64,000 bases of DNA, taken from assembly GCF_900188325.1 (NCBI RefSeq), contig NZ_FZPD01000001.1, forward strand, positions 806,001-870,000, in the 5' to 3' direction. Positions 1-64,000 of the stretch are shown piece after piece (within the stretch, counting starts at the first letter, position 1; every line of letters starts with the position of its first letter). This stretch comes from Ekhidna lutea (GTDB lineage: Bacteria; Bacteroidota; Bacteroidia; Cytophagales; Cyclobacteriaceae). Under the pieces are notes generated by a model. The model was not told where the DNA came from, searched no databases, and saw only the letters and a list, made by a program, of their open reading frames with translations. Position numbers and translations under genes: made by a program.

Positions 1-436
1 GTTCATACTTTTCCAGGTACTCCTTATAAACCTCGAAGAAATGCTTCCTCATTTGCGGATGCTCGCGTTGTGGGTCTGGTGTCCATGGAATGTCAATATT
101 GTTAAGTAGATAGAAATCATAATGCCTTTCAGAAAGCTGTTCTTCAATCCATGCATCCGTACTTCCATATTTATGGTCGCTCCAAATTTTAATCACAATT
201 AAATTGGTGTCACAGATCAGGAAATTATTCGCATACTCAGCCTTTTCATCCTCCCATGCTAGCTGCCCTTCTGCAATTGACTTAAGATCATGCTGCTCAT
301 AATCCCGATCCAGTCGATCCAGGTAAAAGCGGGCATATTCCGGTACCCATTCAGTATCATAGTGCCTGGCCAGATGCTGACATAGTTCACTTTTCCCGGT
401 TGATTCCGGCCCGATTACAGCTATTTTTTTTACCAT
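1..436 (-). CDS. NadR-like nicotinamide riboside kinase / AAA ATPase (3' end cut off by window)
   Basis: The reverse strand reads from an ATG at 434-436 without a stop to the window edge, so the C-terminus is missing. The N-terminus reads MVKKIAVIGPESTGKSELC, a P-loop (GPESTGKS) typical of the kinase domain of NadR, which phosphorylates nicotinamide riboside to NMN in NAD salvage. Further in, a Tyr/Arg-rich VPEYARFYL segment and a CDTN segment (DTNLIVIKIWSD) match the same family. An in-frame ATG at 443-445 would add three residues, but MVKK is the more usual start. It lies just downstream of pnuC on the same strand, so import and phosphorylation are probably coupled. The adenylyltransferase domain, if any, would lie elsewhere. 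Confidence 0.82.
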   Translation of the reverse strand, partial: MVKKIAVIGPESTGKSELCQHLARHYDTEWVPEYARFYLDRLDRDYEQHDLKSIAEGQLAWEDEKAEYANNFLICDTNLIVIKIWSDHKYGSTDAWIEEQLSERHYDFYLLNNIDIPWTPDPQREHPQMRKHFFEVYKEYLEKYE

Positions 437-456
437 AAGTAGCATTGACTGACCCT

Positions 457-498
457 GAAATCTCGAAGAGATTTCTCCCCTCTCTTTCAAGAGAGGGG
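457..498. repeat. double-hairpin intergenic palindrome
   Basis: Two adjacent perfect inverted repeats sit between pnuC and the NadR-like gene: GAAATCTC/GAGATTTC (457-464 and 468-475) and CCCCTCTCTT/AAGAGAGGGG (477-486 and 489-498). They are followed by a T-rich run at 508-519. This resembles the short dispersed palindromic elements common between genes in Bacteroidota, and could also attenuate or stabilise the pnuC-nadR transcript. Only one copy is seen here, so its repeat status is inferred. Confidence 0.5.
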
Positions 499-517
499 TT
501 GGGGAGAGTTTATTTTT

Positions 518-1126
518 TTAATTCTCACCCATCAACAATTTTCTTCTCCACGACAGCCATCCAAGCACAGCGATGTAGGTAAACACCAGAAATTGGAAGC
601 TGGTAAACGGAAGGCCTTTATAGATATAAAGTGGAATGGCAATCAGGTCACAGGCGATCCAGAAAAGCCAGTGTTCGATTTTTTTCAGTGCCATCAGGTA
701 CATGCCTGTCACAGCAAGGCCAGTAGTCATAGCATCTAGTATCGGTACATCACTATCCGTGAATTTTATAAGGAGCAGATAAATAATGACGAAGGCAGCT
801 ATGAATGTTGAAACATTGAGCACGTGACCCCATCCGGTACTTCTGGTAATTGGAATTTGACTTCTGCCAATATCCTTGGTGTTTTTCCAGTTCCACCAGC
901 CATATACACTCATAAAGAAATAGTAAGTGTTGATTCCCGTTTCTGCATACAAACCATACTCGTAAGTGAGATATACAAAAATCACCACACTAATTATCCC
1001 AAATGGATAAACCAGAATTTTTTCCTGTTTACTAAACCAAACACTGAGGATACCGCAAATCACGGCGATAAACTCAAGCCAGGTGGTTTCTAAAAGTTGC
1101 TCGTAAAATGAATTCCAGATCTCCAT
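518..1126 (-). CDS. pnuC: PnuC-family nicotinamide riboside transporter
   Basis: This 202-residue integral membrane protein has about seven hydrophobic segments. It belongs to the PnuC (SWEET-fold) family of facilitators for vitamin-type substrates, chiefly nicotinamide riboside. Supporting motifs are the YGWWNWK motif near residue 75 (the family WxxW signature), the EHWLFWIACD segment near 150 and the YKGLPFTSFQF segment near 170. Some Bacteroidota PnuC paralogues carry thiamine instead, but the next gene on the strand encodes a NadR-like riboside kinase, which favours nicotinamide riboside. No clear TPP riboswitch was recognised in the roughly 180 bases upstream. Confidence 0.88.
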   Translation of the reverse strand: MEIWNSFYEQLLETTWLEFIAVICGILSVWFSKQEKILVYPFGIISVVIFVYLTYEYGLYAETGINTYYFFMSVYGWWNWKNTKDIGRSQIPITRSTGWGHVLNVSTFIAAFVIIYLLLIKFTDSDVPILDAMTTGLAVTGMYLMALKKIEHWLFWIACDLIAIPLYIYKGLPFTSFQFLVFTYIAVLGWLSWRRKLLMGEN

Positions 1127-1266
1127 ATTATTTGAAATTTAAAATAAGGCCGCTTGTTACATATCATCTCTTTCTTTCGATATGTCTCAATAACCATGTT
1201 GAGCGTTATGCTCATCCATACGGTAAAAATATGTCTTGTCATAGTACTTATTCTATGGAACCGACA

Positions 1267-1274
1267 TAATTTTG
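1267..1274 (+). promoter_or_regulatory. candidate -7 box for guaB
   Basis: TAATTTTG matches the Bacteroidota TAnnTTTG -7 consensus and lies 37 bases before the guaB ATG. No TTG -33 element is found at the usual 19-21 base spacing, so support is from one box only. Confidence 0.4.
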
Positions 1275-1311
1275 CACGGCAAATAATCATTACAGTTCAG
1301 TATTATTTGCC

Positions 1312-2781
1312 ATGACTACAAACGACAAATTTCTCTTCGAAGCGCTCACCTACGATGATGTGCTTCTTCTCCCCGGTTATTCTGAAGTACTTCCACGTGA
1401 TACAGATACGTCTGCTCAGATCACACGAAATATCCGACTAAATATTCCATTGGTTTCAGCTGCGATGGATACCGTAACCGAGGCGAAACTAGCGATCGCC
1501 ATGGCACTAGAGGGCGGAATCGGCATTATTCACAAGAACATGACGATCGATAACCAGGCCATTCAGGTGAGGAAAGTAAAGCGATCGCAAAGTGGAATGA
1601 TTCTGGACCCAATCACCCTGCATGTGGATGCTACTGTTGCAGATGCTGAGGCGATCATGAAAGAAAATAAAATTGGGGGAATCCCTGTCGTAGATAAAGA
1701 TGATAAGCTCATTGGTATTGTAACTAACAGAGATTTACGTTTCGAGAAGATGCCTAAGAAGCCGGTAAAGGACATCATGACGAAAGACAATCTGATCACA
1801 GCTACGGCAGAGGTTGGACTGAATGAAGCTGAGGCAATTCTTCAGGAACATAAAATCGAAAAGCTTCCAATAGTTGATAAGAACGGTAAACTAACCGGAC
1901 TGATTACGTATAAAGACATCCTTAAAAACAAGGACAGACCCAACGCATGTAAAGATGAGTACGGCCGATTAAGAGTGGGTGCTGCTGTTGGTGTGACACC
2001 AGATATCGAAGATCGTATCGCTGCTTTAGTCAAAGCGGGTGTTGATCTGGTATCCATTGATACCGCACATGGTCACTCCAAAGGAGTAATCGATATGGCT
2101 AAAAGAATCAAGAAGGCCTTTCCTGACTTGGAGACGATTGTTGGAAACATCGCAACTCCCGAAGCAGCAAAAGCGCTGGTCGAAGCAGGGGCTGATGCAA
2201 TAAAAGTTGGAGTAGGACCTGGTAGTATCTGTACTACCAGAGTTATTGCAGGAGTTGGCGTTCCGCAACTTTCTGCAGTGTATGAGTCTTCCCAAGCGAT
2301 CAAAGGATCAGGGGTTCCTGTCGTAGCAGATGGAGGAGTCAGGTTCTCAGGAGACGTGGTAAAAGCCATCGCCGGAGGAGGAAATACCGTAATGATCGGG
2401 TCATTGCTTGCCGGTACAGAAGAAGCTCCAGGAGAGGTGATCCTTTACGAAGGAAGAAAATTCAAATCTTACCGGGGCATGGGTTCGGTGGAGGCGATGG
2501 AAGAAGGGTCCAAAGACCGATACTTCCAGGATGCAGAAGATGACATCAAAAAATTAGTACCGGAAGGAATCGTCGGTCGAGTACCTTTCAAAGGATCTGT
2601 TCAAGAAGTACTTTACCAAATGGTAGGTGGACTAAAAGCAGGCATGGGTTATTGCGGTGCAGGAAGCATTGAAGCTTTACAGGAAGCCAAGTTTGTGAAG
2701 ATCTCAGGTGCAGGAGTAGCTGAAAGCCACCCCCACGATATTCATATTACACGGGAAGCACCTAATTATAGTAGGAAGTGA
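1312..2781 (+). CDS. guaB: inosine-5'-monophosphate dehydrogenase
   Basis: Full-length IMP dehydrogenase (489 residues; family usually about 490). It oxidises IMP to XMP with NAD+, the committed step to guanine nucleotides, in the cytoplasm. The N-terminal barrel strand (TYDDVLLLPGYS), two CBS domains (roughly residues 95-150 and 155-210), the GPGSICTTR loop with catalytic Cys307, the GGVRFSGD phosphate-binding loop and the YRGMGS flap are all visible. The start ATG follows a -7 box and gives the normal family N-terminus. It is monocistronic; the next gene is convergent and its stop codon abuts directly. Confidence 0.97.
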   Translation: MTTNDKFLFEALTYDDVLLLPGYSEVLPRDTDTSAQITRNIRLNIPLVSAAMDTVTEAKLAIAMALEGGIGIIHKNMTIDNQAIQVRKVKRSQSGMILDPITLHVDATVADAEAIMKENKIGGIPVVDKDDKLIGIVTNRDLRFEKMPKKPVKDIMTKDNLITATAEVGLNEAEAILQEHKIEKLPIVDKNGKLTGLITYKDILKNKDRPNACKDEYGRLRVGAAVGVTPDIEDRIAALVKAGVDLVSIDTAHGHSKGVIDMAKRIKKAFPDLETIVGNIATPEAAKALVEAGADAIKVGVGPGSICTTRVIAGVGVPQLSAVYESSQAIKGSGVPVVADGGVRFSGDVVKAIAGGGNTVMIGSLLAGTEEAPGEVILYEGRKFKSYRGMGSVEAMEEGSKDRYFQDAEDDIKKLVPEGIVGRVPFKGSVQEVLYQMVGGLKAGMGYCGAGSIEALQEAKFVKISGAGVAESHPHDIHITREAPNYSRK

Positions 2782-3486
2782 TTATGCTATACAATCAGTC
2801 TTGATTAGTATCACATTAATTTTCCTTAAGTATTCCTTGAAATCACTGTAGCTTGTAGATTTAGCCTTAGATTCTTTGATAAATTGATCAAATAGTATCT
2901 TTACTTCACTTTTATCTATCGATTCACTAAATGAATAGAAAGAGTAACCGCTATACTCAAAAAAAGAATCGTGAAGTGTAATTTGGAAGTACGGAGTTTT
3001 ATTATTGAAAACCTCGATCTCATTCTTATTCAGGTCACCAATGATGGAAAAACAACCCGTTGATGCATAGAAATAGTCTAAATCTTTTTTATCGCGAGGA
3101 ACAACCCATTCCTGGCAGGGCGAGATGTCAATCAAATTGACTTCAATTATATCTGATGTCCTAAGTTTTATAGTTTCTTCTGGTAAAAAAGCTTTTATAG
3201 TATACGCTCTTTCATCAAGAAGAGAATCTGAATTATTCGGACTAAGTGTGTAGAATTTTTGATAGACAGTAATTTCATCTTCATATGCTATATACTCAAA
3301 GAAGAATTCCTGAAATTCTAAATCTTCATGCCTCTCATAAAGCTCGTTCCAAGACGAAAAGACATATCCTTCGTGCTTTTTACTTAGAGTGGTCAATTCA
3401 ACTTTATATTGTTGGCAGACGTAACCACCTGCATATATTGAACTATTTGAAAGTACTAAAAGAAGAATGCTAATGATTTGCTTCAT
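2782..3486 (-). CDS. hypothetical secreted protein
   Basis: This 234-residue protein starts with a clear signal peptide (MKQIISILLLVLSNSSIYAG), with cleavage likely near residue 19, so it is exported to the periplasm or beyond. The mature part is acidic and rich in aromatic residues, with a few scattered cysteines (for example near YVCQQYK, SPCQEW, STGCF and the C-terminal DCIA) that may pair. I do not recognise a family. It has no operon partner: guaB converges on it and psd lies upstream on the same strand with a short gap. Function unknown. Confidence 0.7.
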   Translation of the reverse strand: MKQIISILLLVLSNSSIYAGGYVCQQYKVELTTLSKKHEGYVFSSWNELYERHEDLEFQEFFFEYIAYEDEITVYQKFYTLSPNNSDSLLDERAYTIKAFLPEETIKLRTSDIIEVNLIDISPCQEWVVPRDKKDLDYFYASTGCFSIIGDLNKNEIEVFNNKTPYFQITLHDSFFEYSGYSFYSFSESIDKSEVKILFDQFIKESKAKSTSYSDFKEYLRKINVILIKTDCIA

Positions 3487-3515
3487 ATTAATTGATTAAC
3501 AAAAAGCTAACCACA

Positions 3516-4172
3516 TTATGAAAGAACCGCCACCTCAGTCTCTCCACCTTTCGTCAAATCACCAATTTTTACTTTGATGTCTGCATCTAGTGGAAGGAAT
3601 AAATCTACCCGACTACCAAAGCGTATGAAGCCAACGTGTGAGCCTTGATCTACTGCATCACCTACTTGTGGATAGAAAGCGATTCGGCGCGCTACAGCGC
3701 CGGCGATCTGACGCATAAGAATAGTCGCCCCATTTTCTGCTTTGAAGCCAACAGAGGTGCGCTCATTTTCCGTACTTGATTTTGGGTGCCAGGCTACTAA
3801 AAATTTGCCCGGATGATATTTAAAGAAATCAACCACTCCTTTGATCGGGCTTCTGTTTACATGCACATTGAGTGGTGACATGAAGATCGAAACCTGGATG
3901 CGATCCTCTTTGTGGTATTCGTCCTCATAGGTCTTTTCAATAACGACTACTTTTCCTTCTGCTGGAGCATAAACTACTCCATCTTTTGGTGGCGTTTCCA
4001 CTTTTGGGAATCGGAAAAAACGGACTACCAGGATCATGAAAATAATTGCGGCAGCTGCAAGGATCATTTGCACAATGAATATTGGGATCAGCCAATAAAG
4101 CAAGGCATACAGTCCACCTGTAAGCACCGCCATCAATGGGATCATCTTTAAGCCTTCCTTGTGTAGTCTCAT
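3516..4172 (-). CDS. psd: phosphatidylserine decarboxylase (short Psd type)
   Basis: This 218-residue proenzyme converts phosphatidylserine to phosphatidylethanolamine at the inner membrane. It has two N-terminal hydrophobic segments (residues about 10-50), the YAPAEGKVV strand, the SIFMSPLNVHVNRSP segment with the conserved His residues, and a C-terminal RFGSRVDLFLP motif. The Gly-Ser bond in that motif is the expected self-cleavage site that makes the pyruvoyl group. The length fits the short Psd class common in Bacteroidota. cdsA, another phospholipid gene, lies two genes upstream on the same strand. Confidence 0.94.
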   Translation of the reverse strand: MRLHKEGLKMIPLMAVLTGGLYALLYWLIPIFIVQMILAAAAIIFMILVVRFFRFPKVETPPKDGVVYAPAEGKVVVIEKTYEDEYHKEDRIQVSIFMSPLNVHVNRSPIKGVVDFFKYHPGKFLVAWHPKSSTENERTSVGFKAENGATILMRQIAGAVARRIAFYPQVGDAVDQGSHVGFIRFGSRVDLFLPLDADIKVKIGDLTKGGETEVAVLS

Positions 4173-4189
4173 GTCGAATTATTTAGAAT

Positions 4190-4245
4190 GTCATGCTGAA
4201 CAAAGTGAAGCATCTATGAGATTCTTCGCATGCGCTCAGAATGAC
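4190..4245. repeat. imperfect inverted repeat, GTCATGCTGA...TCAGAATGAC type
   Basis: GTCATGCTGA (4190-4199) and TCAGAATGAC (4236-4245) are inverted with nine of ten positions pairing, enclosing a stretch typical of a widespread intergenic palindromic element seen in many Bacteroidota genomes. It lies between gdhA and psd and may act as a transcript-end structure. A second perfect palindrome, GTCGCTAGCGAC, follows near 4267. Confidence 0.5.
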
Positions 4246-4277
4246 AGTTTTAATAAATGGCTGCCGTCGCTAGCGAC

Positions 4278-5552
4278 TTAGAAGCCGCCTCGGTATTTGT
4301 ACGTCTTAGCCACCTTATCAATCGCTACTATGTAGGCAGCAATACGCATGCTTACGCCATAGTCCTGAGCCGTTTTGTACACTTTGTCAAAAGCTGTCTT
4401 CATGATACGGTCAGAGCGTCTGCTTACACGCTCACGTGTCCAGCCATAACCCAGTCGGTTTTGAACCCACTCAAAGTAAGATACTGTCACACCACCAGCA
4501 TTCGCCAGAATATCTGGTACGGCTAAGATTCCTTTTTCATTCAATATTGCATCTGCTTTTGCGGATGTAGGGCCGTTAGCTCCTTCTACGATCATCTTCG
4601 CCTTGATTTTGTCGGCGTTTTCTTTCGTGATTACATCCTCAATAGCAGCAGGCACAAGCACATCCACCTCAAGAAGAAGCAGTTCATTCGGATCAATTTT
4701 TTCAGCTCCTGAAAATCCCTCAAGGCTTCCATTGTTAGCGTTGCGATATTCCATCGCTTTTTTGATGTTGATGCCCTCGCCGTTGTAGTATGCGCCGGAA
4801 AGGTCACTCACAGCGACGATGTTCACACCCCTTTCTTCCAAAAGCTGTGCTGCCCACGAGCCCACATTACCAAATCCCTGAATGGCACAGGTGGCTTTGA
4901 ACGGATTAATTTTTTGTTTTTCCATGGCAGCCAGGGCTGAAATCATAACCCCTCTACCGGTTGCCTCTTCTCTTCCTAAAGAACCTCCAAGCACCAATGG
5001 CTTACCAGTCACTACGGAGTTGATGGTCATGCCCTGGTTTCGGGAATATTGGTCCATCATCCACGCCATCTCTCTTGGCCCTGTTCCCATATCCGGAGCA
5101 GGAATGTCTCGATCTTTACCAAACACATCATGCATAGCCTGTGTGAACGCCCTTGTTAAACGTTCAACCTCACCTGCTGACATCTCACGTGGATTGCATT
5201 TAATTCCTCCTTTGGCACCACCGTAAGGAATGTCCACAACGGCACACTTCCATGTCATCCAAGCTGCGAGAGCCTTCACCTCATCGATATTGACATCCAT
5301 GTCGTAGCGCACGCCACCCTTAGAAGGGCCGAGAATGGTGGAGTGAATGACACGATATCCTTCAAATACCTTGATGGAACCACTGTCCATGGTCACTGGA
5401 AGGGAGACAATCACCTGTTTGGCAGGGGTCTTCAACACATCATACACTTCCTGATCCAAACCGAGATGCTCAGCTGCAATCTGGAAACGAGACATCATGG
5501 ATTCAAATGGATTGTCTCTGTCCTTTATTGGCGCGGGTTCTATATATGCCAT
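4278..5552 (-). CDS. gdhA: NAD(P)-dependent glutamate dehydrogenase
   Basis: This 424-residue Glu/Leu/Phe/Val dehydrogenase interconverts glutamate and 2-oxoglutarate plus ammonia in the cytoplasm. The substrate-binding PYGGAKGGIK motif with catalytic Lys lies near residue 110, followed by the APDMGTGPREM segment near 155 and the Rossmann GFGNVGSWAA loop near 228. The VEGANGPT motif lies near 322. The length matches the hexameric bacterial class of about 420 residues. The ATG is preceded, after about 40 bases, by a -7 box. The gene is monocistronic; a palindrome lies just after the stop. Confidence 0.94.
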   Translation of the reverse strand: MAYIEPAPIKDRDNPFESMMSRFQIAAEHLGLDQEVYDVLKTPAKQVIVSLPVTMDSGSIKVFEGYRVIHSTILGPSKGGVRYDMDVNIDEVKALAAWMTWKCAVVDIPYGGAKGGIKCNPREMSAGEVERLTRAFTQAMHDVFGKDRDIPAPDMGTGPREMAWMMDQYSRNQGMTINSVVTGKPLVLGGSLGREEATGRGVMISALAAMEKQKINPFKATCAIQGFGNVGSWAAQLLEERGVNIVAVSDLSGAYYNGEGINIKKAMEYRNANNGSLEGFSGAEKIDPNELLLLEVDVLVPAAIEDVITKENADKIKAKMIVEGANGPTSAKADAILNEKGILAVPDILANAGGVTVSYFEWVQNRLGYGWTRERVSRRSDRIMKTAFDKVYKTAQDYGVSMRIAAYIVAIDKVAKTYKYRGGF

Positions 5553-5593
5553 AGGAATAAAATAAAATCGGGGTTGTTGTTTATTTACAGGCG

Positions 5594-5601
5594 CAAAACT
5601 A
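5594..5601 (-). promoter_or_regulatory. candidate -7 box for gdhA
   Basis: Read on the minus strand this is TAGTTTTG, matching TAnnTTTG, about 42 bases upstream of the gdhA ATG. No well-spaced -33 TTG is seen. Confidence 0.35.
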
Positions 5602-5619
5602 AGCTGAATTCCGCTCTCT

Positions 5620-6438
5620 TTAGAATAATTTCAAGAAAACTACTACGAATGGAACAGCGATTAAAAGACTGTCAAATCTGTCTAGAAATCCACCATGCCC
5701 GGGAATGATGGTTCCGGAATCTTTGATCTGAATGGAGCGCTTGAAATGAGACTCCACCAGATCTCCATAGGTACCGGCAATCACCACGATGATAGAGACA
5801 CTGATCCACTCAATTGGGTTCAGTCCTTCGAAGTAAAAACCAATCAAAATAGCAGTCAAAATAGCTGTACAAGCTCCACCAATACTTCCCTCCCAGGATT
5901 TATTGGGTGATATGCGTTCAAATAGTTTTCTTCGACCAAAAAGAATTCCCGAAAAATATGCCCCCACATCATTCGCCCAGGTCAGGAAAAGCAGACCCAT
6001 TATGATTTCGTAGGAATATTCTCCACTGTAAAAAACAAGAATGTTTATGAGAGCAAATGGTACTGCGACATATAAAATGCCGAGGTAGAAAAGCGCAATA
6101 TTGATGAAAGGGTGGACGTCACTCTTTTTGTAAAGCTTGATCAGAAACACAAACGATGCGAGGGGAAAGAGCGCCATGTAATACTGCGATGGCAAAATAT
6201 CGGTTTCAATCAGAAAAGTTAAAATAAAAAGCAGGCCTCCAATGGTCACGCCTAATAATCGTATTGGGAGATAACTCTGTAGTCGCATGAGTCTGTAAAA
6301 CTCCCACATGGTCATGCAGGAGATAAACAGAAATACAGCAAAGAACCCCCACTCACTCCACAAGAGCGATAAAATGATGATCATGCCGCCAATAAGTGCT
6401 GAAAACAGGCGAGGTGCTAAATCCGGGTATTTACTCAA
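5620..6438 (-). CDS. cdsA: phosphatidate cytidylyltransferase
   Basis: CDP-diacylglycerol synthase (272 residues) uses CTP and phosphatidic acid in the inner membrane, supplying all phospholipid head-group pathways including the substrate of PS synthase upstream of Psd. It has about eight membrane segments. The family signature near the C-terminus is intact: SPNKSWEG, GDLVESHFKR and IIPGHGGFLDRFDS. The start is a TTG at 6436-6438 that overlaps the stop of the upstream DUF2007 gene (TTGAGTAA), consistent with translational coupling in a CPBP-DUF2007-cdsA operon. Confidence 0.95.
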   Translation of the reverse strand: MSKYPDLAPRLFSALIGGMIIILSLLWSEWGFFAVFLFISCMTMWEFYRLMRLQSYLPIRLLGVTIGGLLFILTFLIETDILPSQYYMALFPLASFVFLIKLYKKSDVHPFINIALFYLGILYVAVPFALINILVFYSGEYSYEIIMGLLFLTWANDVGAYFSGILFGRRKLFERISPNKSWEGSIGGACTAILTAILIGFYFEGLNPIEWISVSIIVVIAGTYGDLVESHFKRSIQIKDSGTIIPGHGGFLDRFDSLLIAVPFVVVFLKLF

Positions 6439-6637
6439 ACTTTATTTCTTCTTTAATGATTTTAATTGCCCGGATCACCTGATCAGGCGCCACAAATATT
6501 TCGAAATTTCCGAAACCATAAGCGGAAACTTTTTTATTTACAATGACAGGTTGCATGTCTAAGTCCTCAAGCACTTCCTTTACGATAAGCGCCCGGTACT
6601 CACGGTTGTCTTTAAAGACCGATTGCCAATCACGCAT
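6431..6637 (-). CDS. DUF2007-type small protein
   Basis: A 68-residue protein if started at the ATG at 6635-6637, which overlaps the stop of the CPBP protease gene by eight bases. It is one hydrophilic domain (starting MRDWQSVFKDN, with VLEDLDMQPVIVNKK and YGFGNFEIFVAPDQVIRA segments), matching the DUF2007 'putative signal transducing protein' family of small ferredoxin-like domains. Molecular role unknown. It is squeezed between the CPBP protease and cdsA genes with short overlaps on both sides, so it is certainly co-transcribed. A longer reading from further upstream would overlap the protease gene by over 50 bases and is less likely. Confidence 0.8.
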   Translation of the reverse strand: MRDWQSVFKDNREYRALIVKEVLEDLDMQPVIVNKKVSAYGFGNFEIFVAPDQVIRAIKIIKEEIKFE

Positions 6638-7502
6638 GCTGGAACTTTTTATAGAATATTCTGATAAGTAAAAAAGAAATGACAGCAAAAATCAAAATGG
6701 CCGGCCAGGGAGCAGCTTGCTCCATCTGTTCAGGTGAGACTTCCACAATGTCTTTTTGAGCTACATAAAGGGCTATTAGTGCCAATCCATTGTTAACCAG
6801 GTGACCGATCATAGCCACACTTAACTTGCCACTCCAGAAATAAAGATACCCAAAAAGTACCCCAAGAAACATCCTTGGAACAACTCCGAAAAATTGCATA
6901 TGAATGGCTGCAAATATGAGCCCTGTTACCCAAATGGCAATGTGCGGATTAGCAAATGCTTTTGCAAATAGATTTTGGATGAGGCCTCTGAATAACAACT
7001 CTTCTCCAATGGCAGGGATAATAGCAACGACCACTAGTGCCAGGATAAAATGACTGGTAGAGTTGAAGTTGGTTAAATGCTCTGTTAAGACTTTAAGTTG
7101 TTCTTCGGATCGTCTTGCCCATTCTGCCCATTCAGAATTGCCAAAATCCATATTCATGTTCCATTCACCTACAGCACTATTGACAACCATGAAGCTGATG
7201 GATATACCTATGGTTAAACCAATGGTTTGCAAGGATATTTTTGGGAAAAATTCGGTGAAAGGAATTTTCAACGCCACACCAATAAAAAGCGCAGAAGCAC
7301 CGATAAACATGAATGTAGCAGCAATGCCCTGAACAGCTAGTAAGAATATTGGATCCATGCCAAGGATCAGGTCGTTATCCACTTCTCCACCACTATTGCC
7401 CAGCATCATCACTCCTGAAATGTATGCTGTGAGCATTATTCCAAAGATCAACGCTCTGTTTTTTTGTTTATCCTCCGGGTAATTTCTTAGAATCTCCTGC
7501 AT
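6630..7502 (-). CDS. CPBP-family intramembrane metalloprotease
   Basis: This 290-residue polytopic membrane protein carries the CPBP (Rce1/Abi) signature: GEELLFRGLIQ (Glu167, Glu168, Arg172), FAAIH (His201) and a C-terminal HLVNN motif. Family members are glutamate-type intramembrane peptidases that process prenylated proteins or peptides, or protect against bacteriocins; the substrate here is unknown. It is first in an operon with a DUF2007 protein and cdsA. The start is supported by a -7 box at 7520-7527, about 18 bases upstream. Confidence 0.88.
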   Translation of the reverse strand: MQEILRNYPEDKQKNRALIFGIMLTAYISGVMMLGNSGGEVDNDLILGMDPIFLLAVQGIAATFMFIGASALFIGVALKIPFTEFFPKISLQTIGLTIGISISFMVVNSAVGEWNMNMDFGNSEWAEWARRSEEQLKVLTEHLTNFNSTSHFILALVVVAIIPAIGEELLFRGLIQNLFAKAFANPHIAIWVTGLIFAAIHMQFFGVVPRMFLGVLFGYLYFWSGKLSVAMIGHLVNNGLALIALYVAQKDIVEVSPEQMEQAAPWPAILIFAVISFLLIRIFYKKFQHA

Positions 7503-7507
7503 ATGGC

Positions 7508-7527
7508 TAACTTTGCGGACAAATATA
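7508..7527. promoter_or_regulatory. facing -7 boxes of divergent dusB and CPBP promoters
   Basis: TAACTTTG (7508-7515, plus strand, for dusB) and TATATTTG (7520-7527 read on the minus strand, for the CPBP operon) face each other with four bases between. The two transcripts would start within the other's box, so the promoters probably compete. Neither has a convincing -33 TTG. Confidence 0.45.
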
Positions 7528-7537
7528 ACCGTTCAAG

Positions 7538-8527
7538 GTGGTTAAAATCAGCGACATAGAAATAGGAGAGTTTCCATTACTTCTTGCACCCATGGAGGAT
7601 GTAAGTGATCCGCCATTTCGGGCCGTATGCAAGCAGAATGGAGCCGATTTGATGTATACCGAATTTATTTCTTCGGAAGGATTGATTCGGCATGCTGAAA
7701 AGAGTGTTCAGAAGCTTGATATCTACGATTATGAGCGCCCCATCGGGATTCAGATTTTTGGAGACAAAATTGAATCCATGCGCGAGGCTGCATCCATCGC
7801 GGAGGAGGCTGATCCGGAAATTATTGACATCAACTATGGGTGTCCGGTCAAGAAAGTAGCCTGCAAAGGTGCTGGAGCTGGTATACTATTGGATCTTCCG
7901 AAGATGCAGGAGATGACTGCTGAGATTGTGAAGCGAGTCAATAAACCTGTTACAGTTAAGACCAGACTTGGGTGGGATGATTCAACAATTAAGATTCAGG
8001 AAGTTGCACACCGACTGCAGGATGTGGGCATCCATGCCTTGAGTATACATGGGCGCACACGGAAGCAGATGTATAAGGGGGAGGCCAACTGGGAGCCAAT
8101 TGCAGAAGTGAAAAATGATCCGGGTATTCATATTCCAATCTTTGGAAATGGAGATATAGACTCACCAGAAAAAGCACTTGAGTACCGAAATAAATACGGC
8201 GTGGATGGAATCATGATTGGTCGTGCCGCCATTGGGTATCCATGGATCTTCAATGAGATTAAGCACTATATGAAAACAGGTGAGATTCTGGAAGCACCGT
8301 CGTTGGATGAACGAGTGAGGGTGGCTGTTCAGCACCTTGATTTTTCCATAGAATGGAAGGGGGAGAAGCTTGGTCTATTTGAGATGAGAAGGCACTACAC
8401 CAATTATTTCAGAGGCATACAAAACTTTAAGCCCACACGAACCACACTTGTTGAGTCTGAATCATATCAGGAAGTGAAAGAGACCCTGCTTCGGATTCCG
8501 GATGTTTATGGGGAGGTGATGGTATAA
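7538..8527 (+). CDS. dusB: tRNA-dihydrouridine synthase DusB
   Basis: This flavoenzyme (329 residues) reduces specific uridines in tRNA D-loops using NADPH. The TIM-barrel signatures are present: LLAPMEDVSDPPFR near residue 15, the FGDKIESM strand, INYGCPVKKVACKGAG near residue 100 with the catalytic Cys, VTVKTRLGW near 145 and SIHGRTRKQMYKG near 172, plus FGNGDI and the GRAAIGYPWIF C-terminal barrel motif. The start is a GTG at 7538, since no ATG lies closer to the conserved N-terminus. A small PH-like protein gene follows four bases downstream. Confidence 0.95.
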   Translation: MVKISDIEIGEFPLLLAPMEDVSDPPFRAVCKQNGADLMYTEFISSEGLIRHAEKSVQKLDIYDYERPIGIQIFGDKIESMREAASIAEEADPEIIDINYGCPVKKVACKGAGAGILLDLPKMQEMTAEIVKRVNKPVTVKTRLGWDDSTIKIQEVAHRLQDVGIHALSIHGRTRKQMYKGEANWEPIAEVKNDPGIHIPIFGNGDIDSPEKALEYRNKYGVDGIMIGRAAIGYPWIFNEIKHYMKTGEILEAPSLDERVRVAVQHLDFSIEWKGEKLGLFEMRRHYTNYFRGIQNFKPTRTTLVESESYQEVKETLLRIPDVYGEVMV

Positions 8528-8531
8528 AATT

Positions 8532-8999
8532 ATGATCGTTTTCAAGTCAAGAAAGAGCATTTTGTTAGGGACCTTGCTTTGGGGAATATTGGTTTTTACA
8601 CTTGCTTTTTCAGCGTATCCACAATGGCAAATAGGCAATTCGAGACTCACCATTGTCCTCTTGATAGTTATTGCATTTACAGCCATTATATGGTTTGGAA
8701 TCCAATATAAAATAAAGGACGACACTCTCCTCATTTTGATCGGGCCAATAGCTATGTATAAAATTCCTATTAGCAAGATTGAATCGATAAATAGAAGCTT
8801 TAACCCTTTAAGTTCTCCGGCGGTCTCCCTCAAAAGACTTAAAGTAAAATTCCAGGGAGGCTGGGTGCTGATCTCACCTAAAAAGGAGGAGGAGTTCGTG
8901 AGCCACCTAGTGTCAATTAACTCATCTATCTTTATAAATTTGGACAAGAAGATAGAAAATGACTCTTTATTTACTCGGCTTATTTATAGGCTGCTGTAA
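8532..8999 (+). CDS. PH-domain-like small membrane protein
   Basis: This 155-residue protein has two N-terminal membrane segments (about residues 11-28 and 37-56) followed by a cytoplasmic domain with YKIPISKIESI, an NPLSSPAVSLKRL segment and a final WVLISPKKEEEFV strand. This arrangement matches bacterial PH-like (DUF1200-type) proteins, whose role is poorly known. It starts four bases after the dusB stop, so it is probably co-transcribed. No enzymatic residues are evident. Confidence 0.75.
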   Translation: MIVFKSRKSILLGTLLWGILVFTLAFSAYPQWQIGNSRLTIVLLIVIAFTAIIWFGIQYKIKDDTLLILIGPIAMYKIPISKIESINRSFNPLSSPAVSLKRLKVKFQGGWVLISPKKEEEFVSHLVSINSSIFINLDKKIENDSLFTRLIYRLL

Positions 9000-9044
9000 G
9001 ATCATGTTGGCTGCTGTTTCTGATGATTGATCTAACTTGCGTGA

Positions 9045-9941
9045 ATGCAAAAATCGTCTGCTTTGGCATGGGTACTGCTATTCATTTTGGCTTTCATTTG
9101 GGGGAGTTCATTCATTCTGATCAAAAAGGGATTGATTGGACTGGAGCCTGCGGAAGTTGGCTCACTTCGAATTTTGTCTGCCTCCCTGTTCTTGCTTCCT
9201 TCTGCCTTGAAGCGTTTCAGCTCAATTGAAAAATCAAAGCTGCCTTATTTTGTGTCTGTTGGTCTACTTGGAAGCCTGGTTCCGGCATTTCTATTCGCCA
9301 TTGCACAAACACAACTAGAGAGCGCCATCACAGGAGTCCTAAATGGTCTGGTTCCAATATTCACCATTCTTATCGCACTGATATTTTTAAAGCAAAAGCA
9401 GGTTGGTACTGTTTATATTGGTGTAATCATTGGATTTATTGGTACTGCGATTCTTATTACAGCCGGTGAAGGAAACTCGATAAATGGAATCAATGCCTAC
9501 GCGCTTTTAGTGGTGCTTGCTACTATTTGCTATGCATCAAACTTAAACCTCATCAAACGAAAATTGAATGATCTGCATGCTGTGACAGTAACCAGTGTTT
9601 CATTATTACTGGTTGGACCAATTGCAGCAATCTATCTTTTTGGTTTCACAGGTTTTTATCACAAAATCTCCACCGGCACGGAAGCGATTGGTATCTCTAC
9701 CTTTTATATTTCATTGTTAGGAGTTTTAGGTACCGCAATAGCACTGATTATCTTCAATAAGATTTTGCAAATGAAGGATGCATTGTTTGCTTCTTCGGTG
9801 ACTTACATTATACCAATTTTCGCTGTTGGATGGGGCGTCCTCGACGGAGAAAGACTTTATCTCATGCATTACATCGGAATGATTGCTGTTGGGATTGGGG
9901 TGTATATTGCCAATACGAACAGAGCTGCTCATAAAAAATAA
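9045..9941 (+). CDS. EamA/DMT-family transporter
   Basis: A 298-residue drug/metabolite transporter with ten predicted membrane helices in two EamA repeats. The family start (ALAWVLLFILAFIWGSSFILIKKGL) and the mid-helix proline/glycine patterns of each repeat (for example GLVPIFTILIALIFLKQKQ near residue 105) are clear. Such exporters carry amino acids or other small metabolites; the substrate cannot be read from sequence. ATG at 9045 gives the usual short N-terminus. A stem-loop overlaps its stop codon. Confidence 0.9.
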   Translation: MQKSSALAWVLLFILAFIWGSSFILIKKGLIGLEPAEVGSLRILSASLFLLPSALKRFSSIEKSKLPYFVSVGLLGSLVPAFLFAIAQTQLESAITGVLNGLVPIFTILIALIFLKQKQVGTVYIGVIIGFIGTAILITAGEGNSINGINAYALLVVLATICYASNLNLIKRKLNDLHAVTVTSVSLLLVGPIAAIYLFGFTGFYHKISTGTEAIGISTFYISLLGVLGTAIALIIFNKILQMKDALFASSVTYIIPIFAVGWGVLDGERLYLMHYIGMIAVGIGVYIANTNRAAHKK

Positions 9942-9973
9942 ATGTTGCACCTTTTTCTGAGACGCAACATTTA
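9939..9973. terminator. stem-loop between convergent genes
   Basis: A ten-base perfect inverted repeat, TAAATGTTGC (9939-9948) and GCAACATTTA (9964-9973), with a 15-base loop. It lies between the convergent EamA and lectin-like genes and could end both transcripts. It has no strong T-run on either side. Confidence 0.5.
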
Positions 9974-9995
9974 CTCATTAACTCAAAGTATTTTA

Positions 9996-10832
9996 TCAAT
10001 CAAATTCAATGATGAAAAAGAGATTGTTATTATGGTCTATGTCATTCCATTGTCCGGCCGAACCTAATGGCCAATCTGTTATTGCCAGCCCAAGTGTATG
10101 CTGTGAATTTTGAAAATTGTCAGGTTCATTTCCCCAGTTAGTATAACTTCCATCTACAGGTGAACCGGAGCTATCTCCTATCCAGAACGGCGTGCCCTCT
10201 CCGGAATTATCGCCATCCCATATCCAGCTACCTTCTGTATCAAAATCATTTCCTCCAAGCCATAAATAAGATGCATTTCCACCATCGGGTGCTGTAGTTG
10301 AAGCAGCATTAATGGAAGAAGATTCAATTTGACTATAAATAGCATTCTGTTCCTCCAGAGAGTTAATCTCAGCCAGATAGCCGCCTCGCTCTACAGCACA
10401 ACTGGCGGCATCTCTCCATGTCTTTGTTTCTTTCACAATTTCATAATTCTTTCCGTCAAATGTGAATGAAATCACATTGCCTTCATCAACACATTCTACA
10501 ACTGTTGCAGAAGCAACATAAGATGTAGTTGTTCCATCCTCTGCTGTAACCGTATAAGTTACAGGATTTGTGAAATTTTGAACTTCACCGGATGCCGGAC
10601 TAACAGTTGCTTTATCTGAGATTACAATTGTTGGAGTCAGCGCAGTTACTTCAGATCCTAAAGGAAGCTCTGCTGATATAGTTTTCCCACTCTCATCTAT
10701 TGAGACAGTTGCTCCATCAATTGAAAAACTAGTGATTTTCTTTGCATCACTGAGCGATGGAGATTCCTCATCAGAACAACTGAACAGGATGGATGAGCCA
10801 ACTGCAATTAAAATAATGTAAACGTTCTTCAT
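9996..10832 (-). CDS. lipoprotein with DUF5018-like and C-type-lectin domains
   Basis: A 278-residue exported lipoprotein when started at the ATG at 10830-10832. A signal ends in SILFSC with the lipid Cys at residue 19. An Ig-like DUF5018 type domain follows (about 30-110: ITSFSIDGATV, PVTYTVTAEDGTTTSY), then a C-type-lectin fold (about 118-278: YEIVKETKTWRDAASCAVERGG, YLWLGGNDFDTEGSWIWDG, NWGNEPDN, GQWNDIDHN). The WND/EPDN motifs fit Ca2+-dependent lectin loops, so surface glycan or adhesion binding is likely. A further upstream start adds 15 residues before the lipoprotein signal and is unlikely. Confidence 0.85.
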   Translation of the reverse strand: MKNVYIILIAVGSSILFSCSDEESPSLSDAKKITSFSIDGATVSIDESGKTISAELPLGSEVTALTPTIVISDKATVSPASGEVQNFTNPVTYTVTAEDGTTTSYVASATVVECVDEGNVISFTFDGKNYEIVKETKTWRDAASCAVERGGYLAEINSLEEQNAIYSQIESSSINAASTTAPDGGNASYLWLGGNDFDTEGSWIWDGDNSGEGTPFWIGDSSGSPVDGSYTNWGNEPDNFQNSQHTLGLAITDWPLGSAGQWNDIDHNNNLFFIIEFD

Positions 10833-10929
10833 ACTTATAATTTTAGATTTGAAGACGAAACAATTAGAATCAATCAACCCCTGCGTTTTGAGGCGTTTTA
10901 TAAGTAAGAAATAATTGGCTGGACGGGTT

Positions 10930-12354
10930 TTACTTCAAAAAGGAAGGGATTATGTAGTAAACAAGCAGGGTGATTGCAATACTGGAAATAATATTTAACC
11001 ATACTCCAGCTCTTACCATATCGTTCATTTTTAATTCACCTGAGCTAAATACAATAGCGTTGGGTCCTGTTGCTATTGGTAACATGAATGCGCAGGAAGC
11101 GGCCATGGTTGCCGGGATCATCAGCAAGAATGGATGAACACCGATTGCTTCAGCTAAAGAGGCCAGCACCGGTAGCATAATCGAAGCAGTTGCAACATTC
11201 GATGTGACTTCCGTAAGAAAGTTGACAGAAAGGGCCACAATTAGAATGATTATAAAAAGAGGTAATTCTGAAATGCCTATCAGTTGCAACCCTAACCATT
11301 CGGCAAGTTGAGAACTTTGAAATGCTGCTGCTAGTGAAAGACCTCCGCCGAAAAGGATGATTACTCCCCAAGGTAGCTTTTCAGCCTCTTCCCAGGTGAG
11401 AAGTGGTTTGCCGTTTAGAGATTTAGAAGGCAGAATAAACATCATCAATGCAGCAGCAATAGCTATTACTGTGTCATTGATGCCAGGTATAAACTGATTG
11501 AGAACAAATGACCGGGTAATCCACAGAATGGCAGTGATTACAAAAACAATGGCTACTACTTTTTCCTCTTGTTTCATTTGACCCAATGCCTCTTTTTCTT
11601 TTTGAATCAATTCCTGGCCTATCGAGATGTTTATTTTATGTAGTGGAAAAACAATTCTGGTTAAAATAATCCAACAAATAGCCAGCATTACCAGTGAAAA
11701 AGGAAGGGCAAAAGCCATCCAGCTGGCAAAACTAAATTCCTGAGCGTAGAGCTTGGAGGCGATGGATACAAAAATGGGATTCGTTGGGGTTCCTACTAGT
11801 GTAGCTACTCCGCCTATTGAAGCAGAGAATGCAATCCCGAGCAATAGCGATTTAAAGAATATATTTCCGGCCTTGCCCGTCAATTCTTTCATTTCTGCAA
11901 TCAGAGCTGTGGCTATCGTGACCATCATGAGTGTTGTCGCCGTATTGGAAATCCACATGGATAAAAGCCCGGTCGCCAGCATGAAACCTAAAACAATCAG
12001 TTGGGCATTAGTGCCAACAGCAGAAATTATTTCAATGGCGATTCTGCGATGAAGATTCCATCGTTGCATAGCTATGGCGATGATAAAACCACCCACAAAA
12101 AGAAAGAGCATCTTATCTCCATACGCAGCTGTTGTCTGTGCTATTGGAGCTCCGCCTGACAGTGGCAATAAAGCGATGGGGAGCAGGGCTGTTGCCGATA
12201 TAGGAAGTGCTTCGGAAAGCCACCATGTAGCAATCCACAGTGTTGAAGCGAGGACTGCATTGGCTTCAGCATTTAAATCCTCAAATGGATGGAGAAAGAA
12301 AACGACACAAAACAAAATGGGCCCGATAACGAGCCCAATTCTTTTTCTGATCAT
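10930..12354 (-). CDS. SLC13/DASS-family anion:sodium symporter
   Basis: A 474-residue membrane protein with about eleven to twelve helices and the DASS signatures: SNTATTLMM near residue 138, VGTPTN(P) near 190 and a second TSNVATASIMLP near 390. These are the paired SNT motifs that bind Na+ and carboxylate. The family takes up dicarboxylates, citrate or sulfate, and the substrate cannot be fixed by eye. It is 10 bases downstream of a gene for an unknown membrane protein (12364-13278) and may share its transcript. Confidence 0.9.
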   Translation of the reverse strand: MIRKRIGLVIGPILFCVVFFLHPFEDLNAEANAVLASTLWIATWWLSEALPISATALLPIALLPLSGGAPIAQTTAAYGDKMLFLFVGGFIIAIAMQRWNLHRRIAIEIISAVGTNAQLIVLGFMLATGLLSMWISNTATTLMMVTIATALIAEMKELTGKAGNIFFKSLLLGIAFSASIGGVATLVGTPTNPIFVSIASKLYAQEFSFASWMAFALPFSLVMLAICWIILTRIVFPLHKINISIGQELIQKEKEALGQMKQEEKVVAIVFVITAILWITRSFVLNQFIPGINDTVIAIAAALMMFILPSKSLNGKPLLTWEEAEKLPWGVIILFGGGLSLAAAFQSSQLAEWLGLQLIGISELPLFIIILIVALSVNFLTEVTSNVATASIMLPVLASLAEAIGVHPFLLMIPATMAASCAFMLPIATGPNAIVFSSGELKMNDMVRAGVWLNIISSIAITLLVYYIIPSFLK

Positions 12355-12363
12355 GAAGCAGGG

Positions 12364-13278
12364 TTAGATTGACTCATCCTGTAATTTCTCAAAATCAAAT
12401 TCATTTAAAAAATTCTTTGCCTGATCCAATGTCTGGAAATCATACTCTCTTACTTCTCCTTTACTTCCGTGAATTTCTATTCTTACAACTGAAATTCTCG
12501 CATCGTGAGTCAGAGGATCATCAATAAGTTGACCACTGGAAGCGTCTTTGATTTTATGCGAAAGCACCACATTCTTACGCTTGATACGATTACAGTAAGA
12601 ACATTTAAATTCTTTGAGTAACTCGCCATCTTCTGTATCGGATGCTTCCTTGATGATTTCTTCTTTTTCTAAACGTAATGTCTGGAAGCCGCAACGGTCA
12701 CATTCAAGTGCGCTTAAATGACCTTTGTACTTTTCGATTTTTGTATAGCCGGTGGCTTCATCAATCCACACATCATAATCTACTGAGAACACATTTTCTT
12801 CTGCCTGCATCCCTTCATCGAGGTACGCATCTTCTTCAGACTCACTCAAAAGCTTCATTTTGTTCCCATTTTCAGGGTTTACTCTAGGAGTATATCTGAG
12901 CTTTTTCAATTTTTTCTCCAGAATTCCAGGGTAGTAAAACTTCAGAATTAGTTGAGCTATGTAACCATACAGAACGCCAATACACATTGAAACGAATAGT
13001 CGGATGAAAAACCAGATTCCATCCAGCTTCATTGTTTCATACTCAAGCGTATTGCAGAAGAGAAAAAGTGCTATTGCTACAAAGATGTGTCCGGTCAGGA
13101 GTTTCTTTGTCTCTTTTTCACTGGCAAGGTCAAATTTTTCCTTGTATGTATTCTTTGACATGAAGGAAATCTTGTAGATGATGTAATTCAACACACCTAC
13201 TGCTAATACCACAAATACCAGGATATATACGATTTGCTGCCATTTAGCGAGGAAATCGAGGTAAAAATCATTATTCAT
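12364..13278 (-). CDS. membrane protein with zinc-ribbon-like CxxC pairs, unknown function
   Basis: A 304-residue protein with about three N-terminal membrane segments (residues 13-37, 63-80 and 91-118) and a long cytoplasmic tail. The tail holds two CxxC pairs, CDRC near residue 203 and CSYC near 236, about 30 apart, which resemble a zinc ribbon. The C-terminus (VVRIEIHGSKGEVREYDF) is basic/acidic mixed. The ATG at 13276-13278 is preferred: a longer reading starts at a TTG that is itself the likely -7 box (TATTTTTG read on the minus strand, 13297-13304). No known family recognised. Confidence 0.75.
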   Translation of the reverse strand: MNNDFYLDFLAKWQQIVYILVFVVLAVGVLNYIIYKISFMSKNTYKEKFDLASEKETKKLLTGHIFVAIALFLFCNTLEYETMKLDGIWFFIRLFVSMCIGVLYGYIAQLILKFYYPGILEKKLKKLRYTPRVNPENGNKMKLLSESEEDAYLDEGMQAEENVFSVDYDVWIDEATGYTKIEKYKGHLSALECDRCGFQTLRLEKEEIIKEASDTEDGELLKEFKCSYCNRIKRKNVVLSHKIKDASSGQLIDDPLTHDARISVVRIEIHGSKGEVREYDFQTLDQAKNFLNEFDFEKLQDESI

Positions 13279-13358
13279 ACGGGTGACAAGTTTTAACAAA
13301 AATAAGACGATTTAAAAAACCGCCAACATTTCTAGAAACAGTACGAACTTTTGCTCCC

Positions 13359-13601
13359 CTAATTGTTAACAGATTTATCTTTTTTTTGGGTATCCTGAAG
13401 GATTATATGAAGGATGGAAACTTTTTGTGCATAAGGGTTGATTGAGTCTACTTGCACGGGTTCGTTCACAGGAAGTAAAGACGCCCATTTGGAAAGCTCT
13501 TCGTTTGCTAAAGATGACAGTCTTTCCTCAGCTTCCATCAGGAAAGCGAAGGTGCCGAGTATCAGCAGTAGCGTTATGAGTTTGTTGAGCTTGGGGTTCA
13601 T
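13359..13601 (-). CDS. small single-pass membrane protein, hypothetical
   Basis: An 80-residue reading frame starting MNPKLNKLITLLLILGTFAFL, with one hydrophobic segment at residues 7-21 and a charged remainder. It may be an exported or membrane-anchored small protein. It is not part of an obvious operon, and there is no family match I recognise. A slightly longer frame begins 12 codons earlier. The signal-like N-terminus is the main support, so this call is tentative. Confidence 0.4.
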   Translation of the reverse strand: MNPKLNKLITLLLILGTFAFLMEAEERLSSLANEELSKWASLLPVNEPVQVDSINPYAQKVSILHIILQDTQKKDKSVNN

Positions 13602-13637
13602 TAGTCTTAGTCCTTTTTCTAAATGAGCGTCTATCAC

Positions 13638-13960
13638 TTCTTGTTTTGAAAACCTAACCTTGCCTTAAGGATGATTGCGAACCATGAAAAGTTGCATCTC
13701 ATCCTAATTTTTACGAATTCGAATGTTTTAAGACCTTTAATTCATGCTAATAGGCATTATAATCACCCGAATTGCACAGAAAGTACCGTGATTAGTACGA
13801 ATGGTTACAAGAAATTCACACTTACATTATTTTCAGATCAAAGAAATACTTATCCTATTTTAGCCTTTATTAAATTGTGCTAATGCAGGTGGCCACAAAG
13901 TGAAGGTGGCTGTTAGGATCGTTTTTAAATTTATTGATTTAACCAGGTGAATTGTAGTCT
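13638..13960. other. 323-base non-coding gap
   Basis: No convincing gene or strong promoter. It is AT-rich. A short GTGGCCAC palindrome near 13891 and a roughly 70-codon open frame without ribosome-binding or family support are all I can see. Confidence 0.5.
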
Positions 13961-15577
13961 ATGCAAAGATTGATTATATGCTTCGGATGTCTAATGTTTT
14001 CATATCAATCGAACTGTCAAATACATTTTACTGAAATTGATGCTGGGGACCTGTCATACATTCCTGGTGGATACACATTTGATGGTCAGAGAGTTGGTGG
14101 TACGTGGATAGATTTTGATCAAGACGGTGATATAGATTTTTTTGACGGGTACATTTATTATCAAAATGATGGCGTTAACCACTTTGTTGCTGATTCATTT
14201 ATCCATTCTGGGAATCCACCAACGATTGTTGATTTAAATAATGATCGGAGGCTTGATTTAATTTCCACGAACGACACACTTCCGACCACCCTCCACATAA
14301 ATTTTGGAAACACATACGAAAAAATAATCTTAGATGACTCCTATGGGTATAATGAAGCATCATGCGTTGATTTCAATAATGATGGATTGCTAGACATATT
14401 ACTAACTGATATTGATAATAATAATCGGTTATATGTAAATAAAGGAACAACTTTTTTACCTGAAACAAATCAGATTACAGGTTCTCATTTCAGTACATGG
14501 GCTGATTTTGATAATGATGGTGATATGGATCTTATGTGTAGTGCATTGTATGAAAATTTGGGAGATGGAACCTTTGAACGCAAGGATGATATTCAAGGAA
14601 CCAGCTGGGGAGACTACAACAATGATGGATTTGAAGATCTTTTTGGTGTGCTGAATAACCACCTAGTAATATATACTAATAATCAGGGCATAGGATTCAC
14701 AATCGACACAATTGCAATAGCAGATGATCCATTTTTGATAGGTAGCTCATGGGGGGATCTTGATAATGATGGTGATCTGGATTTACTTATCTCTGATTGG
14801 AATTTTGGGCATTCTCTGTTTCTAAATAACAACGGGATACTTACTCATATAAACTTTGAAGAAACATATAAACAATCAAAATTATCACTAACCGAACAGC
14901 AGCTGTTTAACCCCGCTTTACCAATGAGCTTAACGTTTGGAGATATAAATCATGATGGTAATCTAGATGCCTTCATTGGGTATGATAGCGGAACGCCAAA
15001 TCAAATTTTGTTGAATGTTGGTAACACAAATAGTTGGCTGGGTCTAAATCTTGAGGGAACCGAATCAAATGCAAATGGGATTGGAGCTAGGGTAACCGTA
15101 GAAGCAGTAATTGATGGAAAGGTAAGAAAGCAATACAGACAACAACGCTCCAGGCATGGTCCTAATGCTGGTAATTTGACTATGCATTTTGGATTAGGAA
15201 ATGCAACCACTGTTGATAAGCTAACGGTGGAGTGGCCCTCTGGAAATGTAACAGAGCTCCAAAATGTTGATGTGGGACAGTATCTTGTGATTAATGAAGA
15301 TATGGTCACATCTGTCATATCAGAGGAACCTACTTCTATGATTTATCCTAATCCAGCAAATGAGTATATCACGATTAGAAGCTCAACTGATTATTACGGT
15401 ACAGTATTGATTGAGATTTTCAACATGAATGGGAAAGAAATTAATAGTTCTCAAATCCATAAAGGAGATGGCCTACTTGAACATAAAATGGGCATTCAAA
15501 ATCTAGCTACAGGCACCTATTTTTTAAAGGTACGATTAGGCGACCAGGTATTTATCCAGAAAATCATCAAAGAATAA
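13961..15577 (+). CDS. secreted FG-GAP/VCBS repeat protein with ASPIC/UnbV and T9SS sorting domain
   Basis: A 538-residue exported protein with a signal peptide ending near residue 20. Residues about 40-320 hold repeated DxDxDGxxD Ca2+-binding loops (DFDQDGDID, DFNNDGLLD, DFDNDGDMD, DLDNDGDLD, DINHDGNLD), which build a beta-propeller like integrin alpha. An ASPIC/UnbV domain follows (about 345-440: NSWLGLNLEG, GARVTVE, LTVEWPSGN). The C-terminus (IYPNPANEYITI ... GTYFLKVRLGDQ) is a type A T9SS sorting domain, so the protein is exported through the type IX system to the cell surface. Likely adhesive or polymer-binding. Confidence 0.93.
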   Translation: MQRLIICFGCLMFSYQSNCQIHFTEIDAGDLSYIPGGYTFDGQRVGGTWIDFDQDGDIDFFDGYIYYQNDGVNHFVADSFIHSGNPPTIVDLNNDRRLDLISTNDTLPTTLHINFGNTYEKIILDDSYGYNEASCVDFNNDGLLDILLTDIDNNNRLYVNKGTTFLPETNQITGSHFSTWADFDNDGDMDLMCSALYENLGDGTFERKDDIQGTSWGDYNNDGFEDLFGVLNNHLVIYTNNQGIGFTIDTIAIADDPFLIGSSWGDLDNDGDLDLLISDWNFGHSLFLNNNGILTHINFEETYKQSKLSLTEQQLFNPALPMSLTFGDINHDGNLDAFIGYDSGTPNQILLNVGNTNSWLGLNLEGTESNANGIGARVTVEAVIDGKVRKQYRQQRSRHGPNAGNLTMHFGLGNATTVDKLTVEWPSGNVTELQNVDVGQYLVINEDMVTSVISEEPTSMIYPNPANEYITIRSSTDYYGTVLIEIFNMNGKEINSSQIHKGDGLLEHKMGIQNLATGTYFLKVRLGDQVFIQKIIKE

Positions 15578-15583
15578 CCGTCC

Positions 15584-16738
15584 TTATTTCCAGCTCATTG
15601 GATAGTTCTCATCCAGATACTGTAGTCCTGTCTTAGTCACATGGATAGGGCCGAAGGTGTCAAGCATTACAGCCAGTTCTTCCGTTTCCTTCGCTCCTAT
15701 GCTTGCTTCTACAGTGCCAGGGTGTGGGCCATGTGGCAACCCACCGGGATGTAGAGTGAAAGAACCACGATCAATTCCTTTTCTGCTCATGAAGTTTCCT
15801 TCAACGTAATACAACACTTCATCAGAGTCTATGTTGGAGTGATTATAAGGCGCAGGAATAGCCTTAGGGTGATAGTCGAATAGTCTGGGTACAAAAGAGC
15901 AAATAACATAACCGTGGGCCTGAAATGTCTGATGTACCGGAGGTGGCTGATGAATCCTACCTGTTATTGGCTCAAAGTCATGAATGGACAATGCATATGG
16001 GTATAAGTAGCCATCCCACCCAACAAGATCAAATGGGGAGTGCTTATAGTAATAATCATGAAGCATATCCTCATGCTTGATTTTTACCAGATATTCACCT
16101 TCTTTATCTTCAGTCACTAACTCTGAAGGTGGCCGAATGTCTCGTTCACAATATGGAGAGTGTTCTAAAAGCTGACCTAGCTCGTTTCTGTATCGTTTTA
16201 CCGTCTCAACAGGATTGGCGGACTCGATAATCAAAAGTTTAAGAGGACCCTCATCCCACTCAAGTCGATAGATTGTTGTTCTGGGAATGACAACATAATC
16301 TCCCTGCTTAATGCGCAGTTTGCCAAACTGAGAGTAGAGATAGCCATTGCCATCATGGATAAAGATCACTTCATCGGCCTGACCATTCTTATAGTAATAG
16401 TCCATTTTTCGCGATGTTGGATGACATATTGCCATTGAAACATCCTTGTTTTTCAAAAGAACCTTACGTGCCTCCAAAAAATCATCGCCTGTCGTTTCAA
16501 CATTCGAAGTATTTAGATGCGTTTGCTTTAAAGAATAATCTGCAATTTCTTCTTTCCAGAAAATGGATTTCCCAACCTTCTCTACCCGCGTTGGGGGAGT
16601 GATGTGATATAGGTTCGAATAAATGCCTGAAAAGCCTCTTGACGACACTAGTTCCTCTGCATACAGACTGCCATCAGGTTGCCTAAACTGCGTGTGTCGT
16701 TTAGGTGGTATTTCTCCAAGTTTGTGATAGTATGTCAT
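15584..16738 (-). CDS. hmgA: homogentisate 1,2-dioxygenase
   Basis: A 384-residue ring-cleaving dioxygenase of tyrosine/phenylalanine catabolism that opens homogentisate to maleylacetoacetate with non-heme Fe(II). Typical features are the YYHKLGEIPPKRHTQFR start, the FIHDGNGYLYSQFG cupin strand, the DEVLYYVEGNF motif (His/Glu ligand region) and the HPGGLPHGPHPG loop. The length fits the short bacterial form. The other tyrosine catabolic genes are not adjacent; it lies two bases after the S41 protease on the same strand, which is probably accidental. Confidence 0.93.
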   Translation of the reverse strand: MTYYHKLGEIPPKRHTQFRQPDGSLYAEELVSSRGFSGIYSNLYHITPPTRVEKVGKSIFWKEEIADYSLKQTHLNTSNVETTGDDFLEARKVLLKNKDVSMAICHPTSRKMDYYYKNGQADEVIFIHDGNGYLYSQFGKLRIKQGDYVVIPRTTIYRLEWDEGPLKLLIIESANPVETVKRYRNELGQLLEHSPYCERDIRPPSELVTEDKEGEYLVKIKHEDMLHDYYYKHSPFDLVGWDGYLYPYALSIHDFEPITGRIHQPPPVHQTFQAHGYVICSFVPRLFDYHPKAIPAPYNHSNIDSDEVLYYVEGNFMSRKGIDRGSFTLHPGGLPHGPHPGTVEASIGAKETEELAVMLDTFGPIHVTKTGLQYLDENYPMSWK

Positions 16739-16739
16739 A

Positions 16740-18371
16740 TTAACGTTGCGCTATTTTATCTGCTTCGTCCATCAGCTGAATGGCCTTTTGAAAAATCTCA
16801 TCCTGCTGATTAAATATGGGATAGAACCCTTCATTGTCCCAAATTCCGCGTGCAATATAAGCTCTCATTAGTTGTTTTAACAACTTTCGTGATCGTTTAT
16901 ATTCTAACTCATTAAAAGATAGGCCATTACCCTCTGAAACACTAACCAAATCAGCTAGCATTTGTTCGCTAATTTCAAACTCATTTTTGAATTTTTCATA
17001 GCCCATTCTTTCCAGTTCTTCTCTGTTTTCCTGAGCATACATTACAGTGTATTCCTGAATAGAATTGGTACTAAACAGTCTGTTGAGGTAACGGGTATTA
17101 TAAGCAGTGTCTAGCGGCACAAATACATCCGGTGTTATACCTCCACCTCCATAAACAATTCTTCCTTTGTCAGTTTTAAAGGCCAATGTGTCAATGTTTT
17201 TGATGCTGTCAGATGAATAAACCTCTCCATTTTCATATCGTTCATAAGCCTCCATGTAATATTCATCCAGTTTGCCATTTGAATAGGTTTTTTGAATACT
17301 TCGTCCACTGGGTGTATAATACCTTGAAATAGTCAGTCGAAGTTCAGAGCCGTCATTTAAATCAATTGGGAGCTGTACCAGTCCTTTTCCGAATGATCTG
17401 CGACCAACGATGAGCCCTCTGTCGTGATCCTGCATAGCTCCCGCCACGATCTCAGAAGCAGATGCCGAACCTTCATCCACCATTATCACTAATGATCCTT
17501 CTTCAAAATCTCCCGGCTCGCCCGAATAGTGCTGCTCAGCATATCGTTTTTCTTTCCCATCTGTGTACACGATCATTTGCCTGTCTGCCAGAAGCTCGTC
17601 TGCTATCTGTACTGCTCTGTTGAGATAGCCTCCCGGATTCCCGGTCAGATCGATCACCAGTTTTTTCATACCTTGATCTTTTAGTTTAAGCAGTGCCTCT
17701 TTAAACTCCAGATAAGTTGAATTGGCAAATCGTGCGACTTTTATGTACCCGATTTCATCATCTACCATGTAGGATACGTCTACAGAAAATTGTGGGATAA
17801 CATCTCTTTCTATTGTATAATCGATCAGATCATCTTCCCCATCTCGTTTGATGCTTACGGTTACCTTAGAGCCACCTGGGCCTCTCAAAAGCTCCACAAC
17901 CCGCTGATTGTTAATTCCTATTCCGGCTACTCGCTCGCCATCTACTTTGATAATTTTATCTCCTGCTCTGATCCCCAATTTTTCAGAAGGTCCTCCGCTT
18001 AAAGGGCTAACCACATGGATGGTGTCTTTAAAGATGTTAAATTCAATACCGACCCCTTCATAGTTACCTTCCAGACGCGATTGAATCAACTCTAGGTCCT
18101 TAGCCGGAATATATGAGGTGTGTGGGTCCAGATCTTCGAGCATATTTGTAATAGCGCTTTCTACCAGATCTTCACTGTTCACTTCATCTACATAATCATT
18201 CTCAATATGTGTGAGCACCTGACGAAATTTAGTCAGGCTCTTCATGAAGTCAGACGCGGTTGTGGTTGAAGATCCTGCCATATTAGCGCCAATAAAAACA
18301 CCAATACAAAGGGTAATCGCTACGTATAAAGGGAGACGTACAGCTCCTTTTGAATTTTTATGTGTACTCAT
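16740..18371 (-). CDS. C-terminal processing peptidase (S41 family)
   Basis: A 543-residue periplasmic or membrane-anchored serine protease. A signal/anchor helix lies at residues 12-30, a PDZ domain at about 105-190 (GVGIEFN, LGIRAGDKIIKVDGE) and the tail-specific protease core at about 200-420. The catalytic Ser304 (GSASASE) and Lys329 (SFGKG) are 25 residues apart, as in CtpA/Prc. These enzymes trim C-termini of envelope proteins and take part in cell-wall regulation. A promoter box four bases before the ATG suggests a very short or absent leader. Confidence 0.94.
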   Translation of the reverse strand: MSTHKNSKGAVRLPLYVAITLCIGVFIGANMAGSSTTTASDFMKSLTKFRQVLTHIENDYVDEVNSEDLVESAITNMLEDLDPHTSYIPAKDLELIQSRLEGNYEGVGIEFNIFKDTIHVVSPLSGGPSEKLGIRAGDKIIKVDGERVAGIGINNQRVVELLRGPGGSKVTVSIKRDGEDDLIDYTIERDVIPQFSVDVSYMVDDEIGYIKVARFANSTYLEFKEALLKLKDQGMKKLVIDLTGNPGGYLNRAVQIADELLADRQMIVYTDGKEKRYAEQHYSGEPGDFEEGSLVIMVDEGSASASEIVAGAMQDHDRGLIVGRRSFGKGLVQLPIDLNDGSELRLTISRYYTPSGRSIQKTYSNGKLDEYYMEAYERYENGEVYSSDSIKNIDTLAFKTDKGRIVYGGGGITPDVFVPLDTAYNTRYLNRLFSTNSIQEYTVMYAQENREELERMGYEKFKNEFEISEQMLADLVSVSEGNGLSFNELEYKRSRKLLKQLMRAYIARGIWDNEGFYPIFNQQDEIFQKAIQLMDEADKIAQR

Positions 18372-18375
18372 AATT

Positions 18376-18383
18376 CAAAAATA
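18376..18383 (-). promoter_or_regulatory. -7 box abutting the S41 protease start
   Basis: On the minus strand TATTTTTG ends four bases before the ATG at 18369-18371. If used, transcription would begin at or next to the A of the ATG, giving a leaderless mRNA. No good -33 TTG is present. Confidence 0.4.
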
Positions 18384-18423
18384 AGGCTTATTTCAAGGAA
18401 TGAACGCATTGAACATCAAAGTG

Positions 18424-18454
18424 TTGACTTGCGTTGATGAAGGAGTTATTTTTG
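18424..18454 (+). promoter_or_regulatory. full sigma-A type promoter for the hemerythrin-ruvX-def operon
   Basis: TTG at 18424-18426 and TATTTTTG at 18447-18454 are separated by 20 bases, matching the Bacteroidota -33/-7 arrangement. The expected start is about 18458-18461, exactly at the proposed ATG (18458), so the message would be leaderless. Confidence 0.6.
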
Positions 18455-18457
18455 TAT

Positions 18458-19171
18458 ATGGTCTTCGAAAAAACCATCGGACAGGTTGTAGATGAAAATT
18501 ACGTGTATGCACGAGCATTACACTATTTAGGAATTGACTTTTTTGAGGCTCCTGATAAGAAACTTAATGAGATCTGCAGTGAGAAAGGACTGGATCGTCA
18601 GCTTGTGATAAAGGCATTTTATCATTTCGACTCATGCAATCGTTTCAGTTTTAATGAATTAGAGTCCTATCCTATTCAATTGCTCGTAGAGTATTTGAAG
18701 CATGCGCATTATGTATTCATCAAAGAAAAGCTTCCTTACATTGTGCATCTAGCTAAGAAATGGAATAGGGATGAAGGACTTCAGAATTTGCTAACCGAGT
18801 TTATTGAAGATTTCATTAAACATATTTATGAGGAGGAAGACACCACTTTCAAATTCATTGAATTGTTGTGTCAGACGAAAAAAGGATCGCCATCAGCTTT
18901 TTTGCAGTTGCACCAAGATTTTGGTGACTATTCCCTTAGCCTGGAATTTGAAGATCATCAGGATGATGATGAATTTGGTGCAATAAGAGACTTAATTGCT
19001 ACGATACAACCAGTAAATCTTCATGATCGTGTGCTAATCAATGAGATAAAAGCCTTTGATCGGGAAATGGTTTACCATGCAGAAATTGAGAACCATATCT
19101 TTTTCCCGAAAGCCATCGAGTTGCAAAAGGCAGTTCAAAAAAGAATTCAAACACTATCAAAACTTAACTGA
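18458..19171 (+). CDS. ScdA/RIC-like hemerythrin-domain protein
   Basis: This 237-residue protein has an N-terminal ScdA_N/DUF542-like domain (KTIGQVVDENYVYARALHYLGIDF, residues 4-55) and a C-terminal helical hemerythrin-like domain with spaced His/Glu ligands (YLKHAHYVF, HIYEEEDTTF, LHQDFGD, HAEIENHIFFP). This matches the family that repairs iron-sulfur clusters damaged by NO or oxidants, although the N-terminal domain lacks the usual Cys pair after GIDF. The start is placed at the ATG at 18458, because upstream codons overlap the promoter. Its stop overlaps the ruvX start by one base. Confidence 0.75.
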   Translation: MVFEKTIGQVVDENYVYARALHYLGIDFFEAPDKKLNEICSEKGLDRQLVIKAFYHFDSCNRFSFNELESYPIQLLVEYLKHAHYVFIKEKLPYIVHLAKKWNRDEGLQNLLTEFIEDFIKHIYEEEDTTFKFIELLCQTKKGSPSAFLQLHQDFGDYSLSLEFEDHQDDDEFGAIRDLIATIQPVNLHDRVLINEIKAFDREMVYHAEIENHIFFPKAIELQKAVQKRIQTLSKLN

Positions 19172-19581
19172 TGCCAAGAATATTGGCTATTGATTACGGT
19201 GCAAAGCGTACGGGCCTTGCAGTTACCGATCCGCTTGGCATCATAGCATCGCCTTTAGATGTTGTTGCAAGTCATACCTTGGAGAATTTTTTAAAGGATT
19301 ATTTCCAGAAGGAAGAAGTGAGCAGGGTGATTATCGGTATGCCCAAAAATACAGATGGACGTGATACCAATGCTACCCCCTTAGTTCAGGCATTTATTAA
19401 CCGATTCAAAAAAGTATTCCCTTCGATGGAATTAATTTTGCACGATGAGCGCTTTACTTCCAAGATGGCAATGGACGCCATGATCGCTGGTGGGATGAAG
19501 AAGAAGGATAGAAGAAATAAGGGGAATGTAGATAAGGTTAGCGCAACAATAATTTTGCAATCATATTTAGCTAGTAATTAA
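19171..19581 (+). CDS. ruvX: Holliday junction resolvase-like protein RuvX/YqgF
   Basis: This 136-residue RNase H-fold protein, essential in many bacteria for pre-16S rRNA 5'-end maturation, starts RILAIDYGAKRTGLAVTD with the first catalytic Asp and ends with an HDERFTSKMA-type motif near residue 92. Length is standard (about 135-140). The start ATG overlaps the preceding stop (TGATG) and its own stop overlaps the def start by one base, so the genes are translationally coupled. Confidence 0.93.
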   Translation: MPRILAIDYGAKRTGLAVTDPLGIIASPLDVVASHTLENFLKDYFQKEEVSRVIIGMPKNTDGRDTNATPLVQAFINRFKKVFPSMELILHDERFTSKMAMDAMIAGGMKKKDRRNKGNVDKVSATIILQSYLASN

Positions 19582-20129
19582 TGATTTTTCCAATCGTATT
19601 GTACGGGGATCCGGTTTTAAAGAAAAAGGCCAAAGAAGTAGCAGAGAATGATGAATCTGTTGTGGAGTTTGTTGAAAGCATGTTTGAAACCATGTATGCT
19701 GCCCAGGGAGTGGGTTTGGCTGCTCCTCAGGTAGGAGAATCATTACGCGTGTTCGTAGTAGATACAAATCCCATGGAGGAGGACGAAGAAAATGGGCTGA
19801 AGCAAGCGTTTATTAATCCAGTGATGATCGAAGAGCTCGGAGAGGAGTGGGCATTTGAAGAGGGGTGTTTAAGTATTCCCGGTGTACGTGCAGATGTCAA
19901 TAGGAAGCCACAGATCAAAATTGAATACTTTGATGAAAACTGGGAGCTGCACGAAAAAACTTTTGACGGGATGAAAGCTCGTGTGATTCAGCATGAGTAC
20001 GATCACATTGAGGGAAAATTATTTACAGATTATCTCACACCTTTTAAAAAGCGACTACTCAAAGGAAAGCTGGCTAATATCAGCAAGGGAAAAACCGATG
20101 CTGAGTATCGTGTGAAAGTGCCGAGGTGA
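19581..20129 (+). CDS. def: peptide deformylase
   Basis: This 182-residue metalloenzyme removes the formyl group from the initiator Met of new proteins. All three signature motifs are present: GVGLAAPQVG (near 46), EGCLSIPG (near 95) and QHEYDHIEG (near 140), giving the Cys and two His metal ligands and the catalytic Glu. It belongs to an operon with ruvX upstream and an omega-amidase-like gene downstream with overlapping stop and start codons. Confidence 0.96.
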   Translation: MIFPIVLYGDPVLKKKAKEVAENDESVVEFVESMFETMYAAQGVGLAAPQVGESLRVFVVDTNPMEEDEENGLKQAFINPVMIEELGEEWAFEEGCLSIPGVRADVNRKPQIKIEYFDENWELHEKTFDGMKARVIQHEYDHIEGKLFTDYLTPFKKRLLKGKLANISKGKTDAEYRVKVPR

Positions 20130-20917
20130 TGAAAGACTTGACGATTTCACTCTTTCAGGCAGACCTCCATTGGGAAGAAATAGATGCTAACCTTGCCATG
20201 TTTGAGGAAATGATTTGGTCTGTAGATCAAACAGACCTTGTTGTTCTTCCTGAAATGTTTACTACTGGCTTCTCCATGAGTGCCGACAAGCTTGCTGAGC
20301 CACCAGGTGGAAAGACATTCAAATGGATGAGACAGATGGCCATTCAGCGAAAGCTGGCCATTACCGGGAGTGTTATTACGAAAGAGCAGGGCAATTTTTA
20401 TAATCGCTTATACTTTGTGTATCCGGATGGCTCATCTAAGCAGTACGATAAAAAACATCTCTTTAATCTGGCAACTGAGGGAGATACCTATACAGCAGGT
20501 ACAGAGCGATTGATAATTCAATATGAAGGCTGGCGCATCCATCCGATGATCTGTTATGATTTGCGATTCCCTGTTTGGGCAAGGTCTAAAAAGTCTTCCA
20601 CCTCAATTTATGAGTACGACCTCCTTCTGTATGTAGCCAACTGGCCAGATACAAGAGTTAATGCATGGGATACTCTGCTGGAGGCAAGGGCCATTGAAAA
20701 TCTTTCATATTGCGCCGGAGTAAACAGAGTAGGAACCGATGGTTTCCCCAAAGATTACAATGGTCACTCCGGGGTGTATTCTCCTAAAGGCGATCAATTG
20801 GTTTTTTCAGAAAGCAAAGAAGAAATTCTTACTACAACACTATCAGCTAGTGATTTAAAGGAATATCGCGAGAATTTCCCATTCCAGGAAGATTCGGATG
20901 AGTTTGAGCTGAAATAA
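20129..20917 (+). CDS. nitrilase-superfamily omega-amidase-like protein
   Basis: A 262-residue carbon-nitrogen hydrolase. The catalytic Glu-Lys-Cys set is visible: LPEMFTTGFSM (Glu near 46), KKHLFN (Lys near 111) and MICYDLRFPVW (Cys near 146). The length and the MFTTGF/DLRFP motifs resemble omega-amidases (YafV type), which hydrolyse 2-oxoglutaramate or 2-oxosuccinamate formed by transamination. The exact substrate is not certain. The ATG at 20129 overlaps the def stop by one base, indicating co-translation. Confidence 0.87.
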   Translation: MKDLTISLFQADLHWEEIDANLAMFEEMIWSVDQTDLVVLPEMFTTGFSMSADKLAEPPGGKTFKWMRQMAIQRKLAITGSVITKEQGNFYNRLYFVYPDGSSKQYDKKHLFNLATEGDTYTAGTERLIIQYEGWRIHPMICYDLRFPVWARSKKSSTSIYEYDLLLYVANWPDTRVNAWDTLLEARAIENLSYCAGVNRVGTDGFPKDYNGHSGVYSPKGDQLVFSESKEEILTTTLSASDLKEYRENFPFQEDSDEFELK

Positions 20918-20984
20918 AAAGTCAACAAGCTGACCAACTCCTATTATTTTAAAACAGTTTGCTTTCCGGTGAGTTTTATAGACT

Positions 20985-21509
20985 GTGAAAACAATAATTT
21001 TAAGTTTTGCAATACTGGCTTCTAACTTGGCTTTTAGTCAAACATTGCCTGAAATACGTTCCGCGTTTCATGAGGTCGTATTGAACCCCAAAAATTCAAG
21101 GAACTTCCATCAATACCTGAAGCAGGTAGATCGTCCTACAGCTACAGAAAAAGCCTACCAGGCTGTTTCCGAAGCGTTGCTTGCGCAGGTGGTTTGGAAC
21201 CCATTTAATAAGCTAGCACAGGTTATTAAGTATGATAAGGAAATGTCAGTCGTGGTTGCTGAAGATCCTGAAAACATCGAAATCCGCTTTTTAAGATTAG
21301 CTATTGAGTATAACCTTCCTTCCTTTCTTGGGATGAGTGAACACTTGGAAGAGGATGCAGCGGTAATAACTGAAAATTTATCAAACATACACCAGATACA
21401 ATTGGAGCCTTCGTATAGCAAATACATTATTCATTTCCTGTCTCAAACTGGCTTATGCTCATCAGGTCAAATCAGTTTGATGAAAGAGCGACTGGCGCTG
21501 CATCAATAG
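20985..21509 (+). CDS. hypothetical secreted protein
   Basis: A 174-residue protein starting at a GTG with a signal peptide (MKTIILSFAILASNLAFSQ, cleavage near residue 19). The mature part is helical, with an ELAR-like segment (ATEKAYQAVSEALLAQVVWNPFNKLAQV) and a conserved-looking IEIRFLRLAIEYNLPSFLGM stretch. This helical architecture is common in Bacteroidota and is probably periplasmic. No family name can be given. Its 3' end overlaps the convergent LRR gene by seven bases. Confidence 0.75.
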   Translation: MKTIILSFAILASNLAFSQTLPEIRSAFHEVVLNPKNSRNFHQYLKQVDRPTATEKAYQAVSEALLAQVVWNPFNKLAQVIKYDKEMSVVVAEDPENIEIRFLRLAIEYNLPSFLGMSEHLEEDAAVITENLSNIHQIQLEPSYSKYIIHFLSQTGLCSSGQISLMKERLALHQ

Positions 21510-23899
21510 AAATTGATTTCACAATCTGGGAAAACCGTCTGAAAGTCATCAATGGTGTGCTGCCTTAGTCGGGTATTGAAGCAAACCAGTTTTTTTAGAT
21601 TTTGCATACCATAAAGACGTTGAAGTTTCCAGACACGTGTATTACTCACATCTATAGTTTCAAGATTATAAAGCTCCGAAACCCCTTTTAGATTTTTAAT
21701 GCTGGTTCCGGCACAGTTCAGGTGCTTAATGGATCGCATCCCATCCAATTCTTTCAGGTCATCAATGCCGGTATTCTGGATATTGAATTCTTCGAGGTTG
21801 GTTAAAGCTGAAATGCCTTCCAGCGATTGAAGTGGACCGTTGGAGCAAGTGATTGATGTGAGACTTTTGTGATTGTATAACTCCTTCAAGTCAGTGACAC
21901 GCACATTGTTGAGGACTACTTTTTTTAGGTTAATAAATTCATTCAATGGAGCTAATGATGCTATAGGGGCATTTTCCAGAATAATTTCTTCTTGCTCGAT
22001 CAGTTGATGCAGGTGATAGGAATCTTCTTTTTCGATAGCTAGTTCTTTTTTCCAGGGATCTCTTAAATCAGCGTACCATGTTGCAAGATTTACCGATTGG
22101 TAAATAACAACCAGATTTTCTGTTGCGTTTAGCAAGGAAACGATAGGCTTTTCATCAACCTCTGTATCATCTATATCCAGCAGCTCCAGGTTTTTGAGAC
22201 TTTTGAGGGAAGTCAGGTCATTGAGTAAACTTCCCTTTAATATCAGATACTGCAGCTTGGCATTGTTCTCCAATCCGATTGTGCTTTTTATCGGAAGATT
22301 TGATCCATTAAGAAATGCGAGATCTGACATCTCTTGTGTGAATTCAAACGAGGTAAACAAATTTTGACTGACATCTAAATATTTCAAACGCTTGAATTTT
22401 TTAAGCGGAGCTACTTCATAAAGATTCTGATCGCTTAGGTCTAAGGAATCAACATTGATCAATTTGACCAGATCTTCCTTTCCAGGTAATTGATTGCCAA
22501 TAATTGTCCCAAAAACATGTTTCCAGTTTGCAGGTAAGTCACTCCACCATTGCTGTACCTTCTCACTATTGGTAACTAACAGAACTCCGGGCCTGCTTGC
22601 AATAAAGTTTGCAGCATCAACTTCTGAGACTTGGGAGTAGTCAGCATACACCTTCTTTAGGTTAGGTACTTCCTGTAAAGGAGTTAAATCATTTACCGCG
22701 GTTCTGTTAAACGAAATTTTTCTTAACGAAGGGTGATTCTCAACGCCTGTAAGTGATTGAATTTGCGTCTCAGAAACATCCAGCTCAAGCAGTTGCTTAA
22801 GGTCTTTAATTGGTGCTATTGAACCAACCTTAGTCTGTGCAGCAAAAATCTGCTTCAGATTCTTACTTGCTGAAAGTGCCTCGAGATTACTGAATTCAGT
22901 ATCTGTAAGATTTACATACTGAAGATTCTTTAAATGCTTTAACGCATCAAAATTGATCGCATAGGTGATAGAAAGGTTTAACCAGCGTAAGTTTTCCAAT
23001 TCACCAATCGATTCAATCTTAAAAACACCCGTTCTGGAAAGGTCTAGATATTCAAGCTCTTCAAAGTACGCTAGAAACTCGACAGCTTGAATACCTGAAT
23101 TGTGAGCTTTCAATTTCTTTAGCTTCATGGAATAGCGTAGTGGCTCAAGGTCCTCAATCCGGGTGTTTGAAATATCGAGGATGCGCAGTTCTTTTAGTGC
23201 TACCAAGGGTTCAATGTCCTGAATGAATGAATTTCCATCAAGATTTAAACTGTCAATTGAGGCAATTTCCATTAAAACATCTGCAGAAATGCTGTCAAAA
23301 GACACATAGTTTTTGAATACATTTTTCCAGCCAAAGGATAGGTTCTCCCACCAGTTTCGGAGTTCTTTTTCACGGCTGATTTTGGTGCTATAAATACTGG
23401 CAATTTTCAGGTCTTCAGCCTCAGGATTGACATTCACTTCAAGAAAGCGCGGTTGCGTTAACTTATATTTTTGACCATCTAGTGTGATGCCTTCAATGCT
23501 GCTTTCAAATGAGACGAGAAAATAGCTGCTGCCATCCTCCCGTTCCTGTTTTTTTATTTCAGTTACATCAAAATCAAATAGAATGGTTTTGAAAAAAAAA
23601 TCCACATCTCTCAGGTAGGCTGAAACATCTTTATTGGTAATGACTTTGCGATCATCCAGCAAATCGTCCTCAATTTGTACTAAATCATCTCTAAAAACCT
23701 TTAGGTAGCTTTCATTGATGATGACTTCCTTGTCTCGGGTAGATGTTTTCTCCGACCCGATGGTGTTGAGCATGTATTCGTAAAAATTCAAGAGGCTTCT
23801 GACCTCTTCAACTCGCGTGGAATCAGAAGTGGATTGTCCCTTTGACGTTAGAGTTATCAGGGCAAGTAGTATGATGCTGGCGTATCTGATCAATTTCAA
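21503..23899 (-). CDS. large secreted leucine-rich-repeat protein
   Basis: This 798-residue exported protein has a signal peptide ending near residue 21, then an NTF2-like region of about 140 residues (LLNFYEYMLN ... EVNVNPEAEDLKIASIYS) and about twenty short leucine-rich repeats (LRxLDISNTRI, LEYLDLSRTGV, LRWLNLS, LEEFNIQNTGI, LEELxxx). Three times an aromatic motif of form WWxxLxxxWK (near 168, 457 and 616) precedes a fresh LRR block, giving a modular three-part structure. LRRs suggest protein binding on the surface or in the periplasm. It is the last gene of a four-gene operon of exported proteins. Confidence 0.85.
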   Translation of the reverse strand: MKLIRYASIILLALITLTSKGQSTSDSTRVEEVRSLLNFYEYMLNTIGSEKTSTRDKEVIINESYLKVFRDDLVQIEDDLLDDRKVITNKDVSAYLRDVDFFFKTILFDFDVTEIKKQEREDGSSYFLVSFESSIEGITLDGQKYKLTQPRFLEVNVNPEAEDLKIASIYSTKISREKELRNWWENLSFGWKNVFKNYVSFDSISADVLMEIASIDSLNLDGNSFIQDIEPLVALKELRILDISNTRIEDLEPLRYSMKLKKLKAHNSGIQAVEFLAYFEELEYLDLSRTGVFKIESIGELENLRWLNLSITYAINFDALKHLKNLQYVNLTDTEFSNLEALSASKNLKQIFAAQTKVGSIAPIKDLKQLLELDVSETQIQSLTGVENHPSLRKISFNRTAVNDLTPLQEVPNLKKVYADYSQVSEVDAANFIASRPGVLLVTNSEKVQQWWSDLPANWKHVFGTIIGNQLPGKEDLVKLINVDSLDLSDQNLYEVAPLKKFKRLKYLDVSQNLFTSFEFTQEMSDLAFLNGSNLPIKSTIGLENNAKLQYLILKGSLLNDLTSLKSLKNLELLDIDDTEVDEKPIVSLLNATENLVVIYQSVNLATWYADLRDPWKKELAIEKEDSYHLHQLIEQEEIILENAPIASLAPLNEFINLKKVVLNNVRVTDLKELYNHKSLTSITCSNGPLQSLEGISALTNLEEFNIQNTGIDDLKELDGMRSIKHLNCAGTSIKNLKGVSELYNLETIDVSNTRVWKLQRLYGMQNLKKLVCFNTRLRQHTIDDFQTVFPDCEINFY

Positions 23900-24732
23900 T
23901 TTTTATTGTAGATGTAATCCTTCAATTGTTTTTTTTGGTCGGCCCCATTCAGCGGAACAAGGCTGGAAATCAACCAACCTGTGTTGTAGCCCGGCCGGTT
24001 GAAGTTGGCTAACGAAAAGTACCACCCGTCGATAGAAAAGAAATGAAACTTCACATTTTTTACAGTTTCAAACTTCATGTTTCCCTGATTCATTTCATAG
24101 AGGAAAATCGTAAGAAAATCAGGTGTATAATTTTTTGCTGTGAATTGCTCGTTATGATTGTTTCCGTGAAACGCTTTTCTCAACGTCATAAAATCCAGCT
24201 CATGGCTCAAAGGGTGCATGAATTTCTTGGTCGATGATGTGTCTTTATCAAACAGCTTTTGAAACTGATCAAAGGCGACATCCTCAATGATCCATTCATA
24301 CCCCTGGCCCTGTTGCTGCAAACGCATATATAGCAGACCAGATATCCTTCTTCCTTTGAAAGTGAATTCGGTTGTCACTTCTGCAAACCAATCATCTTCA
24401 TGGAAATTTAGAAAGGCTGGGGATCGCTTGTCGGTAATCTGTCGGACAAAATCTCGCGCATAATTAGGGTCAATTTGGCTGGTCTCTCTATCGAAAAGTC
24501 CTGGGATGTATTTTTTCCTCAATGAGGCATCCCTGTACTTCTTATCGGAAGTGTAGTAACGGTTGCCATCATCGTCCTCTTCTCCATTAAACCTTCTGAA
24601 GAATTGATTGATCTGTTTATTACTGGCGTAGAGTTGATTCTCCGTTTCTTTCATTTCATAAGTGAGGCCACTCTGACCCACTGATGAATGAAAAAGTATT
24701 ATTAAAAATGTGAGACTTTGAATGATTCTCAT
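23896..24732 (-). CDS. hypothetical secreted protein of the LRR operon
   Basis: A 278-residue protein with a signal peptide (MRIIQSLTFLIILFHSSVGQ). The mature part contains NKQINQFFRRFNGEED and LRKKYIPGLFDRE segments, followed by an alpha/beta region with GRRISGLLYMRLQQQG and YEWIIEDVAFD strands, reminiscent of an NTF2-like fold. Overlapping starts and stops (4 bases with both neighbours) place it firmly in one operon with the LRR protein downstream and two other exported proteins upstream. Function unknown. Confidence 0.78.
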   Translation of the reverse strand: MRIIQSLTFLIILFHSSVGQSGLTYEMKETENQLYASNKQINQFFRRFNGEEDDDGNRYYTSDKKYRDASLRKKYIPGLFDRETSQIDPNYARDFVRQITDKRSPAFLNFHEDDWFAEVTTEFTFKGRRISGLLYMRLQQQGQGYEWIIEDVAFDQFQKLFDKDTSSTKKFMHPLSHELDFMTLRKAFHGNNHNEQFTAKNYTPDFLTIFLYEMNQGNMKFETVKNVKFHFFSIDGWYFSLANFNRPGYNTGWLISSLVPLNGADQKKQLKDYIYNKN

Positions 24733-25301
24733 GCAGATGTCTCTGTTACTCGAATGTCACCTAAAAGTACGTCCCAAAATTCAATGATACGTCCGGCGAT
24801 TTGTGTTTCCTTCTTCTTCACATAAATAGTGATGTCCTTTTTAGTCGTATCCTTATAGGTCATTCCATCATTTGATGATCCTTCGAAACGCTGATAGATG
24901 GTAATTACACCGACATAAGTGCCATCAGGTTGCTGCTCCAAATCACTCACATAGTGAATGTCGTACCATTTAATGGTTACTTTATCATAGTTCAATGCCA
25001 TTAGGCGCTCAAAGTATTCCCGAACCTTATAGTAGCTGATTTCTTCTCTGTTGAGAGAGGAAACGCCCATTTCACTACCAGGTGAGAAAAGCTCTTCTGC
25101 ACGGTCCATAACACGCTGAGATTCGGAAAACTGGGTTTCCTTATTACCTATGATGCTTATGTACTTACTCAAGTCTTTCACCTTTTCCAGCGCAAGGGAA
25201 TCGATGGCTTGCTTACGACCCGGATCAACATTGTTTTGTGCGTAAGATCCAATTGCCGTCAGTAATAATAATGAGAGTATGGTATATTTTAAGTTTTTCA
25301 T
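24729..25301 (-). CDS. hypothetical secreted protein, NTF2-like region
   Basis: A 190-residue protein with a signal peptide ending near SYAQ (residue 22). It has an acidic helix region and then a beta-rich region (YVGVITIYQRFEGSSNDGMTY, DITIYVKKKE) that resembles the N-terminal region of the neighbouring LRR protein. It may therefore have arisen by domain duplication within the operon. The stop overlaps the next gene by four bases. Function unknown. Confidence 0.76.
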   Translation of the reverse strand: MKNLKYTILSLLLLTAIGSYAQNNVDPGRKQAIDSLALEKVKDLSKYISIIGNKETQFSESQRVMDRAEELFSPGSEMGVSSLNREEISYYKVREYFERLMALNYDKVTIKWYDIHYVSDLEQQPDGTYVGVITIYQRFEGSSNDGMTYKDTTKKDITIYVKKKETQIAGRIIEFWDVLLGDIRVTETSA

Positions 25302-25309
25302 GTCTGTGA

Positions 25310-25792
25310 TTATTTTCTAAGTACTAATTCTTTGATTTTGCCATTGGAGTCATAAACGACCTCTTCAATTTTGGCTTTATTGTTTTTGGTGTCTTTCAGG
25401 TAGTTCAGGTACTTACCTATGGTAGTCGGCTCATCGTAGCTTGGATTACTGCCATCTTTATAGATCACGATCAATACAGGAGCTTCAGAGTTGCTAAACA
25501 TTGTCAGTGCCTCCTGAATGCTGGCGTTTGCAGAATTTGTGGACGAAGCGTTTGCGATTGCTCCGAAATAGTTGGTAAGCTTATCCTCTTTGGTAGCTTC
25601 CTTCACCGGAGGTTTTACTTTCGGCTCTACTACCTGAGGCTCTTCTTCCATCTCCTCTTTTTCCATTTGTTCTTTTACTGCATTTTGATCACTGATGTCT
25701 GCCAGCTTCTTGTTTTTCTTACATGCAGAAAATCCGAGTGCAAGTGCAAGCAGGATCACCAGAGATAATGGGGATATGTTATTCTTTGTCAT
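25310..25792 (-). CDS. small lipoprotein, first gene of the LRR operon
   Basis: A 160-residue lipoprotein with a signal ending LALGFSAC, so Cys24 is probably acylated. A Glu/Lys/Pro-rich linker (residues about 40-70) follows and then a small domain with APVLIVIYKDGSNPSYDEPTTI and an IKELVLRK end. Such linkers often span from membrane to a partner. It precedes the 190-residue exported protein by eight bases. No family recognised. Confidence 0.75.
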   Translation of the reverse strand: MTKNNISPLSLVILLALALGFSACKKNKKLADISDQNAVKEQMEKEEMEEEPQVVEPKVKPPVKEATKEDKLTNYFGAIANASSTNSANASIQEALTMFSNSEAPVLIVIYKDGSNPSYDEPTTIGKYLNYLKDTKNNKAKIEEVVYDSNGKIKELVLRK

Positions 25793-26120
25793 TTTTGATA
25801 AGAGATTATAATATTTTCAATTTGTTTTAGTGCGCTCTTTATGAGAACTACCCTTTTAACTCAAATAGTGTTCCAAATGATATGGCACCCCCAAAAAAGA
25901 AAGTTAGCGAAGATTTAAATTCTCATTTTGAGAATGGAGTGGCAGGAATGGGAAAATGGATGTCATTTCGATCCGTAACCTTTATAAAATGAAAAAGGCC
26001 AGCACTTTTGGATTACTGGCGTGATCCCATTTGGGGGTGTGTCAACCAAAGCCCTTCTCATATTCATTCGAAGTTTATTTTTTTTGTTTTTTCACCCATT
26101 CGAACAAGCTCAATTGGTTT
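25793..26120. other. intergenic region without genes
   Basis: About 330 bases upstream of the lipoprotein operon and downstream of the tRNA terminator. I see a seven-base hairpin (ATTCTCA ... TGAGAAT, near 25919-25935) and a GCCAG/CTGGC inverted pair near 25997-26022, but no convincing -7 box and no open frame with family support. Confidence 0.5.
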
Positions 26121-26152
26121 AAAACAAAAAAACCCTGATGTTTCCATCAGGG
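26121..26152 (-). terminator. rho-independent terminator of tRNA-Ser
   Basis: On the minus strand CCCTGATG (26145-26152 reversed) pairs with CATCAGGG across a GAAA tetraloop, followed by a T-rich tract (T7GT4). The stem lies nine bases downstream of the tRNA 3' end, a classical intrinsic terminator. Confidence 0.85.
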
Positions 26153-26161
26153 CTTTGGTTG

Positions 26162-26246
26162 CAGAGGCGGAGGGATTCGAACCCCCGGTACCTCGCGGTA
26201 CAACGGTTTTCAAGACCGCCGCATTCGACCACTCTGCCACGCCTCT
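26162..26246 (-). tRNA. tRNA-Ser (UGA anticodon)
   Basis: Reverse complement folds as an 85-base class II tRNA: acceptor AGAGGCG/CGCCTCT with discriminator G, a D arm beginning GCAGAGTGGTC, anticodon stem-loop GCGGT-CTTGAAA-ACCGT (anticodon TGA), a long variable arm TGTACCGCGAGGTACC and a GGGGG-TTCGAAT-CCCTC T arm. The long variable arm and anticodon make it serine-specific. The 3' CCA is not encoded. It has its own promoter and terminator. Confidence 0.95.
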
Positions 26247-26253
26247 GGGTCCC

Positions 26254-26269
26254 TGCCTGCCGGCAGGCA
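26254..26269. repeat. 16-base perfect palindrome in tRNA leader
   Basis: TGCCTGCCGGCAGGCA is a perfect GC-rich palindrome eight bases upstream of the tRNA-Ser 5' end, inside the precursor. It looks like the core of a dispersed Bacteroidota palindromic element, although only one copy lies in this window. Confidence 0.5.
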
Positions 26270-26342
26270 AGTCTGCAATATCTTTCGAGTAGCTTTCTAC
26301 TCCTTTTAAATTCGACGGCTATAATCCGTGAAAATTGGAACG

Positions 26343-26372
26343 CAAAAGTAGCCGTTTTCAGGAAACAGACAA
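26343..26372 (-). promoter_or_regulatory. sigma-A type promoter for tRNA-Ser
   Basis: On the minus strand, TTG (26370-26372) and TACTTTTG (26343-26350) are separated by 19 bases, matching the -33/-7 consensus. The start would be about 26337-26340, leaving a leader of about 90 bases before the tRNA. Confidence 0.65.
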
Positions 26373-26379
26373 ACTCTTA

Positions 26380-26787
26380 TCAATTGAAAAATGGAGAAAT
26401 TGAATCTTTCATCCGTTCAGGCATTTTTACTGGTCTTCCAGTCCGCATATTCATGAAGGCTAGTGTGGTTTCTCCTGTGTTGATGAGCTTACCTGCTTCA
26501 TTGCTGATTTCATACATAAACCGCATTCTTGCTCTTGGCATCTCCGGTATGATCAACTTGATGGTAAGCAGGTCATCATATTTTGCAGGTCCATGATATT
26601 TGATTGCCATATCAAGTACAGGCATACCTACTCCCGATTCTTCCATCTCTTTATATGGGAAGCCTAACGCCCGAAAGGACTCCACACGTGCTATTTCATA
26701 ATAGCGGGGATAGTTGCCATAATAGGCAAATCCCATTTTGTCTGTGTCAGCATAGCGAACCCTTAACTGTATTTCGTGCGTGTACAT
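26380..26787 (-). CDS. 4-hydroxybenzoyl-CoA-type acyl-CoA thioesterase
   Basis: A 135-residue single hot-dog domain protein of the YbgC/4HBT class. The signature YADTDKMGFAYYGNYPRYYEIAR (residues about 11-33) carries the catalytic Asp, and the strand GVGMPVLDMAIKYHGPAKYDD fits. It hydrolyses acyl-CoA or acyl-ACP thioesters; chain preference is unknown. Its start ATG shares a base with the mltG stop, indicating coupling. Confidence 0.9.
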   Translation of the reverse strand: MYTHEIQLRVRYADTDKMGFAYYGNYPRYYEIARVESFRALGFPYKEMEESGVGMPVLDMAIKYHGPAKYDDLLTIKLIIPEMPRARMRFMYEISNEAGKLINTGETTLAFMNMRTGRPVKMPERMKDSISPFFN

Positions 26788-27821
26788 TAGCGATAGATTC
26801 TTTCCTGATTTAAAGCTCGCTGAAATTTTCTTGCATTCACATTGTGTTCACTTAGTGTTTTAGCAAACACATGATAGCCCGAAAAGTCAGCTTTAGCACA
26901 GAAATATAGGTAATTATGGTCTTCGTAGTTGAGAACTGCATTTAGGGCAGGAATACTCGGAAGATTAATAGGGCCAGGCGGCAGTCCTCTGTTCTTGTAG
27001 GTATTGTATGGTGAATCAAATTCCTTGTCTTTATTCAAAATCCTTCGGATACTAAAGTCGCCAATCGCAAATACAAGTGTAGGATCTGCTTGTAGCGGTA
27101 TGCCTCGCTTAAGCCTATTGATATAAACACCTGCGATTGTAGCAGCTTCATCCATTTTATTTGTTTCACCCTGCACGATAGATGCCAATGTTGAAACTTC
27201 AACTTGCGTCATACCCAGGTTGGACGCCTTTTGTTGCCTTTCTTCGGTCCAGAATCGATTGTATTCTTCTTTCATTCGATCCAATAATCCTTTTGGTGTC
27301 ACCGTCCAGTATACTTCATATGTATTCGGAATGAACATGCTGATGAAAGTCTGATCAGTGAACCCATAGTATTCCGCAGTAGTATCGGCTAAAAGTAGGG
27401 GAGCAAGATCCGCCGAATCAATTTCGACATTTTGAGTCAGGATTTTAGGAAGCTGTCTTAATAGTCTGGCGTTGGAAAAGGTAAGCTGAATTGGTGTTTG
27501 TGCCCCAGACCTTAATAGGTTTATCAATTCTACATTGGTCATATCACCTTTTAGCAGGTACATTCCGTTTTTTACCTGAGTATCCAGATCCTTGAGTTTA
27601 GCTAAAAAGCTAAATGATACCAAATCATTCACTATTCGTTCTTCAGCAAGCTTATTCTGTAGTTGCTTAAAGGTAGTGCCCTTTGGAATGGCGAAATACT
27701 GGTCCTCTTTTTCAATCAGTACATTTGGAGTATATAGAATCTGATAGGTATAAAAGGCGAAGGATGATAGCATCATTGTGAAAACTACCAGGAAAACCGC
27801 GATGAAGTATTTTTTACGCAT
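26787..27821 (-). CDS. mltG: endolytic transglycosylase MltG
   Basis: This 344-residue inner-membrane protein cleaves nascent peptidoglycan glycan strands. One N-terminal membrane helix (residues 6-26), a LysM-like segment (YFAIPKGTTFKQLQNKLAEERIV) and a YceG core are visible. The SIVQGETNKMDEAATIAGVYINRLKRG region carries the catalytic Glu, and YNTYKNRGLPPGPI is the substrate loop. Length matches the family. A promoter box lies five bases before the ATG. Confidence 0.94.
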   Translation of the reverse strand: MRKKYFIAVFLVVFTMMLSSFAFYTYQILYTPNVLIEKEDQYFAIPKGTTFKQLQNKLAEERIVNDLVSFSFLAKLKDLDTQVKNGMYLLKGDMTNVELINLLRSGAQTPIQLTFSNARLLRQLPKILTQNVEIDSADLAPLLLADTTAEYYGFTDQTFISMFIPNTYEVYWTVTPKGLLDRMKEEYNRFWTEERQQKASNLGMTQVEVSTLASIVQGETNKMDEAATIAGVYINRLKRGIPLQADPTLVFAIGDFSIRRILNKDKEFDSPYNTYKNRGLPPGPINLPSIPALNAVLNYEDHNYLYFCAKADFSGYHVFAKTLSEHNVNARKFQRALNQERIYR

Positions 27822-27826
27822 GGGTG

Positions 27827-27834
27827 CAAAAATA
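27827..27834 (-). promoter_or_regulatory. -7 box abutting the mltG start
   Basis: TATTTTTG on the minus strand ends five bases upstream of the mltG ATG. A transcript from it would have almost no leader. No -33 TTG is seen at good spacing. Confidence 0.4.
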
Positions 27835-27850
27835 GTATGAGAGGTTTGGA

Positions 27851-28369
27851 CTAGAGCAGACTTTTTGGGTATGCTACTGCTCCATAACGTCCATGATGTG
27901 AAATGGATATTTCTTTCTTATCCGGTTCAATGATTGGGAGATTTAATTCATCAGATCCAATGTGATAATCCATTCCGTTTTCACGGAAAAATTCGATGAT
28001 CATGAATCTAATGCCTTCGCTCCAGTCATCTTTAGTTTTAACAAAAACATGATGATCGATTTCATCCAGATTACCACAAAGAGCTATAATATAATTATCG
28101 GTGATTTCGAAACGTCCTCTTATTCCGTCGGATTCAAATGAAATCGATTCATTTTCCTGATTGATTTTGATTAAGATGTTAGAGGGAGCAAAGTTCAATG
28201 GTTCGCGCTTACACTTAAACACTGCCTCCTTAGCAGACCAAAGGAGCCAAAATAAAAGTGGATGATCAATAATTTCATCGCCATCACTTTTTATCATGTT
28301 CAGCGTTCGTTCTGTCCGCTCTTGTAAGAGGGGGTCGCCGAGATCCACTATGTCTATTCCGATTGTCAA
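27851..28369 (-). CDS. 4'-phosphopantetheinyl transferase
   Basis: A 172-residue enzyme that transfers phosphopantetheine from CoA to a Ser of carrier proteins. It has the Mg2+-binding GIDIVDL motif at residues 4-10 and the WSAKEAVFK motif near 48-56, both hallmarks of the Sfp/AcpS superfamily, plus a C-terminal SISHHGRYGAVAY segment. The size is between AcpS and Sfp, as seen in Bacteroidota. It is a plausible activator of the specialised ACP at 57453-57704, though the main ACPs are equally possible. Confidence 0.88.
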   Translation of the reverse strand: MTIGIDIVDLGDPLLQERTERTLNMIKSDGDEIIDHPLLFWLLWSAKEAVFKCKREPLNFAPSNILIKINQENESISFESDGIRGRFEITDNYIIALCGNLDEIDHHVFVKTKDDWSEGIRFMIIEFFRENGMDYHIGSDELNLPIIEPDKKEISISHHGRYGAVAYPKSLL

Positions 28370-28425
28370 TTGCTTAAATTATATCCTAAACTTATAATGA
28401 TTTGTTGGTATTACCCATTATCAAA

Positions 28426-29916
28426 TTAAAGTTTTAAACGCCCGCCAAACCCGAATGATCTATTGCTCCGATCCCGGAGTAGGTAATAGCGACTGTAATT
28501 ATAATTGAGTGAACCTTCAATAAACAGGTCATATTTTTCATATTGTTTTTGAACGCCTGCAGTAATGCTATATTCGATATCGTGAAGGTTTGAATTTCTA
28601 ATTTGATTCACAAAATAATCTCTATCTCGTTCAATCCTTTGAATCAGTAAAAATGAAGAAATATATTCCTTTTTGTACAGGACATTGAAGTGATCGCTGT
28701 TACCACCTGGCCCTATCCCTGCACCAATTAGCTGGCCATCATGTGTATATCCTTGCCTATTTACTGAATGGGCGTAAAATGGCGCTACTCCTCTCCAGGG
28801 TTTATGCCCATAAGACAAGTTGGTGTGCTCGTAGTTAATTAATAATTTTTTCTCTTTAGTTTTTAAAAGAATTTTTTCAAATCCAATGGTATAACCTCTT
28901 GAATGCTCTGGTTCAACAGCAGTAGGTCTTATGCCTCCACCATCAGAGGTAAAATCGTTTTTAGCGAATTCCAAGTAAACCCTAAACCCGACTTCTTGAA
29001 AATTCCAATCGACTGTAAATGAAGCCATTTGATCAAAGGTGTCATTTTGGGATAGAGTATCTCCGTTTATTACGCCATTATCAATGATAAAAAGCATAGA
29101 TAATAGGTCTTGATTTTGGAAAAATCTTGTTTGCTTATATAAAACCTTGTTAAACCCTATAGTAAGCTCGGGAAGGAAGGATGGAGAGAAAGCAATAAAC
29201 ATCGCATTGAAGTATCTATTATCATTCGAAGAGTTGTCATCATAGTAGTCCGATTCTTTAAGCAACCCATACATTAAGTTAGCTTCCAATTTGCCAATAT
29301 TTTTCTTCGCTGATAAATAGGTTGGTTTAACACCAAGTATTAAATGAGGAAAACCAGCTCCTTGTCTGCTCATCAAGATAGGGTTGAATGTTGATGGTCC
29401 CACCGAATAGTTTTGTGTCCCAATCGAGGTGAAAAATTTTCCAAAATTCAATCTCACCTCACTTTGTCCAAGATGAAATTTATGAAATGGTTTATTACCA
29501 TACCTCATTACCCAATCGATCTGAGTTGAATATTGATATCCGAATATATTCACTGAAGAGGGTAGATTAGGAGTGGGGAAACCGGAATTTTCGGAAAGGA
29601 ATATTGCTGGATTAAGTGTGTATGTGAGATTACCACTTTTACCTGAAAATCCCCCGTGAAGCTCCAATGTTAACCCTTCCCCCTTCCAAACTGGACCGTC
29701 ATTGTATCCTCTTGCATACTTGTTGTTATGAGAGGTTTTAAACATTACATTATTAAACCTAAGGCCATCATCTACACTTGTAGTAGAAGAGTACATCGCG
29801 AGCGTAGTGGTGTCATTAATTTTATCAATTGGATTGTGAAAGTCTCCAGGTACTTTGATTTGAGAAAATCCAAGCAAGGAAGTCAAACAAAAAATTACTA
29901 TTAGCAGATGATTCAT
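28426..29916 (-). CDS. Wzi-like capsule/exopolysaccharide outer-membrane barrel (copy A)
   Basis: A 496-residue protein with a signal peptide (cleavage after LLGFSQ). The mature part is a series of amphipathic beta strands ending in a C-terminal aromatic-type segment (GFGGRLKL), as expected of an outer-membrane barrel of the Wzi/capsule-assembly family. Conserved pieces include YNDGPVWKGEGLT, FGKFFTSIGTQNYSVGPSTFNPI, FPHLILG and LIGAGIGPGGNSDH. A close paralogue lies at 43628. It opens the glycan locus, divergent from glycosyltransferase genes, and probably helps anchor or export the polymer. Confidence 0.83.
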   Translation of the reverse strand: MNHLLIVIFCLTSLLGFSQIKVPGDFHNPIDKINDTTTLAMYSSTTSVDDGLRFNNVMFKTSHNNKYARGYNDGPVWKGEGLTLELHGGFSGKSGNLTYTLNPAIFLSENSGFPTPNLPSSVNIFGYQYSTQIDWVMRYGNKPFHKFHLGQSEVRLNFGKFFTSIGTQNYSVGPSTFNPILMSRQGAGFPHLILGVKPTYLSAKKNIGKLEANLMYGLLKESDYYDDNSSNDNRYFNAMFIAFSPSFLPELTIGFNKVLYKQTRFFQNQDLLSMLFIIDNGVINGDTLSQNDTFDQMASFTVDWNFQEVGFRVYLEFAKNDFTSDGGGIRPTAVEPEHSRGYTIGFEKILLKTKEKKLLINYEHTNLSYGHKPWRGVAPFYAHSVNRQGYTHDGQLIGAGIGPGGNSDHFNVLYKKEYISSFLLIQRIERDRDYFVNQIRNSNLHDIEYSITAGVQKQYEKYDLFIEGSLNYNYSRYYLLRDRSNRSFGFGGRLKL

Positions 29917-29980
29917 TTAATTGTAATATGTCCGTTTATGACTATTTAGTAAAATAGTCTTATGAAAATGCTGAGAAAGA

Positions 29981-29998
29981 TAACTTTGCACAAAGTTA
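29981..29998. promoter_or_regulatory. facing -7 boxes at the head of the glycan locus
   Basis: TAACTTTG (29981-29988, plus strand, for the glycosyltransferase at 30028) faces an identical TAACTTTG on the minus strand (29991-29998, for the Wzi-like gene) with two bases between, forming an almost perfect palindrome. Divergent transcription of the locus appears to start here. Confidence 0.5.
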
Positions 29999-30027
29999 AT
30001 ACCTCTATCATCGACTGAATTAAAAAA

Positions 30028-30966
30028 ATGAGTCTAGTTAGTGTTTGTGTGCCCCTGTATAATGGAGAAAAGTATCTCCGAGAAAGCCTTGATTGTATAG
30101 TGAATCAAACATACAAGGATTTAGAAATCCTAATTGTAGATGATTGTTCATTGGACGACAGTATGGCTATAGCCCAGGAATACCAACTAAAAGATGGAAG
30201 GATACGGATTGTCCATAACCAACAAAATCTAGGTCTGGTAGGTAACTGGAATAGATGCATAAAGGAGGCAAAAGGGGAGTACGTAAAATTTCATTTTCAG
30301 GATGATCTGATGATGAATGATACAATCGAAAAAATGGTTTTAATGGCAAAAAACTCAAATCTTCATGTTGTAATTACTGATCGTGAATACATCTTTGAAG
30401 ATGGGATCAATAACACTTTTTTTGACCGTTTACCTCGATTATCAGACTATTTTAGAGACAATGCTATTATTAAACCAACATTTATTTCAAATATTCTTAA
30501 GGATTTAGGAATTGAAATGAATTTTATGGGAGAACCAATTCTTGGTTTGGTGAGGGAGGAGGTCTTTTCAGATTACGGGAAGTATGATGAATCACTTCGT
30601 CAGATAGTTGATTTTGAATTTTGGATCAGGCTCGCACTTAATATCCAAATTGGATTTATACCTGAGAGACTTCACACTTTTAGAGTTCATGGTCATTCTG
30701 AGGGTGCTAGGAATCGAGTAGTACAGGAGATGAATCCGTCTCATTTAGATAGGATTCATTTTGCATCGAAACTTAACAGCGATAAACACTATGAAAAATT
30801 CAGGAAAATTGTTGGGAAAAACTTTACTGAGACTCTTTTGAGTAACTTTATTAAAACATATACCACGTCATATGGTAGAAAGGTCCTTGCTAAATATATT
30901 AACGAAGATTATTTTCAATATTTAGATTCGATTCCATGGTGGAAGCGATTATTTAGAGAAAAATGA
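30028..30966 (+). CDS. glycosyltransferase family 2
   Basis: A 312-residue GT-A enzyme. The N-terminal VSVCVPLYNGEKYLRESLDC motif, ILIVDDCSLDDS (first Asp pair) and the HFQDDLMMND motif (metal-binding DxD-like) are present. It adds a sugar from a nucleotide sugar on the cytoplasmic side of the inner membrane; donor and acceptor are unknown. It is the first plus-strand gene in the locus, after the facing promoter pair. Confidence 0.85.
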   Translation: MSLVSVCVPLYNGEKYLRESLDCIVNQTYKDLEILIVDDCSLDDSMAIAQEYQLKDGRIRIVHNQQNLGLVGNWNRCIKEAKGEYVKFHFQDDLMMNDTIEKMVLMAKNSNLHVVITDREYIFEDGINNTFFDRLPRLSDYFRDNAIIKPTFISNILKDLGIEMNFMGEPILGLVREEVFSDYGKYDESLRQIVDFEFWIRLALNIQIGFIPERLHTFRVHGHSEGARNRVVQEMNPSHLDRIHFASKLNSDKHYEKFRKIVGKNFTETLLSNFIKTYTTSYGRKVLAKYINEDYFQYLDSIPWWKRLFREK

Positions 30967-30977
30967 ACATCTGGATT

Positions 30978-31805
30978 TTAATATTTCTTGTGTGCAAGCT
31001 CTTTATCGATGATATCTGAACATGCAATATTGTACTCTTCAAAGTAATTTAGATTTCTAACATTTTCATGCTTTTCAGTATCTGCAGCTCCTCTTTGGCA
31101 TTTGACATTGAGAAACCACTCTTTAGATTGTAATGGGTAGTGATTTAAATGTAGATACGAATTTTCCAGTATTTTTTCATTGACTGGTTGAAATGGATTG
31201 GCTTGATGGAGTTTCTTATATTTTAATTTCTTTTTGTCAGCTCCAATGACTTTACATTTATGTAAATCACAATGATGTACGAAATATTTAATTACTTTTT
31301 GTGGTTTTACAATGACTTTACTTTGAACCATTTTTTCTTCAGCCATCCATGGTTTTTTTGAATTATTGTAGCTAGCTCTTGTGATAAATTTCTGAATAAT
31401 ATAATCCGGTTGTTTTATATAGTCCGAAGACCCAAACATTTTCCATGGTATTCTAACTGCTCCAACCTTGCTTGGTAAATCGTGCAAAAATGTTTCTATT
31501 GTTTCATACCCCCTTCTTGAATACACAAATTCATCAAGATCACAGACTAATACCCATTGACATTGATTTTTTAATTCAGTAAAATACTTATTGTATAACT
31601 CAACCTGGGCCCACTTTGAGTCATCGTAAATGATCGTTATTAGCCCTTCGCTGATAAACTCTTTTATTTGGTTCTTATAATCGTCTGTGCTGCCATTGTC
31701 GATTAATAGGAAGTGATCGGCGCCTTCATTAAGATAATGTTGAATCCATTCTTTTATGACATGGCTCTCATTCTTAAATATACCAGCAACTGTTAGGAAA
31801 TTCAT
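30978..31805 (-). CDS. GT92-like glycosyltransferase (copy A)
   Basis: A 275-residue enzyme with the GT92/DUF23-type pattern: VAGIFKNESHVIKEWIQHYLNEGADHF at the N-terminus, FLLIDNGSTD, VLVCDLDEFVYSR (the metal-binding DLDEF motif near residue 89) and a C-terminal LNHYPLQSKEWFLNVKCQRG. A second member with the same layout lies at 42808-43599. It is the only minus-strand gene in this part of the locus, close to two plus-strand genes. Confidence 0.83.
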   Translation of the reverse strand: MNFLTVAGIFKNESHVIKEWIQHYLNEGADHFLLIDNGSTDDYKNQIKEFISEGLITIIYDDSKWAQVELYNKYFTELKNQCQWVLVCDLDEFVYSRRGYETIETFLHDLPSKVGAVRIPWKMFGSSDYIKQPDYIIQKFITRASYNNSKKPWMAEEKMVQSKVIVKPQKVIKYFVHHCDLHKCKVIGADKKKLKYKKLHQANPFQPVNEKILENSYLHLNHYPLQSKEWFLNVKCQRGAADTEKHENVRNLNYFEEYNIACSDIIDKELAHKKY

Positions 31806-31890
31806 TTTAATTAGTTTGTAAACGTGAATTTAAAGTGATCTAGTTAATTGGATTTGTTAATTATGCGTTAGAATAAAATCATTGAGGATT

Positions 31891-33522
31891 ATGTGGCGAG
31901 TAATTGGCTTTTTTTTTAGATCTTCTTGGAAGGTCATTGTATTTGCTGCTGTCAGTAGCGCTGCAGCTGCTGCAGCTAACCTATATTCCCTGAAACTTCT
32001 TGGTCAGGTTATAACAATTGAAGATACCAACCTTTATGTGCTTATTGGATATATTTCGTTGCTTATTATAGGTTCTTCGATTATTACCCTTTTTTCTGGC
32101 AAGTATGTTACCAGATACTTTGAAGCTAAAGTAGCCAATTACAGAAAAGAATTAGCCACGAAAGCGTTACAATCCAATTATTCTTTAATTGAAAAAAAAC
32201 TAGATAGGTTAGTCCCTGTTTTGCTTTTCGAAACCGGGTCAATCGGAGGCTTTGGAAAGAGTATTCCTGATTTAATGGTGGCGGTCTTCCAATCTGTTGT
32301 TGTTTTAACTTATCTATTTCTTTTGTCTTGGGTATTAACATTAGCCTTTCTGCCTATTTTTATAATTATAACCGTCACAAATGTTGCAACTCTTCCACTT
32401 TTTAAGAAAATCGAAGAAACTATTTCTGAAACAAGGTTTAAGCTTCATTTTTCGTTAGATCGACTAGAGAAGGGTTTTAAAGACTTGATTGTTAATAAGC
32501 AACACTCCAGATCCTATATAGACAATTCTGTTGATTCTCCAAGCCAGAGTCTAGTAAACTTAAGTGTCAAAAATTTCTTCATAAGAACACTTTTGGGGAA
32601 ATCACAAAATGCGTTCCTGATTATTTGTTTGGGGTTGCTTATTGTTTATGCTATGACAAATTCTGCTTTCACGGAAGGAGAGCTTATCGAGTATATGGCA
32701 TTGATTCTTTACATAAGACCATCTTTGAATAGAATTGCTGGTTTTACAAAACAAGTTAAGGTGGTGGAAAATGCACTTGAACAGGTTGAGTCACTGGATG
32801 TTGATTTAAAGGATTCTCTTTTTAGATCAGAGCTTAAAGTCAATTATGACGGTCATTCCAAGAGCCCACTAATTAAAGTTGACGATATATCATACTCTTA
32901 TTCAGGTAAAAACTCATTTGCAATTGAATCAATGAATTTTGAAATATTTCGAAACGAAATTGTAATTATTAATGGGAGCAACGGAAGTGGTAAATCAACA
33001 CTATTTAAATTGATAATTGGACTCTACACTCCAAAAAGTGGAGAAATCACCTTTCAGGATCAGTCATTAAGTAAGGACAACCTTGAATCATATAGAAATC
33101 ACTTCTCTTGCTACTTTACAGATTCACCACTATTTGATGATCTAGGATATGTTGCCTCTAAACAAAAAGAAACTGAAATTGAAGAGTTAATTGAGCTACT
33201 TGGACTAAGTAACAAAACATCTCTTGACGATGGATTTAAAATAACTAACTCTAATCTTTCGAATGGACAAAAAGGACGATTAAACTTATTGCGATTGCTT
33301 CTAGAGGATCGGGAGATTTACTTTTTGGATGAGTGGGCTGCAAATCAAGATATCTATTTTAAAGAAAAATTCTATACAGAGATCATTCCCGATTTGAAGA
33401 AAAGAGGTAAAACAATTATCCTAATTTCACATGATGACAAATTTTATTCGGTTGCTGATCGAATAATTACGCTAAGAAATGGGAAAATTGAAAACATGAC
33501 TACTTCTAATGTCAGCGTCTAA
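31891..33522 (+). CDS. SyrD/cyclic-peptide-exporter type ABC transporter (copy A)
   Basis: A fused permease-ATPase half-transporter of about 543 residues. Six membrane helices span residues 1-290. The nucleotide-binding domain has Walker A GSNGSGKST, a signature LSNGQKGR and a Walker B followed by the unusual DEWAANQD in place of the common DExxSALD; this is typical of cyclic-peptide and siderophore precursor exporters such as PvdE/SyrD. In this locus it may flip a lipid-linked or other intermediate. ATG at 31891 is preferred to an upstream TTG at 31882. Confidence 0.82.
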   Translation: MWRVIGFFFRSSWKVIVFAAVSSAAAAAANLYSLKLLGQVITIEDTNLYVLIGYISLLIIGSSIITLFSGKYVTRYFEAKVANYRKELATKALQSNYSLIEKKLDRLVPVLLFETGSIGGFGKSIPDLMVAVFQSVVVLTYLFLLSWVLTLAFLPIFIIITVTNVATLPLFKKIEETISETRFKLHFSLDRLEKGFKDLIVNKQHSRSYIDNSVDSPSQSLVNLSVKNFFIRTLLGKSQNAFLIICLGLLIVYAMTNSAFTEGELIEYMALILYIRPSLNRIAGFTKQVKVVENALEQVESLDVDLKDSLFRSELKVNYDGHSKSPLIKVDDISYSYSGKNSFAIESMNFEIFRNEIVIINGSNGSGKSTLFKLIIGLYTPKSGEITFQDQSLSKDNLESYRNHFSCYFTDSPLFDDLGYVASKQKETEIEELIELLGLSNKTSLDDGFKITNSNLSNGQKGRLNLLRLLLEDREIYFLDEWAANQDIYFKEKFYTEIIPDLKKRGKTIILISHDDKFYSVADRIITLRNGKIENMTTSNVSV

Positions 33523-34420
33523 AGTATGTGCGATTGTCGTAACATTTAACGGCATAGAATGGATAGAAAAATGTCTAAATAGTGTTGCTGGTAGCTCAAT
33601 CAAAATTGACTTGATTGTGGTGGATAATGGTTCTACAGACGGCACTATCGAGTATCTTGATAACTATGATAAATTAGAGTTTTTGGTCAAATCCGATGTT
33701 AATCTTGGTTTCGGAAAGGCCAACAATTTAGGACTTAAGGAGGGGTATGGCAGAGGGTATGAATATTTTCTTTTGCTAAACCAGGACGCATGGGTTGACG
33801 AAAATGTTGTTGAGGTGTTAGTAAATGCCTTGCAAACCCAAGTTGATTATGGAATTGCATCACCAATGCATTATGATGGGACAGGAAAAAACCTAGATTT
33901 TTTATTTTCATCCTATTTGTCGAGGACTTCCTCTTATCAGGTTGATTTGGAATCTAATAGCTTGAAAGAAAAACTATATGAGTCTCCGTTTATAAATGCA
34001 GCTTGTTGGCTAATGAGAAGAAATACACTTCAACAGGTTGGTCTGTTCAACCCCTTGTTTGACCACTATGGTGAGGATGATAATTACATCCATCGATTAA
34101 ATAATCACGGGTTAAAACTAGGCCTTCATCCATTTGTAAAAGTCTATCATGACAGAAAATCAGGCCCAAATATTTTGAAGGACGACCCATTTAGGCTTTT
34201 TAGAAGGCATATCTTATGGGAAATGCTTAGATCAGAGAATTCAATAACATTGTTTACAGCCCTCAGGAACGCAGTAAAGCATTCGAACAAGCAATCCAAG
34301 CACTTAAGTAGCGGCTCTAAAGTTTTATTTGTTTTAAAATGTTACATAGAGTGCTTTAGGCTCTGGTATCAGGTAAACGATTTTAAACGTAACAGAGAAG
34401 CCGAATTATATCTCGTGTGA
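33509..34420 (+). CDS. rhamnosyltransferase-like GT2 (copy A)
   Basis: A 303-residue GT2 of the WbbL/rhamnosyltransferase-like class. CAIVVTFNGIEWIEKCLNS and IDLIVVDNGSTDGTIEYL give the UDP/dTDP-sugar pocket, YFLLLNQDAWVDE the DxD-like motif and CWLMRRNTLQQVGLFNPLFDHYGEDDNYIHR the acceptor-side motif. It overlaps the exporter's stop by 14 bases and the next glycosyltransferase by four, so all three are co-transcribed. A paralogue lies at 41858. Confidence 0.85.
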   Translation: MSASKVCAIVVTFNGIEWIEKCLNSVAGSSIKIDLIVVDNGSTDGTIEYLDNYDKLEFLVKSDVNLGFGKANNLGLKEGYGRGYEYFLLLNQDAWVDENVVEVLVNALQTQVDYGIASPMHYDGTGKNLDFLFSSYLSRTSSYQVDLESNSLKEKLYESPFINAACWLMRRNTLQQVGLFNPLFDHYGEDDNYIHRLNNHGLKLGLHPFVKVYHDRKSGPNILKDDPFRLFRRHILWEMLRSENSITLFTALRNAVKHSNKQSKHLSSGSKVLFVLKCYIECFRLWYQVNDFKRNREAELYLV

Positions 34421-35346
34421 AACCATTAATAGCCATAGGGTTAGGGACAAAAAATCGTCCAAAAATGTTGAGTCAAGCTCTCCAATCATTGAGCAAATTG
34501 ATGCTTCCTGAAAGTGCTACTTTTCATTTGATTGTTTGTGATAACGACCCATCTGGTTCCGCCTCAAACGAGGTAGCAAAGACAAAAGAAGTATTACCTT
34601 TCCCTGTTACCTATCTATTGGAAGCTAAGGAAGGTATTGTCTTTATGCGAAATAAAATCTTAGAGGAGGCAATTGCTTTAAACGCAGAGTACCTGGCATT
34701 TTATGATGACGATGAAGCTGTTGACCCACTATGGCTTGGCGAACTATTCAAAACCCTTAACAAGTATAAAGCTAATGTTGTACAGGGGCATGTCAAGCAA
34801 AAATTTGACGATTTAAAAGTCGATGAGCTGATTGTTAAGTTCTTTCCAGGAAGTTTTGATAGGCAAACCGGTGATGAATTAAATGAGGCTTTTACCAATA
34901 ATGTTTTAATAGATCTTAGTTTGGTAAAGAAGTTTGGCTTGAAATTCAACGAAAGATTTAATCTAACAGGTGGGTCTGATAGTTATTTTTTCCTTCAGCT
35001 TAAAATGGTTGGCGCAAAACTTGTTTTTTGCAAGGATGCGATAGTGACAGAGCGTATCCCTGAAACAAGGTCAAATTTGGGATGGATATACTCTCGCTAT
35101 TATAGAAATGGCTATACAAGCCATTTAATTAAGGTAGAGAGGTTTGGAAAAATTAAAGCATGGATTAAAAGTGCTCGAATAATTTCAAAAGTCATTCGTA
35201 GTTGTGTTTTAAAGACCAAATTGGATTCAGGAATTAACTCAGAGCAAGAGATGAAGGAAAAAATAAAGTGTCTTAGGGCGAAAGGAATGCTTCATGCAAT
35301 GATCGGCAAATCTCATTTAGAATATAGTATTACACATGGTGGCTAG
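34417..35346 (+). CDS. ExoM-like GT2 glycosyltransferase (copy A1)
   Basis: A 309-residue glycosyltransferase of the succinoglycan ExoM type. Motifs are IAIGLGTKNRPKMLSQALQSL, FLIVCDND-like near residue 43, EGIVFMRNKIL, the YLAFYDDDEAVD metal-binding motif and FNLTGGSDSYFF. The C-terminus ends in a conserved helix and THGG tail shared with other members of this locus. The start is a GTG that overlaps the previous stop by four bases (GTGTGA). It is the paralogue of 45829-46755. Confidence 0.83.
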   Translation: MKPLIAIGLGTKNRPKMLSQALQSLSKLMLPESATFHLIVCDNDPSGSASNEVAKTKEVLPFPVTYLLEAKEGIVFMRNKILEEAIALNAEYLAFYDDDEAVDPLWLGELFKTLNKYKANVVQGHVKQKFDDLKVDELIVKFFPGSFDRQTGDELNEAFTNNVLIDLSLVKKFGLKFNERFNLTGGSDSYFFLQLKMVGAKLVFCKDAIVTERIPETRSNLGWIYSRYYRNGYTSHLIKVERFGKIKAWIKSARIISKVIRSCVLKTKLDSGINSEQEMKEKIKCLRAKGMLHAMIGKSHLEYSITHGG

Positions 35347-35357
35347 TTTTGCTTTGA

Positions 35358-36299
35358 ATGAAGGGAATGAGCATTAAAACTCTTACTATATCCGTTTGCA
35401 CCTTTAGACGACCAAACTTGTTAAGGCAAGCTATCAGGGCTGTCCATAGACTGTCCATTCCCAAAGAATTAGAAGTAAATTTCTTGATTGTTGACAATGA
35501 TGCATCACAAGAAATTGAACAACTCATCAGAGAAGAAACGTCTGATTTTCAGATTCCGACTAGATATGTTGCTGAAGTAAATCAAGGACTTGTTAACGCG
35601 CGCAATCGAGTATTGGCTGAGGCTAGAAAAATGAGTGTTGATTACCTGGCAATGTTTGATGATGATGACTATCCTGAGACAGGTTGGCTAATTAATCTCT
35701 GGAATTGTTTAAATAAATATTCGGCAACAGTTGTTTCTGGAATGATGATCTATTCATGGCCAGATTCATTGGTATCAATTGATGATGATATTAAAAGAGT
35801 CTATGACGAGAAATCAAGTACCATTAAAACTGGTGATATCAGAGAAAGATGCGGGTCTGGCAATACGCTTATCGATTTCAAATTTGTTGAAAAGCACAAC
35901 TTAAGCTTTCATGAGGCATTTAATTATACAGGAGGAGAAGACTCTCATTTTTTTGAATCAGTGACTTTATACGGAGGAAAAATTGTTAAGTGCAATGAAG
36001 CAATTGTTTACTCAGAGATTGTTGAGGAAAGAGCAAATGAAGATTTCATTTGGATGAGACGATATAATGTTGGCTATGTAACGTTTACAAAGAATAGACT
36101 CCTTTATGGAAGGCTTAAAGCTATTCAAAAGGCAATATCCATGCTGTTTCGAAATGGCCTAAATAATTTGATTAAGTCACTATCAGATGACAAACGCACT
36201 CAGATTAAAAGGAAAAGGAAAGCAATAGAGATGAAAGGGCTAATAGATTCTTTGCTTGGCAAAACATATGAAAGCTATAAAAAACCTGATGGTTATTAG
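35358..36299 (+). CDS. ExoM-like GT2 glycosyltransferase (copy A2)
   Basis: A 313-residue GT2 with ISVCTFRRPNLLRQAIRAV, FLIVDNDASQ, QGLVNARNRVL, YLAMFDDDDYPE and FNYTGGEDSHFF motifs, matching ExoM-type enzymes. The GGEDSHFF motif is shared with 46745-47680, its closest paralogue here. A start at 35367 (MSIKT) is also possible. It follows copy A1 after 11 bases. Sugar specificity unknown. Confidence 0.83.
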   Translation: MKGMSIKTLTISVCTFRRPNLLRQAIRAVHRLSIPKELEVNFLIVDNDASQEIEQLIREETSDFQIPTRYVAEVNQGLVNARNRVLAEARKMSVDYLAMFDDDDYPETGWLINLWNCLNKYSATVVSGMMIYSWPDSLVSIDDDIKRVYDEKSSTIKTGDIRERCGSGNTLIDFKFVEKHNLSFHEAFNYTGGEDSHFFESVTLYGGKIVKCNEAIVYSEIVEERANEDFIWMRRYNVGYVTFTKNRLLYGRLKAIQKAISMLFRNGLNNLIKSLSDDKRTQIKRKRKAIEMKGLIDSLLGKTYESYKKPDGY

Positions 36300-36337
36300 C
36301 TTGAAATCACCTTTGTTTAAATGACTAGCTTAGTTCA

Positions 36338-37477
36338 GTGAAAATTCTTATTATTTCTAAATTATATCCTTCATCTCCCGTTACTAAGGATCAAACAGGG
36401 GTGATGTTACTCCATCAATACGCGAAATGTTGGGCAGAAGAACACGATATTACAGTAATCAGACCTCACTCTTATAATCTATTAACTGCAAACAAACTCA
36501 GAAAGAAGAAATTAAAGGCCTGCTTTGAAATCGATGGAATTAACGTGTTTAACGTGCCCGTATTGAGATTGCCGGGAGATAATCTGCAGATTAAAAAGTT
36601 TAGAAAAATCATTTCAGAGTTAGGCAAATTCGATTTTATCCTTGGTTCCTTACCTGTTGGAATTGAAATAACACACTATGTTAGTTCTACGCTTGGGATT
36701 CCATATTTTACTTACTTGCACAATACAGACTTTCACCGCTCTGGTTTAAGCAAGGGTCGTTTGACCAGTAGGTACAAGATGTTTTTAATGAAGGCCGATG
36801 GGATTGGATACATATCTACTAAACTTCAAAAAGCATTTGAAAGAACTATAATGGAAAGCTCAAAAGGTATTTTGCTACCTGGAGCTATTTCACCTTCATG
36901 GCTAACAGAACCTCCCAAAAGAAGTTTCAAATCGCCAATGAAATTGGTAGCACCAGCAAGGTTGGTCAAGCAAAAGAATATTGATTTGATACTTAAAGCC
37001 TTTAGTAAATTATTGTCTTTGGATTACCAACTCACTATTGCCGGTGATGGAGAGCAAAGAGAATTTTTGGAACATTTAGTTGCAAGCGATCTCAATTTGA
37101 AGGCGAAAGTGTCGTTTATAGGAATGGTGGATCATGAAGTACTGAAAAAGCTGTTTGATCAGAGCGATTTTATGATTTTAATGAGCACAAATGAAAGCTT
37201 TGGGTTGGTATATTTAGAAGCGATGGCTAGAGGCTGTATACCAATTGGGACAAGAGGAGAAGGAATAGACGGAGTAATTCAACATGGAGAGAATGGATTT
37301 TTATGTGACCCTGATCCTGAATCAATAAGTCAACAACTCTCAGAGATCTCTAAACTGCCTAGCGCAAGTCTTTTGAAGGTTTCTACGAATGCTTCAGAAA
37401 CAGCCAAAAACTTTGTTTACGATAAATTGGCGAAATTTTTTATTGATTTTGCTAAAACAAAACTCAGGCATCCATAG
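36338..37477 (+). CDS. glycosyltransferase family 4
   Basis: A 379-residue GT-B enzyme. An N-terminal Rossmann fold (MKILIISKLYPSSPVTKDQTG) leads to the C-terminal nucleotide-sugar domain: LVAPARLVKQKNIDLILKAF, LTIAGDGEQREFLE, VSFIGMVDHE and an SFGLVYLEAMARGCIPIG EX7E-like motif with NGFLCDPDPESI. It is a retaining GT of the GT4 class, starting with GTG at 36338, in the co-directional glycosyltransferase array. Confidence 0.87.
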   Translation: MKILIISKLYPSSPVTKDQTGVMLLHQYAKCWAEEHDITVIRPHSYNLLTANKLRKKKLKACFEIDGINVFNVPVLRLPGDNLQIKKFRKIISELGKFDFILGSLPVGIEITHYVSSTLGIPYFTYLHNTDFHRSGLSKGRLTSRYKMFLMKADGIGYISTKLQKAFERTIMESSKGILLPGAISPSWLTEPPKRSFKSPMKLVAPARLVKQKNIDLILKAFSKLLSLDYQLTIAGDGEQREFLEHLVASDLNLKAKVSFIGMVDHEVLKKLFDQSDFMILMSTNESFGLVYLEAMARGCIPIGTRGEGIDGVIQHGENGFLCDPDPESISQQLSEISKLPSASLLKVSTNASETAKNFVYDKLAKFFIDFAKTKLRHP

Positions 37478-37512
37478 AATATTTATGTTTCTTTGAAAAA
37501 AAATTCAATTTT

Positions 37513-38814
37513 TTGGCAAAACGAGTCCTTTTAATTTCGCCATATTTTCCACCTCACAATACCATTGGAACAAAGCGAGCAGTCAATTTTGTGCAGGGAG
37601 TTCACGGACAGGAAGACTGGGAAGTCATTGTACTGGCCAGCAAACCTTTTAAGGATGAATATGACTTCCGGTTAAGCCATTGCGTCCCAGAAGGAGTAAA
37701 AGCACATTATGAATTTGTGGGAATATTTCGCCCGCTAATTAAGCTTCTGGCTCAAGGATTCAATAGAAAAAATCGAAAGAAGCCAAATGAAGAGGAGCCA
37801 CAAATTATAAAGAAGAAAACTATCAAAAAGAAAAGGAGCATTTCACTTACTCCTTTTGATCAATATGTTTGGGATGTAAACTCTGCCATATACAACGGTA
37901 AAAAATTGATGCGTCAATATAAGCCTGACGTAATATGGGTAAACGCAGACCCATGGTCCGGATTTTTGGTGGCAGCCAAGCTAAGTCGTAAGTTCGGTGT
38001 TCCATGGGTAGCGGATCTCAGAGATCCCTGGACAGTCTTTGAAAAGAAAATGCAATGGAGACCAACACTCACAGTGAAAATTATTCGCTGGTATGAAAAA
38101 CGGTTTTTTAGTTCTGCTTCAAAGGTTGTTTTGAACACAGAAATCGCATATGAAGCATATAAAAGCAGGTATCCATCTTCATTTTCAAATAAGTTTATGT
38201 ACATCAGAAATGCGTACAATGAATGTTTGTTAAGAGAATTTGGATTAAAGCCTGACAAAAAGGCCTTCACCTTCGGTTACTATGGAGGTTTTAGGGATCT
38301 CGTACCTTCTGATGACATCATCAGAGGATTAGCAGACCTTATTAAAAAGCATGATTTGGATCCTTCAGAAGTGAGGTTTGAAGTCAGAGGGAATGTTTAT
38401 CCCGAGTTTTGGGACCAGGTTAATGAACATAAGCTCGAAGAATATGTAAGTGTTGAAAAGGAAATTAACCTGGGCCAAACAATTACGCTCTTACGATCCT
38501 GGGATGCACTTTTGATTAGTGCTGCTTACGATCGACGATGGATGATTCCCGCCAAATTTTATGATTACTTATTTGCACGAAAACCAATCATAGCTATTTC
38601 AAATAACAAGGAGCTCAATCGTCTGATTAACGAAACCAAGTCGGGGAGGTCAGTAGAAACGAAAAAACCCGACGAAATTTTAGCCTTGTTTGAAGCGTAT
38701 TTTAAAAAGGGAAAGTCTGACCTTATAGAAAACCAGACGTATATTGAGCCCTATGGTCTGGATAAACAAGCAATAAAATTTCGGGAGACTTTGAATGAAG
38801 TAATGAAAAGCTAA
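37513..38814 (+). CDS. GT4-like glycosyltransferase
   Basis: A 433-residue GT-B type protein starting at a TTG (KRVLLISPYFPPHNTIGTKRAVNF). It has DVIWVNADPWSGFLVAAKLSRKFGVPWVADLRDPW in the N-domain and a C-domain GYYGGFRDLVPSDDIIRGL and FEVRGNVYPEF, then WMIPAKFYDYLFARKPIIAIS, which resembles the donor-binding region of O-antigen/EPS transferases. A lysine-rich insert near residue 100 (KKKTIKKKR) is unusual. Substrate unknown. Confidence 0.78.
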   Translation: MAKRVLLISPYFPPHNTIGTKRAVNFVQGVHGQEDWEVIVLASKPFKDEYDFRLSHCVPEGVKAHYEFVGIFRPLIKLLAQGFNRKNRKKPNEEEPQIIKKKTIKKKRSISLTPFDQYVWDVNSAIYNGKKLMRQYKPDVIWVNADPWSGFLVAAKLSRKFGVPWVADLRDPWTVFEKKMQWRPTLTVKIIRWYEKRFFSSASKVVLNTEIAYEAYKSRYPSSFSNKFMYIRNAYNECLLREFGLKPDKKAFTFGYYGGFRDLVPSDDIIRGLADLIKKHDLDPSEVRFEVRGNVYPEFWDQVNEHKLEEYVSVEKEINLGQTITLLRSWDALLISAAYDRRWMIPAKFYDYLFARKPIIAISNNKELNRLINETKSGRSVETKKPDEILALFEAYFKKGKSDLIENQTYIEPYGLDKQAIKFRETLNEVMKS

Positions 38815-38825
38815 GTCGTCCTTTA

Positions 38826-39275
38826 TCAGTTATTGATCTTGGTCCATTCCTCAATTATATATGTGTTTTCGTAGACTAATCCAATTCCATTGTCATCCCC
38901 AAACTCATGTACGAAATCAACAATTTCACCATCTATAATCAGGTCGTATCTCACCTCCCAGTATGGATCCGCCTGGGGTTCATATGGTTCTACACCGTTA
39001 TAAAGTTCAATTTTTAATTCTTCAGTACCATCTTTAACAAATGGAGTAAGATCGATTTTATAATCTACTTCCGGACTGCTATGGATGGTTCCGCTTGTGA
39101 AAATAAGGGAGTCCTCCATATAGACACTTACACTATTATCTATTTCAGAGATTGCAAGAACATACCCTTTTGATTGCACTTTAGGAGTACTTTTTTCTTC
39201 CTGATTTTGATCCTTCGATGAGGTTGTGGTGCAGCCAGCTATTACAACTATTATGGCTAAGATGAATTGCTTCAT
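38826..39275 (-). CDS. small lipoprotein of unknown family (copy A)
   Basis: A 149-residue lipoprotein when started at ATG 39273-39275 (MKQFILAIIVVIAGCTTT, Cys15 acylated). The mature beta-rich domain contains ISEIDNSVSVYMEDSLIFTSG, LKIELYNGVEPYE and GDDNGIGLVYENTYIIEEW. A paralogue (45300-45695) has the same pattern, including the ELYNG/RLYNG and DDNxxGLVxExxY motifs. It lies between GT and methyltransferase genes on the opposite strand. No known function. Confidence 0.75.
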   Translation of the reverse strand: MKQFILAIIVVIAGCTTTSSKDQNQEEKSTPKVQSKGYVLAISEIDNSVSVYMEDSLIFTSGTIHSSPEVDYKIDLTPFVKDGTEELKIELYNGVEPYEPQADPYWEVRYDLIIDGEIVDFVHEFGDDNGIGLVYENTYIIEEWTKINN

Positions 39276-39307
39276 TTTGTCTAAATCTTGAGTATTAAGT
39301 TTGAGCA

Positions 39308-39391
39308 CAAAACTAGCCAAATCACTCAACTGCTTCACTATCAGCTATAAATTGTTTCTGAAAGGAATTAATCAGTACTATTCTATTTTTG
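39308..39391. promoter_or_regulatory. divergent -7 boxes for the lipoprotein and methyltransferase
   Basis: TAGTTTTG on the minus strand (39308-39315) and TATTTTTG on the plus strand (39384-39391) match the -7 consensus. They lie about 33 and 17 bases upstream of the respective ATG codons. -33 elements are not convincing. Confidence 0.4.
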
Positions 39392-39407
39392 CAGTCAAAT
39401 TAATATC

Positions 39408-40172
39408 ATGAAAAGAATACTTCCTGTAATAAAGTTCAAGTTTTCTTTGCCATCTGCAAAGCGTCTGGAGAGTGAGTTCCATTACTCTACGTCAAAAAAA
39501 TTAACGAAAGTTGAGCGAGCAAAAGAACCAAAGCGAACGGAGATTATAAATTACTTGATTTCGTTTTTAGATCGAGAGGTGACTTACCTCGAAATAGGAG
39601 TTAGAAATCCGGAAGAAAATTTCAATCATATCAAAGCCCATACAAAATACAGTGTTGATCCGGGTCTTGAAGTAAAGGTCAATACTGCAGATTTTCCAAT
39701 GACTAGTGATGGCTTTTTTGAAGCGTTGGATAATGGTGATGTCCTGTCTAAAGAAACGAAATTTGATGTGATCTTTATTGATGGCCTTCATCTCGCTAAC
39801 CAAGTGAATAAAGACATTGAAAACGCACTAAGGTATCTGACTGATGATGGTTTTATTGTGCTTCATGATTGTAATCCTCCCTCCGAGTGGCATGCTCGCG
39901 AAACTTACTACTATATTGATACCCCGGCGGGATCATTTTGGAATGGTACTACCTGGAAAGCATTTTTAAAGTGGAGGTTTAATCCGGAAGTATATTCTTG
40001 CTGTATCGATTCTGACTGGGGTGTTGGAATTCTGTCTCAGAAACACAAAATTGGGAATAGTATTGCTCCAACAAATATCTTCTACGAATACAATGATCTT
40101 AAGGAAAATAGAGTAGAGCTAATGAATTTGATTGATTTTGATCAGCTGAAAAAATCTTTGAATAACGCCTAA
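39408..40172 (+). CDS. class I SAM-dependent methyltransferase
   Basis: A 254-residue protein. TYLEIGVRNPEENF near residue 60 is the glycine-poor motif I, FDVIFIDGLHLANQV near 115 holds the acidic loop, and LTDDGFIVLHDCNPPSEWHA is the post-core strand typical of Methyltransf_24-type enzymes acting on sugars or phenolics. It probably O-methylates a sugar residue of the glycan made here. It converges on an ABC exporter gene. Confidence 0.75.
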   Translation: MKRILPVIKFKFSLPSAKRLESEFHYSTSKKLTKVERAKEPKRTEIINYLISFLDREVTYLEIGVRNPEENFNHIKAHTKYSVDPGLEVKVNTADFPMTSDGFFEALDNGDVLSKETKFDVIFIDGLHLANQVNKDIENALRYLTDDGFIVLHDCNPPSEWHARETYYYIDTPAGSFWNGTTWKAFLKWRFNPEVYSCCIDSDWGVGILSQKHKIGNSIAPTNIFYEYNDLKENRVELMNLIDFDQLKKSLNNA

Positions 40173-40173
40173 A

Positions 40174-41865
40174 TCACTTTTCAGCTTTAGCGTATTCAAC
40201 CAGGTTCCCATTTCTAAGCTTTATAACCCGATCTGCACAATCGAAAAAGAGCTCATCGTGAGTAATTGCAATAACTGTTTTACCCCTTTTTTTCAAGTCA
40301 GGAATTATTTCTCGATAAAATATCTGCTTAAATGAAGGATCTTGGTTGGCCGCCCACTCATCAAATAAATAAATGTTGGCATTTTCCATAATGGCGCTTA
40401 TCAACCTTAACCGATGAGTCTGACCCTGGGATAATTTTGTCGTGGAAAACCCCCCGTCCTTTATTGAAACCTTTCTATCTATTCTAAATGCTTCAATAAG
40501 CTTTTCCGCGTAATCCTCAGGCAGGTCCTCCGATTTTACCAAGAGTTTATCAAATAAATAAGAATCATCAAAAATGGCTTTAAACTGATCTCGATATCCG
40601 TTACGGTTGTCTTTGGTAATTTCTTCGCCATTGTATTCGATGTGTCCATCCTGGGGGATATAAAGGCCAAGCAAGAGCTTCGAAAGCGTTGTTTTGCCAC
40701 TACCATTTCCCCCTACTATAAAGGTGACTTCATTAGGTTTGATTTTGAGATTTATTGGTCCAAGCAGGAACTGGTCATCTTCCGTGTCATTATAATAGGT
40801 ATAAGTAGCTCCCTTTACTTCAATCAGTCCGGGCTCATCAGCTTTAGTTGCCAACTTCTGAATATGCTTTTTAGTGCCTACGAGTTTTAGGCCCATTTCT
40901 TCTATATTGTTTAAGGCCACCTCAATTGCTTTAATATTCCCGAGAAACCCAGTTGCCGATGATAATGGGGATACTGTAAAAAGCGAGATCAAAAGAAACT
41001 CTCCGAGTAGTTCGAATTCAACAATTTGAGTAGTATATATTCCAAAGATGAGAATAACGATACCAAACAAAAGCATAACATCCGTCATTCTTGAAAGCAA
41101 TGAATTCACAACACTTTCCTTCACTTTCAAATCCTTCTCCTGGTGACTTTTGTCTGTCAATTGATCGTCAAGAAATTTGTATTTGAGTTTTTGATTTAGA
41201 CTTAGCTCTTTAATTCCTTTTACTACAGCTTCTAATTCAACAAATACTTCGTCCCATTTCATTCTAGCCTGATGAGTATACTTTTTTAGGAGTGGAAGCA
41301 TTAGAGATACAATCACGAACGTAAGGCCGAAAACGACAATTGTAAAGCCAAAAAGTATGGGAGAAAGCCAAACCATGTAAATGAAAAGCCCAATGACGGT
41401 AGTCAGTCCCGTAACAATCCCAGGAAACCGATTAATGGCAGTTGAGATAGTAGAAATATCGTGGGTAAGCATTGGTAGCAAGCGTTCTTTATTCTTTTCA
41501 ACGGCACTGTATTCCGCATTAAGAATTTTAGTTGATAGCTGCACTCTTAAATTATGGATGATCGTTTGTGTAAGCCTCGCAAGCTTGTAGGAGCTAAGCA
41601 CTGCAAATGCGGGATAGGCAATGAGCAGAATGCCAACCTTTAAACTGAAATAGATTAAATCTTCTATTCCATTGTTGAGAGTTTCGTGAATTGTTTTTAT
41701 CAAGAGTGTGGAACAGAGACCTGTCACGACGCTGCTGAGAGAAGCAATTACAAAATTTCTCTTTGAAGTCTTGAGTAAATAGTATAAGAGTTTCAAGTAC
41801 TTTCTTTTTGGTTTAAATCGCAAAAAAACGACAACTTGCAGCGGCAAACAAAAAACAATGGACAT
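40174..41865 (-). CDS. SyrD/cyclic-peptide-exporter type ABC transporter (copy B)
   Basis: A permease-ATPase of up to 563 residues. Helices fill the first 320 residues, then come Walker A GGNGSGKTT, an LSQGQTHR signature and the same DEWAANQDP motif as copy A at 31891. The ATG at 41863-41865 overlaps the start of the divergent glycosyltransferase by eight bases, so the real start is more likely the in-frame TTG at 41821-41823 (LRFKPKRKYLKLLYYLL), which gives a more normal N-terminus. It should export the product or intermediate of this locus. Confidence 0.82.
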   Translation of the reverse strand: MSIVFCLPLQVVVFLRFKPKRKYLKLLYYLLKTSKRNFVIASLSSVVTGLCSTLLIKTIHETLNNGIEDLIYFSLKVGILLIAYPAFAVLSSYKLARLTQTIIHNLRVQLSTKILNAEYSAVEKNKERLLPMLTHDISTISTAINRFPGIVTGLTTVIGLFIYMVWLSPILFGFTIVVFGLTFVIVSLMLPLLKKYTHQARMKWDEVFVELEAVVKGIKELSLNQKLKYKFLDDQLTDKSHQEKDLKVKESVVNSLLSRMTDVMLLFGIVILIFGIYTTQIVEFELLGEFLLISLFTVSPLSSATGFLGNIKAIEVALNNIEEMGLKLVGTKKHIQKLATKADEPGLIEVKGATYTYYNDTEDDQFLLGPINLKIKPNEVTFIVGGNGSGKTTLSKLLLGLYIPQDGHIEYNGEEITKDNRNGYRDQFKAIFDDSYLFDKLLVKSEDLPEDYAEKLIEAFRIDRKVSIKDGGFSTTKLSQGQTHRLRLISAIMENANIYLFDEWAANQDPSFKQIFYREIIPDLKKRGKTVIAITHDELFFDCADRVIKLRNGNLVEYAKAEK

Positions 41866-42808
41866 TAGCCATTCAGATGTAGGTCAAAGCGAGCGGAAAT
41901 GTTGCACAATAATAGTAACTTATAATGGAGAAAAGTGGATAAAGAATTGCCTTTATACGCTTTTTTCTTCAATATATGCGACAGATATTATCGTAATTGA
42001 TAATGGCTCTTCTGATAATACAGTTCAGATATTAGAAGAGTATCTTGATCAAATTCAACTTATCAAAACGGGGCAAAATCTGGGGTTTGGCGGTGCAAAT
42101 AATATTGGGATCAAAATGGCCCTTGAACAGGGGTATGATTACTTTTTCTTGCTAAATCAAGATACATGGGTTGAGCCTGATGCTATTGGGCAACTGATCA
42201 AAGGACTGAAGCAAAATGAAATGTATGGTATATTGTCTCCTGTACATGTAAATGGGCAAATGAATGCCTTTGACAGGAACTTCAAGAAGTTTGTTCGCCG
42301 TTATAAAAAAATTAACCTCCCATTCAATGAATCTGAATTGGCAAGGCATAAATCACCTATTGATGTAGGATTTGTAAATGCTGCCGCCTGGATGATATCT
42401 CGAAAGTGCATTGAGGAGGTTGGAGTTTTTAGCCCATTATTTTACCATTACGCGGAGGATAACAATTATTGCCACAGAACTCTTAGTCATGGCTTTAAAA
42501 TTGGCATTATCAAAGAATCACTGATCTATCATGATAGGGAATACAGAAATGACTCCTATTCTCCAACAAAAGATTTTGAACGAGAGACAGTAAAAAGTCT
42601 TTCTAACCCGCTGAAAAACAGGACCCTGTTGCAGGATTTTATTATCGCACTTTCCAAGATTCTGGAAATATCTTCCAAGATCAGGTTCTATAAAATTCCA
42701 GGGTTTATGTTTTGGGCTTTTAAAGAGTTCTTCGTGCTAAGAAGAAAAGTAAAAGAATTCGACAACAGTGCCTTATATAATTTTGAGTTAGACCATAAAT
42801 ATTCGTAA
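41858..42808 (+). CDS. rhamnosyltransferase-like GT2 (copy B)
   Basis: A 316-residue paralogue of 33509-34420. CCTIIVTYNGEKWIKNCLYTL, IIVIDNGSSDNTVQIL, FFLLNQDTWVEPD and AAWMISRKCIEEVGVFSPLFYHYAEDNNYCHR line up with the copy A motifs. A C-terminal membrane-associated helix (IPGFMFWAFKEFFVL) is present. It shares its last base with the next GT92-like start codon region, so the two are coupled. Confidence 0.85.
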   Translation: MDISHSDVGQSERKCCTIIVTYNGEKWIKNCLYTLFSSIYATDIIVIDNGSSDNTVQILEEYLDQIQLIKTGQNLGFGGANNIGIKMALEQGYDYFFLLNQDTWVEPDAIGQLIKGLKQNEMYGILSPVHVNGQMNAFDRNFKKFVRRYKKINLPFNESELARHKSPIDVGFVNAAAWMISRKCIEEVGVFSPLFYHYAEDNNYCHRTLSHGFKIGIIKESLIYHDREYRNDSYSPTKDFERETVKSLSNPLKNRTLLQDFIIALSKILEISSKIRFYKIPGFMFWAFKEFFVLRRKVKEFDNSALYNFELDHKYS

Positions 42809-43599
42809 TGGCTAAAAAGCATTTTTTAACCTTCGCTACCAATTTCAAAAATGAAAATCCATACCTAAAAGATTGGATCGATTACCATGTTAAAGTTGGG
42901 GTAAACCATTTTTATTTATACGATCAGGATGGAGGGGATGAGGCCAAAGAAATCCTCAAACCCTATGAGGAAAAAGGTATTGTGACGCGTCATCCATGGA
43001 CACACCTTGATGGAACTAAATATGATGGTGCTACTAAATGGTATCAGCGAAATAAGAATCATATGGGATTTGCGCATGCCGCAAAAACCTATCGAAAAGA
43101 ATTTCAATGGCTGATGAAAATTGACGTGGATGAATTCTTATTTCCAATCGATGGAAGCGATCATTTACATACATGGCTTAAAACTGTCGACATAAAAAAG
43201 ATCAAAGGAATTAAGTTACCCCGTATTAATTTTGGAAATAATGGCTATGATACCAAGCCGGAGAAGTCTGTTTTGGAAGCATATACAAAACGTGAGGAAA
43301 ACTATTCGGATCACAAAGATTTAGGCAATGGTGATTTTCTTTCCAGTAATCGATTTGCATACAGTGCTCACTGGTGGCACTATAAGTGGTACAAGTCTGG
43401 TAAGATGCTGACGGATACAGATCAAATGGGATGGAGAATCAATCACTATTATACTAAGTCACTTGAAGAATATTTATCTCGTCAAAATGTTTCAGGAGGC
43501 CGACCGGTGGGTAGAGAGGGGTTTGATGAGAAGAATAGAGGGTGCAATGAAGTAGTGGATGAGAGCATGCTGGAGTTGTTGAAAAATATTGGGCGGTAA
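42808..43599 (+). CDS. GT92-like glycosyltransferase (copy B)
   Basis: A 263-residue enzyme with TFATNFKNENPYLKDWIDYHVKVGVNHFYLYDQDGGDEA and MKIDVDEFLFPIDG (metal-binding DVDEF) matching GT92/DUF23. A SAHWWHYKWYKSGKM segment and a C-terminal NHYYTKSLEEYLSRQNVSGGR motif follow. It is the paralogue of 30978-31805. The start overlaps the preceding stop by one base. It is followed by a convergent Wzi-like gene. Confidence 0.83.
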   Translation: MAKKHFLTFATNFKNENPYLKDWIDYHVKVGVNHFYLYDQDGGDEAKEILKPYEEKGIVTRHPWTHLDGTKYDGATKWYQRNKNHMGFAHAAKTYRKEFQWLMKIDVDEFLFPIDGSDHLHTWLKTVDIKKIKGIKLPRINFGNNGYDTKPEKSVLEAYTKREENYSDHKDLGNGDFLSSNRFAYSAHWWHYKWYKSGKMLTDTDQMGWRINHYYTKSLEEYLSRQNVSGGRPVGREGFDEKNRGCNEVVDESMLELLKNIGR

Positions 43600-43627
43600 C
43601 AATTGATTAATCCCTTTTTATCGTGAG

Positions 43628-45133
43628 CTAGCTTTTATTGTTCTGGTTTAGTTTAAACCGACCTCCAATACCAAAGTAAAAATTCACTCGGTCAAATTGA
43701 AAATATTTGTTGTAATTGTAGCTCAGTGAGGATTCAAATAGTAGGATCAAAGATTGGTATTCTTTGCGCAAGAATCCATGTGCCGAATACTCAATATCAT
43801 GTTTGGCAAGGTTTGCAATATTTGTAACAAAGTAATCTCTGTTGTACTCAATTCTTTGAAAAAGCAGTCCAGCCTTAAAAGTAGGATAGTTTACTTCGAT
43901 ACTCAGGTGATCACTATTTCCTCCCGGTCCAATCCCAGCACCAATGATTTGACCATCATTGGTGTAGCCATTTCGGTTAACTCCATGTTGATAGTAAGAA
44001 GGTGTGCGCCTCCAGAAAATAGCTTGATTTCTTGACAAATTGGTGTGTTCATAACCTATTCTTGTGACATTGCCTTTTTTGGTTAAGACCTCTTTCTCAA
44101 AACCAATGGTATATGCTCGTGTGTGCTCTGGCTCGGACGCTGTATATCTAAAACGAGATTTGGAAGTGAAATCATTCTTGGCGAACTCTGAATATATACG
44201 CAGACCAATTTCTTTAAACTTCCAATCAACGGTAAGTGATACTAACTGATCAAATGCATCATTTGGAGAAAGTGTATCACCATCAACTACACCATCATCT
44301 AAAATAAATAATGTTGACAATAGATCTGTTTTTTCAAAAAATCTTGTTTGTTTATACAGTGATTTGTTGAACCCAACTTTTAATCCTTGGAGAAAATCAG
44401 GAGAGAATGCAATTGCTAGAATGTTGATATACCTTTTATCATTCTCAGGAATATTGTCGAAGTATTCAGATTCATCCAGAAGGCCAAAGATTAAATTCGT
44501 TTCAATCTTTCCTAAATTTTTATTCTTGATTTGAATTTTTACAGGCTCAATCCCAAGTCTTAAGTGAGGAAACCCCCCTGCTTGCCTGCTTAGAACAATT
44601 GGATTAAACGTGGCAGGACCTAGCGAATAATTTTGAGTGGAAAGTGAAGCTATAAATTTTCCAGTATTGAATCTTAATTCGCTTTGGCCTAGATGTACCT
44701 TGACAAAAGCCCCATTTCCATATCGTTGAACCCAATCGATTCTATTTGAAAACTGATACCTAAATTCAGGAACTGAATCACCCCTAAAATGATTCTCATT
44801 TTGAGATAGGAAAACGACTGGAAAGAATGTGAATGAAAAATTTCCTCTTGCGGCATTAAAACCTCCATGTCCTTCGAATCCAAAACCTTTACCAATCCAT
44901 ACTGGACCGTCATTGAGAGCTCTTGGATAGAGTGAATTTGAGGTTGCCTTTATCAGCGGATTAATGAATTTAAAGTTAGATTCTGGCTTATCCCTAATAG
45001 AAGTATAAAGAGATAATGTTGTGGTATCCGATAATTTATCAATCCTTTCTAAATAAATGCCGGGAATGGATACCTGAGCAATTGAATGATGCACTAAGAG
45101 AGTTAAGACAGAAAGAACAACGGGGTTTCTCAT
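43628..45133 (-). CDS. Wzi-like outer-membrane barrel (copy B)
   Basis: A 501-residue paralogue of 28426-29916, placed at ATG 45131-45133 (MRNPVVLSVLTLLVHHSIAQ) for a normal signal peptide. The shared motifs are LNDGPVWIGKGFG, IASLSTQNYSLGPATFNPIVLSRQAGGFPH, GIGPGGNSDH and the terminal GIGGRFKLNQNNKS. It is again a beta-barrel. The two copies lie about 15 kb apart on the same strand, each next to glycan genes, suggesting two export or anchoring modules. Confidence 0.83.
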   Translation of the reverse strand: MRNPVVLSVLTLLVHHSIAQVSIPGIYLERIDKLSDTTTLSLYTSIRDKPESNFKFINPLIKATSNSLYPRALNDGPVWIGKGFGFEGHGGFNAARGNFSFTFFPVVFLSQNENHFRGDSVPEFRYQFSNRIDWVQRYGNGAFVKVHLGQSELRFNTGKFIASLSTQNYSLGPATFNPIVLSRQAGGFPHLRLGIEPVKIQIKNKNLGKIETNLIFGLLDESEYFDNIPENDKRYINILAIAFSPDFLQGLKVGFNKSLYKQTRFFEKTDLLSTLFILDDGVVDGDTLSPNDAFDQLVSLTVDWKFKEIGLRIYSEFAKNDFTSKSRFRYTASEPEHTRAYTIGFEKEVLTKKGNVTRIGYEHTNLSRNQAIFWRRTPSYYQHGVNRNGYTNDGQIIGAGIGPGGNSDHLSIEVNYPTFKAGLLFQRIEYNRDYFVTNIANLAKHDIEYSAHGFLRKEYQSLILLFESSLSYNYNKYFQFDRVNFYFGIGGRFKLNQNNKS

Positions 45134-45183
45134 CGCTTCTTTAAATTTTAGCACATTTTCAATTTAGTCGAATGTGTTCTTCA

Positions 45184-45303
45184 ATGGAAAAGGTACACTT
45201 TGATGACTGCAATTTTTTTAATGGGTTGCATTTACACTTCAACGGTCATAAAGAAGTGAAATTAATAGATTTTCTTTCAGAGTACGAAGTTAAGCAGTAT
45301 TAG
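45184..45303 (+). CDS. possible 39-residue open frame
   Basis: An ATG at 45184 opens a short frame (MEKVHFDDCNFFNGLHLHFNG...) that ends with TAG at 45301-45303, inside the gap between two minus-strand genes. There is no promoter box or ribosome-binding site that I trust. It could be a remnant or noise. Confidence 0.15.
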   Translation: MEKVHFDDCNFFNGLHLHFNGHKEVKLIDFLSEYEVKQY

Positions 45304-45695
45304 AAGTAGTACTTTTCTTCAAATACCAGACCGACCTGGTTATCATCAGCATAATCCCAGAAATAGTCAATTTGCTCATCTCCATTCATAATTACATACT
45401 TGATTTCCCAATGAGTATCACTTTGTTCTGTGTATGGGGGGTGTCCATTGTAGAGCCGAATTATCACCTCATCTTTCTTCTCTGTCAAATAAATCGATAA
45501 AGGTATTTTATAGGTGTCACCTAGAAATGGATTATTGTCAATGATACCACTTTGGTATACAATTGAATCATTAACCAAAATCTCAACACTGTTGTCAATT
45601 CGATCAAAGATAACTATGTAATCATCATTAGATACTGACCTGGAATCCCAGGAAAAACTAGAAATGAGAAAAAACAATATTTTTAGATATAACAT
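45300..45695 (-). CDS. small exported protein of unknown family (copy B)
   Basis: A 131-residue paralogue of 38826-39275. It begins with a hydrophobic signal (MLYLKILFFLISSFSW) without a lipobox Cys. The body shows FDRIDNSVEILVNDSIVYQSG, IRLYNGHPPYTEQSDTHWEIKYVIM and DDNQVGLVFEEKYYF. The conserved aromatic and acidic positions suggest a beta-sandwich. Its repeated linkage to Wzi/GT modules suggests a part in glycan assembly or attachment, but nothing more specific can be said. Confidence 0.7.
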   Translation of the reverse strand: MLYLKILFFLISSFSWDSRSVSNDDYIVIFDRIDNSVEILVNDSIVYQSGIIDNNPFLGDTYKIPLSIYLTEKKDEVIIRLYNGHPPYTEQSDTHWEIKYVIMNGDEQIDYFWDYADDNQVGLVFEEKYYF

Positions 45696-45828
45696 GTTTG
45701 ATTAACGTATTTTGCTATTAAGTCAACATTCTGTCTACAGAACCCCCAAGTTGACACTCTTTTTATCAACTTGTTCATTGAGTTTTAAAAATAATCGTTC
45801 TATTTGAAATGAAATCGAGTTAAAATCT

Positions 45829-46755
45829 TTGAAACAAAAAATTGCTATTGGTTTGGGCACTAAAGACAGGCCTGAAATGCTGAAGAGGTCGCTTAGATCA
45901 TTAGTTGATCTAATTACTCCCGAAGGTACAGAGCTACTACTTCTAGTATGTGAAAATGGAAATAGCTCAGATGCTTTAGGGATTGTTGAGAACATAAAGA
46001 CAAGGCTGAATTTGAATGTTATTTTTTTCTATGAAAAAAAGGCAGGTATTGTATTCATGAGAAATGCAATTTTGGAAAAGGCTTTATCAGAACAAGCCTC
46101 ATATTTAGCCTTTTTTGATGATGATGAAGAGGTAACTCCGCACTGGCTTTTAAACCTGAATAAAGCAAGAGTCGATTATAATGCTGAGGTGGTTCAAGGT
46201 CACCTAATTCAAAATTTTGAAGTTGAGGTTGACAGCTTAGTTCAGGACTATTTTCCAGGGAGTTTTGATAACCAAACAGGTGAATACCTTGAAGTAGCGT
46301 ACACAAACAATGTATTAATAGACCTTGAGCCCATAAAAAGGCACAACTTAAGGTTTAATGCTAAATTTAATTTAACCGGCGGATCAGATAGTTTGTTTTT
46401 CATAGAGCTTCGTAGAATCGGAGCAAAGGTTGTCTTTTGCAAAGAGGCTGTTGTTGCAGAAACAATTCCAGCTTCTAGATCAAATATTGATTGGCTTCTC
46501 CAGAGAAGTTACAGAAATGGTTATACAAAATTTATGATTGAATCAGAACTTCGTGGGACGTGGAGGTCATTCTTGTTTGGTTTAGGATTCGTTTATAACG
46601 TTGTGAAAACATCACTCTTTTCACCTTTTACCAGAAATAGGAAATTGAATGAAAAAGAGTTTTTAAGATTAAAAAAAATCAATAGAGCTAAAGGTATCAT
46701 TCATGCTATGATTGGGATTCCATTTTCAGAATACGAAACAACACATGGAAATTGA
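45829..46755 (+). CDS. ExoM-like GT2 glycosyltransferase (copy B1)
   Basis: A 308-residue paralogue of 34417-35346, started at a TTG (MKQKIAIGLGTKDRPEML). It keeps KAGIVFMRNAIL, YLAFFDDDEEVT, VVQGHLIQNF, PGSFDNQTGEYLEVAYTNNVLIDL and FNLTGGSDSLFF and ends with the tail YETTHGN. Next to it, overlapping by 11 bases, is the B2 enzyme, repeating the A1-A2 order. Confidence 0.83.
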   Translation: MKQKIAIGLGTKDRPEMLKRSLRSLVDLITPEGTELLLLVCENGNSSDALGIVENIKTRLNLNVIFFYEKKAGIVFMRNAILEKALSEQASYLAFFDDDEEVTPHWLLNLNKARVDYNAEVVQGHLIQNFEVEVDSLVQDYFPGSFDNQTGEYLEVAYTNNVLIDLEPIKRHNLRFNAKFNLTGGSDSLFFIELRRIGAKVVFCKEAVVAETIPASRSNIDWLLQRSYRNGYTKFMIESELRGTWRSFLFGLGFVYNVVKTSLFSPFTRNRKLNEKEFLRLKKINRAKGIIHAMIGIPFSEYETTHGN

Positions 46756-47680
46756 TTACGCTCAAAGTTGCGTTATTGCTGTATGTACCTACAAAAGACC
46801 TCATAGCTTATCAAAAGCTATTGAAGCTGTCAGCAATCTAATATTTCCAAATGATCTCAAAATACAATTTTTAGTGGTTGATAATGACCCATCGTCATCT
46901 TCAAAGATTGTTTTTGATGAAGGAGTAAGGAGCCTAAAAATTGAAGCAAAGTATATTGAAGAATACAAAAGAGGTATAGTTCATGCACGTAATGCTGCAT
47001 TAACTTATGCATTAAATATCAATGCAGATTTTTTAGCTTTTTTTGACGATGATGATCATCCTGATTCTAATTGGATTCAATCTCTCTGGAAATGTCAAAA
47101 AAAACATAAAGCTACCGTATCCGCCGGGAAGATGGTATATAAGTGGCCTGTGCATACTAATCTAGATGAAGATACTAAAAGGATTTATGACAGTATTCTT
47201 GGCGATGTAAAATCCGGTAAAATAAGGAGCAAATGTGGTGCAGGGAATGTGATTATGGATTTGCAATTTGTTCGCCTACATAATTTATCCTTTAACGAAA
47301 GATTAAATTTCACAGGGGGTGAAGACTCACATTTTTTTAGGCAGTTGTCTATTTTGGGCGGAAAAATAATTTGGTGTAATGAAGCCGTGATTTTCTCCAA
47401 TGTTGATAAAAAACGCTGTAGTGCTGAATTTATATTTAGAAGAAGATATAGAGTTGGATACAATAGTTTTATAATCGACTCTTTAATCTATGGAAGATGG
47501 AAAGCTGTGTTGAAGACAGCATTTTTTTGTTTAGATAGGTGGGTAAGCATCTGTTTTGAAGTGATAAAAAAGAAAAATAATAAAGCTAGGTTAAGAAGAT
47601 TTAATTCGGAGATTCGCGGGAGAATACATGCAATGCTTGGAGTAAAATTTAAAAATTATTTAGAAACTGATGGTAATTAA
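46745..47680 (+). CDS. ExoM-like GT2 glycosyltransferase (copy B2)
   Basis: A 311-residue paralogue of 35358-36299, placed at the ATG at 46745 rather than one 33 bases earlier inside the preceding gene. It has IAVCTYKRPHSLSKAIEAV, FLVVDNDPSS, RGIVHARNAAL, FLAFFDDDDHPD and FNERLNFTGGEDSHFF. Its tail ends ETDGN. Sugar specificity unknown. Confidence 0.83.
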   Translation: MEIDYAQSCVIAVCTYKRPHSLSKAIEAVSNLIFPNDLKIQFLVVDNDPSSSSKIVFDEGVRSLKIEAKYIEEYKRGIVHARNAALTYALNINADFLAFFDDDDHPDSNWIQSLWKCQKKHKATVSAGKMVYKWPVHTNLDEDTKRIYDSILGDVKSGKIRSKCGAGNVIMDLQFVRLHNLSFNERLNFTGGEDSHFFRQLSILGGKIIWCNEAVIFSNVDKKRCSAEFIFRRRYRVGYNSFIIDSLIYGRWKAVLKTAFFCLDRWVSICFEVIKKKNNKARLRRFNSEIRGRIHAMLGVKFKNYLETDGN

Positions 47681-47705
47681 AACTGATCAATAAAATTTCT
47701 TCTAA

Positions 47706-48512
47706 ATGAAGCTTTTTAGACGAAAGAAATATCTTAAACCTATTAAACTCTCAGAAAAGGGAAGGATTCTGAGTTTTTGCATTACTCATCAAAATAGATT
47801 TTCTTTTTTGAAAAAAACTTTGGCAAAGAACCTTGAAGATAATCGATCACTCAAGGACAAGATTGAATTTGTTCTCGTTGATTTCTCATTGGATGAGAAC
47901 GTATGCAGTTGGATTTGGAACGATTTTTCCGAGGAAATAAGGGAGGGGTATCTCAAATTTTATCAAACTAACCAATTAAGAAAATGGTCCGCGCCAATTG
48001 CGAAAAACACATCTCATAAACTTGCGAACGGAGAGATTCTAACTAATCTTGATTGTGATAATTATGTTGGAGCAAATGGAGCTGAGTTTGTTATAGACCA
48101 ATTTAAAAAAGCAAATGAAGCCATCATCCTATGGCAATATTCAGGTATAAAATATGATGGGTCATTTGGGAGAATATCTATTCCTTCCAAAGTGTTTAAA
48201 GAATTGGGAGGATACGATGAATCACTACTTGAAATGGGATGGCAGGATAATGATTTGATGAGAAGATCAAAAGCAATGGGATTGAAATTGGTGAAAATAA
48301 GTGATAGGAAATTCAACCAGGCGATAGCTCATGAGAAATACAAACCTGAAAGTATGTCTTTCGAACAGATGAATAAACTGAATGAAAAGCATGCGAGAAG
48401 AAAAATCAGAAAAGGGCAATTGGTGGCAAATGCTGGAAATTTTGGGATAGCTAATGGTATGCTGAAAATGAATGCAGAAGGTAAAATGAAACCTACTATT
48501 GCGTCTCTATGA
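47706..48512 (+). CDS. galactosyltransferase-like GT2 (GT7-C type)
   Basis: A 268-residue enzyme with ILSFCITHQNRFSFLKKTL at the start, EFVLVDFSLDENV, ILTNLDCDNYVG (DxD) and KELGGYDESLLEMGWQDNDLMRR, typical of the Glyco_transf_7C acceptor domain. This arrangement resembles N-acetylgalactosaminyl/galactosyltransferases of capsule and polysaccharide loci. It is followed directly by an ExoM-like gene with a four-base overlap. Confidence 0.82.
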   Translation: MKLFRRKKYLKPIKLSEKGRILSFCITHQNRFSFLKKTLAKNLEDNRSLKDKIEFVLVDFSLDENVCSWIWNDFSEEIREGYLKFYQTNQLRKWSAPIAKNTSHKLANGEILTNLDCDNYVGANGAEFVIDQFKKANEAIILWQYSGIKYDGSFGRISIPSKVFKELGGYDESLLEMGWQDNDLMRRSKAMGLKLVKISDRKFNQAIAHEKYKPESMSFEQMNKLNEKHARRKIRKGQLVANAGNFGIANGMLKMNAEGKMKPTIASL

Positions 48513-49435
48513 ATCAAGAATTGATAGTCATTGGGATTGGGACATATAAACGTCCCAAAATGTTGGAAAAGGCACTGGAATCCTTGCAAAAGCTTATTAT
48601 TCCAGATAGTACGACAACTCAACTTGTGATCGTTGATAATGAAGAAAATTCAGCATCTCGAGATATCTTGTTGAAATTTGATTTTCCCTTTAAGGTTCAT
48701 TACGAATGTGAGCCAAAAAGGGGGATTGTTCATGTTAGAAATAACATACTTACGACTGCATTGGAATTGGGGGCACAGTATCTCGCCTTTCTCGACGATG
48801 ATGAGGTCGTAAAGGAGGACTGGATTCTGCAGTTATATGAAGCCATGAAAACGCATAAAGCTGATGCAGTAGAAGGTTTTGTCATATATAGCTTACCGGA
48901 AAAAGCTCCTGACTGGCTATTTAAAAAAGATTTTTATGGTAAAAGGCAAAGGAAAACCGGGACTCGCTTATTTAGTGCCAGGACATGCAATGTCATGATC
49001 TCAATGCAATTCGTCATTAAACACCGATTATTCTTCGATGAGAGACTAAATGAAACCGGAAGTTCCGACACATACTTTTTTCGGCAATTGGTAAGTAAAG
49101 GAGGGAAATTGATCTGGTGCAATGAGGCTGTTAGCTATGAAACGATCCTTCAAACCCGGGCAAATAAAGAATGGATACTGAGAAGATCTTATAAATCAGG
49201 GTTCAATACTGTTTTAATAAACAGCATAAGGTTTGGTAAACCTATTGCCATAGCCATGTGGCCTTTTTATATTATTCAACTATTCTTTACTTATCTACTA
49301 AAAACGATAAAAAATCCGCCTATTAATAAATCAAATATCGTTTTTAATAAAAGAGAGTTGATGGAATTAAAAGGAGCAGTAGATGCCCTTAGAGGAAAAA
49401 GAATGGATTATTATAAAGTTGTTCATGGCAACTAA
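48509..49435 (+). CDS. ExoM-like GT2 glycosyltransferase (third type)
   Basis: A 308-residue GT2 with VIGIGTYKRPKMLEKALESL, VIVDNEENSAS, RGIVHVRNNIL, YLAFLDDDEVVKED and a final YYKVVHGN tail that matches the C-terminal tails of the other ExoM-like proteins here. The start overlaps the preceding stop (ATGA). Its middle portion (DGIL-like AEGFVIYSLPEKAP and ARTCNVMISM) differs from the A1/B1 pair, so it is a separate type. Confidence 0.83.
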   Translation: MNQELIVIGIGTYKRPKMLEKALESLQKLIIPDSTTTQLVIVDNEENSASRDILLKFDFPFKVHYECEPKRGIVHVRNNILTTALELGAQYLAFLDDDEVVKEDWILQLYEAMKTHKADAVEGFVIYSLPEKAPDWLFKKDFYGKRQRKTGTRLFSARTCNVMISMQFVIKHRLFFDERLNETGSSDTYFFRQLVSKGGKLIWCNEAVSYETILQTRANKEWILRRSYKSGFNTVLINSIRFGKPIAIAMWPFYIIQLFFTYLLKTIKNPPINKSNIVFNKRELMELKGAVDALRGKRMDYYKVVHGN

Positions 49436-49439
49436 TAAT

Positions 49440-50600
49440 TTATTCCACTAAATGGCTCTCATAAATCTGAAGCTGCTTTTCGAAGCACTTTTTCCAAGTG
49501 AATTGCTTCGCATAATTTATCACAGAATTTTTCTGACTTTCTCTCTCTTTGGATTCTGCAAATTGCCTAATTAAAATTGCTAATTCTTCGGAATTACGTT
49601 TCTTTAGTAATAGTGGAACCCCAGAGTTGGTTGCATGTTCTCGTGCAGCTCCGTCACTAGCAGCAATCACAGGAGCTCCACACGCGTAAGCCTCCAGTAT
49701 AGATAGTCCGAAGGTTTCCCATTGACTAAGTGCAAAACACAAATCAGCTTCTCTGTAGTGTTTGGCTAAACTGCTTTTGTCACTTAGATAGCCAATATAG
49801 TGAACGTTGGCGTATTTGTTTGCCAAAGATTTTGTCTTGTTATCAGCTGGACCGGAACCTGCTATAATTAGCTTGGGCTCATAGCCAAGATATTTACAAA
49901 CCTTCGGATATGCCTTAAGTACCAAATCGATACCTTTTTCTTTATTTAATCTATGAGCAAAAAATAATGAAATTCGATCATTTTTGAGTGTGTCTGCATT
50001 TCCTCTTTCTTGATGATTGAAGGTTTCTAAATCAACACCTAGTGGCAGATAAATTATATTATAGATTCCATTTGCTTTCATTCTATCTCCAATCAAGCGG
50101 CTGGAAACCATAATTCCATCCATCTTATTATAGCGTTTTCTTGCATACAACCACCCTAATTTCTCAGCTAATCCAGCGATATAGCTACCTGCAAATTGGA
50201 AATTTCTTTTGAATGATGTTACGGGAAAATCGTTGTGCCAGAAACCAAAAACTTTAGCTTTCAACTTATTCTTTTTTAGGATCGAATTCACCATTTTAGG
50301 AAGAAAGAAAGGGGAGCCAACCTCGATAACATCAGGATTATATTTCAGGAATATATGTTCCAGTTTTTTGGCATCCAACAAGTTTTTGTATCCATCATTT
50401 CTAAACGGCTGTTTGACTTCCAAATGCTCTATGAACGTATTGCTTGCAATTTGCTCAGTATATGTTTTGTCATCATTCATTACAAAAACATAGCGGATAT
50501 TGCTTCTTTCTTTATAGAAGTTAAGTTTTTCTAAATGGTATCGACGGACGCCACCACCATTTGGACTCCAAAAATTGTTGCAATCAATGATACAGTGCAT
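49440..50600 (-). CDS. glycosyltransferase family 4
   Basis: A 386-residue GT4 enzyme. CIIDCNNFWSPNGGGVRRYHLEKL is the acceptor-side loop, MDGIMVSSRLIGDRM and ISLFFAHRLNKEKGIDLVLKAYPKV the donor region, LIIAGSGPADNKTKSL and LCFALSQWETFGLSILEAYACGAPVIAASDGAAREH the EX7E-like motif. It is convergent with the preceding glycosyltransferase and divergent from a GT34-like gene. Confidence 0.86.
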   Translation of the reverse strand: MHCIIDCNNFWSPNGGGVRRYHLEKLNFYKERSNIRYVFVMNDDKTYTEQIASNTFIEHLEVKQPFRNDGYKNLLDAKKLEHIFLKYNPDVIEVGSPFFLPKMVNSILKKNKLKAKVFGFWHNDFPVTSFKRNFQFAGSYIAGLAEKLGWLYARKRYNKMDGIMVSSRLIGDRMKANGIYNIIYLPLGVDLETFNHQERGNADTLKNDRISLFFAHRLNKEKGIDLVLKAYPKVCKYLGYEPKLIIAGSGPADNKTKSLANKYANVHYIGYLSDKSSLAKHYREADLCFALSQWETFGLSILEAYACGAPVIAASDGAAREHATNSGVPLLLKKRNSEELAILIRQFAESKERESQKNSVINYAKQFTWKKCFEKQLQIYESHLVE

Positions 50601-50658
50601 TAGTTGATTGAGTAAGTCGGTAATGGGACCAATTCGAACTATTTAAGTATTGCAATGA

Positions 50659-50666
50659 TAACTTTG
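50659..50666 (+). promoter_or_regulatory. candidate -7 box for the GT34-like gene
   Basis: TAACTTTG lies about 100 bases upstream of the ATG at 50766. It matches the same box used elsewhere in this locus. No good -33 TTG seen. Confidence 0.35.
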
Positions 50667-50765
50667 GGCTAAAATATAAAATAGAATTTTGGTGCAGCCT
50701 TATTAAACCTTTGTATCTAAACCATTACTTCTAAATGAATCACGCCAGGTTGTAACAACCAAATT

Positions 50766-51467
50766 ATGAAAATCGCCATCTGCCAATTGATAACACCTAA
50801 TATTGATGCTTTTGCAAAATATAGCTCAGCCTCCATTTTAGCATATTGTAAAAAACATCACTACTCATACTTTATACAAAGAGATAAACTCATCGATAAT
50901 CTTCATATCAACTGGACCAAGATTCGATTGGTTGAGCAGCTTCTTGATAAGGGCTATGATTATGTCACATTAATAGACGCTGATATTTTACTCACAGACA
51001 TAAATCGTTCGGTAGAAAGCTTTATTAAAGATGATCAGGTAGTTATTACTATGGTTGAAGATACCCATCTTTTTATCAAGAGCCGGCCAAATGCTGGCTT
51101 TATCCTAATAAAAAATAACCATGATGGAAAAAAATTGATTAAAATGTGGTTAGATGCCGCCTATTCAGATACAGTTTTGGCTGATAAGCATCCGAGAAAC
51201 CAACGAATTTACTGGAAATATGTGCAGCCGTTTTACCGCGAAAAACAACATCTAATTCCATATAAATATATTTCCAAGTATTTCTTTTGGTTCAATAAAT
51301 TTTTAAAAGGAGGGAAGTTTGCTTACCATTTTGATCAGACCAACAATAAAGTCAGATCAATGTATATGGGGAAAGAGTATTATAGAATGCAATATTCAGA
51401 AATTGAGTTGGGAACAACGAAAGAAGTTCTTTCGCAAAAGAAGGGTTTAGTAGAAGTATTATCTTAA
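50766..51467 (+). CDS. GT34/GMA12-like nucleotide-sugar transferase
   Basis: A 233-residue protein, N-terminus IAICQLITPNIDAFAKYSSASILAYCKKHHYSYFIQ, then KGYDYVTLIDADILLTD with a DAD metal-binding motif, RPNAGFILIKNNHDGKK and a C-terminal YHFDQTNNKVRSMYM. This order matches the galactosyl/mannosyltransferase GMA12/MNN10 (GT34) type. It overlaps the convergent GT2 by four bases. Confidence 0.7.
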   Translation: MKIAICQLITPNIDAFAKYSSASILAYCKKHHYSYFIQRDKLIDNLHINWTKIRLVEQLLDKGYDYVTLIDADILLTDINRSVESFIKDDQVVITMVEDTHLFIKSRPNAGFILIKNNHDGKKLIKMWLDAAYSDTVLADKHPRNQRIYWKYVQPFYREKQHLIPYKYISKYFFWFNKFLKGGKFAYHFDQTNNKVRSMYMGKEYYRMQYSEIELGTTKEVLSQKKGLVEVLS

Positions 51468-52180
51468 TTAATTCTCTCCCATTCTTTAATATGATTTTTT
51501 TTCATAAAAATCTGTTTGAAAATACTTAATAAAGCGTCTTTGATAAGATTGAAATACCCAACCTTACGATATCTCCTCGGAGATTCAAGAATAGTACAAT
51601 TTTTTATAAAACTTAATTTCCCAATTTTAGAAAGCTTCTTAAATAGAAAGCTATCTTCCCCATGAGATCGATTTTCATCGTACCCATTGACTACCCAAAA
51701 ATCCTCCCTTCGAACTACTTGACAATGGCCAGTGGAAAAAGGTATATTCAAGAATATGCTTAACTGTATTACATTGTTAAGAAAAAAATGAAATATTTGA
51801 TCTTTCCAAATTCTCTCATTAGGGAACGTTTGGATTTTTAAGGTTGCAGCGACTAGCTTTTTATTTTGAAAAACATTAATAATTAATTCTACAAAGGATA
51901 GAATGTCTTCAAAAAGCGTGTCGCAATCACAAAAAATAAACAGGTCGCCATTAGCATGCTTAGCACCAAGATTTCGTCCAATAGCAATGTTTTTTACAGT
52001 TTGGACTACATAAACGCTCGCTCCTAACTTTTTTGCGATCGCTCTGGTATGATCCTGACTACCACCATCGGCAACAATAACTTCATAGTCGTATTTTCCC
52101 TTAAGTAGGTCAAACTGTCTTAATGTTTGACCAATAAGCTTTTCTTCGTTGAGTGCAGGTATAATAAAAGATAATTTCAT
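51464..52180 (-). CDS. glycosyltransferase family 2 (short form)
   Basis: A 238-residue GT2 with LSFIIPALNEEKLIGQTLRQF, EVIVADGGSQDHTRAIAKKLGA, RNLGAKHANGDLFIFCDCDTLFED and HGEDSFLFKKLSKIG. It resembles the short family that transfers sugar to lipid carriers. It has few neighbours on its own strand and ends the glycan locus. Confidence 0.82.
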   Translation of the reverse strand: MKLSFIIPALNEEKLIGQTLRQFDLLKGKYDYEVIVADGGSQDHTRAIAKKLGASVYVVQTVKNIAIGRNLGAKHANGDLFIFCDCDTLFEDILSFVELIINVFQNKKLVAATLKIQTFPNERIWKDQIFHFFLNNVIQLSIFLNIPFSTGHCQVVRREDFWVVNGYDENRSHGEDSFLFKKLSKIGKLSFIKNCTILESPRRYRKVGYFNLIKDALLSIFKQIFMKKNHIKEWERIN

Positions 52181-52359
52181 TCCCTTGAACAGGTCCTTTA
52201 AATTAAAATTGTATATTGATTGGTTAATGTTCTTTTATAGGTGGCTGATAATGAGGTTTGAAACTAAAAAGGCTTTTTATCCATTTGCTCAAAAAAGATT
52301 TCTTTAAATCATCATTCAAGATACAACAGGTGTATAAAGGAAGTAACAGTAAAGCTATC

Positions 52360-52367
52360 TAAATTTG
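52360..52367 (+). promoter_or_regulatory. candidate -7 box for the fatty-acid hydroxylase
   Basis: TAAATTTG lies 23 bases before the ATG at 52390, matching TAnnTTTG. It is the only recognisable promoter sign in the 209-base gap. Confidence 0.4.
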
Positions 52368-52389
52368 CCTATACAACTCTGTCTAATTA

Positions 52390-53028
52390 ATGACTAGAAC
52401 GTCTACAAATAATACCACTCGTCTCTATAATAACAACTTTTTAGAGATATTGTCCAGGTGCCCTTTCTGGTTGCCATTGGTAGTTTTCATTCCAGTTGTT
52501 TTTTATTTTTCGTTTATTGGATTTACTTCTTTAAGTGAAGGTCTTATACTTGAAGGCATCTTGATCGCTGTTGGAGGAGTTATATCATGGTCATTGACTG
52601 AGTACTTGGTACATCGCTTTGTTTTTCATTACCAACCCAAAAGTGCCTTCTGGAAAAGGTTCGTTTATGTTGTGCATGGAGTGCATCATGATTATCCAAA
52701 CGATTTGAACCGATTAGTTTTTCCAGTAACAGTCAGTATACCGCTAGGGTTTGTTGTTTATTACTTATTTGGACTAATACCATGGACTGTTGAGGCATAC
52801 CATTGGATTTTTTACAGTTTTTATGCTGTAGGTTATCTGTGTTATGACATGATTCATTTTGCCACTCATGCAGTGTCTAACAACAATAAGCTTTTTACTT
52901 CGATCAAAAGGCATCACTTGAATCACCATTATCAAAAATCCAATACAAAGTATGGGGTAAGCTCCGGGTTATGGGATATCGTTTTCAACTCTTTGGGAAG
53001 TAAAAAAAAGGGTGTTCAGGATAAGTAA
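52390..53028 (+). CDS. fatty-acid hydroxylase (sterol desaturase superfamily)
   Basis: A 212-residue membrane di-iron enzyme. Histidine clusters typical of the family are present: YLVHRFVFH near residue 79, VHGVHHDYPND near 97, DMIHFATH near 158 and RHHLNHHYQ near 177. Four hydrophobic helices bury them. This set matches fatty acid 2-hydroxylases that act on ceramide-bound or other acyl chains. In this neighbourhood it may hydroxylate a long-chain base or its acyl group. Convergent to JmjC gene A. Confidence 0.87.
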   Translation: MTRTSTNNTTRLYNNNFLEILSRCPFWLPLVVFIPVVFYFSFIGFTSLSEGLILEGILIAVGGVISWSLTEYLVHRFVFHYQPKSAFWKRFVYVVHGVHHDYPNDLNRLVFPVTVSIPLGFVVYYLFGLIPWTVEAYHWIFYSFYAVGYLCYDMIHFATHAVSNNNKLFTSIKRHHLNHHYQKSNTKYGVSSGLWDIVFNSLGSKKKGVQDK

Positions 53029-53093
53029 CAACCAAAGTATTGACTGGGATTATCTAACATGGCGAGCATGATAACTTGTTTCAACGCATCATG

Positions 53094-54281
53094 TTAAACA
53101 GATTCTTCTTTGCTCTTCTTATCCCATTCAGAAGCAAAAACTGTGTTGAAAAACTCGTTTACTTCATTTTTATTGTTTACTGCTCTTGAAATTGTGTAAA
53201 TAGGTGATTTTTTAGGATTCTTTAAAAATTCAATTATTTGACCTGTAAATAAAATGGACGAATTGGTGATGAGTTTAGAACCTGGTTTCAAGGGCTCTAC
53301 CCATCTGGTAGCACAACCTACAGTCAAGGAACTTAAATTTCTTACATCATGCCACCACCACGGTGGGTTGTAAAGAAGATCTCCCGGCTCTAAAGTAACC
53401 TTATAAACGGGAATATTATTGAAGTAAGGGTGTTCCTTATGCATAAGTTCATAGAAATTCCCTTTCATCCCATGGTTCATTAATTCTGATACTGCAAATG
53501 TCCCGTATTTGCTTAGGGTAGTCTGTAACACCGGTGCATAACTAGGATGAATGAAGTGCCATTCTTTTTTACCCTGGATGTTGAGAAATATATTCTCAGC
53601 ATTAGCAGAATGAAGAGAAGAACGACTCCCGGCATCTCTTTTGATAAACCACTGGTGCAGTGCATAATCCTTTTTTTGAATTTTCCTGAGTTTTCTGCCA
53701 TTACAAAGCCTATAGAAATCCATTCTGTTTAGGATCCCATGAAAATTATTTACGTAATAATTATTGTATTTATCGAGTGTAAGGTAATCCCTTAGACTAG
53801 TCCTGGCTACATTAATATTTCTGCCGTCAGGAGAAATATCTTTATCAAAACTGAAATTTGCACATTCAACTTCAATATCCCCAAATTTCGAAATTAGGTT
53901 TTCTTCTTTGGTAAGTTCCGTAATAGGTGCATCTGACAAAAAGCCTCGTACTACCACAGGTTCATTCACCTTATTTTTCCATTCTTTAAAATTATCATGT
54001 GTAAAATCTTTAATATTTATTTCTGTGATTGCAACCGGACCATTACTCTCAAACTTCTTCCTCTTCATGAGGATTTGAATATTTTTTGAATGAATCTTCT
54101 TGAATTGTTTACCAATGAAACTTGGGTTCTCGTGTTTTATGATGGTTCTCCCTTTCGCATCTTTCTTTCTTAGAGAGAGTTCAAAAATCAGGTCAAATAA
54201 GAAAAGTAATCTCCACCTAAATGAATAAAATGAAGGCCTCAGTGTAGGTAACTTTTTTTTATGAATATTATCTATGTCCAT
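53094..54281 (-). CDS. JmjC/cupin_8 protein with HxA motif (copy A)
   Basis: A 395-residue protein of the cupin_8 (JmjC-like) iron/2-oxoglutarate oxygenase fold. VVRGFLSDAPI starts the fold near residue 110, SSLHSANAENIFLNIQGKKEW (210s-241) is the metal strand and EPGDLLYNPPWWWHDVRN carries the distal His311. The usual HxD is instead H224-S-A226, so the carboxylate ligand is missing. The same is true in the tandem paralogue. The best-known precedent for this change is the iron-dependent halogenases (SyrB2 class), but loss of activity or an alternate reaction remains possible. Confidence 0.8.
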   Translation of the reverse strand: MDIDNIHKKKLPTLRPSFYSFRWRLLFLFDLIFELSLRKKDAKGRTIIKHENPSFIGKQFKKIHSKNIQILMKRKKFESNGPVAITEINIKDFTHDNFKEWKNKVNEPVVVRGFLSDAPITELTKEENLISKFGDIEVECANFSFDKDISPDGRNINVARTSLRDYLTLDKYNNYYVNNFHGILNRMDFYRLCNGRKLRKIQKKDYALHQWFIKRDAGSRSSLHSANAENIFLNIQGKKEWHFIHPSYAPVLQTTLSKYGTFAVSELMNHGMKGNFYELMHKEHPYFNNIPVYKVTLEPGDLLYNPPWWWHDVRNLSSLTVGCATRWVEPLKPGSKLITNSSILFTGQIIEFLKNPKKSPIYTISRAVNNKNEVNEFFNTVFASEWDKKSKEESV

Positions 54282-54486
54282 TAAATTTTTGCATTTAAGC
54301 GAGAAAAACTATTAGAAATAGCCTTTTATAGGGAGTGTATTTCGTTTAGCAAGTAAATTCAAAAGTACAGTATTTCATGTTATTTTATCCGTGTGATTTT
54401 TAACCATTAATGCTGCTAAAGAAACTTTTAAAAGTAACTCTTAATAGCATATGAGATGATTTTTTAATGTCATTTACAGCAAATTA

Positions 54487-55671
54487 CTAAACGGATACTT
54501 TTTTATTCTCTTCCCATTCTGACGAAAAAATACTGTTAATAAATTCTCCCGCTTCTTCTCCATTATTCACCGATTTCCCAATTTTGTAAAGTGAAGATTT
54601 TTTAGGGTTTTTTAGGAATTCTATTACCTGACCTGCAAATAAGACGGGCGAATTGGTGATTAGTTTGGATCGTATTTTTAGAGGCTCCACCCATCTGGTT
54701 GCACAACCAACTGTCAAAGGGCTTAAGTTTCTTACATCATGCCACCACCACGGTGGGTTGTAAAGTAGGTCTCCGGGTTGCAAAGTGACTTTATAAACAG
54801 GAATGTGCTTAAAATAAGGGAAAGCATTGCACATTAGGTCGTAAAAATCTCCTTTTTCGTGATGGTTTGTTAAATCAGACACGGCATAAACACCATATTT
54901 GCTTAGCGTGGCATGGATTAATGGAGTATAACTGGGATGGATGAAGTGCCATTCTTTTTTACCCTGAATGTTCAGGAATATATTCTCTCCGTTAGCACAA
55001 TGGAGCGAAGATCGAACAAGAGCTCCTCTTTTAATAAACCATTGGTTCAATGCATTACCGTTCTTTTGTATTTTTCTAATCTCTCTGCCTTTACAGAGTC
55101 GGTAGAAATCCATTTTGTTTAGTATTCCATGAAAATTATTTACATAATAATTATTGAATTTATCAAGAGTGAGATAATCTCTAAGATTTGTTTTGAAAGT
55201 TGATACATTCCTCCCATCTGAAGATGTTGAGTTATCAACACTTAGATTAACACATTGAACCTCTACGTCTCCAAGTTTAGAGATTAAGTTTTCTTCTTTT
55301 GTTAGCTCCATAATCGGTGCGCCATCTAAAAATCCGCGTACAACAACAGGTTCATTTACTTCATCCTTCCACCTTTTGAAGGTACTATGTGTGAAATCAT
55401 TGATATCCATTTCAATAATCGCTATAGGACCCTCGCTTTCAAAAGCTTTTTCTTTCATAAGTTTTTTGACTGCTTTTGCATGAATCTTTTGAAAGCACCT
55501 TCCAATAAAGCTTGGGTTCTTTTGTTTCTGAAGTGTCTTTCCTTGAGCATTTTTTTTCTTTAGTGAGAATCCAAAAAGCTGATCAAGCAAGAAAAGCATC
55601 TGCCACCTAAATGAATGAAATGAAAACCTTAGCTTCGGTGGCCTCTTTTCAAGTATACTATTTATGTCCAT
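54487..55671 (-). CDS. JmjC/cupin_8 protein with HxA motif (copy B)
   Basis: A 394-residue tandem paralogue of 53094-54281, started at the ATG matching copy A's N-terminus (MDINSILEKRPPKLR). It has the same fold marks: VVRGFLDGAPI, SLHCANGENIFLNIQGKKEW with H224-C-A226 and PGDLLYNPPWWWHDV with His311. The two differ mainly in charged surface residues, so they may act on two related substrates. They are probably co-transcribed from upstream of 55671. Confidence 0.8.
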   Translation of the reverse strand: MDINSILEKRPPKLRFSFHSFRWQMLFLLDQLFGFSLKKKNAQGKTLQKQKNPSFIGRCFQKIHAKAVKKLMKEKAFESEGPIAIIEMDINDFTHSTFKRWKDEVNEPVVVRGFLDGAPIMELTKEENLISKLGDVEVQCVNLSVDNSTSSDGRNVSTFKTNLRDYLTLDKFNNYYVNNFHGILNKMDFYRLCKGREIRKIQKNGNALNQWFIKRGALVRSSLHCANGENIFLNIQGKKEWHFIHPSYTPLIHATLSKYGVYAVSDLTNHHEKGDFYDLMCNAFPYFKHIPVYKVTLQPGDLLYNPPWWWHDVRNLSPLTVGCATRWVEPLKIRSKLITNSPVLFAGQVIEFLKNPKKSSLYKIGKSVNNGEEAGEFINSIFSSEWEENKKVSV

Positions 55672-55837
55672 AAAGTTTTTTCGTTGATTGGGCAATGTAT
55701 TGCAAACACCATTTCTCTATGAGAGAATTAATGGTTTTGCACCAAACGTTGTAAAAATACCACACTTTGTAGGTATACTCAGATCAAGGTGAGGCAAGAT
55801 TATTCTTTGTATTAAAAGCTGAATGAGGTAGTTTTCC

Positions 55838-57409
55838 GTGGAAGATTTCACAGACATGGGGAAAAGAAAAGTTTATTTGATCAATCCAATAGAAGCAGAT
55901 GTAGGGTATTTTAAGTGGCCTAATAGCAGTGGAGGTCTAACCGATTATGTCTACATAGCCGATCTGGCTACAACTTCGGTAGCAAGACTAATGGAATCAT
56001 ATTTTGAAGTGGAAATCTGTGAAGCCTCCATTCAAGGAGTTGATTATTCAACTGATGCTGATTTTATAGCTATAACCGGAAAGATTAGCCAGTGGAATCA
56101 CATGAAGGAGATATCTCAAGAATTTAAGAAGAGAGATAAGACTGTGATTATCGGAGGCTCATACGCCTCTCTTTCATATGAAAAGGTACGACCTTACTGT
56201 GATGTATTAATAAGGGGTGAGATTGAGGAAATTGCTGACGAAATATTTTCTGAAATTGCGTCAGGTAACTATAAAAAGGAATATGTAGGCACACAGCCTG
56301 ATATGTCAAAACTTTTAGTGCCAAGATGGGATCTTTACCCTAACGAGAAAGCACTTATGGGTTCCATCCAGATCTCAAGAGGTTGTCCGTTTCAATGTGA
56401 GTTTTGTGATGTGATTGAATATTTGGGAAGAAAGCAGAGGCATAAACCGGTTGATAATATTCTTTCCGAGCTGGATGAACTTTATAAAGTTGGTTATAGA
56501 GAGGCTTTTATTGCAGATGACAACCTCACAGTTCATAGGAAAAAAGCAAAAGAAATCTTAAAAGCAATTGGCGACTGGAATAGAAAGCAATCAGACGGAC
56601 CGATGTTGTTTAGGACTCAAGCTTCCATTGATCTTGCCAAAGATGATGAAATGATGGATTTGGCGACCTATGCAGGTTTATTCGCCGTTTTTATTGGAAT
56701 TGAAACACCCAATGTGGAAAGCTTGAAGGAAACGAGAAAATTTCAAAACTTAAGAATTGACCTGGTAGATCAAATTCATAAGGTATTCAACAGTGGGTTG
56801 AGTATATATGGTGGAATGATCGTAGGGTTTGATAATGACACCCTTGATATTTTTGAAAGACAATTCAATTTCATTTCTGAATCTTCAATTCCATATGTCA
56901 CCTATGGTCTCCTTAATGCACCGGATCAAACACCACTTCACGAACGATTGGAGAAAGCCGGTAGACTCGTTCCTGAAAATGAAGGAACAGTAGCTGGGAA
57001 TGCTTACGAAACCAATATTTTATTCGAAAATATCTCAACAGAGGAAGCTCAAATAGGCTCAAAATGGCTTATGAATAATATGTATGCCGCAGAAAATTTT
57101 GGAGAGCGACTTTGCCATTTTATAGAATTGTTAGGAAAAGGCGTTCATAATGAACAAAGTTATCAGATAAAATCACTCAATGGGGTTATAAAAGAATTAT
57201 TCAAAGTGATCCGAAGCATAAAAAGAATGGGAGTGGAAGAAGAACAAATGCATGACAGAGTAATAAGAATGCTCTCGAAACACCCTAATGCAACTCCGCA
57301 TGTATTAAACTATCTCTCATTGTATGCTTCTATAAGGGCAACAATGAAATTTAATGACACGTGGGATCAAAACTTAGTAGGAAGACCAGCATTTGAAGTA
57401 CAGTTATAG
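55838..57409 (+). CDS. B12-binding-domain radical SAM enzyme
   Basis: A 523-residue enzyme. Residues about 12-150 form a cobalamin-binding-like Rossmann domain without a clear DxHxxG. The iron-sulfur motif CPFQCEFC is at Cys183, Cys187 and Cys190 (CxxxCxxC), in SRGCPFQCEFCDVIEYLGRKQRHKP, followed by a barrel with IADDNLTVHRKKAKE and IGIETPNVESLKETRK. The last 100 residues look like the DUF4070-type end seen in the HpnP hopanoid methylase class, so methylation of a lipid is a fair guess. It starts at a GTG (55838); ATG at 55856 is possible. Confidence 0.82.
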   Translation: MEDFTDMGKRKVYLINPIEADVGYFKWPNSSGGLTDYVYIADLATTSVARLMESYFEVEICEASIQGVDYSTDADFIAITGKISQWNHMKEISQEFKKRDKTVIIGGSYASLSYEKVRPYCDVLIRGEIEEIADEIFSEIASGNYKKEYVGTQPDMSKLLVPRWDLYPNEKALMGSIQISRGCPFQCEFCDVIEYLGRKQRHKPVDNILSELDELYKVGYREAFIADDNLTVHRKKAKEILKAIGDWNRKQSDGPMLFRTQASIDLAKDDEMMDLATYAGLFAVFIGIETPNVESLKETRKFQNLRIDLVDQIHKVFNSGLSIYGGMIVGFDNDTLDIFERQFNFISESSIPYVTYGLLNAPDQTPLHERLEKAGRLVPENEGTVAGNAYETNILFENISTEEAQIGSKWLMNNMYAAENFGERLCHFIELLGKGVHNEQSYQIKSLNGVIKELFKVIRSIKRMGVEEEQMHDRVIRMLSKHPNATPHVLNYLSLYASIRATMKFNDTWDQNLVGRPAFEVQL

Positions 57410-57452
57410 CTTGTAGTACACCACTTGGCCCTAAGCCATCTGTGAAATTACT

Positions 57453-57704
57453 TTACTTACTAATCCTTGATTGGACAAGTTCTAAAGCATCTCCAACGGT
57501 GTTTATTTTTCCAATTGATTCATCTTCGATGGTAATGCCAAATTGTTCTTCAATATCAAGGATAATATCAACAATATGAACGGAATTAATTTTGAGGTCA
57601 TTGATCAAATGTTGATCAAATGTGATATTGGAAGGGTCTATTTCATCTGGCAAGTAAGCGTCGATTATATCAAGTAATTCAGATTGAATTTTGGTTTTGT
57701 CCAT
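57453..57704 (-). CDS. dedicated acyl carrier protein
   Basis: An 83-residue ACP with a four-helix pattern. The phosphopantetheine Ser41 sits in INSVHIVDI, where the usual DSL is replaced by NSV; the helix after it (ILDIEEQFGITIEDE) is acidic as expected. It overlaps the ketosynthase gene upstream by 26 bases, indicating tight coupling. It is not the housekeeping ACP, which is normally next to fabF in a fab operon with DSLD. The phosphopantetheinyl transferase at 27851 is a candidate activator. Confidence 0.88.
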   Translation of the reverse strand: MDKTKIQSELLDIIDAYLPDEIDPSNITFDQHLINDLKINSVHIVDIILDIEEQFGITIEDESIGKINTVGDALELVQSRISK

Positions 57705-58983
57705 CGTGAGAATATTTTCTAAAAATAAGACTGCAATTTAGGTCTCCAAAACCAAAATTAGTTTTTATTGCTGTTTTTATTTCTTTGTTCTGGGTTTCCG
57801 TGGGGATGCAGGAAGCGGGGATCAATTCCTTGATTCCGGGATGAACATTTTCCTCAGTCAGATTAATGTTCTTGTGAACAAATCCATGGTAGATTTGAAG
57901 TATCACGGCTACAGACTCAATAGAGCCTGCCGCTCCCAGGCAATGGCCAATCATGGACTTTGGGGCATTTATCATGGGGAAATCAGATCCATTAATCCCA
58001 AGGCCGGAGACACAGTTTTCAATTTCGCTGAAGTCTGCCATAGTGGAGGTAAGGTGACCTGAAAGCAAATCAATTTCCCTTGGATTTACTCCAGATTTGC
58101 GAACTGCTTCACTAACGCATTCTGCAGCAGCTTCTGGGTTCTGGGCTGTCATATTGCCTCCATTTCGCATACCCCCACAGTTTCGATGGCCACCCACTAT
58201 CTCTGCGAAAATTTTGGCGTTTCTTTTTTTGGCACTATCGAGGGATTCGATTACAATGGCACCACTTCCGGACCCTGGTACAAAACCCGAACTAGTGTTG
58301 CTCATAGGTCTTGAAGCAAATGTTGGATTAGCATTTGAGTCAGCGCAGAGTACCCTCATTGCGTCAAAACCAGCCCACATATACCTGCCTTCACCTTCAG
58401 TGCTCCCACATATCATTGTTGAGACTTCTCCTGAGGCAACTTTTTCATAGCCTAAAAGTATAGCTTCACTTCCTGTAATACACGCTGACGAATTGCTGGT
58501 AACTTGATAACCGGCCCCAATTAGTTGGTTAAGGTAAGCAGCCGCACCACTATTCATTCCTTGAGTAATGCTTGTGCTATTAAGAGAATTACCTTTCCCA
58601 TCATCAATTTTATTGATCCGCTCACCAATGGAAGAGTCTAGACCCAAACTTCCTGAACCAAATACGATACCAACATCTTTTAACCGATTTTCACCATTGG
58701 TTTTATTACCAGCCATTTGCCATGCCTCCAGTCCCGCCAAGCAGGCATAGATTATTCCCATGCTATCTATTTTACGACTATAGTACTTAGGTAACTTTTC
58801 TTGAATGTAAGAATGTTCCAGGGCAGGCATTCCTGCAACTCTGCAGAAGTAATTAAGGTTTTCTAATTCTTTGCTGTATTTGATACCGGATATGCCATTT
58901 TGCAATGAATTTCTAAACTGATCTACTCCAATAGCATTTGGAGAGATGACCCCCATCCCCGTTACAACCACTCTTTTTTTCAT
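57679..58983 (-). CDS. FabF-like 3-oxoacyl-ACP synthase II
   Basis: A 434-residue condensing enzyme. The Cys-His-His triad is present: Cys168 in TSNSSACITGSE, His310 in SGHLTSTMADFSE and His347 in APKSMIGHCLGAAG. It starts VVVTGMGVISP, and the glycine-rich GSGSGAIVIES is also seen. The replaced AHGTST (SGHLTST) marks a divergent KAS II. Together with the overlapping ACP it forms an acyl-elongation pair, probably supplying an unusual acyl-ACP to the synthase at 60344. Confidence 0.9.
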   Translation of the reverse strand: MKKRVVVTGMGVISPNAIGVDQFRNSLQNGISGIKYSKELENLNYFCRVAGMPALEHSYIQEKLPKYYSRKIDSMGIIYACLAGLEAWQMAGNKTNGENRLKDVGIVFGSGSLGLDSSIGERINKIDDGKGNSLNSTSITQGMNSGAAAYLNQLIGAGYQVTSNSSACITGSEAILLGYEKVASGEVSTMICGSTEGEGRYMWAGFDAMRVLCADSNANPTFASRPMSNTSSGFVPGSGSGAIVIESLDSAKKRNAKIFAEIVGGHRNCGGMRNGGNMTAQNPEAAAECVSEAVRKSGVNPREIDLLSGHLTSTMADFSEIENCVSGLGINGSDFPMINAPKSMIGHCLGAAGSIESVAVILQIYHGFVHKNINLTEENVHPGIKELIPASCIPTETQNKEIKTAIKTNFGFGDLNCSLIFRKYSHDGQNQNSI

Positions 58984-59040
58984 AAGGTTCTCAATTTTTT
59001 GACCGCTACTCTATCAAACTCAAGTTTTTAAATCTATTGG

Positions 59041-60168
59041 CTAGGATATCTTTTTCTTATAACATCTCCTTCTAATATTTACACTTGGGACATTTTTGTC
59101 ATATTCATTCCACATGTTTTGTATAGGAGAATTATCCTCTAGCATCGGTCCAGTTGAGTAATATTCAACTCCATTTTTAATGTAATTCTTAAAAAACTCA
59201 CTAAACATAAGTGATGCAGCTCCTTTTTTTTGATATTCAGGTGTTACGCCTATCAGTAATAAATCTAAATGCTTGTTAAACCAGAAATCCTTAAGAATAT
59301 GAATAAAGCCGAAAGGGAAAAGTGATCCTTTCGCTTTCTGAAAGGCTTTGGATAGTGAAGGGAACGAAATACCAATACCTATTATCTTATCTTCCCGATC
59401 CACAATAAGACAGATGTATTCCTTACGAACCATTCCAAGGTACTGTTCAACGTAATAATTAATTTGTTTTGATGTAAGTGGATAGTAGCCGTAAAGTTGG
59501 CTATATGAATCATTCAAAACTTTAAACATTTCAGTGGCGTATTTTCTTACATCTTTAGCCTTTTTTAGGTGTAAGGCCTTGATGCCAAATCTTTTTGAAA
59601 TAATGCTGGCTAACCTTTCATATCTTTCTGGTAGCTTCTTAGGTGGGATCCCTCGAAATTCTATCCAATCAACAGCCTTTTCGAGGTTCAGGTTTTCATA
59701 ATGCTTAGCGTAATATGGATAGTTGTAAATAGCGGCTTGCGTTGCTATTTGATCAAAACCACTTATCAGAGCTCCTTCATAATCAAGATCGGTGAATCCC
59801 ATCGGACCGTGGATTGCCTCAGCACCTTTTTGCTTGCCCCATTCTTCTGCCTGATTGATCAACGCTTTAGAAACCTCTAAATCATCTATGAAATCAATCC
59901 ATCCAAATCGAATCAATTTCTTTTCTTTTAGTTCCATGTCAAGAGCGATTGCAGCAATTCTGCCTACTATCTCTCCGTTTTTTTCAGCTACCCAATATAT
60001 AGCATCCGCAATTTCAAAGGCTGGATTTTTCTCCTTGAGAAGGGTGTTCATCTCAAATTGGATCATTGGAGGCACGTAGTATTTATTACCCTTGTAAAGC
60101 TTAAAAGGAAATTTGATGAATTTTCTAAGATCCTTTTTTGTCTTTACTTCTTTGAGTTGTATTGGCAT
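59041..60168 (-). CDS. large GNAT-like acyltransferase (possible ceramide-type N-acyltransferase)
   Basis: A 375-residue protein of two GNAT-like halves. VKTKKDLRKFIKFPFKLYKGNKYYVPPM starts the fold, IYWVAEKNGEIVGRIAA is the N-half acyl-CoA strand and ICLIVDREDKIIGIGISFPS and LLLIGVTPEYQKKGAASLM form the C-half motif with GxG/A acyl-CoA loop. Length and neighbourhood next to a serine-palmitoyltransferase-like gene resemble the GNAT-type bacterial ceramide synthase described in sphingolipid clusters; the name is inferred only. Confidence 0.7.
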   Translation of the reverse strand: MPIQLKEVKTKKDLRKFIKFPFKLYKGNKYYVPPMIQFEMNTLLKEKNPAFEIADAIYWVAEKNGEIVGRIAAIALDMELKEKKLIRFGWIDFIDDLEVSKALINQAEEWGKQKGAEAIHGPMGFTDLDYEGALISGFDQIATQAAIYNYPYYAKHYENLNLEKAVDWIEFRGIPPKKLPERYERLASIISKRFGIKALHLKKAKDVRKYATEMFKVLNDSYSQLYGYYPLTSKQINYYVEQYLGMVRKEYICLIVDREDKIIGIGISFPSLSKAFQKAKGSLFPFGFIHILKDFWFNKHLDLLLIGVTPEYQKKGAASLMFSEFFKNYIKNGVEYYSTGPMLEDNSPIQNMWNEYDKNVPSVNIRRRCYKKKIS

Positions 60169-60343
60169 AGGTTGTTTCTAAGACCTCAAATGTATTTCGG
60201 AATTTCTCTACTTGAGAGGTTTTGATATATATTTTAATTCAATTTACCTACAGGTAGACATAATGCTTTACCTGGAACTTTTCAGGCTTTAGTCCATCAA
60301 AAACAACGCAAAATTGAGTTTTGAGGCCAAATAAGATTTAGCT

Positions 60344-61549
60344 TTATGCAGCTTTTGATCTCAGAGGAACCCCTATTTCTTTAGCTATTTTAGCCATCAA
60401 AGAGATCGCTTTGTCAATCTGATCAAAAGTGTGAGTGGCCATTAGAGAAAATCGAATTAGTGAATCCGAAGATGAAACTGCTGGCGATACAACTGGGTTG
60501 ACGAATAGTCCTTCATCGAATAGTCGATGGACAAATTCATAAGCCTTAATATCGTCTCTAATATAAATCGGAATAATTGGAGTTTCTGAATTACCAGTAT
60601 CAAAGCCAATTTCCTTTAATTGTTCCAGTGCATAGCTGGTGTTCTCCCATAGTTTTTGTCTTATTGAGTCATCCTTTTCTATGATATCTAATGAAGCTAA
60701 GGCCGCTGCAGTGGATGAAGGAGTCATACTTGCGCTAAAGATGAGTGCCCGAGATTTGTGCTTGAGGTAATGAATAGTCTCTTTATTGCCGGCAATAAAG
60801 CCACCTACGGAAGCGAGTGATTTACTGAAAGTCCCACCAATGAGATCTACTTCATCAGTTAAGTCGAAATGGTTAGCTGTCCCACGACCATTTTCACCCA
60901 GCACACCTACAGCATGTGCACAATCACTCATTACCACTGCGTTATATTTTTTTGCTAGACGTACAATGCCAGGTAAATCAGCAATGTCACCTTCCATACT
61001 AAATACACCATCTACTATAATAAACTTGACGCCAGGAGCTTTACAAGAGCTGAGCTTTTGTTCGAGAGATGCCATATCATTATGCTTAAATCGCACATAA
61101 GATGCCTCTGAAAGCTTTGACCCCTCATAAATAGAAGCGTGATTAAGTCTATCTAGAAAGATCATGTCTTCTTTTCTTGTGATAGTAGGTATTGTGCCAA
61201 GGTTTACTTGATACCCGGTACTAAATACCAATGCATCTTCCTTACCAAGAAAAGTAGCCAATCTAGATTCCAGTTGTTGATGAAGATCAGTGGTGCCATT
61301 AAGAAATCGAGATCCAGAGCAGCTGGAACCGTATTTTTTTAATGCATTTTCTGAAGCTTCAATCACTTTAGGATGAGTAGTCAGACCAAGGTAGCTGTTC
61401 GATCCGAACATTAGCACATTCTTGCCATTGACTTTAACAATCGTTTCCTGTCTGGCATTAAAAGGCCGAAAGAAAGCATACAATCCTTTTTCCTGGATTT
61501 TTTTGGCTTCATCAAAGCCATAGAACCGATCTCGCAATGGGTCTTTCAT
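60344..61549 (-). CDS. serine palmitoyltransferase-like alpha-oxoamine synthase
   Basis: A 401-residue PLP enzyme that condenses an acyl thioester with an amino acid and releases CO2. Residues include MFGSNSYLGL, GSRFLNGT, His137 in LNHASIYEGS, Asp209 in SDCAHAVGVLG and the PLP Lys243 in GTFSKSLASVGG. Overall it is very close to the bacterial serine palmitoyltransferase of Sphingobacterium (NSYLGL, SRFLNGT, SPAVSSSDSLIRFSLMATHTFDQID). The usual DDAH is SDCAH here. It would make 3-ketosphinganine or, if it uses cysteate, a sulfonolipid base. Confidence 0.9.
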   Translation of the reverse strand: MKDPLRDRFYGFDEAKKIQEKGLYAFFRPFNARQETIVKVNGKNVLMFGSNSYLGLTTHPKVIEASENALKKYGSSCSGSRFLNGTTDLHQQLESRLATFLGKEDALVFSTGYQVNLGTIPTITRKEDMIFLDRLNHASIYEGSKLSEASYVRFKHNDMASLEQKLSSCKAPGVKFIIVDGVFSMEGDIADLPGIVRLAKKYNAVVMSDCAHAVGVLGENGRGTANHFDLTDEVDLIGGTFSKSLASVGGFIAGNKETIHYLKHKSRALIFSASMTPSSTAAALASLDIIEKDDSIRQKLWENTSYALEQLKEIGFDTGNSETPIIPIYIRDDIKAYEFVHRLFDEGLFVNPVVSPAVSSSDSLIRFSLMATHTFDQIDKAISLMAKIAKEIGVPLRSKAA

Positions 61550-61615
61550 GTTTCAAAACATTTGAATCTGTTAAGATAGCTATCATTTCTGATCTACCAT
61601 GTCTTTGTAGATCAA

Positions 61616-62530
61616 TCAAATCTCAAAGCCAGACTTTTGCGGATAGCCTTTCCTTAAAAACTCTTGTGTCAATTTCACTACATCTGGATTTAGATTCGAC
61701 CCCTGATCGTCGTTCAGGCAATAAAACTTCGGGCGTTTCTTTTCCAGCCAATCAAAGGCTCTCTTTTGCTTTTTATAGTTATTGGTGATTTTATGAAAAG
61801 CGTGAATTTTTAATAGGTCAGGAAGCTTGATTGCGCTGCAATGCTGTGATTGATATTTGAGCGCATACCATCTATAAAGCTTGTATGTCATTACATCCGT
61901 TCCTTCCCGAAACTTGTGAGACTTGATATCCTCGATAAGTTCTGGTCTCGCGTCTTGCATGCTTTGCCACCATTCTTTTCGTATGAGAAGAGGTGAATGC
62001 TCAATTAAACCCAACCCTACAATATCATTTTTCTTATTGTAAATTCTCCACCCCAAATTTTCGCCAAACAAGGTGCCATGGATTAGTACTTTCCCATCTT
62101 TTGTATAAAAGTCCTCGGGATATACGTCATTCCCAAAAAGAAAATCGTCATTGAGATAAATGAAATCATCAGAGAGTTCTGGGATTTTATGAATATAGCT
62201 TTCAATCACATTGTAATTGAAGGTAGGTACATCTTCAGGATCAAACACTTCATCGTGATGGATGATGGAAATTTTTGGGTGATTGATGTCAAGCCAATCT
62301 GGTTTTTGAGGACGACAGGTGAGTATGTAAATGTGATTTATCCATGGAGCAAATTTTTCCACCGACCGGAGACTGTATTTCATCAACTGATAGATGTCCC
62401 GGGTACGTTCTGGGTTAAGGTCAAGTGGTTTTTCTGAATATTGATTAACTAGCTTTCGGTAATCAGGATCATCTCCATCTACCCAGGTATAAACTAAATC
62501 TATCGATTGATGTATCTCTTTTGGCTCCAA
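61616..62530 (-). CDS. Stealth-family sugar-phosphate transferase
   Basis: A 304-residue protein of the Stealth (capsular hexose-1-phosphate transferase) family. CR1 is DLVYTWVDGDDPDYR, CR2 is LMKYSLRSVEKFAPWINHIYILTCRPQKPDWLD with SDDFIYLNDDFLFG (metal-binding DD), and CR3/CR4-like segments follow (TLFGENLGWRIYN, KIHAFHKITNN). Such enzymes make phosphodiester-linked sugar polymers. It stands head to head with a LicD-like gene 38 bases away and may decorate the glycan of the previous locus. Confidence 0.86.
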   Translation of the reverse strand: MEPKEIHQSIDLVYTWVDGDDPDYRKLVNQYSEKPLDLNPERTRDIYQLMKYSLRSVEKFAPWINHIYILTCRPQKPDWLDINHPKISIIHHDEVFDPEDVPTFNYNVIESYIHKIPELSDDFIYLNDDFLFGNDVYPEDFYTKDGKVLIHGTLFGENLGWRIYNKKNDIVGLGLIEHSPLLIRKEWWQSMQDARPELIEDIKSHKFREGTDVMTYKLYRWYALKYQSQHCSAIKLPDLLKIHAFHKITNNYKKQKRAFDWLEKKRPKFYCLNDDQGSNLNPDVVKLTQEFLRKGYPQKSGFEI

Positions 62531-62568
62531 TGAATTAAATAGTGGTTTGATTTCCCTTTTTTTGCCAC

Positions 62569-63165
62569 ATGTTACGTCTGACTCAGTATATCAAACGGAT
62601 TGCAAATGTAGTTTTATTCGCTTTGCCCGGTCAATATCGAAAGCGAAAGCTTCAAATTTTGGAAGAGATGTTTCAAAAAGGATTATTAGTTTTAAATGAA
62701 ACAGGAGAGGCATATTGGCTAGATTTCGGCACGCTACTTGGGTATCATCGCACCGGATCTATCATTCCACACGATGTAGATATAGATATTGCTATGATGG
62801 AAAGCTCTTACGAAAAGGTAAAGGCATTGAAAGATAAATTACCTAAAGGTCTCAGCTTTCATGATACATCAGCAAATCATGAGGGGCCTAAAATCTATTT
62901 CTCCTATAAAGGTTATGATTTTGATATTTTCTTTTATGAAGATGAAGGTGAAACGATCCGTACATTTGTTGAAGCAGATTATCCCAACGAACGACAGCAC
63001 ATCCCAAAGGAACTCGTGTACCCCTTAAAAGAAGATATTTTTCTGGGAGAGACGGTCACCGTCCCTTCCAATACGCTTGCTTATCTGGAGCTAATGTATG
63101 GATACCTTGGAACAGGTGGCTGGAGAGATCAGAAAACCGGGCTGTGGCATCCTCCGAGCACTTAA
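62569..63165 (+). CDS. LicD-like phosphotransferase
   Basis: A 198-residue protein with the LicD signature LDFGTLLGYHRTGSIIPHDVDIDIAM, which carries the metal-binding acidic cluster. LicD proteins attach phosphocholine or related groups to surface glycans. The C-terminal half is short (YLELMYGYLGTGGWRD). Its last bases overlap the convergent cytidylyltransferase gene by four, suggesting a functional unit with the Stealth gene divergent beside it. Confidence 0.83.
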   Translation: MLRLTQYIKRIANVVLFALPGQYRKRKLQILEEMFQKGLLVLNETGEAYWLDFGTLLGYHRTGSIIPHDVDIDIAMMESSYEKVKALKDKLPKGLSFHDTSANHEGPKIYFSYKGYDFDIFFYEDEGETIRTFVEADYPNERQHIPKELVYPLKEDIFLGETVTVPSNTLAYLELMYGYLGTGGWRDQKTGLWHPPST

Positions 63166-63878
63166 TCAAGCAAAGGGAGTATCTTTTGTTTGGCACGTTC
63201 TAAGTGTTCCTGATTATCAATTTCGCACCAGGCCAAATCTAACTTTTCTACTGACACCTTATTTTCTTCGGTAAGTTGAGCTATTGCTATCTCATAATCT
63301 TTGGTTGTAGCATCTGATGCTGATTTGTGGTGTGCTTTTAATTTGTCAAGAAGCTCAAAAGAAATCCTCCAAATCCCAACAAGCTCAGCATCTATTGATC
63401 CTAATTCTTCTTTCTTCTTAGAAAGGTTTTTCAATTTACCATCAACTACTTCTACGTACACTTCATCATTTGATTGTGTAAAGTCACTGCAAAGGATCAC
63501 ATCTTTTTTGTTAGAAGTCACCAGAGTTTTGATCGCATCAGAATGGTAAAGCAGATCAGATTCCAACAATAGAAAATCTCCTTTGATTAAACTTGAGCCA
63601 TAAATCAAAGTATGAAAGCTTCCTGTTGTTGCGTAATCAGGACTTAAAAAAGTGGTTAGTCCATTTTCTTTTGCAAACTTTTCATAATGCTCATGCAGAT
63701 GACCTGTGCCGATGATGATATTTTTGATTCCATTTTCCTTAAGAATTCTCACTGATCTTTCGATCAACTTTTCCTCGCCAACCTGCATAAAGCCTTTTGG
63801 GATATCAAAGGTGTATGGTTGAAGTCTGGTGCCTCTTCCGGCGGCTAATATTACTGCGGTTTCAATCGTTTGCGTCAT
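63162..63878 (-). CDS. LicC/PntC-like cytidylyltransferase
   Basis: A 238-residue nucleotidyltransferase. VILAAGRGTRLQPYTFDIPKGFMQVG is the NTP-binding loop with the conserved Lys, then NIIIGTGHLHEHYEKF, SPDYATTGSFHTLIYGS and LLLESDLLYHSDAI. The pattern GF-xxxG and IGTGHLxxxYE recalls cytidylyltransferases that activate phosphocholine (LicC) or 2-aminoethylphosphonate (PntC). It would supply the CDP-linked donor for the LicD-like transfer. Convergent with LicD. Confidence 0.82.
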   Translation of the reverse strand: MTQTIETAVILAAGRGTRLQPYTFDIPKGFMQVGEEKLIERSVRILKENGIKNIIIGTGHLHEHYEKFAKENGLTTFLSPDYATTGSFHTLIYGSSLIKGDFLLLESDLLYHSDAIKTLVTSNKKDVILCSDFTQSNDEVYVEVVDGKLKNLSKKKEELGSIDAELVGIWRISFELLDKLKAHHKSASDATTKDYEIAIAQLTEENKVSVEKLDLAWCEIDNQEHLERAKQKILPLLD

Positions 63879-63916
63879 CTCTTAGAAATAAAGAGGAGAA
63901 TCCCTCGGTTTCCAAT

Positions 63917-63924
63917 TACTTTTG
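63917..63924 (+). promoter_or_regulatory. candidate -7 box for the gene at the window end
   Basis: TACTTTTG lies 33 bases before an ATG at 63957, matching TAnnTTTG. It supports transcription rightward out of the window. Confidence 0.4.
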
Positions 63925-63956
63925 CGCGAAGATAGAATATTCTAAATCGCAATAAA

Positions 63957-64000
63957 ATGAGCATAAATTCGGAATCATTATCGGCTCTACTTGGGGGTAA
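63957..64000 (+). CDS. start of a gene running off the window
   Basis: An ATG at 63957 opens a frame of 14 codons to the window edge (MSINSESLSALLGG). The product cannot be recognised from so few residues; the only support is the -7 box upstream. Confidence 0.35.
   Translation, partial: MSINSESLSALLGG

Follow-up and report, generated by a model that had tools for sequence, protein, structure and literature searches.

The window analysed here is a 64,000-nucleotide stretch of Ekhidna lutea DNA (contig NZ_FZPD01000001.1, positions 806,001 to 870,000), and all positions below are counted from its first base. Eight open reading frames occupy 52390-61549, all of them intact and placed as a first-pass annotation had described. 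A predicted Scs7/FA2H-type fatty-acid 2-hydroxylase of 212 residues (FAH, 52390..53028, forward strand) is followed by two reverse-strand JmjC genes in tandem, JmjA (53094..54281) and JmjB (54487..55671), whose products are 69% identical, by a forward-strand radical SAM gene (rSAM, 55838..57409), and by a reverse-strand group that we call cluster 1: a dedicated acyl carrier protein (ACP, 57453..57704), a FabF-like ketosynthase (KS, 57679..58983), a large GNAT protein (59041..60168) and a serine palmitoyltransferase (SPT, 60344..61549). Outside the set, on the reverse strand, lies a Stealth-type sugar-phosphate transferase (61616..62530; Stealth_CR1/2/4). The KS and ACP genes do overlap, as had been claimed; the overlap is 26 bases, and the other gaps within the set measure 43 to 205 bases. 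Since the strands differ, co-transcription of all eight genes is excluded; instead of one operon there are four or more transcription units (FAH, JmjB-JmjA, rSAM and SPT-GNAT-KS-ACP). The JmjB frame as listed starts at TTG 55695, but ATG 55671 is more likely the true start because it aligns with the start of JmjA. Domain and motif matches bear out the identities first given to the eight products, apart from the B12 label of the rSAM protein, discussed below.

The SPT scores 609.2 bits over residues 1-394 with NCBIfam model NF047600 (SerpalmtaseCFB), short of the curated cut-off of 640; this is by far its best model, the next reaching 417 bits. It has the PLP lysine motif GTFSK at 239, and it matches the SPT entries 8guh/3a2b in the PDB (E about 4.5e-137). 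SPT and cysteate acyltransferase proved homologous in the PDB sequence search, which favours an alternative in which the product is not a sphingolipid but a sulfonolipid or some other lipid derived from an amino acid. Algoriphagus is a member of Cyclobacteriaceae. It makes a sulfonolipid (PMC3463246; papers cited by PMC number are cited from excerpts). We consider this alternative quite improbable, given the lead of NF047600 and a score of 460 bits to the Sphingobacterium SPT in the PDB against 223 bits to cysteate acyltransferase 28eh.

The GNAT protein belongs to Acetyltransf_1 (PF00583, 36.5 bits), and its PDB matches are weak and of RimI type only (17-row profile). Relatives at least 36% identical occur in 11 of 193 other genomes of the order; half of the loci in the order sample (5/10) have no SPT adjoining the GNAT gene, which counts against the assignment. 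From its family and from the recurring operon described below it is a probable bacterial ceramide synthase-type N-acyltransferase. The KS (PF00109/PF02801) reaches 251.8 bits with TIGR03150 (FabF, KAS II), below the cut-off of 493.75, and by sequence it is FabF-like and falls in a separate, uncommon clade. Its catalytic motifs SSACITG, GHLTST and KSMIGH (Cys-His-His) are intact, with C168, H310 and H347 invariant in four aligned rows. A contig scan based on the KS by itself confirmed no relative, its patterns being too strict; a relative at E<=1e-80 was found in 23 of the 147 other family genomes sampled. The ACP (PF00550) bears an NSVH site that had been described as a non-standard NSV. The N-S-V is present, but the family signature is N-S-(A or V), in which N40-S41 is invariant (13/13 aligned ACPs), S41 being the phosphopantetheine serine.

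By sequence, the SPT, GNAT, KS and ACP genes of the window form a shortened paralogous version of a recurrent family operon composed of SPT-CerR-GNAT-(FabL-like enoyl reductase)-(FabZ-like dehydratase)-KS-ACP. A complete copy (cluster 2) lies 11 kb downstream in the same genome, beyond the window, and the two SPTs of the genome are 67% identical. The 23 KS loci in other family genomes include a GNAT at 19, an SPT at 17, a dehydratase at 17, an SDR at 16 and CerR at 15; with GNAT and SPT so frequent, the core is a genuine sphingolipid module that carries its own enzymes for supplying the chain. The earlier suggestion that these four genes provide acyl-ACP, base formation and N-acylation thus agrees with the recurring operon, where relatives stand with CerR, enoyl reductase and dehydratase, and on sequence grounds we are confident that cluster 1 is a sphingolipid core.

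What counts against this is that cluster 1 lacks CerR, the enoyl reductase and the dehydratase, and it could be a decaying duplicate without function, as the long branch of its KS (0.65) would also allow. That is very improbable, since all frames are intact, the catalytic motifs are kept, and three other loci (L112, L114, L116) likewise do without the dehydratase and enoyl reductase. A recent duplication of cluster 2 as the source of cluster 1 was rejected because the cluster 1 SPT and GNAT, while adjoining the genus clade, fall outside it (support 98/97 and 99/96). Both trees pair cluster 1 with genome G524, with support below 95 (89/84 and 92/83).

The SDRs of the complete operon have Y-x6-K in all 14 aligned sequences, and the best NCBIfam model of this genome's own SDR is FabL, below cut-off; on both counts the SDR is a likely enoyl reductase. 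A scheme in which it served as ketoreductase, giving a 3-hydroxy- or 2-enoyl chain and from this a base with a 5-hydroxyl or a delta-4 double bond, like that of RIF-1, was dropped. A DES-like protein adjoins cluster 2 and could account for delta-4 desaturation.

In FAH, Pfam finds the FA_hydroxylase domain only (PF04116, 60 bits), and the histidine boxes read HGVHH and HHLNHH. A PDB search at E<=1 returned yeast Scs7 and nothing else (E 1.8e-23). Scs7 has a cytochrome b5 domain. The protein here differs from yeast Scs7/FA2H (PDB 4zr0, 4zr1) in consisting, at 212 residues, of the hydroxylase domain alone by Pfam, and resembles it across residues 15-201 and in the conserved histidine boxes. SPT, GNAT, CerR or Ino1 lies within 10 kb at 5 of the 11 nearest family FAH loci. 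Hydroxylation, one of the tailoring steps first proposed, accordingly gained support, and FAH is probably a 2-hydroxylase like Scs7/FA2H, with C2 of the N-acyl chain as its expected target.

The two JmjC proteins had been assigned a step of unspecified kind. The pair is real, with triads HSA in JmjA (H224-S-A226 ... H311) and HCA in JmjB in which the iron-binding carboxylate is absent, and the step can be narrowed to a halogenase-like Fe/2OG family associated with carrier proteins. JmjA is a Cupin_8 protein (75 bits, Pfam), and its best PDB sequence match is 8a82 (phmmer, E 1.8e-14). One AlphaFold prediction of JmjA alone, at pLDDT 33, was discarded; the model used (pLDDT 77.6) has as its top Foldseek match the same entry, 'halogenase OocPQ' (E 3.5e-17, TM 0.57/0.62). 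H224, A226 and H311 are invariant in 18/18 aligned rows of the family, which spans several phyla, and a pattern that leaves the carboxylate position free recovered HxA in 33 of 34 iron-site motifs, HxS in one and HxD/E in none. SyrB2-type halogenases carry alanine at this position (PMC2767507), and for those characterised up to 2013 the substrate is one bound to a carrier protein (PMC4019311). Among 21 JmjC relatives from a genome scan, 11 have PKS/NRPS or acyl-AMP-ligase-ACP proteins no more than about 6 kb away; the other 10 loci show no carrier-protein enzyme in the stretch read, which counts against a general association.

The main rival to halogenation is that the pair are two-histidine hydroxylases adding hydroxyls to the same lipid or acyl-ACP. 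The next fold matches, JMJD7, FIH, JMJD5 and TYW5, have Foldseek E-values (1.7e-15 and weaker) nearly equal to that of OocPQ. An iron site with two histidines can also hydroxylate: natural AspH has one and showed no halogenase activity, and FIH D201G is reported to be catalytically viable (PMC6817910). P4H D414A, for its part, does not halogenate (PMC2767507). The Algoriphagus sulfonolipid RIF-1 also bears 2- and 5-hydroxyls (PMC3463246). Against hydroxylation, a halogenase is the best match by both sequence and fold, HxA is nearly fixed across the family, and about half of the loci lie near carrier-protein enzymes, so that we hold this rival to be rather unlikely. Family, motif, fold and neighbours are our reasons for the halogenase reading, and should JmjA and JmjB act in the sphingolipid pathway, we would give halogenation an even chance.

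Whether they act there is a separate matter. The nearest relative of the pair (L165, 42%) belongs to a genome that also has two SPT genes near KS-ACP-GNAT sets, a point in favour; its JmjC gene is on a different contig from both, which counts against a link. Of the four family genomes in which a JmjC homologue occurs, three carry the KS as well (hypergeometric 0.012, in a test made after seeing the data), an association not relied on, as the homologues are 28-35% identical and none is beside an SPT. No JmjC gene was found at E<=1e-8 in three sampled genomes of the same genus, at E<=1e-10 in 193 other genomes of the order, or at E<=1e-35 in 324 other genomes of the class, and the last two results count against a part in this pathway.

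The rSAM protein matches PF04055 (55 bits) and DUF4070 (PF13282, 33 bits) and has the cluster motif CxxxCxxC as CPFQCEFC at 183. It had been called a B12 enzyme and credited with methylating the chain. Pfam gives no B12-binding match, Radical_SAM_N2 is below cut-off, and all 21 NCBIfam matches, several to B12-binding rSAM families, are below theirs. Identity to its homologues peaks at 38% in the phylum sample and at 34% in the family sample, and an SPT is absent from all three rSAM gene contexts inspected. Methylation stays a guess, and C-methylation by this protein only possible. Two single loci with distant homologues were noted and not used as evidence: at L181 two rSAM genes (33-34%) lie beside a JmjC gene, and at L193 (G482) an rSAM-like frame split into two parts (30%, 25%) is separated by about 0.7 kb from a FAH-family gene (35%), another rSAM (29%) lies at a distance of 11 kb, and there is no SPT.

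The proposal of a contiguous eight-gene cluster did not hold up. JmjC, rSAM and FAH were found at none of the 23 loci where other genomes of the family carry a related KS (4 to 20 kb examined per locus), and the three same-genus genomes have no rSAM at E<=1e-40. The eight-gene set was found at this locus only, within a variable surface-glycan region in which the conserved PPTase and Stealth genes are 33.2 kb apart here, 10.9 kb in G607 and 6.9 kb in G511, the last having another 12.0 kb between NTP transferase and LicD. The Stealth gene marks the left edge of the conserved downstream neighbourhood, with homologues at the matching place in G607, G511, G508 and G573, and ten proteins scanned in the variable stretch included glycosyltransferases, Wzi-like proteins and ABC transporters.

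This variability, the lack of JmjC and rSAM genes at the 23 KS loci and the differing gene directions favour a functional unit of SPT-GNAT-KS-ACP only, perhaps with the hydroxylase, beside which the JmjC and rSAM genes are chance neighbours from surface-glycan or other metabolism. The JmjC relatives, however, resemble biosynthetic-cluster genes with their carrier-protein neighbours, two of the 21 JmjC loci (L166, L167) have a nearby GNAT 26-28% identical to that of the window, and the gaps among the eight genes are short. We regard chance neighbourhood as possible, on the doubtful side; the rivals weighed here are not all mutually exclusive. Participation of the JmjC pair in the sphingolipid pathway, judged from sequence, is a matter on which we come down evenly, and the broader reading of a second, reduced sphingolipid module comprising the core, the hydroxylase and a JmjC step is put forward tentatively, as somewhat short of even.

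In that broader reading, an acyl chain would be assembled or lengthened on the dedicated ACP by the KS together with housekeeping FabG, and a dehydratase and enoyl reductase would be shared or housekeeping. JmjA and JmjB would act on the ACP-bound chain, most likely by halogenation, as family, motif, fold and neighbours suggest. As the recurring operon and the order of steps published for bacteria suggest, the SPT would then condense the acyl thioester with serine, the GNAT would add the N-acyl chain, and reduction of the 3-keto group would fall to the CerR of nearby cluster 2; the Scs7-like protein would 2-hydroxylate the N-acyl chain. The product would be an envelope sphingolipid, 2-hydroxylated and possibly halogenated.

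A reduced operon copy beside a lipid hydroxylase and two halogenase-like genes may therefore make an unusual, possibly halogenated, sphingolipid. The full claim, in which a JmjC-fold Fe/2OG halogenase pair modifies a chain on a sphingolipid-dedicated ACP that SPT and N-acyltransferase turn into ceramide, and in which a recurrent type II supply line of KS, DH, enoyl reductase and ACP couples chain building to sphingolipid synthesis in this family, we consider unlikely. Were the lipids halogenated, they would add to the bacterial sphingolipids a chemical class that is not known so far; among the papers listed by a literature search, none was on a halogenated sphingolipid by its title. The HxA JmjC family, often near carrier-protein enzymes and here beside an SPT, is a candidate source of lipid or polyketide halogenases. 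Among the titles and abstract openings listed, none describes a sphingolipid operon that includes a condensing enzyme and an ACP of its own; the recurring operon would offer an explanation of how chain length or chain type is set in the sphingolipids of these bacteria.

Among known systems, OocP/OocQ (PDB 8a82) is the closest to the JmjC pair, at 18% identity to JmjA in the fold alignment. In the phmmer alignment, chain A of 8a82 (OocP, we assume) shows HQG opposite the HSA/HCA of the window pair. The likeness to these proteins of the oocydin trans-AT PKS lies in the Cupin_8 fold, the best match in sequence and structure, the carrier-protein setting and the working as a pair; OocQ is described as auxiliary (PMC11260071, PMC4552970), while the window has two Cupin_8 paralogues. 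The Caulobacter ceramide pathway Spt-bCerS-CerR (PMC11087976) shares the SPT and N-acyltransferase, and cluster 2 has a CerR-like epimerase-family reductase; here the operon adds a KS, an ACP and often the FabZ-like dehydratase and FabL-like enoyl reductase, and cluster 1 is without CerR. Rhodobacteria also encode a specialised ACP with their SPT (PMC9386255), but its partner there is a putative acyl-CoA synthetase and here a condensing enzyme; the excerpt of that paper has no word starting with 'ketoacyl'. In the PKS-derived sphingolipids of SgaAB (PMC12134224), too, a condensing system builds the chain and is coupled to an SPT-like enzyme, but SgaA is an iterative type I PKS, whereas the system here consists of discrete type II proteins with a GNAT.

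The eight genes named in the first-pass annotation (window 52390-61549) are all present, with intact frames and tight spacing; they are split between the two strands and form at least four transcription units. Their enzyme identities, originally read from motifs, were matched by Pfam, NCBIfam and PDB, apart from the B12 part of the radical SAM assignment, since no cobalamin-binding domain was found in that protein (rSAM) by these checks. The ACP site 'NSV', which had been called non-standard, is ordinary within its family: N-S is followed by A or V in 13/13 aligned ACPs.

The reading of SPT, GNAT, KS and ACP (cluster 1) as a sphingolipid module holds, and with stronger support than it had, because an operon with paralogous genes recurs in the family, and the same genome carries a complete copy of it. 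Searches of the genome found a second SPT (67% identity) on the same contig and a second KS (55%). The complete operon lies past the window end (locus L037), starting 10.9 kb beyond the window SPT, and comprises SPT2, a CerR-like epimerase, GNAT2 (58%), SDR, a FabZ-like dehydratase, KS2 and ACP (46%). From the Y-x6-K motif in 14/14 aligned rows, and from FabL as best model (scoring below its cut-off), we infer that SDR is an enoyl reductase. As a dedicated chain-extension line, the operon would supply SPT or the N-acyltransferase.

KS was found at E<=1e-80 in 24 of 148 family genomes (own included). All 23 non-own loci were read, and genes were counted by fixed score limits over the fetched stretches: GNAT at 19/23, SPT and dehydratase at 17/23 each, SDR at 16/23 and CerR at 15/23, with JmjC, rSAM and FAH each at 0/23. 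By the co-occurrence check proposed in the annotation, the eight-gene set fails as a conserved unit. GNAT is missing from a short contig where KS is flanked by CDP-alcohol transferase and NTP transferase genes (L104), a polyketide-type set (L123), an SDR-DH-KS-ACP set (L152) and a KS with a weak ACP (L153); GNAT is present and SPT absent at L122 (contig of 4.4 kb) and L154. Tandem ketosynthase genes lie within the sphingolipid operon at L105:9237-11835 (genome G508) and at L106:9427-12025 (G573). The KS clade is rare in the order sample (4/193 other genomes, 45-47% identity), where each locus has KS and ACP followed by a 4'-phosphopantetheinyl transferase (PPTase; by Pfam for three, by eye for the fourth) and none has SPT nearby. 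No SPT was near 5 of 10 GNAT loci fetched from that sample either, so GNAT alone is no proof of sphingolipids.

Several neighbors of the complete operon deserve mention. A fatty-acid desaturase (L037:8571-9503) adjoins it; its Lipid_DES domain, the one found in sphingolipid delta-4 desaturases, scores 58 bits against a cut-off of 23, and homologues lie beside the operon at loci L105-L108, L111 and L210. A candidate myo-inositol-phosphate synthase (L037:17418-18731; just 24.8 bits to an NCBIfam model), an NTP transferase (L037:16576-17310) and a CDP-alcohol phosphotransferase (L037:9507-10424) flank it, as at sphingolipid loci L147, L150 and L151. LicD, NTP transferase, PEP mutase, phosphonopyruvate decarboxylase and 2-aminoethylphosphonate transaminase genes (window 62569-63878 and L037:2041-5547) place a phosphonate pathway next to the operon, with synteny kept in same-genus genomes; the PEP mutase has an N-terminal cytidylyltransferase-like domain. 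This pathway may provide phosphonate for a head group or a glycan.

Two same-genus genomes (G607 and G511) share MltG and PPTase on the left (window 26787-28369) and, on the right, Stealth, LicD, NTP transferase, PEP mutase, the decarboxylase, the transaminase and the complete operon. PPTase and Stealth lie 33.2 kb apart in this genome; the gap measures 10.9 kb for G607 and 6.9 kb for G511, the latter having an extra 12.0 kb between NTP transferase and LicD. In a scan of 10 proteins, this variable stretch of the window yielded glycosyltransferases, two Wzi-like capsule assembly proteins (28426-29916 and 43628-45154) and two ABC transporters (31882-33522 and 40174-41865); Wzi-like and transporter homologues occur in the same region of the relatives. 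It also contains cluster 1, the JmjC pair, rSAM and FAH, none with a counterpart at the matching place in either relative. In SPT and GNAT trees cluster 1 falls beside the genus clade and outside it, pairing with genome G524 at support below 95; KS has a longer branch and a different position. The SPT and GNAT placement makes cluster 1 either old or acquired and rules out a recent duplication. The PPTase at the left edge (27851-28369; PF01648) may activate sphingolipid ACPs, since same-family proteins follow KS-ACP at L039, L041, L042 and L209.

Yeast Scs7 gave the only PDB matches of FAH at E<=1, and FAH homologues are common (120/148 family genomes at E<=1e-8). Among the 11 best non-own loci (39-46% identity, some on short contigs), five have SPT, GNAT, CerR or Ino1 within 10 kb (L146, L147, L150, L151, L197), three a CDP-alcohol transferase alone (L149, L196, L198) and three neither (L144, L145, L148). 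For rSAM, 193 other order genomes yielded nothing at E<=1e-60; matches were found in 72/295 other phylum genomes at E<=1e-50 (identity up to 38%) and, at E<=1e-40 and no more than 34% identity, in 6/147 other family genomes. Three of these six contexts were read: SPT was absent from all three, and one of them (locus L193) has an FAH-family gene next to an rSAM-like frame.

The greatest interest attaches to the JmjC pair, which is also testable. No JmjC match was found in 193 other order genomes (E<=1e-10) or 324 other class genomes (E<=1e-35), and weak homologues occur in 4/147 other family genomes (E<=1e-8). A four-row profile run against genome contigs retrieved 21 loci. H224, A226 and H311 are invariant in an 18-row alignment, and the retrieval patterns left out the HxA position; with the third residue left open, 34 motifs in the window and 25 loci (L141/L169 and L142/L171 being counted twice) comprise 33 HxA, one HxS and no Asp or Glu. 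JmjC pairs recur, as L173, L174, L175 and L177 each hold at least two motifs. L173, L175 and L177 also have acyl-AMP ligase, ACP, thioester reductase and AurF proteins near these genes, possibly an undescribed lipid pathway.

A PKS/NRPS or acyl-AMP-ligase-ACP-reductase protein lies within about 6 kb at 11/21 JmjC loci, six with Pfam-confirmed carrier-protein neighbors (L168, L173, L175, L177, L178, L180) and five resting on KS BLAST matches in long proteins (L169-L172, L185). Two more loci, L166 (Aestuariivivens sediminis) and L167 (Flavobacteriaceae S0862), have in common a cluster of MMPL exporter, methyltransferases, P450, a protein resembling class III aminotransferases, and a GNAT with 26-28% identity to that of the window (the L166 one assigned no Pfam family). 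The remaining eight (L165, L174, L176, L179, L181-L184) had neither in the stretches read. In the genome of the closest relative, L165 (42% identity), there are two SPT genes (62% and 61%); both have KS, ACP and GNAT nearby, and both are on contigs other than that of JmjC; no SPT-like match above 39% was found in the genomes of L166, L167 and L183. L165 (PBTY01000006.1) is titled a Rickettsiales MAG, a title that may be wrong; the sphingolipid operons of this genome resemble those of the window's family.

An AlphaFold model of JmjA built from 18 rows (pLDDT 77.6, pTM 0.83) best matched 8a82, titled Fe(II)/aKG-dependent halogenase OocPQ (E 3.5e-17), with JMJD7, FIH and JMJD5 close behind. By analogy, our preferred role for JmjA and JmjB is halogenation of an ACP-bound chain: SyrB2-type halogenases replace the carboxylate with Ala (PMC2767507), the ones characterized up to 2013 work on substrates bound to carrier proteins (PMC4019311), OocP with OocQ is reported to chlorinate during chain elongation (PMC11260071), and ACP and KS adjoin the pair. 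The alternative that both are two-His hydroxylases draws on AspH and FIH D201G, which hydroxylate with two His (PMC6817910), and the JmjC linkage to SPT, which is not conserved, also counts against halogenation. No description of the SPT-KS operon was found among the papers on SPT that were screened, mainly by title and abstract; the nearest precedents there are sphingolipids made by a type I PKS (PMC12134224) and the Rhodobacterial SPT-ACP system (PMC9386255).
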